Positions 1 through 64,000 of a stretch of 64,000 nt of DNA are shown piece by piece. The stretch's first letter is position 1. Every line of letters begins with the position of its first letter. The DNA lies in assembly GCF_047948215.1 (NCBI RefSeq), contig NC_134456.1:13417730-13481729 (forward strand). The letters run 5' to 3'. This DNA is from Lycorma delicatula (taxonomy: Eukaryota; Arthropoda; Insecta; Hemiptera; Fulgoridae). A model generated the notes under the pieces. The model did no database searches and was not told where the DNA came from. It saw only the letters and a list, made by a program, of their open reading frames with translations. The position numbers and the translations under genes are program-made.

Positions 1-537
1 GTCAGTTGATTAAACCAATGCCATGTTGATGTGTGTTGTAAGCTGCTTCATGATATGACTTAACAATAATTCTACTTTCATCTCTAGAGTCAACTAGCTC
101 ACACATAATATTCACTTTTTCAGTGTTGTATTTTTTATTTTTTGTGCCTAGTACATAGATATTTCATCATACAATTGATTTCAATACATAATGCGAAATG
201 AAATGTCAAAAGAATTGATTGAAGTATTTGACTTTGTATCAACATAATTGCTAGAGTGCACACTTTTTTTAAATCACTTTATCTTTATATTCTATTGTGC
301 TCACTTACCTGATAAAGTAGTTGTAAACTATGAGTGTTCATAGAGCAAAACAGAAAATAAATATAAATGTAAACTTTCTTATATTAATAAATACATAAAT
401 ATTACTTAAGTAATATACCATATACATTACTGTAAATTTTATGTATGTATTCCTGTACAATTATTTAGTGTATGTTGACTTAAGTAGTCAGACTTTAATT
501 GCAGCAATGAATTGCAAATAAAATGAAAGACTTATTT
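1..537. other. AT-rich non-coding stretch
   Basis: No open frame, repeat or regulatory signal was recognised. It adjoins the 3' side of a transposase relic on the minus strand. Confidence 0.5.
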
Positions 538-1561
538 TTACAGTTTTTTTTTGTACAAATGTTCAATCAGAGCACCTTTTGTTATGCAGCACATATCTAA
601 CCAGCAGTAGAGTTCATCCCATATTTTAACCAGCATGTCTGGAGTAATGGAACTGACAGTTGCTTCAATCCTTTGCTTCAAATCTGATAGATCAGTAGAT
701 AGCGGATACGTAGCACATACATTAGATCCTTTATAAAACTCCAAAGGAAAAAATCAGATGACATAAACTTGAAGGGCATTACAAACAATATCTCTCATTG
801 GGTCCATTTCAACCACCCATCCATGGTGGTTGGGGAAAACACCATTCAACCGATCCCATAAAGTGTTATGTTGTTGACGAGATGCTCAATCTTGTTGCTG
901 AATAAAATTTTTTGGTCCATTTGCAGTTTTAAAAGAGTACACAGTGTACCCGAATGAACAACTTCTGTTATGTTTGCTTCTACAATAAGGAACGGTCCTT
1001 AAACTTGAAGTCGAAATATCATATAGAAAATGTTTAATTTTGAGGATCTCTTCACATTGCCATTGTTCACAGGAATTTTCTGACACCCATAATGTGCATT
1101 ATGCATGTGAACTTTTTCACTAAGATGATATGTTGACTCATCATTAAACACAATGCGATTAAGAAACTCATCATTTTCATTCTCAACATTTCGATCGCAA
1201 AGTCTGCACACAGTAGTTGCATAATCGTTAGACTTCAAAGTCTATATAGCTATAAATGATATTGATGCATATGTAAACATTTCCTTAAAAAATGCCATAG
1301 TGACATCATCACCTTACTAACAGATTTTTTAGGATTGCGCAGGAAAAACGTACTGACACATTCAACTTTTTCTTCAGTTACCCTTGGTCATCCCGTACAC
1401 AGACATCCCGGTTGTTTCAAACTGATTATGCCATTGGCGAATGTTATTGTCATTTGGAGAATCACATTTAAACTTTCTACAAATTGCATGTTGAACTGCA
1501 GCTATAGATTCACATTTACCAAACTGCAAACATAGAAGGCTTTCTGTTCAGTAATCTCCAT
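538..1561 (-). pseudogene. DUF4817-type DDE transposase relic (Tc1/mariner-like)
   Basis: Read on the minus strand from about 1561. A degenerate helix-turn-helix part includes PRVTEEKVECVSTFFLRNPK. It is followed by a frameshifted DDE core, NDEFLNRIVFNDESTYHLSE (1120-1190), whose first catalytic Asp is in the FNDES motif. The C-terminus is SITPDMLVKIWDELYCWLDM, ending TKGALIEHLY (stop near 538). Order and spacing fit the DUF4817 transposase family that is abundant in arthropods. Several frameshifts and stops break it. Terminal inverted repeats were not found. Confidence 0.75.
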
Positions 1562-3539
1562 TCTACTCTTTCAAGCGTAAAGATAGGAAATCAATCCACA
1601 GCCATACACACAACTAAGACTTTCCTTTTTGCTCCTTGATTCTAAGCCTTAATCATTATTGTACGCTTCATCCAAGAGATATTATAACAAATTAAAACTC
1701 CAAAATTCTTTTTTATACATCCAGTACATCATATGTATTATATGATCAATCATTCACCTAAAGTTAATCCTTATTTAATATTATCATCAACTTCTATCAA
1801 AAAATGTAATAATGAAAAGGTGCCCTTGGTCAAGAATTATGTGGTAATTGTGGTTAACTTCATCATTTTTTATGAGGAGATCACAAAAACAATTTTACAT
1901 ATTTTTTATAAACTATGAACTATAACACAAAGCACAAACAAGCATCCACTGGACACTGTTGAACTCCAGACATGTTTTTACAAAAAAAGTGTCAAACAAG
2001 TAATAAAATTAATATTTTTTCAGGACCAGTACTTAGAATAAAATCTAATTAAAAGTAGGATTTACAGCATACAAAGGAAACTTTTTATGTGCTTATGCTC
2101 ATTAAATAAATATGATGTAATGTGCATTCAAAAGACTCAGAGATTTTGTTGGCTTTGAGCCTTAAATTATTGGATTGAATTTCCAAAAAACAATTGTATA
2201 CCTTTTTTTATGCAATGCTTCTTGTAATTTTCGGTTTTTGAATTCGGGAAAAGAATGCATTATAAATAAATAATAATCATGGAAATATATGAAGGTAATA
2301 AAAAAAAGATAAAATCAATATATAACTGCTTTGAACTGTAAAGTGAAATATTTCAGCACATAAAGGATGGGTAAAATGAGCAATTTCAGAAACTGGATTG
2401 AGCCAGTTACATAGAAAAATGGGAGAATTGGAAATCATTAAATTATCCCACTCTAGCATATAATTGCAATACAGATATGGAGTGTTAAACAGCATGTCTT
2501 TGCGGTAAAAGTATATTATAAAAATAATGAAAGTTCTGTTCTTGCTCAACCTACTTTTCGTACGCCTTTTTACATTTATTGTAATTGTCTAGTTCTGACA
2601 GCCCATGGAGTTAAATCCTCGATTACGAATCTGGAAGAATTAGGCACAACATTTAAAGAAAAGAGGTGTTATTACTGTGGTTACTCCAATAAACAGTGGC
2701 CAAGTGAAAGAACAATAGGAATTCCTTGCAGATCAGCTTGTTGATACTTAGGTTTTCAGTCTCTGAAAACCTAACCTAATCCAATGTGCATTGGATTCTA
2801 AACCAAGATCTTCATTACTGTAATTATAAAATTCATCTTTTTCATGCTCTGAGGGAAGGGAACAATGAATTTGAAAACAAGCTGCTCAAATTCCATTAAG
2901 AATGGTTCAGAATGCAATAAATAATCTCCACGCAAGGCTTATTGAGTATTTGTAGCAAGATAAAGTTCTTCACACTAAATCATTTTCAGTAAATAAAATA
3001 AAATGCATCTTTATGTGCTTTCTTATGGTACCATTAATTTGTTTGAAAAAATCCATTGTTAATTATTTAGGGTCTCTTTAAAATGATACAGCTTTATTAT
3101 AAATTATGACTATAAGAATGTGTAAACATTCTCCTGCATTATTTTACTAAACTTTCAACAGTTGAATGTTTTGAACAATTCTTTTACTGATAATATTTAC
3201 TTTATACTTGCATGTTATATTTTCTAAACTATCTGCTTCATATATTTTACCAACATACATTAAAAAAATTTTATGGAATAACTTTTAAAAAACTCTGATG
3301 TGTACATCGTATGACTTCCTTGTATGCCTATTAAATTACATATACACATTTTTTTTAAATGAGAAGTACATAAAATAGTTTATTAATAACTTGTGATATA
3401 TTTTTTTTTTGTTATTATTGAATTAGTATTTATTGTAAAATCTTTTTTACAATCAGAGGTTAATAATTAATAAATCAATATATCCAAATTAAAAAAAAAG
3501 TTGAAAAAATGAAGTTGTATTTGAACTGATTTGCCTTCC
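1562..3539. other. AT-rich non-coding stretch with a small hairpin
   Basis: No gene was recognised. The only clear structure is a perfect 12-bp hairpin at 2748-2774 (arms TTAGGTTTTCAG and its complement around a 3-base loop). Confidence 0.45.
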
Positions 3540-4030
3540 CTTTATAAGATCAAAATATTTCATTAATTCAAACTTTATTTGGCTATAACTCTGGAACCAA
3601 TGAAAATAAGTACCATTTATGATATGACGAAAACCTCTCAATGGGGCTTATTACTGCAGTTAAGAAAAAATCCAGTTATTTTGGTCCAGTCGATTGCAAT
3701 CAAAATGGGAGGTGCATAACTGAATGTTACAAATATCTAGACCAAAATTGGCCCAGTTAAGTTATTTAGAACGCTTATGCATATTTCGTACAAAAAACGC
3801 TGTTGTACGTCGTTTTACATGCTTCCAATATCAATTTTTTTACAGTATCTTTAATATTTTTAGGAAGGCACCAAGTTTTACGAAACTTGTCTATTCTCCC
3901 ACTCACATTTTTTCTAAACTTCTGCTTTTAAAATATAAAAAACTTCCACTTAACGTATATTTCGTCCACCTGTTTCAGACCAGTATGTATTTGCTTTATA
4001 TGCGTAGGTCTATATTGAGTACATAATATT
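3540..4030. repeat. Probable dispersed arthropod repeat
   Basis: The block contains TTTGGCTATAACTCTGGAAC, then AATGGGGCTTATTACTGCAG and an unusually long open stretch (3724-4026) with no recognisable protein. The style, a gently decayed phrase of mixed composition within AT-rich DNA, suggests a non-autonomous element. I cannot show a second copy inside the window. Confidence 0.3.
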
Positions 4031-4578
4031 TATTTTTCATACAGTAGTATTTGTGTAATTCAACTTGGTTTTTTATAATAATTATATTATATAGTTAATA
4101 GTAAGTGTTGCAATAATATAGTGAAAAAGGCTTTGCTGGATTGCTGCAGGTATGCTCTCTGCTCAGACAATCAAATTAATTATAAATAAGGAAGTTATAG
4201 CATTTTCCGTCGCGGATTCAGCCACGAAATACATAATCAGAATTTCAACATGAATATATAAAAAAAAATTACTCAACACCAACATTATTTTTTATTTTTT
4301 GGAATACAGCAAAAATACAATTAACTCAAAAACAAATGTGCACAAATAGTACGAAATGTGCATGAGTTGAAAAAAAGATAGAAAGGTTAGCCAGTTAGGG
4401 CTCGCTGAGCTCACTCTTCTCGTGCGAGTGGGTGTCAATGGATCCCCACATCTTTCATTTTTTGACCTAATTTGACTGTGCTAATTGTTATCTGAAACCT
4501 TTTTGTTTTTTTTTTATTATAACATAATAATTATCTGTATTTTTTTCCGATTCATCATTTAAAATAGTTTAATTAAGA

Positions 4579-5410
4579 AGGATGAAAATAACATTTGTTT
4601 TATTTGTAAGGACGTAGGCTCTGAATACAAGAGTTGTTTCAAGACAAGAAGCAAGACGAAAAAATAAAAAAAGATAGCATTGAAATAGGTGATGGTAAAC
4701 ACCAAGATTTAGATGACGATTCTGATATTGTTGTTCGTAAAAATTATCAAGCAAAATACATGCATCCAAAATAAATAAAAACTGTCAAAAGAAAACATGA
4801 AGAAAGTACAAAAGCAAAATTAACTTTATCACTTAAAAAATTAAGATTTGCAAATGTTATTGAATTTAAAAATAATTTTTTCTTTTGCTTCTTCATTTCA
4901 TTAGTTAAAGGCAAAGGTAATATTGTTTTAAATCAAATTTACTAATTTAAAAACTATGCAGGATAAAGAATTAACAAAACAAGATTACTAGGTCGACAAG
5001 TATCTGATTGTCTTGTAAATTGTAATAACTTAATAGCAGTAGATGATGTTAATCACCGAAAATGATACAGCGATTTTTGGAGAAGTAGATCAAGTTCAAC
5101 TCCTGGCTGACTTGTTTCTGCAGAGACAACTGCTGCATTGAATATTATTTTTAGATATTTAGAAGAAAGTGATGATTATCTATTTTTCATGAAAGAATTA
5201 AGTAATTTAGTCAAGGATTATTCATTGGGATGATAATACTATTGCATATTAAAAAAAGAATATTGTTACAATTTGCATCAAAAATATAGGATATAAAATT
5301 TTGAGCAATAATTGGTATCAACAGAAACAATAGGTAAGTTGGAAAAAAAGAAAGACTTTGTATCATTAAAAAAGCAGCTGAGATTATAAGCGATGATATT
5401 GAAGTATAAT
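4579..5410 (+). pseudogene. Degenerate coding relic with Cys motifs, unrecognised family
   Basis: Frame-jumping + strand translation gives NNICFICKDVGSEYKSCFK near 4582-4645 (a CxxC pair and a further Cys). A second piece near 4985-5210 includes DCLVNCNNLIAVDDVNHR, DFWRSRSSSTPG and LNIIFRYLEESDDYLFFMKE. The pattern resembles the N-terminal zinc-binding part of multi-copy arthropod proteins of unknown function. Many stops break it. I cannot name the family, and chance open frames in AT-rich DNA remain possible. Confidence 0.35.
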
Positions 5411-8217
5411 TGAAGATGTAATTTTTTTTTTAATTTTATTTTTTTTATGGTTTTTTATGATTTTTATTAAAAATTGGGATGGGAAGAAAACATAAAAAAT
5501 AATCAGTTTTGTTTTAAGAAAATAATCAAAACTGATTATTTTTTACATAATTAATCTTGTAATTTTTTATACTTGTCAAGTACCTGTAACTTCTATGATG
5601 AGTGAACTGTTAATTAAATGTTGTAAAATTCCAAGAATCAGAAATGTAAGGTAAATAAAAACATGATAAATATAGTGGATAAATTTTTTGAACTTAGTAA
5701 AGCTTCAATTTATAAAAAAAGTATTACTTCCAAGAAGTCTTCCAGATAAAACTTTGCATGAATTTTCTGTATTATTAATTTATTATCTTATTTGCAAACT
5801 ACTTTAAATAATTTAACTTTCTTTCAATTAAGGCAATCTGTAAATACTTTTTCAAATACACATTACTTTAAATTGTGTAAGAATGTGTTGTATAAATTTA
5901 AAGTAATTGTTTTATCTCAAAAAACATAAACAAAAAAAAATGTAAAAAAAAAATTAGTCACCAAATTATTTATCAGACATAATTATAAAAAAGATTATTA
6001 GATCAGAATAAGAGGATACTTCTTTTTTTTTTATTAAAAAAAAAGAAGTATTTAAAAAAATAATCTTAAACCATTGTAGAAATGTATTTGGTTTAATCAT
6101 ATATTATTTGCTAAAACTGAATCTCTTCCAGGATTTATTCATTAATTAGATTCAAACTCAAATGGAAATGCATTTTTTTATTAAAGTTCTCATATTTTTT
6201 GCAGGTTTAGGTATGTATTTGCTTTTGTTACATTAAATTTATTTTCAAAATTAAATATTAGTTTTTTATTAATTATTGTTCATTGAAGTTCATGAAAGAA
6301 ATTGTGCATACTTTGCAAATGTATAATTATAAAATGTTTTTATAGTTTTAGATTATAAATATGAAAGTTAAGATAGCCTGTGGTGCTTGCTTTAAGTTTT
6401 ACAGTATAATAAACTTTAAAATTTCCAGCATAGCGCTGGCCACATGAAAATTTGATGAACATCCCAACAACCATTTTCTATGATGATTTTATTTTTGGTT
6501 GATGATACTTCATCTTTTAATTATTCTGCAACCGCGTAGATAGAATACAGCAGTTCTTTTGAATTAAATTTTAGACATAAAAAATGTTTAAATGTATATT
6601 TAACACATCTAAAAACGTTTTATCTCATAATCATCATCAGTCACAATTCATGATGAAATATTTAGGTAGTATCAGAAATAATCTTACTGTACACTGTAAG
6701 CACTGTTTCCAGAAACACCAAACATTAACGATTGAGGAGGTACTTCCACCTTAAGTCTTCCAGGATTTTATTACATTTTTAAAAAGTTTTTATATTTTTA
6801 AAATTGTTTTACTATAGATTATATAATAAATTATTATAAAGTTATAATAATTACTAATCTATTTTTTTACTTATTTCTTTTTTTATTCTTTTGGTTTTAG
6901 AGATATTGACTACCCACAGTCACTGGCCCCTTTCCACAAAAAAAAAAATGTTAAATGAAATATTTCTTTCACTTGCTGTTAAAAACACCAGAGATGTAGT
7001 CAGTAGTAGTCTACTGACCTTATTATAACAAATCATCTAAAAACAAATACGTCAAAGGGTACTAAAACCCCAAAAGAAACAAAATATGACCAGGGTGTAA
7101 AATGTCTTACCACTTAAAATTATTTAAAATTAACACGGCAACCTTTTTCAAATGTATTTTTGACAAAATTTCCAACAAATGTTGTCAAAACGTTCAAATG
7201 CTGTATTAACGTCACACGAATGTTAAAAAATCATATTTTCATTATAAAATTTCCAAAAGCTCATAGAAACTACCTCATTTTTTACTACTATCGCCTACTA
7301 TAGGTTTACTCTTAGGCTATCCTTTTTTGCTTCTTCTTTCCATGTTCCTGAAGACCTTGAGATCAAATTCGAAATATTCTGATACCTCTGAGATGGATCC
7401 TTCTAATCCTGTAAGTAAATTACAGAGGATGTCTTACTGCCGGCATCAATGACACCAGCACAGATGGTGCGGTAAGAGCACTGGAGTCAATAATCGATGC
7501 ACTCCCTGCTAAAGCTTGTAGGACGGATGAACTACTCGCCCTCTCACTTAAAGGTCTCTGTGCTTTTGGCAAATCCAATTTTGTTTTTCCTAAGTCTTCT
7601 TTTTTTGTAATATTTTTATTTCTATCTTCTCAGTTCCCTTCATGGGGATTTTTGCAATTACTATGGCTTGAAACTTCTCTATTCTTCATTCACTGTCCTT
7701 CGGCATGGAACTGGTTGAAGATTCATTCCTCAAAGGAGAGGAACTTTTTTACTTAGCAGCTGCTGTTTTCTTCTAAAATTTTGGGCTGTCTTCTCTGGCT
7801 GGATGATTTCCAAATTTGTTTACAATAAATTCAACCGTACTTGCTAACGCCAATGCAACTTTGCAATCAAACCGTTCGCTTTGAAAGAAATTGCAAGAGT
7901 TGACGCAACTTGTACATACGCCACCACCCTCGGCTATCAATTTTTGATGATTTTCTTCGTTTTGAAGTAGAACTATCGGCACATAAGTGGGCACAAAAAA
8001 CTACCAGCATTCAGAAAACATTTGGCCACGGTACTAGGTCGACTGAAAACATTATCAGTTTAATATAGATGATATTTATATCCATAAATATATACGATGC
8101 TACTTGCTAAACTAGTTTTAATTAAGTAGCATTAAGTTTATTAACTGATGCTAATCAATTAATATAATTATTTTAAAGTACTTTAAATAATTATTATAGT
8201 TGTTTTTTTTACTAACG
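5411..8217. other. Mostly AT-rich non-coding DNA with inverted repeats
   Basis: It includes an 18-bp perfect inverted repeat with arms at 5494-5511 and 5527-5544, and an A/T-run hairpin near 6018-6055. A less AT-rich patch at about 7380-7990 has a minus-strand open frame (7773-7994) that I do not recognise. No RNA gene or element boundary was identified. Confidence 0.4.
5494..5544. repeat. 18-bp perfect inverted repeat
   Basis: Arm AAAAAATAATCAGTTTTG (5494-5511) and its exact complement (5527-5544) are separated by 15 bases. It could form a hairpin or mark a MITE end. Confidence 0.7.
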
Positions 8218-8612
8218 TTATTGTGGTAGCTCGCAAATTCCGAAGTCGCTGCCGTCGGTAGATTCTAAAGAGATCGTGTCCGATTCTGAGTTCACATTTA
8301 TCACAGAATTGTCGATGTGCACGTTCATCTTCAATGTATTTTTTTTTTTCAGCGTTGAGACATGCTCGCAGACATTCCTTCTCTCAGCTTCAGACACTTT
8401 ATGAAATTCCTCTTCAACTAACTTAAGAACGTCTGACATTTTAAAAGTAGTATTTTTTTTAGCTACTTGTCCTTTCACTTGACTCAAAATCATTTCAATG
8501 ACATTTAAGTCAGGGTGATAAGGTGGCAACCTAGAACTGTGTGACCATAATTACCGAAAATGTCATCTCTTTTGATCTTTGTGTAGTTTTATAATATCAT
8601 ATAATTCAGTCT

Positions 8613-9876
8613 TCTCCCTCTATGAATCATGAGACCCTGCCGATGGTGAGGAGGGCTTGAGTGCTCAGTGATACAGAATAGCCGGACCAAAGGTGCAACC
8701 ATATGGGAGAGATATCTGTTGGGAGCTAGACTAAGGAATGATTCCTGAAACAGGACGGCAGCTCTTTCAGTAGTTGTTAAGGGCGTAGGTCAGGAGGACT
8801 TAAACGGTCATATCAACATCACTCAATATTCTGATTATTGCGCAGCTGAAAGCGATGGAAAACTACAGTTGTTGGTTTTCCAAGAAAATTTAGCTCTCTG
8901 CATTCTCATGTAACAAAAATGGAGGTGCCTTCCTTGGTAAAATATTCCAGAGGTAGACTAGTTCCCCGTTCGGATCTCCGGGTGGGGAGTACTAAAGAAG
9001 GGGTCACCAGAAAATTAAAAGGGTCACTAACATTCTACGAGTCGGAGCGTAGAATGTTAGAAGTCTAAAAAAGATTGTTAACGCATATTCTTTGTAGGAT
9101 AGGGACGGGAAGGATAGCTCTCTAATCTAAGTAGGTGGTAAGCCGAAAGGCGGATGCCGGTTGCTCCCGGGATTAACTAAGACTATAAAAAAAAAAAGGT
9201 TAGAAAATTTAAAGAGGGAAATGGATAAGTTAAATATAGATATAGTAGAAATTAGTGAGGTTGGATGTGAAGAGGAAAACGACTTTTGGGGAGGTGATTT
9301 TAGAATAATTAACTCGGCGTCAAATAAAGGGCAGGCAGGAGTAGGTTTCGTAATGAAGAAGAAGATAGGGAAGAGAATAGAGTATTTAAAAAAGCTTAGC
9401 GATAGAATCATTGTAATAAGAATAAAATCAAAACCTAAGCCGACTACGATTGTTAACGTCTATATGCTACAAGTGCCCATGATGATGATCAACTAAAGTG
9501 TGTATATGAAGAAATTGACGAAGCAATTAAATACATAAAAGGAGATGAGAATTTAATAATAGTTTGAGATTGGAATGCAAGCATCGGAAAAGGCAAGGAA
9601 GGAAACATTGTGGGTGAATACGAGCTGGACAAAAGGAATGAAAGAGGGGACCGACTTATAGAGTTTTGCACACAGTATAATTTAGTAATTGCCAACATCC
9701 AGTTTAAAAATCATAATAGAGTAATAAACACACAAAAAAGCCTGGTGATACTGCAAGGTGTCAGATAGATATCATGGTTAAACAAAGATTTCCAAATCAA
9801 CTCCTCGACTGCAAAACAAATCCTGGAGCAGACATTGATAGCGACCATGATTTAGTGATAATGAAATGTAGAATTT
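8613..9876 (+). mobile_element. RTE-type non-LTR retrotransposon, 5' UTR and endonuclease only
   Basis: About 550 bases of GC-richer leader are followed by an apurinic-type endonuclease reading NLKREMDKLNIDIVEISEVG, GQAGVGFVMKKKIGKRIEY and RIIVIRIKSKPKPTTIVNVY (9205-9465). The frame then shifts: KCVYEEIDEAIKYIKGDENL, DWNASIGKGKEGNIVGEYEL, RGDRLIEFCTQYNLVIAN and DIDSDHDLVIMKC (9833-9865). The motifs EISEV, DWN and SDH are endonuclease signatures. An in-frame stop stands where the Gly before DWN is expected. The reverse transcriptase is absent: sequence passes directly back into the transposase at about 9877. Confidence 0.85.
9161..9865 (+). pseudogene. LINE endonuclease domain (exonuclease-endonuclease-phosphatase fold), frameshifted
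   Basis: This is the coding part of the RTE fragment. The first segment, 9161-9496, is open. The rest lies in another frame after a lesion near 9470, where the family motif around the tyrosine and Pro is replaced by LQVPMMMIN. By family this domain nicks target DNA to prime reverse transcription. It is inactive here. Confidence 0.8.
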
Positions 9877-10924
9877 GGCTGCTTTTGTAGCAGAATGTTG
9901 AGATACGATGCGTTAACTAGTACAATGACCGATCGAGGTGGCAAATTGGGAATACACTTTCCAATTACCATTTCGTTTACTTTTCAGAATCCATCGATTT
10001 GTGATAATCTTCTTTCTTATTTGAATCGTACATAAGTAAAGCATTGATAATGAATTTATTACAGCCGACATGAACAATTATTAATAGTGAGCCCTTGGAT
10101 GCTAGTGTTTTCAGTCCCTCATGAAGGTTCGTTTTGTCTACCCACGATTTTGGTGTGTAATGACTATTGTGAATGTAGAATTCATCTGTGTATACAATCG
10201 GTTTTCCTTCGCGAAACAGGGAAATTTGTCGTAGAAATTGCATTCTTTGAATTTTAATGTCATGCCGTTCTATCAGCATTTTCCGGTTTTTTCTGTTTTT
10301 TTCCATCTCAATCCATTTTAAATAATATTCTCCATAAAGATCTTTCACTCTCTTTGAAATAAATTTCACTTTTGCGGGCTTTTTGCATAATTCTCTTCAG
10401 TAGAACGCATTTTTCGATTACATAAAATTTATTTATTAAACGTCCCGAAGCATCCGTGTCAAACGAATCTAAATTGCACGCAGTACTGGGGCGGTTTACA
10501 CGTTTTCACGGCGAAACGAATACGGATGGCATCTCAGTTTTATTTGATATCCCTTCTGCTATAATTCTTTGTACCGTTCGTTTTGTCGCTTGAACAACCG
10601 TATTCAGCACTTCAGTCTTCCTCACTATTCCGGTTCCGGCATTGTTTTGTAAAAAGAAATTGTTTAAACATTAAAAACAATTTCCCACGCCTGACTATGA
10701 ACTACTGTATCTTTTTCATCTAACTTGGGCATTTTAAAAGAAAATAACTGTATTGTACTACTACAAATTTAAATGACAAAGACTTAAATGAAAGCAACTC
10801 AACAAATGGTAAAAATAATCACTAACAGCTATTCCACTTTATTAAGTAAAATATACACCGTAATAAATGTTTCTATAATAGTCACTGCTAGAACATAAAT
10901 TACAAGCGATGTGTGTCATATGAT

Positions 10925-11050
10925 TCTTCAAAGCGCAGTGAGACTGAGACTGTACAAGACTATACTTCATTTATACTCATACGTATCATCCTCTGAAGTA
11001 TTATCTGAAATGTAATTGCCGGAGGCTAAACAGGAAAAAGAAAGAAAAAC
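10925..11050 (+). repeat. 3' part of a tRNA-derived SINE
   Basis: It contains GACTGTACAAGACTATACTT, followed by GGAGGCTAAACAGGAAAAAG and an A-rich GAAA tail. The same phrases occur at the end of the complete SINE at 24566-24860. It is 5'-truncated and abuts the LINE ORF1 relic on its right. Confidence 0.65.
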
Positions 11051-12120
11051 CTTTACCTTTTTGGGGCACTTTGGTTTGTTGAATGTCAATACATGCGATG
11101 CGTAGGGTAGATCTACTCTATTACGTCGAGTTTTTAATCGTCAACACGCTATAATTCCTTATTCATTCAGTTGTTCAGCGATTTTTTTCTCTGTGAAGTT
11201 TAGAAGGTCCCTGCACACAACTTTTTCCATCAAGGTATTTAGAGTTACACGGGGTGAAACTTCAATGTTTAACAGTCCAATCTTCTTCCCCCTTCGGCAG
11301 CCGTGACGATTGTAAATCGTTGACAGTTTTAACAAACAGTTCTACGCAGTCTCATCCTTTACCGCTCCTGCAGGACCTTCCGTAATGCCTCGGATTTCAG
11401 AAAAATATTTATCATGCTAAAATCTCCTTCACTCCCAATTGATAACCATATATTTTGGTATCGCTACGTTTCCTTTCAGTCGAAACTTGGTTTGATTCGT
11501 CTTATCAATGTTTGTGAATTCTACTCTTCCTCCTCTTTGCCTGTGAAGACAGAGGCTTTCCAGACGAAGGTTTTTATATGAACCCTCTGCCACGAAGTTT
11601 TACAAGTAGATATATTATAGTGTCACCAGCCAATATGTCGTAAGGTGCGGGACGATTGGGCATGCTCTGGATTATCGATCCTACCTGGGTTCCGTCAGTC
11701 AGCCACCTCCAACAGATTTAACCCGGACCGGGGAGTCAGGTATTGCCTGACCCGCGATATCGACAGCCCAGAGCTCGCGTGTAGCAGTAAGGGCTCCGAT
11801 AACCTTACTCACAGGACAAACCCTGCCAAAGGCCGAATTGACTGACTCACGCTGAGCGGAGCAAGACTACGGCAGAGCTATGCTCACAGCAGCCCACCCT
11901 CAACCTGGCTCTACAACCGAGAAGAGAGATGAGAACTGTCCGTCTACATTCCGCCCAGCATCGGCAAAACAGATGACGGTCATGCCTCCCGCCTACGCTG
12001 CTAACAGCGAAACTGAGAAGCATAATCGAAACCAGCTCGAGACCATCAATCTCGTACTCTGCAGGAAGCTCCTGAGCAAGACCATTCCCCCACTGTATTG
12101 ACATAAGCAAAGGTACAGAT
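11051..12120 (-). mobile_element. Jockey-like LINE, 5' UTR and ORF1 (gag-like) fragment
   Basis: Minus-strand reading from about 11590 to 11050 gives, across stops, KKIGLLNIEVSPRVTLNTLM, VVCRDLLNFTEKKIAEQLNE and RLKTRRNRVDLPYASHVLTF, then NKPKCPKK. This matches the region just before the zinc knuckles in LINE ORF1 proteins (typically CRDLxxxxExEIxxELKxQGV ... TxxHxxTFNxPKxP). The preceding GC-rich block (11640-12120) is unlike the surrounding AT-rich DNA and ends abruptly; I infer it is the element's 5' UTR. The 3' side is cut by SINE sequence at about 11050. Confidence 0.55.
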
Positions 12121-12283
12121 GTCCTGTATCGTCTACTAACTAATTAGTTACTCAGTGAGTGTAGTATAACAAGTACTCTTCCCAACAGTTGTACTGAACG
12201 CCAAATTCAAACAAAGTTTTATGAAAAAACATCAAATGTACATTGTTTTACCCACATTCATATTAAAAAAATAATTAATTCTG

Positions 12284-12545
12284 ACTAGCCCACTGGATTT
12301 TTCTAGTGGTCAACTCATCGTTGAAAATCAGTTGTTTAACAGCTGATATTGGAAGTCGAAAGTTCTGACGTTCAAATCCTAGCAAAAAGTAGTTGCCTTT
12401 ACAAGGATTTGAATAGTAGGCAGTGGATACCGCTACACTTTGGGAGTTAGGGTTCAGTTAACCAAATCACTCAGGTGTGGTCAATCTGAGTCTATACAAG
12501 ACTGCATACACCTAATTTACATGACATACACATTACTCTCATCTC
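12284..12545 (+). repeat. tRNA-derived SINE, diverged copy
   Basis: Aligns by eye along its length with the SINE at 24566-24860. Shared parts are TTCAAATCCTAG (a polymerase III B-box-like site near 12370), the AGTTGCCTTTACA stretch, GGTTCAGTTAACC, and TCTATACAAGACTGCATACA followed by ACATTACTCTCAT. The A-rich tail is missing. Confidence 0.7.
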
Positions 12546-13014
12546 ATTGGTCTGGGGGAGGGGGGTTGCTTATTGTTCACTAGTTTAACAGATTGAAACA
12601 TACACGTTGGGAAAAAATATATTTGAAACTAACTAGAATGAAAAATCTCATAAAAATCATAAAATATATTTGATTGAACTGTGTCACAAACAAGCAAATG
12701 AAATATGAAAAAGTCAATTTAAAACAAGACCTAACTTTACTTAGTAAAAACAGTCTGATACTCGTAATGATAGAATGGAAATTTAAAAATAAGTAAACAT
12801 CACAATATGAATTATTCGAAAAAAATATCGTGTATTAAAAAATAATAATTGAATTTATAAATTTAGATAATGAATTCTTAGTAAGTATGCTGATTAAATA
12901 AATAAAATTGTAATAAAAAAAAAAATTTATTACAATTTTATTTATTTTCGTAAACAAAATATTTTATAATTAATTTTTTCAAAAATTTGTATTAATATTA
13001 TTCTATTGTTTCAC

Positions 13015-13047
<33 letters not shown>

Positions 13048-13547
13048 AATATGATGATGCAATTGAACAAAAAACTCATTTTTTTAATTTACTTAAGAAA
13101 GTTTTTTGGACACAAGAAATAAAAAAGGTTTTAATTATTTTTTAAAGTTTAACTTTTTGGCATTTTTAATGATAAATTTTTAAATAGCTTTAAATAAACT
13201 TTGTATGAGAAAAAATAATTTTTGCTAGTTTGAAATTATTTTACAGTTACAAAAATAAATTAAAAAGTTTCTGCTTATTTGGTTAAGGTTCTTTTCAATT
13301 GTTTTTAAATATTTCCATTCAAAATAGTCCTGGTACCAGCTCACTCTTTCATGACTAATTTTCATCAGCCTGGAAGTGTGTTAGATTTTTAGTTTAGTAA
13401 ATGACAGACCATAAAAGTTCAGTAGGAAAATGATGTTCTGTGATTGTTTTGTTGTTAAACTTATAAGTTTCGTGTGATTTTTTTATTTATCTATAACAGA
13501 TTATAACTCGTGTGTGTGTGTGTGTATATATATATATATGTATACAC
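12546..13547. other. AT-rich stretch with palindrome and poly-T run
   Basis: No coding signal. It holds a 22-bp inverted repeat with arms at 12896-12917 and 12926-12947, a poly-T run (13017-13042), and a TG/TA microsatellite (13511-13539) next to the fold-back element. Confidence 0.6.
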
Positions 13548-13783
13548 TAGAGTGGTCCAAATAGGGCAAAATTTTTGTCGAAAAACGTGCACCCCCTGAT
13601 TTAAAAGTACTCTCAATAACAAAATTTTTGACGCGTTGATGAACCCTTTCCGTTCGAAAAAAGTCATCCCCCACTCCACTTGAATTTTAAAGGGGATTTA
13701 ACATGGGTTTTAGGTTATTTTCAAGTCGTTACGATATAGCGCTTGCATGTTTCATCACAAAACTTAAAAATTAACGTATATAA
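13548..13783 (+). repeat. Left long terminal inverted repeat of the fold-back element
   Basis: Pairs with 15114-15349 in inverse orientation with only a few mismatches (for example AGGGCAAAA versus AGGGGAAAA near the tip). Homology continues into the 144-bp units further inside. Confidence 0.85.
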
Positions 13784-14320
13784 GGGTTTTTGGGGTCGGA
13801 GAACACGAATTTGAAGTCAGAAACTTATTTTGACACATCACAACTGTCAAAATTGCCGTCAATCAATTGACAACTAGCGTTTTTATGAAAAAAAATCAAT
13901 GCTCAACATTACAAAAATTGTCAATAAGGGTTTTTGGGGTCGGAGAACACGAATTTTAAGTAAAAAAACTCATTTTGGCACATTGTAACTGTCAAAATCG
14001 CTGTCAATCAATTGACAACTAGCGTTTTTATGTATAAAAATCAATGGTAGACATTACAAATAACGTTAATAAGGGTTTTCGAGGTCGGAGAACACGAATT
14101 TTAAGTTAAAAACTTATTTTGACAAGTTAAAACTGTTAAAATCGCTGCCAATTAATTGACAACTAGCTTTTTTATGTAGAAAAATCAATGTTAGACATTA
14201 CAAACAACGTTAATTAGGGTTTTGGGGGTCGGAGAACACGAATTTGAAGTGAAAAAATTGTTTTGACACATTAAAACTGTTGAAGTCGTTGTCAATTAAA
14301 AAAAATCTGAAGGATAGATT
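13784..14320 (+). repeat. Tandem array of four 144-bp units (fold-back element, left)
   Basis: Units begin with GGGTTTTTGGGGTCGGAGAA and include AATTGACAACTAGCGTTTTT. Period is 144-145 bases. The fourth unit stops early near 14300. Each has drifted slightly; TTTTCGAGGTCGG marks unit three. Confidence 0.85.
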
Positions 14321-14423
14321 CAAAAAGATCAACTCTCATTTGATTTAAAAAATTTTATATTCATGTATATAATTATTCAAATAATGTTGTTAAAATTTTA
14401 TGATTTCTATTTCTATTATTATA

Positions 14424-14926
14424 TTACATTACATATGTAATGTAATTATATACATCTGGATGTTTTTTGCGATGATCATTTACAATTTGTAGTATATATT
14501 GCAATTGACTTTCATCTTTAGTGAATTTACATCTAAATTCTTTCACCAATTTAACCGTTCTTTCTGAGCAGTCATTGACGACCTTTAGATTTTTAACACA
14601 ATTCAAAGCAGCCAAAAAATCTTCGTTTTCGCTCCACTTACACGGATCAATTTCTAGAAAGCTAGTCGCAAGTTCGAATCGTTTAAAAAAATTCCAGGAC
14701 TCCGTGTTGACAAAAAAGTCGATTTCTTTGTTTAATAATTCGTTAACATTTTTAGTTTCGTAGCGTTTCGTGTGAGCAGGTTCGTTATCATAATCACAAT
14801 CATCATCTGTCGCAGATAATAAATTTTCGTAAGGTTCACCCGAAATTGCTAGTTTTTCAACCATTTTCAGTTTTAATTCAGTTGAGATGTCTTCATCAAA
14901 AAGAGCTAGCGTACCTAGCCAAAATG
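14424..14926 (-). pseudogene. Truncated ORF inside the fold-back element (C-terminal part of an unknown protein)
   Basis: The longest Met-started frame is 146 codons (14864 to 14424). The same frame is open further upstream, reading FWLGTLALFDEDISTELKLK directly into that Met. It therefore starts inside the neighbouring repeat unit, without a start codon of its own. The rest contains FVNTESWNFFKRFELATSFL, LNCVKNLKVVNDCSERTVKL and ESQLQYILQIVNDHRKKHP. It resembles the C-terminal tail of multi-copy arthropod proteins of unknown function that may belong to transposons. I infer a relic of the element's own protein left after internal deletion. No catalytic motif is visible. Confidence 0.6.
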
Positions 14927-15113
14927 AGTTTTTTTACTTCAAATTCGTGTTCTCCGACCCCAAAAACCCTAATTAACGTTGTTTGTAATGTCTAACATTG
15001 ATTTTCCTTCATAAGAACGCTAGTTGTCAATTGATTGACAGCGATTTTGACAGTTACAATGTGTCAAAATAAGTTTTTGACTTCAAATTCGTGTTCTCCG
15101 ACCCCAAAAACCC

Positions 15114-15349
15114 TTATATACGTTATTTTTGAAGTTTTGTGATGAAACATGCAAGCGCTATATCGTAACGACTTGAAAATAACCTAAAACCCATGTTAAA
15201 TCCCCTTTAAAATTCAAGTGGAGTGGGGGATGACTTTTTTCGAACGGAAAGGGTTCATCAACGCGTCAAAAATTTTGTTATTGAGAGTACTTTTAAATCA
15301 GGGGGTGCACGTTTTTCGACAAAAATTTTCCCCTATTTGGACCACTCTA
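15114..15349 (-). repeat. Right long terminal inverted repeat of the fold-back element
   Basis: Inverse complement of 13548-13783. Open frames seen here and in the left arm are mirror images of each other and are not genes. Confidence 0.85.
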
Positions 15350-15374
15350 ATATACACACACACATTTTCCGTCC

Positions 15375-16067
15375 CACAGGAAAAGTGACTCGTCAAATAA
15401 AATACAAGACGTTTATTTTTAGTTTATATGACTTTTTATTCAAAATAGGCTCCTTGTGAGTCAATACATAAGTGGACGCGTTTGACAAATTATTCGAAAC
15501 AATTCTGATGCTCAACCTTTGAAATTGCCTGCAGTACCGTGGTCGTAGCCTTCTTGATATCTGAAATCGTGGCTAAACGATGAAAACATTCGAAATACTG
15601 AAAACACCATGTTTCATGCAAGACATGAAATCTGGATCCCTAGCGGCCCATCTTTTCATATCTCTGCAGTGCTTCACTCTGCAATCTTTTTGATCGTCAG
15701 TGAGTTAGTGGGGCACACAGTGACAACAGATTTTCTTTTTGCCCAAATTTTCAGTTAGAATGCGATGCGCAGTTGTTTTAAGAATTCCAGTGCTCTCTTC
15801 AATTAACCCGGTAGATGCACAACAATCATTTCGAAGAATTTCAGCCACTTTTTGAGCATTTTCTTCTACTCGAACTGTCGATGATGCTCCTGGACGTAGA
15901 TCATCTTTAATGCTCTCTTTACCATCACGAAATTTTTCAAACCACATAAAAACGTTTTTACGACTCATTGCGTCACTACCGTAAATACTTTGTATCATTT
16001 TAGAGTGTCTGTGACTTAAAAAATAGTTAATGTTTGCACATTGCTCCATTGCTCCTTTCACGACCAA
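15375..16067 (-). pseudogene. Internally deleted mariner transposase
   Basis: The minus strand starts at 16067 with MEQCANINYFLSHRHSKMIQ, the HTH region SRKNVFMWFEKFRDGKESIK, and TAHRILTENLGKKKI. In shifted frame come TDDQKDCRVKHCRDMKRWAA and DPDFMS. It then jumps directly to the family C-terminus, AWCFQYFECFHRLATISDIK, LQAISKVEHQNCFE and CIDSQGAYFE (15600-15440). The whole DDE catalytic region between is missing, so the copy is non-autonomous. Clear matching terminal repeats were not found. Confidence 0.78.
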
Positions 16068-16185
16068 AGTTCAAAACATATTGTTAAAGTTTTAGTTATT
16101 ACGAGCAGTCTGTGATGCCAGCACTGTTAAATTTAAAACGGAAGGTAATCGGAAAATACCACGCTAGTCAATTCATGCATCCGTT

Positions 16186-16188
<3 letters not shown>

Positions 16189-16257
<69 letters not shown>
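16189..16257. repeat. (AT)n microsatellite
   Basis: About 34 uninterrupted AT dinucleotides between the mariner relic and the Penelope-like relic. Confidence 0.95.
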
Positions 16258-16268
<11 letters not shown>

Positions 16269-16539
16269 GTAGAATTATAAATTCAATAAATAATGTTTAA
16301 AATTAAAACTAATACCTTACTTAATACGCGAACAAAAATTATAAATTATATGTAGAAAATTTCAGGGTAAAACAGAAGATAAAATATGCTTACGATAAGA
16401 GAAACTATAAATACTGAATTATACAATATGCATTTAAATTTATTAAACGTTTTGGGTAGCGCTCTATTTAATTTTATCTCTGGTTTTATAAAATATAACA
16501 TTAATTTATATAAAAGTAAAATAATAAAAATAAATTTCA

Positions 16540-17670
16540 AGAAATAAGTGATTTGATAAAAATAAAAAACAGCGATAATAATACAATAAATAACAATGAT
16601 AACATTTATAATATAAATTATCAATCGATAAATAATGGTAGTATAACTTACATAGATATTGATAATATACAAGAAAAACCAGATAAAATTAAAATAAATA
16701 AAAATTTAATAAATTTAGCGAAAGTTAATTTTCAAGATAAAGTAAAATTAATAATTGCAAATTCATTTAAATTTTACTTGCCAGATAATAATATTGATAA
16801 AATTATTAAAAGCGCAATAATAGATTCGGAATATAATATCCGTAAAATTAATTGTACTGATAGAGAAAAAGAAAAAATACAAAATAAGTCATAAAATTAA
16901 AAATAAAAGTAATAACAAAAACTTAATTCATAGTAAAAACTCAATAATAAATAAAAATAAAATATATAAACTAAAAAATAATTGTATAATAATTAAATTT
17001 GATAAAACATGAACCCCGTCATCAATTCAATCGATAAATATAACGATTCAATAAATTATATAAACGAAAATGGTTGTGAAAAATTAATGACCTAACAAAA
17101 AAATGTTTAAGAATTACAAAAGACTTCATAGTAAAATACAAAGAAATATTTTATTATAATAAATTAAAATTCCATAGTAGACCATACCCATATAAGCCTT
17201 TTGCCCCAAAACTTTGCCAAAGTTGCATAAGGAAAGTATCCCTGAGACCGTTAATTAATTTTAAAAGCGCTCCCACTTATATAATTACCAAAATTATTGA
17301 TAAAATAATCAGAACAAAAATTAAATTAGAATATAAATACAATATAAAAAACGGGTACGAATTAATTGATAAATTAAATATTAATAGTAAAACCAAAATT
17401 ATAAGTTTCGACATAACGAATATGCATCCAGCATGCCCATTGATTATACAATTTCAATAATAGAAAACAAATTAATAAATATAGGAGAAGACCCAAGATT
17501 TATAAATAATATTATAATAATAAATTCTCCGCCGTTACAGCGGGTTTTCCATTATCCGCTGTAATGGTCGAGATTTATCTGCAAGATTTTGAAAGTAAAA
17601 TAGTTCATTATATAAATCAAGTACATAAAATTTTATTACGGGCGAGATACGTGGATGATCTTTTTAGTTA
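16540..17670 (+). pseudogene. Penelope-like element reverse transcriptase relic, extremely AT-rich
   Basis: Frame-jumping translation gives, in family order: NLAKVNFQDKVKLIIANSFK (16715-16775); a counterpart of the PKLHK motif followed by SLRPLINFKSAPTYIITKII (about 17190-17300); TKIISFDITNMHP (about 17392-17430); LIIQF and IIENKLINIGEDPRFINNI (17440-17510); and ILLRARYVDDLFSYIW, with the catalytic YVDD at 17648-17659. The order LRPxxxxxxSPTY ... FDxxxxxP ... RYVDDLF fits Penelope-like reverse transcriptases. The open part at 16553-16894 is Asn/Ile/Lys-rich. The GIY-YIG endonuclease is absent because sequence changes abruptly near 17671. Confidence 0.7.
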
Positions 17671-17673
17671 TAT

Positions 17674-18292
17674 ATGGACCGGGACTCTGTCTCTTCCAGC
17701 AAGGGAGTGTTGAAGTCCCCGTGCCTCATTGTCCCCTTCCGTAAAGGATTCCGCGGAGGGCTTCACCCCCCTTCCACGAAAGCACGGACGAACGGTGGCT
17801 CCGCAGGGAACTATACTTCACTCCCTCGCTCCCTCTTAATGACTGTTAGTGATCTTCATCGTGATGACACACACCTCTCAGTTGTAACAGAGCTGTGACC
17901 TGTCGGTCCCCGTACAGGTCGCCGAAACATGCCCCACAGCCCAGCACAGATATCTGTTATCCTCCCGGATGACCGCCCTACAATGGACCCATCCGATTTT
18001 GATCCTCCTTCCGTTATATGTTTAGCCGCGCGATACGTTTTAACAAACGTGACAATTTTTGTTTCTTCATAAGCGGAACGGATGGACGTCATCCGGAAGC
18101 CGGATGACTAGACTTTATATCAACGCCTAAGTCCGGCGCTCTAACTCGTAGAGCACCCGACAACTTCTCAGCCTTATTGGCTCCCTTGACCTGCACACAC
18201 AGTTCATCGGACAGCAACTCACCTAATTCCTCCAGAGTCGCTGTTTCCTTAACCGCCTTCAAATATTACTTTCCCGTCTAGCGCTACAGCAG
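17674..18292 (-). mobile_element. GC-rich block, possible LINE ORF1 fragment
   Basis: Composition shifts sharply from the AT-rich Penelope relic. Minus-strand pieces include ATLEELGELLSDELCVQVKG followed by ANKAEKLSGALRVRAPDLGV (18230-18130). This resembles the gag-like ORF1 of R1/LOA-type LINEs. Another open frame (18092-17856) gives no recognisable domain. Boundaries are uncertain. Confidence 0.35.
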
Positions 18293-18591
18293 AGCTATAG
18301 CTTTAGAAGGGAAAGTATTGTGATCGGTCCAATTTGGGCATACGTGGTTTCCATCGGGCCTTTACGTTTTCACACCTAAGGAACCCAAAAAACGGATGGA
18401 AATTTACCGGATGTTCGTTTGTTCAGTGTGTGTGTGTGTGTTCGGTGTCGCCCTCTAAATCACCTTATATCTCCAGAACTACTGGACCGATTTTTACCAA
18501 ACTTGGTCAAATTACTTCTATAAATGGGACATTAAAGCCATTAAATTTTCAACTTAAAAGGTAAATGGGGTGAGGCTGTACAGCAAGGATT
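18293..18591 (+). repeat. Dispersed repeat family X, copy 1, 5' part
   Basis: Starts near GCTATAGCTTTAGAAGGG and includes CCAGAACTACTGGACCGATT and CCAAACTTGGTCAAATTACT. Its continuation is at 19340-19860; the two halves are separated by a LINE insertion. A reverse-oriented copy with the same phrase order lies at 32110-32830. Confidence 0.8.
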
Positions 18592-19339
18592 GGTTAGCTG
18601 GCATCTCTCCCGCCACCACCCCATTCGGTCGCCCTAGAGCATAGACCAAATGTTCCGTGCCAAAAACGGCTACTGTGCCTCGAAACAGATTTGCGACCTC
18701 GTTATCCTAATGCTCCTAATGAGCTCCTATCTTGCGTGAGCGGTTAAGTTGGGTGCCGTAAAGCACCCGCCTTATGTGTCCCTACCGCTCACTTGTCACA
18801 TTAAAACTAGATCGGGGAGGCGCACCTCTTGTTACAAATTAAAACTATACGAGTCATAAAATTAAAAGACGGCAATTTAAGCCGCCACGCCTCGGTCGCT
18901 GTTTGCCAGCTAGCGCCTGTCCACCATTTAAAGCGCTTGGAGCTTATTACTGGCTGATGGCAGCCATTATTTCAAGGAAGACTTCCCACCAACACGCCAC
19001 AGGAATCAATAAATCCCATTTAATTAAACAATCTAACGATGACGGTTGAACATCGCAACCTCATCGAGGAACTCCCACACGGTCCGACAATGCGGCTCAC
19101 GCCACATTGACTCGCCGTTTATGAGCGGCCAGTTTTTCCCCTGACCTCTAAGTTCCAGGGTGGCCCGGTCTCTGCCCCCCCCCCCCCCCAAGAGCAGGGC
19201 AGTCGAACATTAGGTGTTCGTTCGACTGGACCTCCCCGCAGACACACAACTCATCAGCCGCCAGGCGAAACCTGAACAGATATTGCATCAAATTCACGTG
19301 GTTGGTGAGCACTTGGGCACCCGCCGCCCTTACAAAATT
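18592..19339 (-). mobile_element. 5'-truncated R1/Jockey-like LINE tail inserted in repeat X
   Basis: Flanked by the 13-bp direct repeat TACAGCAAGGATT (18579-18591 and 19340-19352), a clear target-site duplication. Read on the minus strand from 19339, the start encodes LTNHVNLMQYLFRFRLAADE and CVCGEVQSNEHLMFDCPAL, the Cys/His motif at the C-terminus of LINE ORF2 proteins. Then come WPLINGESMWREPHCRTVWE and FLDEVAMFNRHR with a stop. About 500 bases of 3' UTR follow, without a poly(A) tail. A poly-C run (about 19177-19190) interrupts the coding part. Confidence 0.8.
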
Positions 19340-19860
19340 TACAGCAAGGATTATAAGAATTTCTCCTAATTAAGGTCTTATTTTTTTAGAAACATTTTTA
19401 ACAATTAAAAAATATTTGCAAAAAAGTTTGCAAAATCGCACCCAATCCCAAAGAATGTTATATATAAACCAGTGGCTAAATGGGAATATAGCGTCAATAG
19501 TCCCCTCTTTCCTCACTAGGAGCGCTAGTGTAGCACTGACGAACAGCTGCTGTAGTCTTTTGCTGTGTTGCGATGTCACAGGTGAACAGTATAATTAAAT
19601 AAATGAATAATATTTAAAGTGTAAAAAAGTATTTAAAGGTGACGCTAGTACCGTCATGCCCGCGTGAACGAAATACGGTATGTGTGCGCCCATTAGTTAG
19701 AATCATTGAATTAAATAAACAAAAAATGTTATATTTAAATAAAATGATAAATATTTTTAATTAATTTGTGTGTTTAAGTCATGCATCAGAAAAAAGCCCC
19801 GTGATGGGGAAGACCTACAACTGCATTGTAAGCTTTTATGTGTGTGTGTATATATATATA
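19340..19860 (+). repeat. Dispersed repeat family X, copy 1, 3' part
   Basis: Resumes after the LINE insertion with TTTCTCCTAATTAAGGTCTT, GCACTGACGAACAGCTGCTG and AATTAAATAAATGAATAATA, ending in a TG/TA microsatellite. The same phrases occur in reverse order at 32110-32650. No protein is encoded. Confidence 0.8.
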
Positions 19861-20088
19861 TATAAAACACATTTTGTAATAAAATTTAAACCAAAAAATA
19901 GGAAGAGAAGGTGGTCTAGAACCTTTTTGAGTTTGTGCCGTCAAATTATTTCCATGCTGCCACTAGACCTAATAAATTGAAGTAAAAATGTTTTACTATG
20001 CTATTTGTGTTAGTAGATTTAACTGAATTAACTCAATGAATGTTTTACAATGCTTTTATTATGACATATGAAAAAAAATAAGTAGGCA

Positions 20089-20420
20089 TTATTTTTCTTT
20101 CGTAAGCCTTTGAATGTTTGGTTCCAACTCTGATAATGCAAACCTCAGATCACTATCAATGACCAGCTGTGCTCGGTAATTTGAATTGATGTAAGCGAGC
20201 ATAGAAAATTCAGACTGAAAAGTACACAAACAACCTTGCAGGTTCCTTAGCAACTTGTGGATACATAGGAAAATAGCATAACCAAAAATCTTCAACAGTC
20301 ATGTTTGGGAAGTCTGCTTTTGCTTTGAGAATTACATTTGCCGGCTCCTGAATCAGGAAGGATGTACTCTTCAATTTTGAACGGATCTTGTGTCAACTGA
20401 AATTGCCAGCTATCTAAATT
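20089..20420 (-). pseudogene. hAT transposase C-terminal (dimerisation) relic
   Basis: The minus strand reads QSEFSMLAYINSNYRAQLVI and DSDLRFALSELEPNIQRL, ending at 20089. The family's C-terminus typically reads ESGFSxMxxIKxKYRxxLxxExDLRLALSxxxPxIxxL. A degenerate upstream piece (EEYILPDS, 20375 onwards) is compatible. Everything N-terminal is missing. Confidence 0.7.
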
Positions 20421-20608
20421 GTAATTGTAAATTTAATTTTATAAATACATAACACTCAAAAATAATTTATAAACAAATGAAAATCTAAAACAAAATTATT
20501 TACTTTGGCTTTTCATGTAATGATCTGTACATGCAGGGGAATCTTTTTTAAAAATTATTAAAAAGACCTTAAAAATTTACAAATGTAAACAATATCTAAA
20601 TTTATGGA

Positions 20609-23600
20609 TAATAATAATAACCCAGAGGGGGATCCTGTCCCCCTACTGGGCGCGTCCTCAAGGTGGTGGATAGAGGAAGGCCCTGTAGATATACAGGGTA
20701 GGTGGTGTTCTTCGAAGGCCCACCCGCGGACCTTAACAGGTACTTTAAATCTAACGCGTCTGTTCCAGATTGGTCGGCGTATATTTTCCATGTTAGGTAC
20801 GGCCGTTTCTAGAGGTGTCGGAGCCTTGCCCGCGTGAGCTTATCCTGTTACCCATTTGTTTTGAAAATTAATGGAGTACAACGATGTGAATAAATACCGG
20901 GGCGGTAGGGTGTTGCGGGCTGACACACTTCGGAGCCGTCGTGATGTTCAGTCTGGGGCGAGGAGTGCTAGAGCGAGTGGCGGCGCCTCACCTAATGGTA
21001 CTACAAGGCCTGGAACGTCTTCTGTGGCTGAAGTTCAGTTACCCAGTGCTGTAGAATCCCGGGGTAGGAAGCGGTTTAAATGGACAGATGAACATAATGC
21101 CTTCCTTTACCGTACCTACCTAACTATAACAAAAATGGAATCGGACATGAAACCGTATAGTGTTCCGCTGCACCAAGCGATGGTTGAGAAGTTCCCTGAG
21201 CTACGATGTAAGTCTGTCCAAAACATCCTGGATCAGCGCAGATCCCTTTTTAAGTCTAATAGGGCTCCTGCGGATGTGGTGGCGTTAATCCGAGCTGATG
21301 TTTCTAGGGAGTTAGGGTTTTGTCCAGCCCATCTTCAGATGAAAATGCTGTAGAAGAAGCGATAAGAGCCGACAATCCCCTCTCCGATCAATTTGCAGAG
21401 ACCGATGCTGTATGGTGGTACGGATCCGTCGGCCAGACAGCATATACCAAGGCTGAGGGTTAATCGCGGCACGAGAAACACAGTGGGCCTTATTATTGAG
21501 ATTCTTGAAGAAAAAGTAAGATTAGTACCCTCCATAACTGAGCTCCATGAGTTAGTGTACATCGGTGCGATCACAGCAGTCAAAGCGAATGGCCAGTGAA
21601 TCGTCGCTCCTGCAATGCGTAAGAGTCCCCATGTATAAGCAGTTGCAGGTTTCACCTCAGCAACAACCTCAGGTGAACGCGTCCCCTACTAGTGAGGTCT
21701 TGGGTTATTGGGGCCCGCTTTGGTCGTGTTCCTCACAGCATAACAGTGGGGCAAGGTGGATCCGTGACGAACGAAAACGAGTTGATAGAGTCCAGACGAT
21801 GGTAGATCATTTAATCACTCTAGAAGATGTACAGGAGGCGATTAGGAAAACCCATAATTGGAAGGCGCCTGGGATTGATGGAGTGCATAACTTTTGGTAC
21901 AAGCGCTTTTCTTCTGTTCACAAGCGTCTTGCAGAATTTTACTCTGCCATCTTGCGAGATGCCAAGTCTAATGCCGACCTTTTTCACCCTAGGGGATGAC
22001 CTATCTGATCCCGAAATCTTCTCCTGCGACGGCAGACCCGTCCAAGTACAGACCTATTACCTTTCTCCCTACAATAGATAAGCTTTTTACTTCTGTTCTC
22101 ACTGCCAAAATCAATAAGCATCTTGAGAGACATCAGATCTTAGCTGAGGAGCAGAAAGGGTGTCGTCAGGGTAGTAGGGGCTGCAAAGAGCAGCTAGTGA
22201 TTGATAGCGTTATATCTGTAACGGAAAAGAAGAGTCAGGGCAGCCTATATACTGATTATACAGACTACAGGAAGGCAAAGGCCTTCCTGTAGTCTCGGTT
22301 CCGCACTCCTGGTTGATGGAGGTCTTACGTCTCTACAAAGTCGATCCCGTTGTCGTTGAGTGCCTAAGTGTCGTTATGGGTAAGTGGTGCACAAATCTTT
22401 CGTTAACTATTCCAGTTAAGAACTCCGTTAAGGTCGGAGTAATACAGATCAACCGAGGCATTTTTCAGGGCGATTCCTTGAGCGCTCTATGGCTTTGCTT
22501 AGCGTTGAACCCTCTGTCTTCCATCTTACAGAAGTCCAAGAAGGGTTTTGCTCTTGGGCAGTACAGTTTTAGCCACCTCATGTATATGGATGATATTAAG
22601 CTTATTTCTGATACTGAAAAAAGTGTCCGGCAACTTGTCAAATTAGTCGAGAGGTTCAGTGTCGACATATGCATGAGTTTTGGTCTTGACAAGTGTAGGG
22701 TCAATGCCATGAAGAGAGGAAAATGGTCGCAGATTGAGGCGTGTAAAGTGCCGCAGATGGATGCTCCTGCACTCATGAATGCAAAGCAGCGTATTGAGTC
22801 ATATAAGTACCTTGGTTTCCTGCAGGATATTGGAATTAGCCATAGTCGAGCGAAAGAGGCCCTTACATCTGACTTCAAGAGTAGAGTAAGAGCCGTCTTG
22901 AGTTCCCAGTTGAGTGGTTCTAATAAGGTAAAGGCCATTAACATATTTGCCGTTCCGTTGATTTCCTATAGCTTTGGCGTGATAAATTGGACGCGGACAG
23001 ACCTTGAAGGGCTTAATAGAATGATGCGTGTATCGTTCACGCGACACCGCTCCCATCACCCGCGCAGCTCCGTCGAGCGGTTTCACCTATCCAGAAATAG
23101 AGGAGGAAGAGGCGTTGTGGATTTGCGGGAAGTTCATGTAAAACAGCTGCTGAATCTCCGGAAATACTTCCTAGAGAAGAGCCAATCCAGCTTGCTCCAC
23201 GGGGTTATAGTAAAAAGTGACAGTAGTCTAACCCCACTGCGCCTCAGTGATGAGAAATTCCAGCCCTTGAGGATACCTTCTCCGAGACCAGTGTGATGGA
23301 TAGGTGGCGTTCGAGGGAGTTGCATGGGAGGTACTATGCGGCGCTTATGGATGAAGCAGTTGATCGAGATGCGTCTGTGGTCTGACTGGAGTATGCTGAG
23401 TTGTTTGCTGAGACGGAGGACCTTGTATTTGCTATACAAGATACTCAGCACACTCAGCTACAGAAAGCATGTCGTTAAGGATCCTGCTGTAACCATTGAT
23501 CTGTGCCGTCTTTGTGGATACGCAACGTGGCGAAGATACTTCATCAGAGACTCGCTTTGGACCTAGGTCTCCTTGCCGTTTCAGTCCCGTATTTTAAGTA

Positions 23601-24278
23601 TGCTCCTCAGCCTGTATTAGAGGATGATCAGTATAAAGTGTACTACGATCGTACTGTTCTGACGGACAGGACAGTGGAGCATACTTAAAATAGGCCAGAA
23701 ATCGTTCTGACCAAGAAGCAGGAGAAGATCACCTTCCTGATTGATGTCACAATCCCATTGTCCACCAACATAGTGAAGAAGTACATGGAAAAACTAATGA
23801 AGTATAGGGATCTTGCAGATCAAGTCAGGGAGATTTGTGACCAGGAGAGTGTAATGGTAGTCCCCGTGGTTTTGGGTGCGATGGGAGAGATTTCACGTTC
23901 TCTGCATGATTCATTAAGATTCGTTGGAGCACCAGCAAATCTGTTCCGACCAATGCAGAAGGCTGTGTTGCTGGATACATGCTGCTTGGTCTGTCGGTAC
24001 ATCACAAGCTCCAGCGATAAGATAACGCCTGTTATTGAAGGGAACGATCAGGTGGAGCTGCAGGCGGTGGACAATGGCCGTTAACATCTGGCAGTTCATG
24101 AATTTTCATGTCTGGTATTTTGTCTTTCATTCATATATCTCACCCATAGTATTCAATAGTTCATGTTACCTTATACAATGCATGTCAGAACAATAGTTAT
24201 AGCTCCTGCGCCTTGCCTTTGGGCCGGCCAGGATGCTTTTTACTGCGATTGCCCAAGAAAATAATAATAAATAAATAA
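20609..24278 (+). mobile_element. Dong/R4-clade non-LTR retrotransposon, near full length, inserted in a TAA tract
   Basis: The body runs from about 20621 to 24260. TAA repeats lie on both sides (20609-20620 and 24260-24278), as expected for Dong elements, which insert into TAA repeats. It carries one ORF of the R4 type with a central reverse transcriptase and a C-terminal restriction-like endonuclease. Base composition (near 50% GC) contrasts with the AT-rich surroundings. Several frameshifts make it inactive. Confidence 0.85.
20871..24084 (+). pseudogene. Dong/R4-like ORF: N-terminal domain, reverse transcriptase, restriction-like endonuclease (frameshifted)
   Basis: Segments in order: a 160-codon N-terminal part (20871-21353) with RFKWTDEHNAFLYRTYLTIT, possibly a Myb-like DNA-binding region; reverse transcriptase pieces DVQEAIRKTHNWKAPGIDGV (21820-21890), YRPITFLPTIDKLFTSVLTA (22045-22110) and EEQKGCRQGSRGCKEQLVID; and a long open frame 22313-23296 with the catalytic YMDD (22583-22594) and YKYLGFLQD. 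The C-terminal end has a CxxC remnant (IDLCRLCG, 23490-23520) and KITFLIDVTIPLSTNIVKKY plus EKLMKYRDLADQVREI (23730-23840), the restriction-like endonuclease core. Breaks lie near 21353, 21600, 21995, 22290 and 23300, and a stop stands at 23686. Confidence 0.85.
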
Positions 24279-24565
24279 CCAACCTTCAAAATAAGTTGCA
24301 CAATTCTGTACTTTATTTTCAACTCTAATTAGATGTTTTACATATTGTTTTTACATTTATTTTAGCAGAAACAACTGATTTTGACTGAAAATCAAGTGAA
24401 ATGTTTATCTGAATACTTTAAATGTAAAATTTTTTCTAAAAAAAATATTTTTTTCAACATAATTTTGTTTTTTTTTCATTAACAACACTTGTTGTTAATT
24501 GTTGTTACTTTGTTACGGTTGTTCACTGTTGTTACTTTAGCAGATGGCAACCTCTAGAGGAATAA
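24279..24565. other. AT-rich spacer between Dong element and SINE
   Basis: No coding signal. It contains TTGTTGTTAA/TTGTTGTTAC mini-repeats near 24490-24535. Its last 17 bases (24549-24565) are the left target duplication of the SINE. Confidence 0.6.
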
Positions 24566-24860
24566 TCCACCTGGTTGGTCTAGTGGGTGAACTGTCATCA
24601 CAAATCAGCTGATTTCAAAGTTGAGAGTTCTAAGGTTCAAATCCTAGTAAAAGCAGTTGCTTTTATACAGATTTGAATACTAGATCATGGTGATTTCTAG
24701 ATCATGTGTTCTTTGGCGTTTAGGCTTCAATTAACCACACATCTCAGGAATGGTTGACCTGAGATTGTACAAGACTACACATCATTTACATTCATATATA
24801 CCATTCTCATTTACCTCAAACTAATACCTTAGGTGGTTCCAGAGGCTAAACAGAAAAAAG
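24566..24860 (+). repeat. tRNA-derived SINE with 17-bp target duplication
   Basis: Flanked by AACCTCTAGAGGAATAA at 24549-24565 and 24861-24877. The head has a polymerase III A-box-like TGGTCTAGTGGGTGAAC (24574-24591) and a B-box GGTTCAAATCC (24634-24644), so it is tRNA-related. The tail ends GAGGCTAAACAGAAAAAAG. Length is 295 bp. Related copies or pieces lie at 12284-12545, 10925-11050 and within 32400-32435. Confidence 0.85.
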
Positions 24861-24877
24861 AACCTCTAGAGGAATAA

Positions 24878-25602
24878 ATAGTACATGGCTAGAGGAATAT
24901 CCTCACAAAATGTAGAATATTTTTCCAGTATAAATGCCATAGCCATACTAATAAACATCAACAGCATCCATAAACAACATATAATGTGACCAAAATCAAT
25001 CTCAGTTGCTAGAAGAACAGATTTTTCTGATGAGGATTCAGGAGTTTCATTTTATGTTTACTTTATACCTTCAGTTTTCAGCTTGCTACTTCCTCAGACA
25101 TTTAACATGTATGAGCAAACAAGTTTATAAGGGATGCAAATAGTTTACTACCATGTCCATGTCCAGTACAAGTTTACTGTACTGAAATTTGGGGATGAAG
25201 TTTACAGAATTGAAAGTGTTAAAAACAATTGCTAATCACTAACATCAAGTGTAATATAGCAATCAAAATTTCTATCCAAATGTGAATAGTAATCAACCAA
25301 TCTATATTCTTCAAACATGTTTTAAAAAGTACTTCACTGTGCATTTTTAAATTGATTAGTACTATTTTGATAATTTATTCAGTTCTATAAGCAGTTCTGC
25401 CATCTGGAGGGTCTTAGTCATCTAAGCCCTTCTCAAACATCTGAACTCCCCAATTTGTATTTTTTCAACAGGGAATTCATAAGAAACAATTATTATTTTA
25501 GGCTTTCCCATTTTCATTCTTTGTAAATCCCCCAGGCCTACCACTATATTTTTATATTGTTACAGTGAACAATTTCTGCAACTTATGTTTTTCATTTTTC
25601 AG
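24878..25602. other. Intron immediately upstream of the first visible glucosylceramidase exon
   Basis: No signal-peptide exon, promoter element or CpG-rich patch was recognised here. It ends with a polypyrimidine tract and AG at 25602. Confidence 0.5.
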
Positions 25603-25806
25603 TTTTGTGTTATGGTGATAATCCATGTAATAAAGTAAAGAAAGAATATGGTTATGTTTGTGTATGCAATGCTACATATTGTGATACTATAAGCAGACCT
25701 AAAAAGCTTTCACCTGGACAATTCCATATTTACTCATCAAGTGATGAGAATCCTGGTTTTAATCATGCAACTGGTTTCTTCAGAATGCAGTCTTTGTCTC
25801 CTCATG
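25603..25806 (+). CDS. Gba: Glucosylceramidase exon A (first visible): N-terminal Cys cluster
   Basis: The acceptor TTTTTCAG ends at 25602 and the donor GTAAAT starts at 25807. The exon enters in phase 1 (one base needed from upstream) and leaves in phase 1. It encodes the mature N-terminus, with Cys at visible residues 3, 8, 19, 21 and 26. These match the Cys positions that form the N-terminal disulphides in human GBA1, followed by the conserved NATYC glycosylation sequon. An in-frame TTG at 25605 is not a start; reading is open across the acceptor. Confidence 0.9.
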
Positions 25807-25950
25807 GTAAATAGATAAATCTAAATATATAGTTCTTTTAAACTTTTTTGATTTTAATGTACAAGTACATTTATTAAATTTTTATTCAACAAAAGTATTA
25901 TTGCAGGTAACTTTAAAAATAAAACTAAATTATTGCTAATACAACTATAT

Positions 25951-25994
<44 letters not shown>

Positions 25995-26009
25995 TTGTAC
26001 TAATAATTT

Positions 26010-26058
<49 letters not shown>

Positions 26059-26578
26059 TATTTCATACTAATATTAATGTAGATGTTAGGTATTTGCATG
26101 ATGACCTTTTAAATAAAAATTTATTTGTATGTATATATATATATATATAAATTTTTATTGGAGTAAATAATTTAATTAATATATTAATTTTGGAGTAATA
26201 TTAATTTTTTTTTGAGTAATCTGCTAATTCAGATGGACATGTTTTTATCTCCCTTTCTACATCTCTCTCACCCTCTCCCTTTCACTCCCTCTCTCTCACA
26301 CAGCCCTATCTTCTCTCTTTCTCAAGATGTGTGAATCAACAGAACTCAAGCCCCTTTACAAACATATACCTACTATTCTTATATGTATTTTCAGCATTAA
26401 ATATGCCATTTTTAGACTTGACCTCCTCTGGAGAGCCCCCAATGTTTCAATTGAAATTTTCTGAAAGACATTTCCCCTAATTTTCAATCAGCTCTAAAAA
26501 CTATCCGGAGGGCAAATAGCCAGAATTTGACCCGAACTTAATTGGTAGATTACTCGACATAAACTCCATATATAATAC

Positions 26579-26614
<36 letters not shown>

Positions 26615-29600
26615 CTTGACTTACATAATGTAAATTAAGGTGTAAATTGCATGATGACCTTTTAAATAAAAATTTGTATATATATATATATATAAAGTAG
26701 CATGCAAATTAGTTCTGAACTCTGAATTTTTTTTTATTTCTATGTTGTGACTATACAGACCACATCCATTTGTTTTCATGTTATAATGTTTTGTAAAAAT
26801 TTATTTCAATTTTTGTTACAAAATCATATTTTTGTATTTTTTGTTGTGACTTGGAATATATATAATAATGGGCGTAGCTCCAAAAAATATTCAGAAATTG
26901 TTTCTCTTTCCGAGCACACCAGTATGACACAACGACAAATAGCTTCTGAGTGTGGTGTTAGACTACGGACAGTGAATGCTATTTTAAAACAGTTTAAAAA
27001 AACTGGTTCTTTCCACCTCAAAGGAAACGCAAATGTCACTGTAAATGATAAACTGCTCCAACACAAGATCAGTTATTAGTGAGAAAAACTTGTCCAAAAT
27101 TATCTGCTGTGGACTTAAATTGAGAATTAGCAGCCAATGGAATAGATCTACATGTGATAACTGTTAGATGCAGACTTCTTGCAGCTGGATGGAAAGCTTG
27201 TTGGCCAGCTAAAAAGCAGCTTTTAACACCAGCAATGTTCAGAAAAGGCTCTTGTGGGCCAACACACATGCTGGACTCAACTGGATTATGTTTTGCGACA
27301 AGTCATATTTTTACGTTAAGGGTCAAAGGGTTCCAAACGTTATAAAAGCATCAGATGAAAATACCAGCTCATACCCAACAATCAGTTAAACATCCCCAGA
27401 GAAAAATGTTTTAAGTCGTTTCACACATGAAGGCCTTGTTCATTAGTTCCAGTAGATAGTATTTTGAAAAGTAATAGGTATATCGAGATTTTGAAAGAAA
27501 GGGTTGTAATACAACTTCAAAACAAATTCTCACAAGGCAGTGGAGTGTTCCAGCAAGATTTGGTGTCATGCAATACCACCAAAAAAGTGAAAAAGTTTTC
27601 AAAGAATGAAATATTAAAGTACTCCCATGACCTGGCAACTTCCCAGACTTTAGCCAATTGAAAACCTTTGGTAATAGTTAAAAACTACTCTCAAAAATGA
27701 ATTGTATCACAAAAATTTACCTCATTAATGCAATAATATCAGTATGGTTTCATGATGAATGAATATTAAAAAAAATATATAATATGCTTGTTGAATCAGT
27801 GTCAAATCGTGTACTTGAAGTGATCAAGAATAAAGGAGGACATATTAATTACTACTAGATATTCACAAATTGTACAGGTTTGATTTTTTTTCTAAATAAT
27901 GTTATTTTTTTATTAAATAACGGATGTGTTCAGATTAATTTGCATGCTGCTGTATACATAAATAAATTTTATATATAATATATATAAACATAATAACATC
28001 CTTGTTAACATTTCTATTTAATCCTAATATGAATCTCTATTCATCGAGATCCTTTTCAATCAATTTCTACATTTTTGTCCATTTTATCCATATGACACTA
28101 TAGATTATGTTTGATATTAACTCTGTTATATAAGTATAATACTGAAAACATTTTTTAATCAATACCTCAAAATTATTGCTTCAGGGGAAAAATATGTTGT
28201 AAATATAACCAAACAGTTTCAAACCATCAGAGGAATTGGAGGTTCATTCACTGATTCATTTGGTTACGTATTCAATACGCTTTCTTATGAAGCACAGGAG
28301 AACCTTCTCAGGTCAGTATTAGCATAGATCATTTTGATGTATAAAAATATAATAATGTTTTTATTAATTTTAATTTTTTAATAGCCATTTACATTGTTTA
28401 ATGTATTTGGAGTACCACTTACAGTTATTTAATGTCATGTTTCTTTTTTTTAATTAAAATATACAATGCTGCTTTTGCATGTTTCTGTTATCATTTTTTT
28501 TAAAATACCATTCAGAGTAGAGTGAATCAATTATCTCACATTCTTTACTCATTTAACAATATGTCTGTCTTTTGGGTCTATCACACTTTTCTTATTCAGT
28601 CATATTGGTAAACAAAAATGAACACCAATAAAAAAAATTATGACCAAATTTATGTCACCTGAGAGTGGTTCCTTGAATATAGGTGGCCCTGAGCAGGACC
28701 ATTTACTAAGTCAGTTTCATAGCCTGACTGAATTGAACCATTTAGTTTTTGAACTCCTAGAATTGATGATAACCATGACTTATAGGCCAGTTTGCAAGTT
28801 TAACTTTGAAGAGGTTCTTAAAAGCACCACTTTAGCTGTCTGACTAAAATCATAAGACTAAAAGAAATAGATTGAGAGTTTGTTAGAAGAGCTTCAACCT
28901 TTTAGCAGTTCTGAATTGAACTATTTTGATTTATTATCAGATGGTCAGATTCACATCAATCTGAAGTGGCCAAATTCCCTTCATTGAGCATATTCTCCTC
29001 TTCTGAAATTATCTGTGCTTCTCCATTGATAGTGCTTTGGTCACTGCAAAAGCACTCTTCTTCAACTGCCTAACTACAGTGATGGGAAATTCTTGATTGA
29101 CTAATTTGGTGTTGGTCAAAATAACTACCATTCAGGAGGATCAAGACAAGGCAACAGCCTTGAACCTCTGTACACCATTGGTCAAGTAATAAATCTTTCA
29201 ATAAGTTACTTTGTACTATACTAGTAATCCAGACTTAAGATTTTTTTTTTATTTTTATTACTAGTGAATAGTAAGTATATTGAAATGGCTATGAATGTTG
29301 TAAATTTTAAATATTTCTAATCATTCTTTTATTTACTGATAAGAGCATACAATTCCCATTATCTGAATAACAATGGTAGCAATCAATTTTCCATTAACAT
29401 GCAAATGTAAACCCAATCCACTGTGAAAAAAATTGAAACTTCTGTAATCTATATCACAGTTAAATGTGGCATTAGATGTTGATACATCACGGCCGCCTCA
29501 CATTATTTTAATATGCTATTCCTGCGACATTCCAGATGTTGGTTACATATTATATATTAAGGGATCATGTTAAGGTATACAAATTGTAGCAATACCATCT

Positions 29601-32600
29601 TACATTGTACTCTGAATTTTTTTAAACAAAACCAAGAAATAAAGAAATGTAAATAAAAGATTACAAAATTCTAAAAAATGTGAATAGATTTTCCTTACTG
29701 TTGTTAGGTTGCTAAGACTAAATGGTTGTAGGCTGACACCCCAAAAGTAACTAGCATCTCTTGTATATCAAGTCTTACTGGGGAAATGGTTTTCATTGCC
29801 AAGTTCACTTAACCAATATACTGTTGCACTCAAACTTTACTGAAATGTAGATGATATTCTACCTGATGAATGACATCATCATTCTGTTCATCAGAGTGAT
29901 GACTATAATTAGAAGAATCATTATTTTCAGAGAAAGTATCTTTTATTCGAGTTTTTGTAACTCAGATGTTCTAAATGCATCACAATCATAAAAAAAACTA
30001 ATACAAAAACCATAAATTAAAAATGTATTATACCCTTTCCTCAGAAAAAAAATCAAATACACACAGATTCTACTCAAATGAGGAAGTTATTGAATATTAT
30101 TATGTGATATTGATTATGTAATAATATCACTGCAATTTTTTTTCTTTAATAATTCAGTAATTTTATTGGCTGGATGATGCAATGTTATTCAGTGGTTTTA
30201 CATTTGCAGTCATTTGTAATGTAATGAAAAATATGTCATGTTTTTTTAAGATTAAACTTTTCAAATATTTTTTTTTATGGAATATGATATTAAACTTAAT
30301 GTGAGGTTTATCGAGTTTTTCTTATATCTAAGTCTACACATTTTAATATGCATAACTTCTTTAAAAACTAGTTGGAAGAAATAAAGAAATACTATTTTAA
30401 ATAAGAAGAGTTTGATTTTCATTTTCACATACCATTCATTCTCTTTCAATAAAAAATCTCCCAGTGACTTTTTTTTTTACTTTATACATATATACTCAAG
30501 AAATGTCTTCAATGAAAAAAAGAACCTTTGCTATTGACCATAATCAGTCATTTTTAGGTGTCTACAAAGCAGTGGTTATTAATAGCATAGATTAAGAAAA
30601 GAATATATGTCCTACTTATATGGAAGCAGACATGATTCAAAATACAGTAGCAATCTTAGTGATTTGAGAACTACAGCCTAAATCTCTATATATTCTGTTC
30701 ATTCTGATAGTAAACTTCATAAAATGTCTATTCACCAAGAATGAATCTTAAATATGAATGCATACACCAGCAAATTTGATTAAATCTTCTGCCCTATCTT
30801 TTAACAAACAATTGTGATGATAGAATGTTAAAATGTACAATTTATGAATTTTTTGTCTTTTAATTCATTATATAAAGAAATTTTTTAAACATATCAACAT
30901 TAGCCTTGAAAATAACTATCTTTTTTAAAATTGCTCCATCACTAGCTACTAAAGCTTTTTTTTTCTAAATATTTACACAAAAATGCATCCTGTATAGAAA
31001 AATTCAGCAACTTTGTAAGTTTTGAAAGACTTTGGATGAAATTCTATTTTAAAGACTGACTATTAATAAACAATAAAAATGAATTCTCATGAATAATCAC
31101 AATGTAATCAGAACAAATTGCATGATACCACATAAGCAATCAGTTCTAGCACTGATAACTTTTCATAAAAACATAATAATTTTGGCTACAGTAGGTGTTA
31201 ACATAAACCTTATTGCAGTTTTAAAGTTTGTTTTTGTTTTTAGCAAGTTGAACTAATGAAAAATCACTCTGCTCTCAGTATTATTTTACTCATAATTATA
31301 ACAATTCTATGAGCTTTCTAATTTCCATGTTTTTTGTAGAGTCTGTAAGATGAGGAATTATTGTTTTTTTCCTAGAGTTTTACTTCATTTTTTCATTATG
31401 TTCTCAAAATTATATGTTACACCAAAAATGCAACTGGTAAATGTGTATTTATGCAATGGAAAATGTAAAGTGATCTATGATCTACAAAAAACACTGGATA
31501 AAAAATGTATCATCATTACTGTTAAAGCAATTGTTAGCAGGATGCAAGATTGTTTCTGTTACTTAATACACTTATTGTAGTAAAAAATCTGCATCAACAC
31601 CAACAAATTTTACTCAACACACTAGGTGTAAATTGAATGATAATCAAACAAAATAGAAATACTTCTGCTGTATAAGGACTCAGAATGCAATCCTCTCATA
31701 TTATATTATATATATTTATAAAACACCCAATTTAACAAAAAAATCCAACTAGAGACATACGTTTTTACGAAATGCAAGAGATAATAGTATTTCCCTGATC
31801 CTCTTGCATGTAGTTAATTTTACATACTGCATTTACTTGTATGTTTTTTTTTTTTTAAATTATTCAAATTGAAGGATTTAGTAGCTTCTTGTAACCACTA
31901 GTATTTGCAGACATAAATTTCTGAGCATCCTGTTCAGTTATGAATATTTTCAAACAGTAAAAAAAATACTCTTAAATTTAATGGAATAAATAAATAAAAA
32001 AGATAGGATGTTACTCTGATATAAGTAACTTGGAAATTTTATTACTCAAGTTATTCATTTCAGTTTTTGATTCAAAATATTATGTCCATATTATGTAAAA
32101 AAAAAGCTGATAACACAGCTGTAGGACTTTCCCACCACGATTTTCCTGCTTTTTTATGCACGGCTTATACACACACACACACACACATATCTTAATTTAA
32201 AATATTTATCATTTTATTTAAATATAATATTTTTTGTTTATTTAATTCAATGAGTCTAACTAAAGCGCACTCGTATACCATATTTATTCACATGGGTGTG
32301 GCAGTACTAGCTTCCATTTTAAATACTTTTTTACAATTTGAATATTATTCATTTATTTAATTGTACTACACTCTGTGATGTTACAACACAGCTGGTGGCA
32401 GAGGCTAAACAGAAAAAGAAAGAAAGAAAGAAAGTACAGCAGCTGTACGTCAGTGCTGTACTAGAAATCCTTGTAATGGGAGGGTATTCTAATGACACCC
32501 ACTTAGGCAGTAGTTTATTTAAAGAATTTATTGGAGTGGGAGTGTGAGTTTGCAAAAATCTTTTTTTGGAAATATTTTTTTTTAATTGTTAACAAATGTA

Positions 32601-35600
32601 CCTAAGAAAAATATGACCTTAATTAGGCAAAATCTCGTGATACTGAGGGTGACCTTACTGCTTCATCCCCTTGACTTTTTAAGTTTAAAATTTAGTGACA
32701 TCAATTCCCCATTTATAGAAGTAATCTGACCAAGTTTCATCAAAATCAGTCCAATAGTTCTAGAGATGAGAAAGCCGCCTATGACCAAATTGGACTGGTT
32801 ACCATACTTAACCTTCTATAGCTATAGCTAATCTACAAGCTAAGAATACTTAAATCTTACTGTTATGATTATGATTTAATCCAATTTTATCAGATATTTC
32901 TGCTATTAAGTCATTAATACACAATATTCCATTCAAAATGTTGTCATTGATGTAGGAAACTACAATCCCTTTTGACGGTTGATTAGAAAATTATTTAAGT
33001 TTGGAAGTTTTTATTTCTAGCAAAATGTTTGTTTATCAATAATAATAAAAAGTTCATTAATTACTCTTTTAGTATCATTAAAATTTTAATCTTTTTATTT
33101 TGCATTAAAATTTTAAAACTTTTTAAATATGCAATTTTATTGTCTATGATGAAAAACATGACTAACTAAAAATCATTTGCGATTTTCTCAACTTATTGAA
33201 TGAAAATGTCATATCCTTAAAAAACAAATTAAAAATAAATAAAATAAAACAGCTACAGTTCACTAATGTACATTTTTAAAAATCATTTTCAGATCGTATT
33301 TCTCCAAAGATGGTGTAGAATATTCTGTATGTCGTGTGGTACTCGGTGCTTCAGATTTTGGTCTAAGATATTATTCATATGTACCAGAGTATGATCCTTC
33401 TCTAAAATCATTCAACTTAACTGAGGATGATTATTTATATAAGGTTACATATCAAATAAACTTTTTATACTACCAAGGCAGTAATGATAGAATATAAGGA
33501 TTTATTTGTAATTTTTTGTTTGCTTTTTTTATAAACAACAAGAAAAACAAGGGACTCAGGACTCTTCCCCATAGCATTCTGCATTCTATGTTTTAAAATA
33601 GGGACCTTGATTTTACATGTTTATTCTTAAAAAATAAATTTTCTATTGCCTGTTTTATGGTTTCAAGCTAATCTTGTTACTAGTTTCCCAGTTTATTCCT
33701 GGTATAAATCTCAAATTTTTAATTAAATTTTATTGATCATTCTTCTAAAAGAATAAAAATAATCATTCTCTCATTGCATTTTTTCATTATTAAATGATGC
33801 TACTGCATCTTGATAATTGTGATTTTAAAAAACTATTATCTACACAAAAAGAAAAAGAAAATTATAATTAGGTAAATTTATAAGAATGGTGTCAGTGCAA
33901 ATGACAACAGTACTTATAGTTCAAATTGGCTAGGAGGTAGAAATATTAGTTCCATTAACTTAAATTGAGTTAATAATTCATTCTTCGCAAGATCAAAATT
34001 CTATAGAAGGTTAACATTAAAATTTCTATACACTATGATATTTAATTAAATAATAATTTTAAACAGTTCTGATAATATAGAAGAAGGTTTCAAAAACACT
34101 GGAAGATCTATAAGTTGCCATCAATATCGACCTAATGCTTGTTCTTATTACTCATTACAAAGTATTTCATCTTTTTCAGTTTTACTTTGTAGGATAATGA
34201 ATCTTAATATAGGTAGCCTTAAAGTTCAAATAATTAATTCTTTTAATCACTCAAACCAAGGAATCAGAGTTTGATATTTTAAGATCATTTTAAGGATTAT
34301 CTTGTCTGCTGTTTCATGTATTACATTAGAATTTACTTCACTTTCATGAAAATAGCTGTAAATGTTATTTATTACATTAGAAGTAGTCAGAATACAGGTT
34401 ATGGGAGAAATGTGAAGAATTTAACACAGCAGTTGTTTCAAAGATGAAAAAATCCCATAATTTAAAAAAAAATTCTCCAAAATTCTCAATGTAAGGTTTT
34501 TTCTAGAACAATTTTGATTTGATTTTAAGTGGACGTTTTTTGTTCCATGCCTAAAATGGTCTTTTAGTTGTGAATCATCTACTCCGATGCAAAAATTGTA
34601 TAAATCAATAAGTACGCCTTCATCAAGATTTTTGCCTTTGAGAGGTAAATCATGTGAGCCAGAAAAAATTACACAAGGAACAACTGAGGACAGTACTTTT
34701 TTGTTTTTTTCTACTTATTTTCATAAAAATTGGTGAAGTTGGATGTACACTGGAACGCCCTCCATGAACGATTTTGCAGATTCCTTTGCAGTCTGATGGC
34801 CCTGGGAATGTACATGCACTTTGCAATAATCATGCACATCCTTGTACTTAGTGAGAGGTCTGGTAGAAAAAAAATATCAACCACCTCTCATTGTTTTTTT
34901 TTTTGTTTTTTTTTTTGTGTTGTTTGTGGGTGAAAAACGCCTGGGCGTTATCATTGCCCGGAATTTTATTAATAAAAGGGTAAAATAACTTCAAAAGAAT
35001 AAACTATATAAGGTGTAAACATAATATTAATCATATAATAAAAATTTACTAAAACAAGCCAAGAAGGCAAAATAAAACTCAAAACTAATACTACAGACGA
35101 AGTTTATAAAATATATAAGTTAAAATAATCGAATAAAGAAACTATATAAAACTTACCTATTTCCGATGGGTTGTGCAAAAATCCCCTCCCCAGATAGTAA
35201 AATTAAATACATAGAACCAAAAAAATCAAAATTGAAAGTAAAGGTTAAAATTATTAAATAAACTCTTCTTACAGAAAAGCATATATGATAATATTAAACT
35301 CTTTGGAGTAACCTGGTACTATGCAAAAAGAGAAACATCCGGTCAAAAATTCTGTTTTATTGCACAAGATATCACGGATGTTTCTGGGTATATTAAACTG
35401 ACAATGCAATGCCGCATAACATATGCAGTCCACGAGAATGTGGTGCAAAGTCATGCAGCAGTTGTATCATGTGCATAGGCTTCTCCTGACATTAGGTATT
35501 CGTGTGTGATCCTCGTATGTCCTAACCGTAACCGGCAGAGGACCACTTCCTCAAAACAAGATTTTCTGCAAGAGGAGCCCCATGGCAACACTGAATCTTT

Positions 35601-38600
35601 AATCCGTCGGAGTTTATTATCGACGGTAGTCGCCCACTCACTTTGCCACCTTGCTCTCAGTGATTGTTTTATACAATTGATGAAATCAAAGGTAGTAACT
35701 CGGGTGGTGAAAGGAGGTTGAATACATACTTCTTTGGCAGCAGAATCTGCTCTTTTGTTACCTAGAATCCCAATGTGGCTAGGGATCCAGCAAAAACCTA
35801 CCTCTCTGTTGCGTTTACCTAACTCAGCGATTTTATCATAAATGTCATTGACATTTATGACTCTCATTGTTCTGGCTGACGGCAGAAACAACATACAATA
35901 TTTACAGAAAACACCTCTGAGTCACCCTGAGCAAACTACTTATAGTGAGTATGCGTAAAGCCACTGATGATTGAATTTCCTCTTGAGGTATTTGACATCT
36001 GCCGCAAATTCATAGTTCTTCAAAGATACCCAGACATTTTCTAAGAGATATTTTCTTCTTATCAACCGGCATAGTGCTCACAGGCCAACGAATTTTCCAG
36101 TATCCTCTTCATGACAAACATCATCTTCAATTTCACTTTCACTGTGTTGTAAATAGGTTTGAACTGTAGAAGAAGGCTCTGTAGTCACAGTGTTTGAACC
36201 AAAGGGTGATTATACTTCCTTATCCCTATCCTCATTGGTGCTGCTGGTATTTATTTTGTTTAATTCACTGCAAGAAAAAATAAATTTAATTTCATAAAAC
36301 GTTGATGCAGACGCAGTCGTAGCATCTTGCTGCATTGATTTGACAAGTAAGGTTCTAACTGATATTTTTCTTAAAATTGAGTTTTATATGGTATATGACT
36401 ATACCAGGTGGTGCTGGTAAGTAATAGTAGTTCTTAAATCTTCTCACAGATGTTGTGAGTGTCTCTATTTTGTTGTTTCTTTCAAAATGTTTAATTTTAA
36501 ATTTTTCAAAATTTGTTTATTTATATATATTTTTTTGTTTTATTTCTTTTTTAATTTGTCCCATCTTGGAAGGGGAGGCACCTGCCCTCTCTCTTACCTG
36601 CCTTCTGGAAACACCCATGACATCTTCTGAATTGTGATTAATTTTGTAGTTATTTAACATGAATACTGTCATCAAGGTAGTTAACTTAAATTATTTCATG
36701 TGTTTATATTAATTAGTAATAAGATTCTGTCCACATCTACTACTATTTTATAAGTATTAGCGCATGTTTTTATGCAATACTTTAATCAGATTTTATCGCA
36801 TTTTCCCTTGATCCATCAAAGCAAATGCTGTAGCAGTCCTTTTTATAAACTACGGAACTGCAAATCTAGCCATTACTAACATGATTTGAATAATTTATTA
36901 TTATGCACTGATCAAAATAAAAGATTTATTTATTTATATTGGTTTTTTTTAGATTTGATGACAAAAATAACTAGTCTGTCTTCTCCAACATTAAGAGGTG
37001 TCTCTTATAGCTTTTTGCAAAAAAAAACCAGTCGTCAAAAACTTACTTTTGTAATTTTATCATATTAATTCATTTTTAGATACACAAAAATAAAATTTTT
37101 TTAATAAACTTCATGAGTCCTCATCAAAACATACTGGATGAAAAAGTGATATATCTCCCAAAGTAGTCAACCACTGAAATGTCAAATTAGTAAAAGGTTA
37201 TTAATGCATTTAATACTATTAGTATTATTATTGTTTCTCTTTGTTCTTACACCTTAATGACCTCACATTATCACTATTTTTTTAATCATTCATTTACTGC
37301 TTTGATGTGCACTATAAATCTTGAATATTCCAAGAGAAGCATATCATCCCATAGACATCTTTCATTTTCCCCGAATGAAAAGATATCCACGCATTCTACA
37401 AATTCCAGCAGAAATAGAATGCCACATTCAATTAATTTTTTTTTTTTTTTTTACATAAAATAACAAGATATCTTGTTTTTAAAATTAAATACTACAAATC
37501 CTGTGCAGTCTATTGAATAAAACTTTTATATTGTGACTTTAAAGATGAGTAGATAAACTTTTTTTTTGCATTCCTAAGATTTTTAAATAGTTTTTCTTAT
37601 TGACTAAAAATGATCCAGCAATATTACAGTAAGTTTAAATTGGTAAACAGTACTCACCATAAGAAGTTAAAATCTTCTGTTCTGATTCTGCCAATACACA
37701 TTTTATTGAAAAACAGTTGCAGTGTTCGTTTTTGCCCACCTAACTATTGCCATTCTTTGTACTGGCTCAGCCTTACTCTTATTTGCACGAAGTTACCTAC
37801 AGCACATAACTATTTTTTTGTTCTAGATTTCTTGCTCAACTATCTAAATCTGCTTATACTACCAGCAGTTTATTAATAATAATAATAAATTATTTAAATA
37901 CATTTGTTAGAAATCTTATTTTAATAACTGCAGTTATTTACAATAAAATAATACTCAGCAAAACAATACTATGGACTGTAAATTATGGAAAAGATAGCAT
38001 TTCTCACTCAATAATGAAGCAATGTATAAAATTTCATCCTCTACAAATCTTCAACAATTATTTTGTTTTATGTTAACCATTATAATTTAGAAAAAAAAAA
38101 TTCTTTTACAATCAAGGAAAATAGTTTCTATCTTACTAAAGGATTAAAAACTGAAAATGTAAAGACTCAAAAAAAGATTGGTTCAGGGAAAAATACTGCA
38201 CCACCTCATTGAAAGGAGTATATATAATCAGTTAAATTATCAGGAAAGTCTGCTAGCTGCACTGAGAAATTTTATAGCTATTTTTAATATTCTAAAGGTA
38301 TACATGTTATTTGCTTATAATATGGTAGAAATAAAAATGTAAAAACATTGCTATCAGTAATGTACTTATAGTAAGTGATCTTATAAAGCATGAAGCATTT
38401 AATAATATGTTTATAAGAGTATTATGTGGATTTACTTTTAAATTATTTTTACATTTCCTTTGATTTTAGATACCTCAAATAAAAAGAGCATTAAACATGT
38501 CAAGTAGACCTATAAGTTTGTTAGGATCAACATGGTCTCCACCAAACTGGATGAAAGTTAATAACGTTATATCAGCACAGTATTTGCAAAAAGAGTTTCA

Positions 38601-41600
38601 GCAACTTTGGGCAGATTATCATGTGAAGTAAGTTATTACATTTATGTAACATAGTTTAATTAATGTTATATTTATTACATGAAATATATTACTGAGTTGG
38701 GTGCTATCACCTTATAATCTAATAGGGACCTTCTCTGTTTTCATCCAATGCATCTACTGCTAGATCTTGCTAAAATTTCATACTATTCATGGTATCTATC
38801 AATAAATTTTTATTGATAGAAACTTCTTAAAAATTTCTTGCATGGTTTTTTTTTATAAGAAAAATAATTCCATTGTAGCAAATAACAATCTGTTAATACA
38901 TAATTATCTAAGTGAACTAACTGATTTTTACATTATAACTAATTTTATAGGGTGGCTGAATAAAATTAATTAAACATTAGAAAAATCTCAGATACTGGAT
39001 CGTTAAGTAAGATAGATATAAATTGATTCTTAAATTCTCAAAAGAATCAATTTATGAGATCAATATATCAATAAATCTGATATATTTCTCATTAAAGATA
39101 TATTTATGTACATAAAAAAATATGTTAATAGATTTAAAATGATACTTCATTGAAAGGCAATATTTTTCAGATTAGTATTTAAAGATTTTTAATATACATA
39201 TGTTTATCAATAAAAGTAATTATACCTAATATATTAGTATCTTTATTCACAAAAAGAATAAAATATCAGATGCTGTAAAAGATAATTCAATGCTTTCTGC
39301 CATCACCCAAGGTAGTTCATCAATATTCCTTTCCTACTGTAAAAAAACACACCCCTTCTCTAATGAGTTGCTCTGCAGAAATTTGAAATTAGAATATATT
39401 TATTAGTTTTACATTACTTCATCTTAACCAGCAGTTAATCCCAAACACAGAACTCTTCATCTATACATAAAGTTGTTCAAGCATTTCAATTTTATTAGCA
39501 TATTGATTGTTTTAATAAAAAATAGAAGTAATCAATTTATGTGAAGAAGAATAAAAACAGCTGTGATATTTTTTAATTGCAGTATATTAAACAAATTTCA
39601 CCATCCTCTTTAAAATGGAACGTTTTTTCTAAGGTACCTCGGACAAGAATTGTGCTCTGAATCAAATGGTCAAATGATTTATATATTTCTTCTATAAATC
39701 CATTAAATTAGGTAGATTTCATAAGAAAGCTACCTAATGTAATAGGTACCATGATTTGACTTCTGGAAAATTTTGACATATCTTTGCATTTCACAACCCC
39801 CAGACCCCAAAACCACTGTCAGTTCAAAAGTTTATACAGAGTCATTCACGGGAACCGGATGTTTTTAAAATAATCATAAAAAATTGATTATTTACTTTAA
39901 AAAAGTTTTATTGATATTGAAACACTTGTTAAATCAAAGCATTTGCTACTTACTCATGAACGAAATATTATGTCCGGCAAGTGATGTCCATTTTGGGCAA
40001 TACATTGTTGTAGCCATTCACGGAAACTGGCCTCAATTCTTGGCAGCATGTCTACATCAATCTGGGTGACGTGATGACGAATTGCGATCTTTAGGTCCTC
40101 TAATGTACGCGGTTTATTGCCATACACACGCGATTTCAGAACCCCCGCAGAAAAAAATCACAATTACTCAAGTCGGGGGACCGAGGGGGCCAAGGAATGT
40201 TGCCGAATCTGCAAACGATCCGTCCCGGAAACAAGTTACGGAGAACAGCCATCGTTGCCCTCGCTGTGTGCGCTGTAGCTCCATCCTGCTGGAATAACAC
40301 ATTTTGAAAATCGATTCCCCGGTTTCGTAACTCAGGGATGAAAAACGTATTCAACATCGCAATGTAAGAATCAGCTGTTACAGTTACGGCAGCGTCATTT
40401 TCTTCAAACAAATATGGTCCAATAACACCGACCTTTCCTATTGCACACCAGACAGTCACCTTTGGGCTATGAAGTGGTCTCTCGTGAAGCCGATGCGGGT
40501 TTCTTTCTGCCCGATACCGGCAATTCTGTTTGTTGACGAAGCCATTCAGATGAAAATGGGCTTCGTCACTCATTAACAATAACAAATTTTCATTTTCTTC
40601 GAAAACGGTAAGCGTTTGTCGACAAAATTGTAATCGCTGCGTGAAATCTTGCTCGTTTAACTGCTGCACGACGGCTATCTTGTAAGGATGGAAATGCAGG
40701 TCTGTATCCAAAATTCGTCTTACCGTACTTGTGCTCATTTGAAGCGCTGCTGAATGCCTCTGAATAGAGCGGCGTGGGCTTCTGACAATGGCTTCCCTTA
40801 CTCGTTCGATGTTCTCCGGAGTGCTAGCAGTCGGGGACCCGGTGGTTTTTTCTTCAATATTGAACCGCATGTTCGAAGGTTGTTTACCCATCGTAATATT
40901 GTGTTACGAGAAGGGACGCTTGCATTACGATGGATATTAAACTGACGGGGGAAATCTCGCTGAACAGCAGTTACGGATTCGTCATTTCGCACAAAACTGT
41001 CATACACGTACGGTTACACATACACGTACACGTTGGTCTAGCGTCCACGGCTCCATCTCAACGACTAAAATGTAAATGCTAAGAACAAAGGAAACGTCAG
41101 ACACCAGCCACGTGCCCCTCCCACCACGAACGCCCGAGTACAACCCACTTCAAAAACATCCGGTTCCCGTGAATGACTCTGTATATACATTTATATATAT
41201 TTATTTCACTTTCTTGTGGACATGATAAACTGCCGTGATTTTGTGCCAATTACTTTCAAATTGATACATAAAATATAACAACCCAAAATCTCGGTCGGGT
41301 TCGTTAATGGGCAAAATCAGACAATGGAGTGGAATTGGGGGGGGAATTCAAAAAAATATTGCTATAACTTTCTTATTAAGTAAAATATCGAATTCATTTA
41401 AAGTTTCTACTATTCTTTGGATAAGGGCTTAAAACTTATCTAAGTAAGGTTTTTTGATATCACCAACCATTGGCCCAGTAGGTGGGAAAAAATGGGGTTT
41501 GGAAACAAAAAAAATCATACTTCCCTTAATAGGCACAATATCAAATCAGTTTAAAGTGGTCGTTGTTATTCCTCTATACATTACCTAAAATTTTTGTCAG

Positions 41601-44600
41601 AAACAATTTTTGCTGTGACTAACCCTTATGGCAAGGGATGACCAAATTATTGCTACAATTGGAAGATAGGGCTTGTTGTATGCTAAACATGTGAAACTTT
41701 TTTCACATCCAACCATTGTTGTATTGAGTAAATTTGAAGTTTTTCTTAACTTTAAAGTGGAAATCTTTTTTATCCCCTACTTAGCACTGGTGAAATCTAC
41801 CTCTTCCTTCCAGCATGCCGAAAGGGATTTTTTTTATTTATTAATAAAATCTATTTGGTCTTTTTGAAAGATGTGTTGAAATAAGTTAACAAATAGTGAG
41901 TAATCTATTATTTTAGATAGCTTGTTTTTTTCACATTCTTCTCATTTTAAAATTTACCCATAATGTATAATAATTATTCATCACAATTTAGAGTCCATGT
42001 AAAGTAACAACCCTGCTTAAGAGCAAAGGTAACATAGTAGGTTATTTATATTTTGTAAAATTATGGATTATCTTAACATCAGTAAAAGTAGACAATGGGA
42101 TATTTTTAAGTTTTGATTTGTCGCAATGAGAAAAGATAATTTCTTAATTTTAATAAGATATGAATTTTTTAATAGTAGTTGCTTTTATTATTTTTGTTAT
42201 ACTCTCACACTAATAATATGAAAAATTCCTTTTCATTTTGTTATAATTTGTAACCCATTTTTTTTTTATTTTAAATTTCCATGAATATATTTAACAGCAT
42301 CAATGAACAATCGATATGATGTAATGGAATAATTTTCAGCTTGTACTCATATATATATAAGAAACAACTCATAAACTGAAAGACAAGTTTTTGTACAATA
42401 GTAACTATCATCAATGACATTATTCTTTAGCCAGATACCAAAAATGAGTTCAAAGAAATTCTAGATGACATTTATGCCATTCAGAAGAATTTTTGTTAAA
42501 TAAGAAATTCAGTTTAAAAATAAATAAGAAAAATTAATGAATTTTAAAAAACGTTTGTCACGTAAATGTTTATCTGCCAATCTCCTTGGCCGAGTGCTAG
42601 TATCTCAGTCTTTCATCCAGAAGTCTCAGGTTCAAATCCCAGACAGGCATGATATTTTTCATAAACTAGAAATCTCCATTTTCACATTCCCATGCTTCTT
42701 TGATGAAATAGAATAAAATAAAACTAAGGTAATGAAATTTGATGAAAACAATAACAAGCAATTAAAGTTTAAGAAAGACAAACATTTTACATTAGAACTT
42801 ACAGAATTTTGATATTTAGGAAGTAAAATTAGAAATAATGAATACAATAAGCAAAGTTAAAAACCTGATTGACTCAAGTTAGAAGAGAGAGCTTTTATGA
42901 AATAATATGCTTTTAAGAATAATACTAATATCCAGTATAGATAAAAGTAGAAATATTCTTAAAATTATTTGTATGGAATGGAGCATTTTGTGGTACCAAA
43001 ACAATGATAATAAAATTAATCAAGAAAAAAAGAATAGTCCTTTGAAATCTAGTATTACATGAGGCTACTAAAAACTAGCCAGGTTAAAGTACGAAAAGAA
43101 GAACTGTTAAAATGAAAAGGAGGAGAGAAAAGTTTGGAGCAGAATCTTGTCAAGAAATGAACTAGGTCTGCGAGTGAATTATATTAAAATATCCAGCATT
43201 AGTTAATTTTTTAACAGAGAAATGTGTTAAAAGGAGAATTCTATAAAGGAATATGAATTATTCCTAACTACATATTAACTATAAATATATTAACTATAGC
43301 AATTTATAAATCATGTAGCTGAGGATGTAAAATACAGTAAATAAAAAGTTGACATTAAAAGATTAGCTCGGTACAGAAAAGAGTGGAGAATAGCATTGCC
43401 TCAGTCAAATGACAGATGATAATTTGTAACATAAATATTTTGTAATGTTAAACTGCACAAATTAAAACACTCATATATATTGAAAATATTACACTTTTAA
43501 ACTAAAAAAAAAACCTATACTGCTTGAAGTTACTATCATCTTAATCCAGAATTATTAATTGGAAGTTTTATGTTGTAACAGCAGTTGTTACCATACACTT
43601 AACGTAGATTTTGATGTGTTTTATGTCTACTTTTGTCATTTTGGTCATACATATTGTATTGCCATTGTTATTTTCCCTTGTATTTTATTTATTAGCGCAA
43701 TTTTAGTTTAATAGTTTTATAATTATTTTCTTGATTAATTATTTATTTCTTTACTTATATTTTTTACAGAATGTTTGATACGTTTAAAGCTGAAGGTATA
43801 GATTTCTGGGGTATGACAACTGGTAATGAACCCATTACTCTTTTCCAGTTTCATTTATTCTTTCCTAGTCTTATTATGTTTCCAGAAGAACAGCGAGACT
43901 GGGTTATTAATAAATTGGGTCCAACACTAAGAAAACATAATTATACTACAAAAATAATTCTGTTAGATGATCAGCGACTGTATGCATTATGGTGGATGAA
44001 GACGGTAACTTGCACTTCATACATTATATGTTACTGTTACAGTAAACTTGTAAAATTATATTGCATCATGGAATAAGTTATTTCTTTGAAATAACTAATA
44101 ATGTCTATTACAGACATGATTGATTATTTCAAAAATAAGTTTCATATGCTTTCTCTATTGTCTTATATTTATCAATTATACAAAATATTATTATGAACTC
44201 ATAGTATCTATATTTCTGTTGGTTGTCATGTGAGAGATTACAATTTTATTTACCAGAGCAAAGGAAGCAAGCGACACAATCTTTGTAAAAATTGCCATTT
44301 TCATAACACAGTTTATAAAAATTATTTTAAAAAGGGTTTATACTGCTCAGCAGATTGTATACACAAACAAATAAATGAATAGAGGGGGTCCAATACTACC
44401 AGGATGGTTAGTCCCAATCTGTCAAGCTAATTTGCATTCGTATAAAATACAGTATAAGATCTAAACAAATAAATGAATAGTCCATTCAGGTCGTACATAA
44501 TTATACATTATGTAAATTGTATCCAGTATAGCAGGTATCTCATTCCATAGATAACAGAACTGCACAAGCATTTGACTAGAAGAATCAAGGGAAACCACAG

Positions 44601-47600
44601 AAACCCCTTGATCAGAGGAGCATAACAAACTACAAAATTAATAAAGAAAAAAGAAAAAAATTATCATAAACAGAGTAAATATGCAAAAATAATAATTGTA
44701 AGATTGAAATAATAACATTTCAACAATTCAGAATTAAATAAATGAAATTGGTACAGAATAAAATAACTTTGAAGATATTAAATGATTAATATCTGGTTAG
44801 ATAAAATGAACTTAAATATTATTTTAGTAGGTGTTCATTAAACAAATACGCAGAAAATTCATATTTATCTAATTTGAACTGTTTATAACATCATCAACCA
44901 ATCATTATTGTTTCTGTAAATGTATATTTTAATTTTATTTTAAATTAACTAATCTGAAGATCTTTATAATATTAGATGATTGTTAGATCTGTTGCGATGT
45001 GGAGGACCATAAAACCTTTGTGGAAGGTTTTAGAGCAAGTATGAACTAGATGCATAGGTGATGAATTGAAACAACGCCTTGTTATTTATTGAATTGTTAT
45101 TTAATTTCTTGTCATCTTGACCTTTTGATAACGTATAATTGAACATCTAACATATAATTGACCTTAAGAACAAATAAGTATACAAATAAAATTAACGCTT
45201 ACATATACAAATAAGATAAGTGTTCATCCGAATATTCGTATGTGCGTCCATCTGGACTGAATGTACAACATGACCACTCTGGGTCAGATTCTGGCGCCAA
45301 ATGAATACAGGTCGCTACATCATAATGACCACTCTTTGCGGTATTATGATGTAGGACATCGTATGACAATAGCTTGTCGGAGAGCTCTAGCCCACACCAG
45401 GTAACAGCACCCGACAGCAAAAGTAGAATGTAACAGTAATTTATTAAAATAGAAACTAAATTCTAATAGGCCTTTCTTGTAAATAAACAGCTGTGACATA
45501 TTACTTGAAAAGTTCTGTTGTTTTTGGGTTGATGCTAGTTATTAAATACTATTATTTTATTTTAGGAATAAATAATTTTTTATTTACTAAAAATTGGTGT
45601 ATGTGAATCGTATTTATTAACATAAACAAAAAATATCTTAGTCTATTTTTGTATGCTGAAAAATTGTTCTAACTTTTTAACTAACCCCAAGATGTAATAC
45701 AATGGTCCTTTGGAAAGTCCAAAGTTTATTTGACACAAATAAACCACAAGATTTTTCATAGATTTTTTTTTCAAACCTGTCAACTTGCAATTAGAAACAT
45801 TTAGACCAAATGACTGTTCAACTTTTAAATGCTCTCAGTAAAATGTAGTAAAGTTGTGTAAAAAAGTGGTTGTCTCTGCTTTGATGTGAAATTTTAAGGG
45901 AACCTTCACCCAGCAACCCATCTCTTCAGATTTGGAAGAAGTAAACACCAGAAGCCAAATACAGAGTATGTGGAAGCACTTCAAGGCATAGGTCATGGGG
46001 TTTTGTAACAAAAACCTTAGATATGTGTGCAGACACATTATGGTTAAAAGAAAACTTTTTCAAAGAAACATTTTTTAAAGAAAACTTTTTTTGACTAGTT
46101 GTGGACATTTGTCTTGAATAGAACTCAGTATAGACTACACTGATAGAAAAAAAAAAATTATGTTTCTCTAAGCATGATACTATTTCTTGAATTGCTTTTT
46201 TGCGTACATTACAGATCTGTAAATATAATTTTCTATCAGCCTTAGTTATAAATAAATTATGCTTAAAAAAGATTAAGCGAAAATATAGTTAAAATCTGTA
46301 AAACTTATAATTTTGCATGGTCATACCTGTGTTAGAATGATTTCACTGATGATTTTCTTTTATAAATAGCCTCAGGCAGATCCTGAATTAATGTCCAATA
46401 GTAAATGCCTAGCATGTTAATATTCCATTTCCCTTTATAGCGGCTTTCCATCACCAAAATGTCTTGATGGAAACGCTCACCGTATCCATCACTTACATCT
46501 CCGAGGTTGTCCGAGAAAAAATCCAGATGTGAGTAGAGGAAATGTATTTTCAAAGACATATTGCATCCCATAGCTCTGTATGAAGTAAGAAGTTGATTAA
46601 CAATATCGTGGTAATAGTCGGATTTTTGTTGGCTGAGAAAATTTTTGCAAACGTCTTTAAATGAAGCCCAAGCTACACTTCATAGCTCATCAATATTTGT
46701 GCAATAATCCAAATTATTTTTTTAAAGTAAATTTCAGCCTTGTTTTGATCCTCACAGTTTAGCTTGACTTTTTTATAAATTTAAATCCCTAACCAAGTCA
46801 TTTAATTCACCTTGTGGTATAAGATGTGGCTTACTGCAAGATAATTTTAAATCAACATCATTGTTGTATTTTTCAGTACTGCCTAATTCTTCTTCTCTAT
46901 TTTAGAAATATACATTCACAGGTGGCTCAGGAGCTAGAATAATTTCAAGGTACAAGCCTGATTGCAGATTGCAATGAAGGATATTTTACAGTATGTTTAG
47001 ATTTTTTAGAAATTCCAGACACACTTATTAAACAAAAGTAACAATCAGTTACATGATCCTTTGGTTTATGCCAAACCATAGGTACACCAAATGGCAAAGC
47101 CTTCCATACACCTTTCAGCCATCCTCTTAAATATACAGAGCAATTAGTGCATACTATATGAGGAGCCCACATCTTATCTTGATCACCACTTTTACACTGA
47201 AAGTACAAATGATATGTCTTTTTAAATAAAGGTGTAATGTTTTTTATATTTGATTTTATGGTAAGCTCACCACATACGAAATGCGACAATAAAGTAATGA
47301 GACTGATTTTTCTTTGCAAGATGTGGCAACCCTGCAGCTTGTGTAGGCACACCATCTTTGACCTTAGTCTATAAGCTACTTCTAGTCCAAGCGGCACATT
47401 GATGCAACTGCTCAGTCGTGAGTTGTGCTGTAATAAGTGAACACGTATTTGTGTCTCTCGTCACAGAAATGAAACCGCAAAATATTGCGCATGGGTATGC
47501 CATTTCTTTTTGCGTTAAATCGGGTGAAAACACGACGACAACTTATGGTAAGCTTCAGAAGGCTTTTGGAGAGGAGGTTATGTCAAGAGCTCAAATTTTT

Positions 47601-50600
47601 CGGTGGCATAAAATTTTTAGTGAAAGCAGAAGAATGTTGAAGATGAAGACCGCAGTGGTCGACCATCAACCTCACGGACAGATGTCAACTTGACCAGGGT
47701 ACGTGAAATCGTACAATCTGATCAAAGATTATCCGTGAAAATGATTGCAGAAGAACTCAACATCAATTGAGAAACGGTTCGTCTAATATTAACTGAAGAT
47801 CTTGGTATGAGAAAGATTTGTACAAAAATCTCACACAACAGCGTGAAACACGGAAAAATGTGGCAGCCGATCTGTTAGAGCAAACGGATATCAATCCAGA
47901 TTTGTTGAGCCGTGTTATCACTGGTGATGATGGATGGTTTTTTCAATATGATCCAGAGACAAAACGCCAAAGTTCGCTATGGTGCTCAAAGAGATCACCC
48001 AAACCAAAAAAGCTTGCATGTCAAAGTCAAAAGTGAAATGCATGCTTGTGTGCTTCTTCGATTCCAAGGGAATTGTTCATAAAGAGTGGGTGCCTCCTGG
48101 ACAAACAGTTAACCAATATTTCTACAAAGAAATTTTAGAAAGACTTCGTAAACGAGTTCTTCGTTTCCGTGCCAACATTGCTGATAATTGGATTCTGCAT
48201 CACGATAATGCGCCATCCCATACTGCTCTGTCAGTACAGCAATTTTTAACCTAAAAACAAATTTCAGTACTACCCCAGCCACCTTATTCACCAGATATCG
48301 CTCCGTGCGACTTTTTTCTATTTCCAAGAGTCAAAATGGCGGTCAAGGGACACCATTTTCAAACAACACAAGATGTCCAAAAAGCTGTGACGAGGGACAC
48401 AAACACGTGTTCACTTATTACAGCACAACTCACGACTGAACAGTTGCATCAATGTGCCGCTTGGACTAGAAGTAGCTTATATACCAAGGTCAAAGATGGT
48501 GTGCCTACGGAAACTGCAGGGTTGCCACATCTTGTAAAGAAAAATCAGTCTCATTACTTTATTGTCGCACCTCGTATATAAAAAAAGCATCCACACCATT
48601 TACACAATTTTAAGGCATTATGACACTGCACTGTTAACAAACATAAGACAGCAATAAGACTGAAAAAAATTAATTCATTCCTAAATCCAGTATTTAATAC
48701 AAACAACACAGCTGTGTTTTCAGCTACATGTTTTGACCTGCACCGACATGATTAATCTTGTCCTTGAAGGCTTACTCTTCAATATTAGATATGATGTCAT
48801 AATATGTAACTATAATATGGTTTAATTCTTTGTCTAGTATTGTTTATTTATAGCTTACAAATTGAGTTAACAAAGTTAAACAATAAAAAATGAGCTAACA
48901 AAATACAATAGAGGAGCTTAAAATGCTAACTATACATTGAAAAATGAAAAAAATCCTTTAATTAAAATTTAAAAATTTTTCAAAAATGGTGAGTGATAGA
49001 AAGATTCTGAATTCATATTCATTATCAGCATCAAAAAACAGATTAAAATCATGTATCGCATGTTAGGAAACAAAAATTATGTTTTTCAGTGCTATTAGTC
49101 TAATAGTGTTATTGGTGATGGCTCTGCCTTTTCCCAGAGTCTACGAGCACCTCACCACAAGAATTCCAAAAAACAATAGCCACGACGTTTCCTACTCATG
49201 GAACTCTTTTCACTTTTCTTGGCGCTCTTTCATCTGCTCCCATTCATTGTTTGGTCTCTGGGATGTAATGGAATTCATGTTTCATCTACTGTTATAAAAC
49301 ATTGAAGAAACTCAACGGAATTTTGTTTAAGTTAATATAAACATCCTGAAGAAGTGGTTCATTCGAATGAATTTTTGTCGACTATTAACTGACACACTAT
49401 ACATCGATTGGAAAAATTTTTTTTATATCCAAATAATTGTATGAAATGTAATGGACACAGAAATTTTGTTGGCCATCTGTTTTTCGGCATCCTGAGAGTT
49501 CATAATCTTAAATAGTTGTATAACCATGTTTTTCAGCAGCCCACTTTTTTACCTTTGTAAACCAAGCGGAAGAATCCTTTACAGTGGAATCTAACTCTTT
49601 TTGTTTATTCATTGTACAAATTAATTTATAACAGCTCAAACTTCAATTTTATCCATTTTTCATACGATGTTAAAATTTTTTTGCTTTACTGGATCTCCAT
49701 CTCAAGCAACTGTACCCACATGTCCAAACTTTCCAGACACCAACTGAAGAATCATATTTCACAAATATCATTGTCATTTGGTCATACTTGTGCCATCTCT
49801 ATGTCAGGCAGATAACTTTCTGATAACCCTGGCATTATCTTTCAAATAGGAGTATTTAATAAGTAAATAATATTACATACCAAATTAAATTATATTCTTT
49901 TTTACTTTATTGCATTCAGAACTCATTTCAAAAATGAGAAATGTATATAAAATTGTACTCATACATAAAAAAATTTACTATAAATATGATTGTATGTAAA
50001 AATGCTCTTAAATTTTTTTTCATAAAATTGATGTCTTTTTTTTGTTTTCCTGTACTTTATGATTGCTAGTATAGAAACTCTGAAAGTCAGAAATGTACAT
50101 CAAATCAGTGTTACCTCGGTTCAACAAGAAATTAATGATTACATTGATGAGATTCATACCAGCCTTCAGGCAGAAAATTTTGTAAAATATTATTAGTTTT
50201 GAAATTTAATGTTTCTGTAATCATCATTGTAAAAAAAGAGATATATCAAAATGACTTAAAAAAAGATATTTTTTCAGGTAATGAGGGATCCACTTGCTAA
50301 GGATTATGTTCTTGGAATAGGGCTGCACTGGTATTTTGATAATTTGTGCCCGGTGAATGTACTAGATATTATTAATGAAAAATTTCCAGAACAAGAAATT
50401 TTATATACAGAGTCCAGTGTCAATCCAGCAGTTAATTCAAAGTTAATGCGTGTAACTGATGTATCAGATGGCTCTAATGTAATAGGTAAGAACTCATCTT
50501 CTTAGAAATCTGGCACAGCCATTATTCTAGAATAACTATTTTACATTGTTTATCTTGTATTCCAGTTTTTCAAGAGTAAAGTGCGCCTGTGCCATGGTTA

Positions 50601-53600
50601 CTAGGAAAAGTGAAGAGATAGTTTACTTTTGTAGCCCAAACATACTATTGCCCATTGATATGCTAAGTCCACCAAAATGCAAACTGTAGACAGCAACCGA
50701 AGTGCTGCCTTCGTTCTGTTCAATACAGGAACAAGCTATAGTCAATATTACTTTTATAGAAAACAATTCTAGTTCTTCTTGTGTCTCAAATTCTTAGCAC
50801 ATATCACAGTTATAATAATGACTGAGCTAGATAGTCTACAAGAACAAATTAATATATATCCCTCCTGTGTATAAATGTGAGGCAATATATACAAAGCAAT
50901 GTATTTTATAAGCATTGCCTCAATAAGGAATTAACATTAATTTAATTAATAAAAATAAAAATTAATATAAGTAATTTAATTGATTATGGAAATACTAAAT
51001 ACAAATTGATATTTAAAAAATTAAAAGAAAAAGACCATAATCACAAACAAAATTGATAAGTATGGCTTAAATATTTATTATCCAGCTTATAAAAAATGTT
51101 TATTTTCATAAATAAGATAGAAAACTATTTCTGGGGTATTGTCTAGTTATGATAATGGGTATATAGAAATGCAGTTAATTAAAGGAAAGATAATATTAGT
51201 ATGTTATTGTGAAGCCTGTACTACCACTTCTAGCTAGTTAATCTCATCATCCAAAATCATGATTTCTTTCATAATAATTTATTTGATGGAAAAACTGAAG
51301 TAAATTTATAAACATTAAAGTGGGTTTTTTGTAGTAACGTCTTTTTTTAATTTTTAACATCTTGTTTGTTAATGTACTGTATTATCATTAAATTATACCC
51401 ATAATATCAATTTCAACTTTATTTAGACAGGGTGCTTTGGGTAACTCAAAATTTGATAATGATTAAAATACATATAATGAAATTGCTGATGTAAAATTCT
51501 AAGTTCATTAGACCAAGATGTGTTGTTAATAAAAATTGTTGAAACTCTAGCAATAAACCCTAGGTAATACAAAAAGGTTTCCGCAGAACACCCATAAAAC
51601 AAGTTATTTGTGTGTATTATATATATATATATATATATATATCTTTGACACAATTTCTTTTGCCAACATATAAAGAGAAAGAGATTGAGTGTTTACTAGG
51701 GAAATATGATCTAATTTTATAAAAAATATTGTGCAAGTCAAATAACTCTTCCCAGAGAAAAGCTTAAGATTCCCTAATAATAATAAGTAGTGCTCATCTT
51801 ATTAAAAACATCTCAAGAATTGATAATTTTTATATTGATAAGAATGGATTAGCAATTGATAAACAGTTTTACAATTACCAGTTTAAATATCTGACGCAAA
51901 TAAAAATTGTTTTTTCTTCAGAAATTAGCAATTCAATAGAGAAGTATAAGGTTCCCAAAGGAATAACCTCACTCATCCTTAGAATGGTGTGTTCCTTGTA
52001 AGAATCCAACTTAAATGTTAACCATAAAGCCAGATCCTCATTGGAGGGTTCCTCTCATATAACCCAACAGATTATTTCTGAACAATTCATTTGTTTTTTA
52101 AATATTACGTGTAAATGATTTACAGATAAATTAATGTACTAATAGTGTACATTAAATTAATGAATTAGTGTTATTAAATTAATATATCAATTAATAATAG
52201 TGATTATCCAAACATTGATGTAAATGTTTGACATGCTCATAAAAATTATTTACTCTTTCATCTAATATCTTTAATTTGTATTGAATTAATTCATGGTTAC
52301 TAATTAATTAATAATATTTTAACTGTAATATTTTGTGTTAATAATATTAACAAAAGATATGTTTATTTTACAATGAAGTAGAGTACATAAAAACAATTTT
52401 TTTCATAATTCTACAAGATAAATAATATTTACTAACATTATAAGACAAAGAAGAGTACACTGTTTAAACAAAAAAATTATAACAAAAAAAAAAACAAATA
52501 CTACTAAAAGAGAAAACAGTTTATCATAAACTAGTTAAAAGTCTATCACACTTATGGCATGACTTAAAAGCTACCTGCTGTGTTAGTAAATCAGAATATT
52601 CTTTTATAAAATTATAGAATAAAATAAACAAAAGAAAGAAACCATTCATTAAATGGCCAAATAAAGAAAGAACTAATACTATATGTTACCAATATCAGTA
52701 CCAGCTGAAAAGTTCCCTGAAGGCAACAATACATTTACATATGAATCTTGTAGATTATAAATATACTGACAGTTAGTTACTGTAATCTAATGTGAATGAA
52801 AGAATGTCTAATAATTAAATTCCTGAATAAATTATTTTTTGTAGCCAGTACTATCATGTTCATAGCCTACCAACTTATCCCAACTTCAACCATCTAAATA
52901 TTCTATCACCTCATCCTGATCTAATGTAACTTTATCAAACTATGAATATCGTACTAACCACAATACCAAACATCACTCTAAAAAGCATGTTACATCATCT
53001 TCCTGTCTGAGATTAAATAATTAACATAGCCTGCTGGCAGCTTCTCTACTCTGAATGTTATTCAGCTCAAAGTTGCAACATACTTCATGTTTTAAATTCT
53101 GTACACATAGGATTTTATGAATAACAGTCTCCAATATAAGATTTAATTCCTACATTTTTTAATTGACTTCAGACTGTGTGAGACTTTGACCTATCTGCTC
53201 TATCCAACCACTCATCCTTTAATTTCTCAATGATTTTACCTGATATTTTGTTCAACTGATGCTTATATTGAGTTTTAATCTACGCTCATAATGAGTTCTA
53301 CTTTACTCTGAATGATCAACTGGGATATCATACTTTTTCGCTAAGTTTTCTCCATGTTTTAAATCAATCCTTCTTTGTTTCAACAATTTTTTCTCTTAAG
53401 AATTACTGGTATCAATCAGGGGACATAGAAGTTCATGGCTACCATATCTACAATGAACCTTAAACAACTGTTCATACAAGGCATAGATCCAACCTCTAAA
53501 TAAACTATTTAATCTGGAGTACATCTGGGAAGACCAGACATTCTGTTTGAAAAGTATCTACAAAAATCCTCCTATCCCTTAATATTTGATAACCCCATAT

Positions 53601-56600
53601 TTTTTCCCTCAATAAGACTACTGTGTTGTGTATTAATATATTATACTGCAGTATGTATTATAAATAAAAAAAACTGCTGTGTAGAAATTATTCCTCTGTA
53701 TATTAATAAGTGCAATAAAGAACACTGATTTATTTTAATTGTAAGACTTAGCATGCAGTAAGAAGTGATTTTATTGACATAAAGATATTGTACCTACTCC
53801 AAAAAAATTAGTTTAAAATAAATGCAGCAACATATTTTGTTTATAAATAAATAATAAAAATTATGGTGCTTATGCATTGAATATGCTATAAACCAACAAA
53901 ATCTTATTTGAAATAAAAAAATGTTTATTTTTCAGGTTTTGACCCTCAACCACCTCGCTTAGGATTATGGCACCTAGCTGGTTTATATATTTCAAATATT
54001 ATTGAGGTCTGTAACACTTATTTTACGTCATTAAAGTAATAATAAATAAAATTAGATTTAATAGATTAAATTACTTTCAGGATTCTAGATTAGTTTTTTA
54101 ATTATCAATATCTCAAATTAAACTTCTACCCACAGCAGTGTTGCAGTATTCTTTTCTTTATGGATATAATTAAAGTTTTTTTAAATTAATTAATATTTAT
54201 CTGATATGACATCTCAAGAGTCCTATCAGCTCTTAAGAGTCATAGTATTACTGCTTAATCTATGTAAATAAGAAATAATTTTTTTTAAGGTGATTACTTT
54301 TGTAAAATTCAGTCGAATTTAGATTACCCACACTGTTTAGAAAATTATTATTATTATTACTGTAAGAAACACAAAATAATTAATTTCAAGAATTTTTCAT
54401 GTAGCCCTTGATTTCTTTCTAATATTACCCATAAAAACTGAGAGTTAATTTAGGAGATTTAAAAAAATCAGATTTGTTTTTGCAGCTATTTTAATGTGAA
54501 AAACTACATTTTTGTTAAGTCAATATGATCTCTATTTTATAAATTCCCCCCTCCCCATAACATATGTTACTTGTTTGTTGTTTTATACGCTAACTAACGT
54601 TCCTACATCGCAGTTTTGCCCGTCATATCAATATAGCTTCACATGCAATATTTTTTTTAACGGCAAACTTATATATTTATGAATAACAATTATTTAATCA
54701 AGAATATTGTTTTTAAATTTTATTAAAATCTCCGCCACGGCATATAGTGAAAATTTTTCCCCTTTTTTTATGGTGCTAGAATGAGTAAGCTGCTGCGTGA
54801 ACTTACTAAAATAAACATTATTTTTAAAGCAGTCTTTTAAGCATTCTTTTTAAACATTGTTTGGTGTTTCAGCGTTTACGAACGAAAGGGTCGTTTCCAA
54901 CGTGTTCGTTTTCTGTTGAACAAGTAAAACGTGTTAATAATGTACATCGTTTGATCAACATATTCAGCGTAGCCCAGGCACTAGTACGAGGCGAATTTCA
55001 TGTCGCACTGGTTAATCAAAAAACAAAGTTTGACGCACCTAGCGAAAGAAATTCTTTATCCTTTCCGCCTGCAGAAGGTTCAAAATTTTCTGCCATCAGA
55101 TTACCCACAGCGGTTAAACTTCTGACATTGGCTTCTAGACAACGCTGATAAGGTAAATTCAATTTTACTTACTGCTAAAGCCACTTTTACGAGAAACGAA
55201 GTCTTCAGTTCTAAAAATACTCATTTATGGAGCGAAGGCAATCCACATGGTACTGTGAAAACTAGTTTTTGACATACACTTCACATTAATGCTTGGTGTG
55301 GGATTATTTATGACAAGATTCTGGGATCATTTATTTTCAATGAAAACCTTACGAGAGATGCATACGTTCTTTTCTTGAAAAATAATTTTTTGGCTCTTTT
55401 GGAGGATGTATCTTTTCAAACTACCTTGAAAATGATTTTTCAGCTCGATGGTCCAACGCTACATTTTTCTTTAGTAGCTAGAAATCGCTTGAATGCTAAT
55501 TTCTTAAACTGATCAATTTGCTACCACGATCAGATCACCTGACTTAAAGCCACTAGATTACTTCATTTGGGAACATATGAAAACGATAGTTAGTATATCA
55601 ACAAAAAGTTATTTCTAAAAAGAGTTACTATTTAAAATATGAAATGCTATTGAATTTATACAGACGATCCTGAGATGAAACGAAAAGCGACCGGAAACAT
55701 TTTACGGCGAGCTGTGATGTGTACATTGTGAAAGAGGGAATTCGAAAAATTATTATAAATGAGTTTGTTATTCTGTTACCACTTATCATTTCATGTATTT
55801 TATTGATTTTTTTTTTAATTTTTGCTATATTAAAAATAATGTTCATTAGGTACAGAAAAAATAATAATACTATTTTCTCTGTATTTTTTCGTCTGTTTTG
55901 CTTCAATAAAAAATCGATTTTTAAAAGTTTTTATTTGATTTTTATTGTATTTACATTAATTTTTACAAAATTAAATTCTCTACAAGTTTTGTTACAAAAT
56001 CTTCCGCATTTATTAGTAATTTAATAAAGCTTTTGTGCTACAAACTATAAAATACTTTTTTCGACACCGAATTTTGTGTTTTATCTTGGATATCTTAACA
56101 AATACTAGAGTTACAGTTCTGGGATCTGTTTTATCTTATTTCCCAGTTCAAATTTCATAAGAAATCACTAACGTTACACCTTAATTTGGGCCCCAAAAAT
56201 TACAGTAGGGTTTCATTTTATTAGAAGAGCTGAAATCGAGCGAAATCTTTCGCTAGCAGTAACTCGAAAACAAAGCGTTTCCAGACCTAAATTTATATGA
56301 ATATTTTTTGTCATTATTTTCATCACTAGAACATGTCCTGAAAATTTCTCCGTTTCTTTGCGGGATACTTTGTATATACTGTGTATATATTTTTTAATGA
56401 TTTTTTCATTCTTATCAACAATTACTTTTGTTCTCTTCATTAATAACACTAACTTCCAAAGAGAGTAATATTATTTAAGATAAACCTACATTACTGTAAT
56501 ACAGTTGTGTAGTAAATACAATACAGATTTTCTTCAGATGCAAACAACCACTAGAAAAAAGCTATAGTTAAGTTCCACCAACATTCTGATTACTTTAAAG

Positions 56601-59600
56601 TTTTTTCTAATTTTAAATATTGTGTTATTTTTACAGAATATGAGTCACTGGGTAACAACGTACTTAGATTGGAATTTAAGTTTGAATTTAGATGGTGGCC
56701 CAAACGTATCAAATCTAACATGCGATGCAGCAATAATCATAAATAAAACTGAAGATGAATTTTATAAACAGCCAACATTTTATGCGATAGGCCATTTTTC
56801 AAAATTTTTGCAACCGGGATCCAAAGTCATAGATGTAAATTCGGTTAAAAATGTTCCATTTCAACAAGATATTGCACCGTCAACCCCACCAACAACTGTT
56901 AGTACCAGTACTATCTTCCCAGTTTTTCCAACACGACCACCTATTGTTGATGTAAAACATATTGGCGTACTTAATCCTGATGGTAGCCGTACTATAATTT
57001 TTTATAATCCGTAAGTTTTTTTATATATATGATTACTTTAAATTATGTTTATATTTAATTTTTATTAAATGGATTTCCTCCTATTTTTATCTGACAACTA
57101 GAGGAAGGTAAAATTTGTTTTTTATGCCCTAATAACTCCAGAATGGCTTCATTGATTTTAATGAATGGAAATCAATTGACTTTTATTAATTACCTGAGTG
57201 ATTGATTGATTTGAAGAAAAGATTTGATTTGATTTGATTTGATTGATAGAATGATTTGAAGAAAATAAATAAAGTACAAAGAAGCTACTAGACACTGTTG
57301 ATGGTGATAGACACTACTTTATTCAAGCCTAAAAACTACAATTTCTTTGAAACTCACTGAATGATGAAGTATGATATAAAATTGTTTAAAAAAATATATA
57401 TTCTTTCATATATTTAATTACAGTATAGAAACATAATAAAGTAAAAAGAAAAGAAAAATTATTAGAAATAATTAAAAGAGATTTAAGATTACTTAAATAA
57501 ACATGAAAGTTGATAGGAGTTTTTTTAAATAAATCTAGTTTAATCACAAAATCTCTTTTCAAGGTATGTGCAAAAATTAGTATTCAAAAGATCATAAGAA
57601 ACAAAGACAAATTGTTGTACTACAAAATTCATTTTTCATCCCAAATACAAAAAGTAAGGCAGCAGTATTTTGATCATGAATAAATAAATATAACCTACAT
57701 ATTGATCATGAATAAATAAGTGTAGTCTAAGTATTAATTTTAGTATAATTAAATGTTTTTTTTTTACCTACAGTATCAGACTCTTCCTCTGTGTCTTATA
57801 TTGGGACAAAAGAAATAAGTTAATGCACAAACAAGATTCCAATTACAGAAAAAAGCATTATTTAAGCTCTTCAGCACTTTCCATTCAAGAAAATTCATCT
57901 TAAGAAATCATATTTCTTTATTATGCATCTTTTATTATGAAATTTACGTAACTATTTTTTGGTTTGATCCATGATATTATTTAGTAAAAATCAACTTCAA
58001 TAAGAAGCTGTTTTTTAACATCCTACATTTTTTAAGTAGATTAGCACTTTATTCTTGTTAATTTTATCTACCTCATTCACATATAGTTAATGTTACTTAA
58101 TGAGTACCTTTAGATTCTTATTATAGTGATAGTATAAAAGTTCCTCAATGTAGAGCAAAGCAATCGCTGCTTGATCTGGAAAAAACACATCATTCATGGG
58201 GTATAATTTTTTTATAATCTATATTTTCCCATTAAATATCTACTTTTAATTTAATGTGCTTTTTTATCTTCTCAGATCACATGCTTGTCTGATTAGTAAA
58301 ATGTAATCAATGCATGGGGGGCGATACATTGATTTTATTATACAATATATTTAAGAAGTCCCCTGCACTTCTAGACATATATACATTGTGGAGGCTTATT
58401 AAGAATTCATGTTTTGTAATTTCTTTTCTTGAAGTTGAGGTATTAACCATTTTTCCAGCATTTGTATGTACTCTTCAAAAAAGTATGATCCAAACAACTA
58501 TCGTAATGTCACCCTGGCCTATATCATGACATGTGGTGAATCCTTTCCAAATAATAATTTTACCCCAATACATGGTATAACTTAGTAACATCTTGCAAAA
58601 AAAAAAAATATGTGAACAAAAGTGAAATCGCAATTGTTTTAGACATATTAAATAAACCAGTTCTTGTATATCACATAGTTGAATAAATCTGAATAAGATT
58701 TGTATGCTGTATAATTTTTATAACTCTAAAAAAACAAAAGTCATGAAGAAGAGGCTCAATAATAGTAATCTTGACATTCATAAAAACTCTCTACAAGGAG
58801 AATAATAGTAGTAGGAAGTACTGAGCAGGTTGAGAACAAACAGAAAGAGATTATAAATACTAAAAATGCATCTTTGTGAAACAAATTTAAACACAGTTAT
58901 AATGAAATGAATAAAAATATTCTTTAGTATTTCTGTATTAGTGATGTAATTAAAATGATATTTATTTTAATTAAACGAAGACTGATTTAGTAAGAAGGCT
59001 CAAATTTCTTTGAAATTTGTTTTTGAAAGTTCTTATATTAATGATTTAAATGTAAAATTTTAATACTATGGAATTTAATTTCTTTTTAAATTAAAGCCAT
59101 TAAAGATCTGAGATATCTAGGTGGATATCAGGACTCAATCTTTATAATGTGTTTTCTAGCTCCTAGAAGCATAAGACAATGAAGTAACAGATTGAATATT
59201 TCAATATTCTTAATAAAAGGGAACTAGAATCAAGGACTAGTTCAAGCGAAATAGAATAAATATTTTAATGCTATGAAGTTAGTGTTAAAGGTAGATTACA
59301 TTTTTAAGAAGAATGATGTAATTTTCAACATTATTTATCTTATCTTTAGTTATTTATAGTTATTTTTGACTAGTATTCAGAAAGACAAGGAGACTCAAAA
59401 CTCTCTGACGCCACTTTCTTTCATAATTTCTTCAAAATAAGAATTTCAAAACCAATTTGAAAAAACAAATTTTTTCAATATAGCAGCAATATGTTGGTTT
59501 TTTATTTTAGATCATTACACAAATAAGATTTGTACTAAACCTTAGTTCTTTTACTTTTCTTTGAAATAAAACAGAATTTGAAAAAGCAGTTTGAATGCTG

Positions 59601-60445
59601 CAATTTTAATTTTCACGTATTAAGTCATGTAGAGGGGGCTGGAGAGTCTGGGAAGGTCAAAAAATTAAGTTCCTTGCTATCTCTGGAAATAGATATTTGC
59701 TAGGAACACTGAAGTAAGAGGACCTGAACTTCACATATATTACTCCATGCTTGTCCCTACTTAAATACAATTTGACAAAGAATCAAACAAAAAATATTTT
59801 AATTTTTATTATTTTAATTAGGACTAGAATCGAGGGCATCTGGTTGTAAAGGAGGGTTCAGTACTGATAAACTGTGAAACATCAGTTTTTATTTATTTCC
59901 TACTACCAGAATAAGCTTTTACTAAAAAAGTTTCCAAATAATGTTTCTTTTTTTAATGAGAAAGCTGGCTAATAGCGAGGTTAAACCTAAAGTTCCTTCC
60001 TGTCCAGTGGTTTTGTAAAACCAAAGATCAAATATATGACTAATAATTCCCCAGTTAATCATGGAGGGAGATTATGGGATTTCAGATTATTATAAAATCT
60101 GGTAAGATTTCAAACAGTAAAGAAATTTCTGAGGTTCAGTAGTTCCTGATATTACCCTGAACAAATCTTGTGTCTTTATCTAACAGTATTGGTAATTTTA
60201 AGAACATATTATTATTATATAAACTCTTGTTAAAGAAGAAAAGATATTCTAACAAACAAAACTTTTATTATCACAGTACTTTTTATTGTTTAAAATAAGA
60301 TTGTAATTACTACTTCTGAGTATGATAATCCATTTGTTATTTCAGAAAATCTTCACCTACAAAGATTACTATTTACGATCCAGACAGAGGTTATGCTTTC
60401 CTCATATTAGAATCACACTCCATTAATTCTGTAATTTATTGGTAA
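25603..60445 (+). CDS. Gba: Lysosomal acid glucosylceramidase (GH30, GBA1-type), nine visible exons, 5' end missing
   Basis: Join of 25603-25806, 28185-28311, 33293-33443, 38470-38627, 43770-44004, 50278-50485, 53936-54006, 56637-57010 and 60346-60445. Every intron starts GT and ends AG, and the phases agree throughout: one leading base from a missing exon plus 1628 bases gives 543 codons including the stop. By family, the enzyme hydrolyses glucosylceramide to glucose and ceramide in the lysosome, as a retaining TIM-barrel glycosidase with a flanking beta domain. Visible hallmarks are the Cys cluster ending VCVCNATYC (residues about 18-26), GIGGSFTD, ASDFGLR, TWSPPNW, acid/base Glu in TTGNEP (residue 234), HWYFDN, nucleophile Glu in LYTESS (residue 337), LDWNLSLN and GHFSKF. 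The signal peptide and start codon lie on an unidentified upstream exon (entry phase 1). No frameshift or internal stop was seen, so I infer a functional gene. Oddity: a Pro/Thr-rich insertion near residues 460-487. Confidence 0.93.
26695..27952 (+). mobile_element. Tc3-like (Tc1/mariner) element, degenerate
   Basis: Imperfect terminal inverted repeats contain AGCATGCAAATTA then CTGAAC at both ends, with TA on either side (26693-26694 and 27953-27954). Length is 1258 bp. It inserted at the edge of an AT microsatellite. The body encodes a broken transposase. Confidence 0.8.
26868..27680 (+). pseudogene. Tc3-like transposase, several frameshifts
   Basis: The helix-turn-helix part KKYSEIVSLSEHTSMTQRQI and ASECGVRLRTVNAILKQFKK (26880-27000) is intact. 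Then come KLSAVDLN, a stop, and RLLAAGWKACWPAKKQLLTP plus AMFRK. The first catalytic Asp region reads MFCDKSYFYVKG (27288-27320); the family has SDES at that point. GVFQQDLVSCNTTKKVKKF (27543-27600) holds the second Asp. At the third position, PGNFPDFS is followed by a frameshift at 27652, where the family has PIENLW. Inactive. Confidence 0.8.
28185..28311 (+). CDS. Gba: Glucosylceramidase exon B: GIGGSFTD segment
   Basis: Acceptor AG at 28183-28184, donor GT at 28312-28313, entry phase 1, exit phase 2. It encodes the strand leading into the barrel, with the motif RGIGGSFTDSFGY (human counterpart KGFGGAMTDAAAL), and the start of the helix ending NLLR. An NIT sequon is present at its N-terminal side. 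Confidence 0.92.
28312..33292. other. Glucosylceramidase intron B-C
   Basis: About 5 kb of AT-rich DNA. A less AT-rich stretch at 28640-29180 has an open frame (28640-28843) without recognisable similarity and may be an old repeat. A recognisable block is the reverse copy of repeat X at 32110-32830. Nothing else was identified. Confidence 0.5.
32110..32830 (-). repeat. Dispersed repeat family X, copy 2 (reverse), carrying a SINE tail stub
   Basis: Reverse complement of this block matches 18293-18591 plus 19340-19860 in order: the TATAGCTATAGAAGG start, CTAGAACTATTGGACTGATT, CTTCTATAAATGGGGAATT, CCTAATTAAGGTCATATTTT, GTACAGCAGCTG and AATTAAATAAATGAATAATA, then a TG microsatellite. It lacks the LINE insertion of copy 1. 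It carries an extra segment (about 32390-32435) reading GCAGAGGCTAAACAGAAAAA then GAAA repeats, identical in style to the SINE tail. Confidence 0.8.
33293..33443 (+). CDS. Gba: Glucosylceramidase exon C: SDFGLR substrate-pocket segment
   Basis: Acceptor TTTTCAG to 33292, donor GTTACA from 33444 (a weaker donor), exit phase 0. It encodes SYFSKDGVEY, then CRVVLGASDFGLRYYSY. The Asp-Phe pair corresponds to the D127/F128 glucose-binding pair of the human enzyme. It ends in the FNLTEDD loop, which carries an NLT sequon. Confidence 0.92.
34893..35950 (-). mobile_element. 5'-truncated Jockey-like LINE (RNase H end, 3' UTR, poly-A)
   Basis: The minus strand encodes an RNase H-like segment followed by the LINE C-terminal domain, then about 350 bases of 3' UTR and an A-rich tail, seen here as a poly-T run at 34893-34916. 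The 5' boundary near 35950 is uncertain. No target duplication was identified. Confidence 0.75.
35269..35894 (-). pseudogene. LINE ORF2 C-terminus: RNase H fragment and terminal domain, frameshifted
   Basis: The 147-codon frame 35894-35451 contains INVNDIYDKIAELGKRNREV, FCWIPSHIGILGNKRADSAA (the final His/Asp region of LINE RNase H), LRARWQSEWATTVDNKLRRI and VVLCRLRLGHTRITHEYLM. After a frameshift near 35450, HHILVDCICYAALHCQFNIP and RNIRDIL continue (35440-35370), giving the usual HxxxxC end motif. Confidence 0.82.
38470..38627 (+). CDS. Gba: Glucosylceramidase exon D: TWSPPNW segment
   Basis: Acceptor GATTTTAG to 38469, consensus donor GTAAGT from 38628, exit phase 2. It encodes IPQIKRALNMSSRPISLLGS, followed by TWSPPNWMKVNN. 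The second Trp corresponds to W179 of the human enzyme. The loop after NWMK is several residues shorter than in human GBA1. Confidence 0.92.
39835..41183 (-). mobile_element. Complete DUF4817-type Tc1/mariner-like element
   Basis: Near-perfect inverted repeats of about 32 bp: TACAGAGTCATTCACGGGAA then CCGGATGTTTTT at 39835-39866 and its complement at 41152-41183. TA target duplications are at 39833-39834 and 41184-41185. Length is 1349 bp. GC content is well above the intron's. One transposase gene on the minus strand fills it. The well-preserved ends suggest fairly recent insertion. Confidence 0.92.
39968..41007 (-). pseudogene. DUF4817-type DDE transposase, two single-base frameshifts
   Basis: ATG at 41007. 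The N-terminal domain contains ESVTAVQRDFPRQFNIHRNA and NTILRWVNNLRTCGSILKKK. A frameshift near 40845-40860 (in a GGGACCCGGTGG/T-run context) shifts into frame 40891-40136: ASTPENIERVREAIVRSPRR, STSTVRRILDTDLHFHPYKI, the first Asp in MSDEAHFHLNG, the second in FQQDGATAHTAR and the third in RSPDLSNCDFFL. I count 36 residues between the second and third Asp. A second lesion in the GGGGG run near 40141 precedes the C-terminus, LKSRVYGNKPRTLEDLKIAI and LPRIEASFREWLQQCIAQNG. Both breaks are in homopolymers and could be sequencing errors. Confidence 0.88.
41280..41660. repeat. Repeat-like block of unknown family
   Basis: It contains CAATGGAGTGGAATTGGGGG, then AATATTGCTATAACTTTCTT, a pair of similar phrases (AAGTTTCTACTATTCTTTGG and AAAGTGGTCGTTGTTATTCC) and TATGGCAAGGGATGACC. 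Composition and phrasing suggest a transposon-derived non-coding repeat. No second copy is in the window. Confidence 0.3.
42581..42660 (+). repeat. tRNA-like SINE head
   Basis: TTGGCCGAGTGCTAGTATCTC resembles an A-box region and GGTTCAAATCCC (42629-42640) is a good B-box. The spacing is as in a tRNA. The 5' and 3' ends cannot form an acceptor stem, so it is more likely a SINE head or tRNA pseudogene than a functional tRNA. Confidence 0.45.
42740..43435 (+). pseudogene. RTE-type LINE, degenerate 3' end of ORF2
   Basis: Frame-jumping reading gives KFKKDKHFTLELTEF then YLGSKIRNNE (42765-42840), RAFMK, SFEI and YYMRLLKTSQVKVRKEELLK (43040-43110). The end reads AEDVKYSK and KRLARYRKEWRIALPQSNDR with a stop (43320-43430). 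The order YLGSKI ... CYRRMLKISW-like ... NRxEWRxAxxQS matches the C-terminus of RTE-clade ORF2. Heavily decayed. Confidence 0.6.
43770..44004 (+). CDS. Gba: Glucosylceramidase exon E: acid/base catalytic Glu
   Basis: Acceptor TTTTTACAG to 43769, donor GTAACT from 44005, exit phase 0. It contains FWGMTTGNEP, with the proton-donor Glu encoded at 43828-43830 (human E235). EEQRDWVINKLGPTLRKH and LLDDQRLYALWW follow and align well with the human DDQRLLLPHW segment. The stretch after the Glu (PITLFQFHLFF) diverges from the human SAGLLSGYPF loop. Confidence 0.95.
44981..45435. repeat. Possible solo LTR
   Basis: A 455-bp block opens with TGTTAGATC and closes GAATGTAACA (TGTTA...TAACA ends). Its 3' half (45225-45425) has much higher GC than the intron and contains a spurious minus-strand frame. 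No 4-6 bp target duplication was seen, and no retroviral-type internal genes lie beside it, so the call is tentative. Confidence 0.3.
46332..47276 (-). pseudogene. Unnamed multi-copy arthropod gene family, C-terminal two thirds, broken by mariner
   Basis: The minus strand, reading away from the mariner, gives [80 protein letters not shown] and KHTVKYPSLQSAIRLVP (47275-46945). Frameshifted, it continues with TEKYNNDVDLKLSCSKPHLI, then MGCNMSLKIHFLYSHLDFFS, GYGERFHQDILVMESRYKGK and WNINMLGIYYWTLIQDLPEA (46571-46332). The Cys pairs (CTNC, CYFC) could bind zinc. I recognise the sequence type as recurring in many arthropod genomes without a known function. Its copy number and company suggest a transposon gene. 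The N-terminus would lie beyond the mariner, but I could not recognise it. Confidence 0.6.
47277..48574 (+). mobile_element. Mariner element with 188-bp inverted repeats
   Basis: TA at 47275-47276 and 48575-48576. The ends pair over 188 bp (47277-47464 with 48387-48574, about a dozen mismatches), starting CGAAATGCGACAATAAAG and CGAGGTGCGACAATAAAG. Length is 1298 bp. Ordinary mariners have repeats near 28 bp. The inner limit of the right repeat falls inside the transposase reading frame. Confidence 0.9.
47469..48392 (+). pseudogene. Mariner transposase, frameshifted and C-terminally replaced
   Basis: ATG at 47469 (KPQNIAHGYAISFCVKSGEN). HTH region YGKLQKAFGEEVMSRAQIFR. A shift near 47635 leads to RPSTSRTDVN-like sequence and VREIVQSDQRLSVKMIAEEL, then an internal TGA, ETVRLILTEDLGMRK, a shift, and KNVAADLLEQTDINPDLLSR. 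First catalytic Asp in VITGDDGWFFQYDPETKR (the family has GDES). A shift leads to CMLVCFFDSKGIVHKEWVPP, the second Asp in WILHHDNAPSHTAL, a stop, and the third Asp in PYSPDIAPCDFFLFPRVK. After DVQKAV the frame enters the inverted repeat, so the last roughly 40 family residues are absent. DD34D mariner type by motif. Confidence 0.88.
48970..49400 (-). pseudogene. Second mariner transposase relic (SETMAR-like lineage)
   Basis: Minus-strand reading gives EFLQCFITVDET (catalytic Asp region, about 49330-49290), HPRDQT and HYIPETK-like residues, then ADERAPRKVKRVP and VGNVVAIVFWNSCGEVLVDS (49235-49125). This matches the family pattern VDETWIHHYTPETKxxSKQW ... GKVMATVFWDxxGxxxxDYLxKG. Only the central third survives; no ends were found. 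Confidence 0.6.
50278..50485 (+). CDS. Gba: Glucosylceramidase exon F: nucleophile Glu
   Basis: Acceptor TTTTCAG to 50277, consensus donor GTAAGA from 50486, exit phase 1. It encodes DYVLGIGLHWYFDN (human HGIAVHWYLDF) and EQEILYTESSV, with the nucleophile Glu encoded at 50410-50412 (human E340). The residues after the Glu (SSVNPAVNSKLMRV) differ from the human ACVGSKFWEQ loop. Confidence 0.95.
50486..53935. other. Glucosylceramidase intron F-G
   Basis: About 3.4 kb. AT microsatellite at 51617-51642. The block 52850-53590 is noticeably richer in C on the + strand and may be an old element read on the minus strand (pieces RRIDLKHGENLAKKYDIPVD and RLKLNISIS), but I cannot assign it. The rest is AT-rich. 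Confidence 0.45.
53936..54006 (+). CDS. Gba: Glucosylceramidase exon G: short 71-bp exon
   Basis: Acceptor TTTTTCAG to 53935, donor GTCTGT from 54007, entry phase 1, exit phase 0. It encodes GFDPQPPRLGLWHLAGLYIS, then NIIE. This corresponds to the human [20 protein letters not shown] region. It is too short to be a long open frame by itself but keeps the phase between exons F and H. Confidence 0.9.
54007..56636. other. Glucosylceramidase intron G-H
   Basis: About 2.6 kb, with a degenerate DUF4817 transposase at 54861-55760. The adjoining 54540-54860 and 55760-56460 may be its flanks, but matching inverted repeats were not located. Confidence 0.55.
54861..55760 (+). pseudogene. DUF4817-type DDE transposase relic
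   Basis: An early frame reads VFQRLRTKGSFPTCSFSVEQ. Another frame reads YPFRLQKVQNFLPSDYPQRL, KATFTRNEVFSSKNTHLWSE and HINAWCGIIYDKILGSFIFN. Then come YVLFLKNNFLALLEDVSFQT, a decayed second-Asp region MIFQLDGPTLHFSLVARNRL (55432-55490), LDYFIWEHMKTIV (family: LDYFLWGHMKxxV) and RKATGNILRRAVMCTL at the end. Many stops and shifts. It matches the family of the 538-1561 relic, but a different lineage from the element at 39835-41183. Confidence 0.7.
56637..57010 (+). CDS. Gba: Glucosylceramidase exon H: LDWNLSLN and beta-domain with Pro/Thr insertion
   Basis: Acceptor TTTTTACAG to 56636, consensus donor GTAAGT from 57011, exit phase 2. It encodes YLDWNLSLNLDGGPN, DEFYKQPTFYAIGHFSKF and VLNPDGSRTIIFYNP, all clear counterparts of the human C-terminal barrel and beta domain. 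Between VNSVKN and VDVKHIG lies a Pro/Thr/Ser-rich stretch (56859-56942, about 28 residues) with no human counterpart. The frame is open across it and it shows no splice signals, so it is probably translated. Confidence 0.93.
56859..56942 (+). other. Pro/Thr/Ser-rich insertion within glucosylceramidase exon H
   Basis: Eighty-four bases encode a segment running FQQDIAPSTPPTTVSTST and then IFPVFPTRPP. It holds about seven Pro and eight Thr/Ser and is flanked on both sides by conserved beta-domain sequence. The composition suggests a flexible, possibly O-glycosylated loop. No insertion boundary repeats were seen. Confidence 0.7.
57222..57245 (+). repeat. (GATTT)n minisatellite
   Basis: About five tandem GATTT units followed by GATTGATAGAATGATTTGAAG. 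Confidence 0.85.
59500..60045 (+). repeat. Direct repeat Y, copy 1 (in the last intron)
   Basis: Shares ordered phrases with 63390-64000: AGTTCTTTTACTTT, TTTGACAAAGAATCAAAC, TATTATTTTAATTAGGACTA, GAAACATCAGTTTTTATTTA, TTTCC, AATAAGCTTTT and GGTTAAACCTAAAGTTCCTT. Non-coding and diverged by point changes and small indels. Confidence 0.85.
60346..60445 (+). CDS. Gba: Glucosylceramidase exon I: C-terminus and stop
   Basis: Acceptor TTATTTCAG to 60345. The exon enters in phase 2 and encodes the last beta-strands (PTKITIYDPDRGYAFLILES), ending HSINSVIYW then TAA at 60443-60445. The end resembles the human SPGYSIHTYLWRRQ terminus but lacks the last few residues. Confidence 0.88.
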
Positions 60446-60498
60446 TGTTTTAATAAGTAGAATATTAGATTATTTACTTCAGTGTGGTAACCTGTTGA

Positions 60499-60504
60499 AA
60501 TAAA
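60499..60504 (+). terminator. Gba: Poly(A) signal of the glucosylceramidase gene
   Basis: AATAAA lies 54 bases after the stop codon. It is the first canonical hexamer downstream, but the region is AT-rich, so a chance match is possible. A short 3' UTR is inferred. Confidence 0.5.
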
Positions 60505-62960
60505 AGAATAATAATAGTAATGTTTCATTTTTGTTCTTTCTAAATCAACTTCTTCCTCACTCCTTTTTTCTGCCTAAATTTTTATTTTATTCTATATATT
60601 TATTGTTTTGAAGACTAGTTAAAATTATTATTTTGAAGAATATTAGATTTTGAAGAATATTTGATTACTTTGAAGAAGACTAGTTAAAAATATAATTTTC
60701 ATGTTTAATTGCCATTATACTACATTTTTGTATATTTTTTGTGCAAGAATTGCAATACTTGCACAATGTTTCTAAAATTTAAATTTAGGTATTAATTTTA
60801 CTAAAATTATTAAATTAAAAATGTATTTATCTTTATAAAAAGTCATGAAAGATAAATACAACCTTTAAGGACTGAATAAGTGCAGATTAAGTGAATTCTG
60901 GATATTACTGTAAAAAATGCCAAATCTAATGAGATTGAGGTATTTCTTAGTTTTACTTTTCCAGGTAATATATGTTACATATCATATATGTAATTTTGTT
61001 GTCTTATAAGGAAGGAGGAACTTCTTTATATTATATCTTCTTAGGAAGGCAATAGAAGACATGTTCTAAACCAAATTTGATAAAACATAATATTAAAATA
61101 TTAAAAAATACAGTTTTCTCTTTGTTTAATAATAATAATTTCATAAACCAATGAACAGCTAACAAAAGTATGTCTTGTTGTAGAAACATCAATAATAATG
61201 CAAGAGGGGGTCATTGAAAAATGTTTAAGTTCACAAAGAAAGGAATGATCTAGACCCAGAAATAATATTACATAACATATGAGTAATATGAAGACGTAAC
61301 ACATTGCAATTCAGCTCGATTTGCATATTATTTCACAAGTTTGTTTAACTCTTCCAAAAGAATTCATTATCAAGGCATTTTCAAAAGGACCAGAGATCAC
61401 CTTTTGATGCTACACTTTCTGCTATTCCCTCCAGATGATTTAAAATGTTCCTACCTGTTAAAACTCTTTCATTCTTACCTTAAGAGATAGTAATATTGAG
61501 TGATATCTGGTAATTTAGATATCTTGGCACAAAATATAAATTCTTTAAGCAAGAATTATATAGGTGTATTGTCATGCAGCAGAAAGATAAAACGTAGTAG
61601 AAAGATAATATTACATTTCTTCAACTTTCCTTGTAGCCTTTCAATAGCATCAACTGTGAAGCTGTTGATAGTTGATTGAGCAACATAGATTGCTATGTTG
61701 CTATTGAAACATAGCAACATTATTGACAGTATCATATTATTATAGTAATATATTGAAATACAGTTGGTTCCAAAACACATCAACAAAGATAAAAGAAGAA
61801 GCTAAGAAAGATAAGTAATACTAAACATAGAAACTACAGTGATCTTAGCAGAAAAGATAATAATAACTATTATCTTACCAACAACAGCAATTAGAACAAC
61901 AACGACCGTTAGATCCCTCCAGTGCATTTTAAAGCAATAAGAACAACAGAAAACTAGTGGAACTAAACTCAGTACTCCTCGTAAAAAACTGCCAAGGAAG
62001 AAGTTGATTTCAACAAGGTGTTATTCAGAGGATGGTGAATGAGTTTCACTTACGGCATGGAGAACACAACTCTCTGAGGAAACTTTTGCCACTAATAAAG
62101 GAGCAAATAACAATTGTGGAGTCTTTGTGTAGTTATGAAAAATTTAGGCTTCTGGTGGAAAAAAACTGAAAACAACAGAAAATGTTTGATCAAGATAATG
62201 AAGAAATTTATTTAGCTATATTTTGGATTAATTTATTGATATTATTTATTAAAACTCAACTGCAATGAGAGGCTATTTTTAACATCCTTTTTGGGTTGGG
62301 GGTAATTTATGATGAAGTTTTGTTGTAAAATTACCATTATATGTTTAAACAAACCAAAAAAAGTTTTAAAAATTAAAAAAAAAACAATATTTCTCTATTT
62401 TTTCAGTAATCTTTTCTGCTCTCCCACCTCCAAAATCTCCTTCCAAGAATTTTTTTTTATTTTTCTATGTTTACTATGTTAAATGGAAGAAACTAAAAAA
62501 ATATTCCACTAAAGAATGAATAACCAATAAAAAGTTATGTAAGATTTCTTGTTGATGGTGTTGAGTTAATTATGATTAAATGTTATTGTAATAATATTAA
62601 AACTTTATTATTTAAACTTTTAATAGAATTAAAAGTTTTAATTCTTAGTTTTAAAAGAATTAAAACCTAAAAAAGTTTTTTAAAAATAAAAAACTTGATA
62701 TTTTTAAACTTTGATCAGCTCCCCCACTTAAAACATTGCCCCCAAAGTATTAAATAATACTTTAGAAGTGACTTTTCAAGTCACTTGCACTACTATTATG
62801 CTTCAGAAGATAAAAAATTTAGTTAAAAATATGCAATGAATAAAAAGAGAGCCTTTATTCAAGTTTTGTGGAAGGAGTAATTTTTTTTTTAAATCCTAAA
62901 ATAAATATGCTTAATGTACTAGCTTAATATAAAATATTAGCTTAATATAATGTAACAGCT
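60505..62960. other. AT-rich DNA downstream of the glucosylceramidase gene
   Basis: No gene was recognised. A perfect 10-bp hairpin (AGCAACATAG, loop ATTG, complement) is at 61679-61702. The block 62150-62290 resembles 57930-58030. Confidence 0.5.
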
Positions 62961-63330
62961 TTAATATAAAATTGGGTTACGTTTACAAAATTTTGAGAAA
63001 ATTGCCCCTCAAATACTACCCCCACCACATTGGATATAGACCCCAAAAAATTATTACCAAAAAATGCCCCATATACAAGAGACTTTGCATAAAATTTGAT
63101 CAAAATCAGTTTATCCACTCACTCAAAGGTTATAAGCTTGAAACACTCCAACACACACACACTCACATACAAACATTACCCCGACTTTTTTGTTTTTTGG
63201 AGTCCCTGTGTCCTGAAATGTCGAAAAATTAAAAAAAAAAACCATACCCCAATTTTTGACTGATTACCATTCTACTTTCCTTCTTGCAGCATAGCTCTAG
63301 AGCTTTGATGCCAGCCAAGTAATAATTTCA
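62960..63330 (+). repeat. Probable dispersed arthropod repeat with CA-rich core
   Basis: Contains TTTGATCAAAATCAGTTTAT, CCACTCACTCAAAGGTTATA, a CACACACACTCACAT core, TTTTTTGGAGTCCCTGTGTC, and GACTGATTACCATTCTACTT followed by CTTGCAGCATAGCTCTAGAG. Its phrasing is typical of the non-coding 3' regions of arthropod transposons. The open frame at 62972-63232 is not protein-like. No second copy is in the window. Confidence 0.4.
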
Positions 63331-63389
63331 ATAAAGCAATATTTCAGTTTTATTATTTTAAGGTTCCTTAAAACCAAGAGAAATTTAAC

Positions 63390-64000
63390 CATGTAACAAA
63401 AGGATTTTCATTAAAATCCTAGTTCTTTTACTTTCCCTTGAACTAAAACAGAATTTAAAAAAAAAACAGTTTGAATATTGCAAATTATAATTTTCATGTA
63501 TTAAGGTCCCAGATACCTTAATATGGACACTCTGGACAGTTCAAAAGGATTAAGTTTCTTACTTATTACTTATCTCTGGAAGTAGAGAATGTACATTGGT
63601 AAAGAATGGTTTATTGCAATAAAATACCACAATACTTTGTATTTGTATATTAAGGGTTACTAGGAGGCTGAGGGTAAGAGGGTCTTAACCTTGCATACAC
63701 TAATAAATTTCATGGTTGTTCCTAATTAAATGCAATTTGACAAAGTATCAAACTTAAAATATTTAGATATTTATTATTTTAATTAGGACCAGGATCTAGG
63801 GCACCTGGAAGCAAAAGTGGGGTTCAGTATTGTTAAACTCTGAAACATCAGTTTTTATTTATTTCCACCTACCATAATAAGCTTTTTATAAAATAATTTT
63901 CCGAATAGGTTGCTTTTTTTAATGAGTAAGCTGGCAAATAGCAGGCTTAAACCTAAAGTTCCTTCTTATCCAAAGATTTTATAAAACCAAAAATCAAATA
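63390..64000 (+). repeat. Direct repeat Y, copy 2 (downstream of the gene, runs off the window)
   Basis: Same phrase order as 59500-60045, still matching at the last base (CCAAAAATCAAATA versus CCAAAGATCAAATA). It contains an extra stretch of about 80 bases (63590-63670) missing from copy 1. The element may extend beyond the window. Confidence 0.85.

Follow-up and report, generated by a model that had tools for sequence, protein, structure and literature searches.

Structure of the element and its surroundings

The window analyzed here, a stretch of 64,000 nucleotides from the Lycorma delicatula genome, harbors at positions 13548–15349 a 1.8-kb fold-back element. The element is bounded by two outer inverted arms of 218 bp, the left one (13548..13765, plus strand) starting with the tip TAGAGTGG and the right one (15132..15349, minus strand) delimited by repeat and arm alignment; the arms differ at a single position (13567 versus 15330), yielding 99.5% identity between 13548–13765 and 15349–15132. 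The inversion extends further inwards, with three differences over 235 bp (98.7%), which confirms the near-identical 235-bp arms reported in the initial annotation, and 21 differences over 432 bp (95.1%). Hence the two ends can pair with each other over a long inverted stretch, the defining trait of the fold-back class. The tip TAGAGTGGTCCAAATAGG occurs in the window only at the two ends of the element, even with up to three mismatches allowed.

The arms are followed by subterminal arrays of 144-bp units. The left array (13762..14299, plus strand), delineated by a repeat search, TRF and the core pattern, consists of three complete units starting at 13762, 13907 and 14051 and a fourth one that starts at 14195 and ends near 14299, while the right array (14918..15135, minus strand) comprises a single full 144-bp unit plus an inner one truncated at 14918, the point of fusion with the coding relic. 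A 21-base core of the unit, GGGGTCGGAGAACACGAATTT, is found four times on the plus strand (13792, 13936, 14081 and 14225, the third with one mismatch) and twice on the minus strand (14941 and 15085), in agreement with the earlier description of four repeats on one side and two inverted ones on the other; it is absent from the rest of the window at up to three mismatches, the expectation from shuffled sequences being 0.00. The units are spaced by 144–145 bp; a block around TTTTTGGGGTCGGAGAACACGAATTT is almost unchanged in all six, the remainder being more variable. TTGACA/TGTCAA motifs recur inside the unit (9 of the 28 TTGACA occurrences on the plus strand of the window are within the element). 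The right array is a mosaic, consecutive stretches of which match the left units L1, L2, the L3/L4 boundary and again L2, as would be expected from unequal exchange among units.

Between the arrays lie the 3’-terminal relic of a transposase gene (14424..14917, minus strand) and, downstream of it, an A+T-rich spacer (14300..14423) recognized from its sequence, with no match to the arms or units. The element is flanked by an imperfect 8-bp target duplication, GTATACAC at 13540..13547 and ATATACAC at 15350..15357, matching at seven of eight positions. Scanning the window for tRNAs and for Rfam families (gathering threshold) produced no match, and nothing was confirmed in viral contigs searched with the tip and the unit core.

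Several other candidate features are present in the window. A minus-strand ORF with a Mos1-type HTH_48 domain (15705–16070), located approximately 350 bp past the right end of the element, is a separate mariner-like remnant, and a G+C-richer segment (20865–24084) containing an ORF with a reverse transcriptase domain (RVT_1; 22256–23296) is a retrotransposon remnant. At 39826–41192, 44-bp inverted repeats (93%) flank a transposase-like ORF (40136–40903, minus strand) with a weak Tc3-type HTH match under the Pfam cut-off. Inverted arms of 193 bp (94%) at 47274–48577 surround a coding remnant that we take, by eye, to be a broken mariner transposase; this region adjoins the minus-strand ORFs 46332–46679 (no Pfam match) and 46945–47460. 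Two exon-like pieces on the plus strand at 43735–57014 (43735–44076 and 56568–57014) belong to a gene of glycosyl hydrolase family 30, which may be the host gene of the window.

Genomic copies and target duplications

We searched the 2.2-Gb assembly of 14 contigs, to which the window belongs, with a 248-bp arm query. The best 40 scored of 303 candidate places all matched at 98–100%, the window’s own two arms among them. Twenty ten-kb stretches around arm matches were sampled for follow-up. The coding relic was found in 18 of them, and in 17 of these 18 the repeat-to-gene junction was identical within a few bases; the common relic and common junction therefore indicate amplification of one deleted founder.

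All distinct places with two facing arms (single-arm places such as L040 and L043 were not counted) yielded 25 copies of 1245–1942 bp, the window’s included; as these were chosen by likeness to the window’s arm, their similarity is biased upward. The number of units ranges from one to five on the left and from one to two on the right, a looser BLAST count disagreeing for a few copies, and 44 of the 68 intervals between units measure exactly 144 bp. Internal tandem repeats of copy-variable number in the ends are a further property of the fold-back class. Two copies, L023 (C9:87394) and L035 (C12:24033496), share an identical left flank and altered tip and have nearly identical right flanks; since these are common to both, the element probably travelled there within a larger duplicated or mobile segment.

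When lengths from 2 to 12 were compared for the window’s flanks, 8 bp gave the highest share of matches, and only one of 328 control 8-mer pairs from these flanks attained 7/8. A flanking 8-bp match of at least 7/8 was observed in 17 of the 25 copies and was perfect in 13; the 7/8 level was reached by 390 of 3575 shifted pairs and by 106 of 600 cross-copy pairs. Seven of the 13 perfect duplications (seven of the 17 overall) are ATATATAT, a plain sequence that is weak evidence by itself; less simple ones are ATCTATAT, ATGTACAA, ATGTTTAT, ATATATAC, ATGTGTAA and ATCCCCCC. The 17 duplications show base preferences for T2, T4 and A7 (16 of 17 each) and A5 (12 of 17). The other eight copies have no 8-bp duplication at 7/8, one of them (L024) having a 9-bp match, CTATGTTAT, instead.

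Copy L029 is inserted in a short hairpin repeat of the host, and its joined flanks match the best 40 scored of 918 candidate repeat copies. In all four paralogues fetched, the 8-bp target is present once, with the alignment ungapped across the target and within three bases of it; the target differs from the copy’s duplication by one or two bases, and one paralogue (L057) has two extra bases just beyond it. This empty site supports an exact 8-bp duplication. The joined flanks of another copy, L033, match the best 40 scored of 1891 candidate paralogues, but all four fetched lack 8–10 bp at the junction, and therefore demonstrate the absence of the element and not the exact target. The possible 8-bp duplication noted at the outset is borne out by the 17 copies and the empty site of L029.

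Within a copy, the two arms differ on average by 2.48% (23 copies; L015 and L038, retained in the duplication counts, were excluded here because their right tips are damaged), and arms of different copies by 2.37% (left–left), 2.60% (right–right) and 2.59% (left–right). Random re-pairing of the arms reached the closeness of the true pairs in 55 of 2000 trials, so there is at most a weak within-copy excess; the window’s copy has the smallest left–right difference of the 23 (0.5%). Of the two causes initially offered for the near-identity of the arms, recent activity or conversion, we favor the former: the youth of the family suffices to account for the likeness of the arms, and arm-to-arm gene conversion is not needed, though the weak within-copy excess remains.

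The coding relic and its transposase family

The central ORF (14864–14424, minus strand) is open from its ATG for 146 amino acids. From the junction at 14917 on, the relic aligns with residues ~419–570 of the 572-residue protein P0001, with 61% identity over the scored region, and corresponds to the C-terminal portion (~164 residues) of a transposase family; the single central ORF of the initial annotation therefore exists, but as the remnant of a longer gene and not as a complete one. P0001 and two further proteins (P0002 and P0003) were found with the long frame as the query and the ORF region alone scored (three of 154 candidates), whereas the 146-aa ORF by itself, used as a protein query, gave nine candidates, none significant, probably because the query length limits the candidates. 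A Pfam scan of the ORF gave no hAT match, a PDB sequence search with the ORF and a three-sequence profile gave no match, and nothing was confirmed in viral contigs searched with the ORF.

The relic retains the invariant glutamate E537 (motif NDxxER) and lacks the part bearing the invariant aspartates D123 and D188, and therefore should not be an active enzyme. Its reading frame is open in nine of the 25 copies, including the window’s, and pN/pS equals 0.62 in a small and biased sample of seven ungapped copies (17 synonymous and 43 non-synonymous substitutions); with these values a maintained gene is unlikely, although some constraint is possible.

A search with P0001–P0003, in which the 7987 candidates with the most words shared were scored, identified at least 1431 related proteins. 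The organism is named for 19 of the best 120 of these, and we take all 19 to be insects. In an alignment of 80 of 121 proteins, the invariant columns include P0001 D123, D188, C217, H220, R327, W328, N533, D534 and E537, which presumably correspond to the catalytic residues of Hermes. The predicted fold of the relatives is an RNase H fold nearest to that of Hermes, a hAT enzyme, and D, D, C..H, RW and E are invariant among them; fold and residue set refer to these relatives and not to the relic fragment. One member, P0007 from Brassicogethes aeneus, has a cysteine-rich N-terminal region unlike that of seven other long-form or near-long-form members, possibly due to a domain swap or a gene-model fusion.

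At E 0.01, none of the 80 relatives matches in Pfam a hAT domain, the hATC dimerisation domain PF05699 included, a BED zinc finger or a MULE transposase; hATC is not among the best 25 of 61 families at E 10 either, and a check for an N-terminal BED finger found a C..C..H-type pattern in one of 24 long relatives. The 80-sequence profile gave three weak, unrelated-looking rows in a PDB sequence search (best E 0.052), a viral fold library had no match at E ≤ 0.001, and the family profile confirmed nothing in viral contigs and none of 36 stretches in genome contigs. Hence the earlier statement that the ORF carries no hAT motif holds at the level of Pfam but does not extend to the predicted fold of its relatives. 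The P0001 family is large and apparently unnamed, and comprises insect transposases for which a fold similar to that of Hermes is predicted.

Origin of the element and relation to known transposons

Taken together, these observations make it highly probable that the element is a non-autonomous fold-back DNA transposon, a deletion derivative of an ancestor with a hAT-fold transposase, and that this derivative spread with transposase acting in trans and generates 8-bp duplications. The ancestor, encoding a transposase of the P0001 family with its Hermes-like fold, would have lost approximately the first 418 codons by a deletion that joined codon ~419 to the inner unit of the right array, and the deleted form would have multiplied by cut-and-paste with a transposase supplied in trans. 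This enzyme, our best guess being a hAT-like one, may bind the tips and the repeated units, pair the ends, excise the element and reinsert it, while units would be gained and lost through unequal exchange. The 144-bp units most likely serve as transposase-binding arrays, by analogy with Galileo, whose tandem repeats are described as carrying extra transposase-binding sites (PMC3688188; PMC3573991), and with Hermes, whose subterminal repeats recruit DNA-binding domains (PMC10368747). The hAT-like mobilisation suggested initially agrees with the 8-bp duplications and the predicted fold of the relatives, but not with the lack of a hAT Pfam match.

Against this explanation we weighed the mismatch in the window’s duplication, the eight of 25 copies without one, the share of ATATATAT, the 9-bp match of L024, the junction shortfall at L033, the extra bases of L057 and the target mismatches at L029, as well as the lack of a hAT Pfam match, a fold predicted from relatives only, the sampling of copies by arm likeness, and the lack of an intact transposase of the same lineage. 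In a search of the assembly with P0001, 73 of the best 76 scored of 268 candidates start at residue 381 or later and represent the deleted form (53–66% identity to P0001), while the other three are distant (37–41%) and stop-bearing. Residues 1–418, searched without regard to introns with all 83 candidates scored, gave 56 matches of 25–49% identity, the best of which (42%) has seven stops, and only three are stop-free, each shorter than 100 residues. Thus neither search revealed an intact source of the same lineage in the assembly.

A variant of this explanation, which we consider quite plausible but do not prefer, is that the orphan state is only apparent: the intact partner may be unassembled, split by introns or too diverged in its N-terminal half to be recognized, or a more distant relative may provide the transposase in trans. 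The distant, mostly broken relatives behind the 56 matches, the young arms (on average 1.4% from the consensus in 23 sampled copies) and the blindness of the search to introns are consistent with it, whereas the N-terminal matches are only 25–49% identical as opposed to 53–66% for the relic half at 73 places. More tentatively, the observations could be combined into a picture of a widespread insect family that combines a hAT catalytic fold with an N-terminal domain of its own, lacks a Pfam family and constitutes a separate superfamily or a deep hAT branch; this family would have evolved the fold-back design independently, and its non-autonomous derivative would have undergone a recent spread in a genome without an intact source.

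It is improbable that the element is of the Mutator/Foldback (MULE) type, the commonest fold-back class, with a MULE transposase as the mover. Most foldbacks seem to be Mutator, with exceptions, and Tetris of Drosophila virilis was placed there from its 8–10 bp duplications and earlier foldback suggestions (PMC4079207); long inverted ends are likewise described as typical of MULEs (PMC2528002). However, the relic is assigned to another transposase family, for which a fold resembling Hermes is predicted, and the Pfam families listed for 80 relatives include no MULE; the duplications are mostly of 8 bp, and the presence of the relic in 18 of 20 stretches argues against chance capture in one copy, although the founder could still have captured it. 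Tetris itself is, like our element, a non-autonomous fold-back transposon; its internal tandem repeats are ~220 bp long, and its authors found no transposase-bearing copy and no conserved ORF (PMC4079207), while the coding relic of our element is suggestive of a hAT-fold family.

Still less probable is a P-superfamily element of the Galileo type, although this Drosophila element is nearest in architecture, with long inverted ends, internal tandem repeats varying in number independently on the two sides and containing extra transposase-binding sites, and many defective copies (PMC3573991, PMC3688188). Galileo is described as having a P-type transposase with a THAP domain, 7-bp duplications and ~210-bp units; here no such transposase was found, the relatives of the relic are predicted to fold like Hermes, the duplications are of 8 bp and the units of ~144 bp. 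Because long ends with tandem repeats are a known fold-back design (Galileo, Tetris), the initial opinion that the element fits no standard superfamily was too strong. An immobile local inverted duplication, initially proposed should the arms occur once and an empty site be lacking, has no support beyond the window itself and can practically be rejected given multi-copy, dispersed arms, target duplications and an empty site, which bear out the annotation as a fold-back transposon.

The preferred reading, a derivative of a hAT-fold ancestor, has several counterparts among described hAT elements. Hermes, Mar and BuT2 likewise generate 8-bp duplications, observed here at ≥7/8 in 17 of 25 copies and at the L029 empty site, and have transposase-less deletion derivatives (PMC10368747, PMC3517528, PMC3942097). 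Our duplications are compatible with the patterns nTnnnnAn of Hermes and nnnTAnnn of Buster, but seven of 17 are ATATATAT; the tip TAGAG resembles CAG(G/A)G of Mar. On the other hand, hAT inverted ends are given as 5–27 bp (PMC3517528) or 10–25 bp (PMC3942097), as opposed to the very long, repeat-bearing arms of at least 218 bp here, which count against a hAT-type reading, as does the unmatched hATC domain; no BED finger was recognized. Among the papers listed by our literature searches, we found neither a P0001-type family nor a hAT-fold fold-back element; the fold-back design is known, its link to a hAT-fold transposase was not encountered there.

These results point to a large family of insect transposases that has no match in Pfam and, in L. 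delicatula, to a non-autonomous family that is young and seems to have no source left in the assembly. So far, fold-back ends have been linked with transposases of the Mutator and P types; a hAT-fold transposase would be the third case and, if true, would suggest repeated evolution of long repeat-bearing ends. As copies with one to five units on one side share one genome, the family would also allow one to ask directly whether the recruitment of transposase is modulated by the number of repeats.
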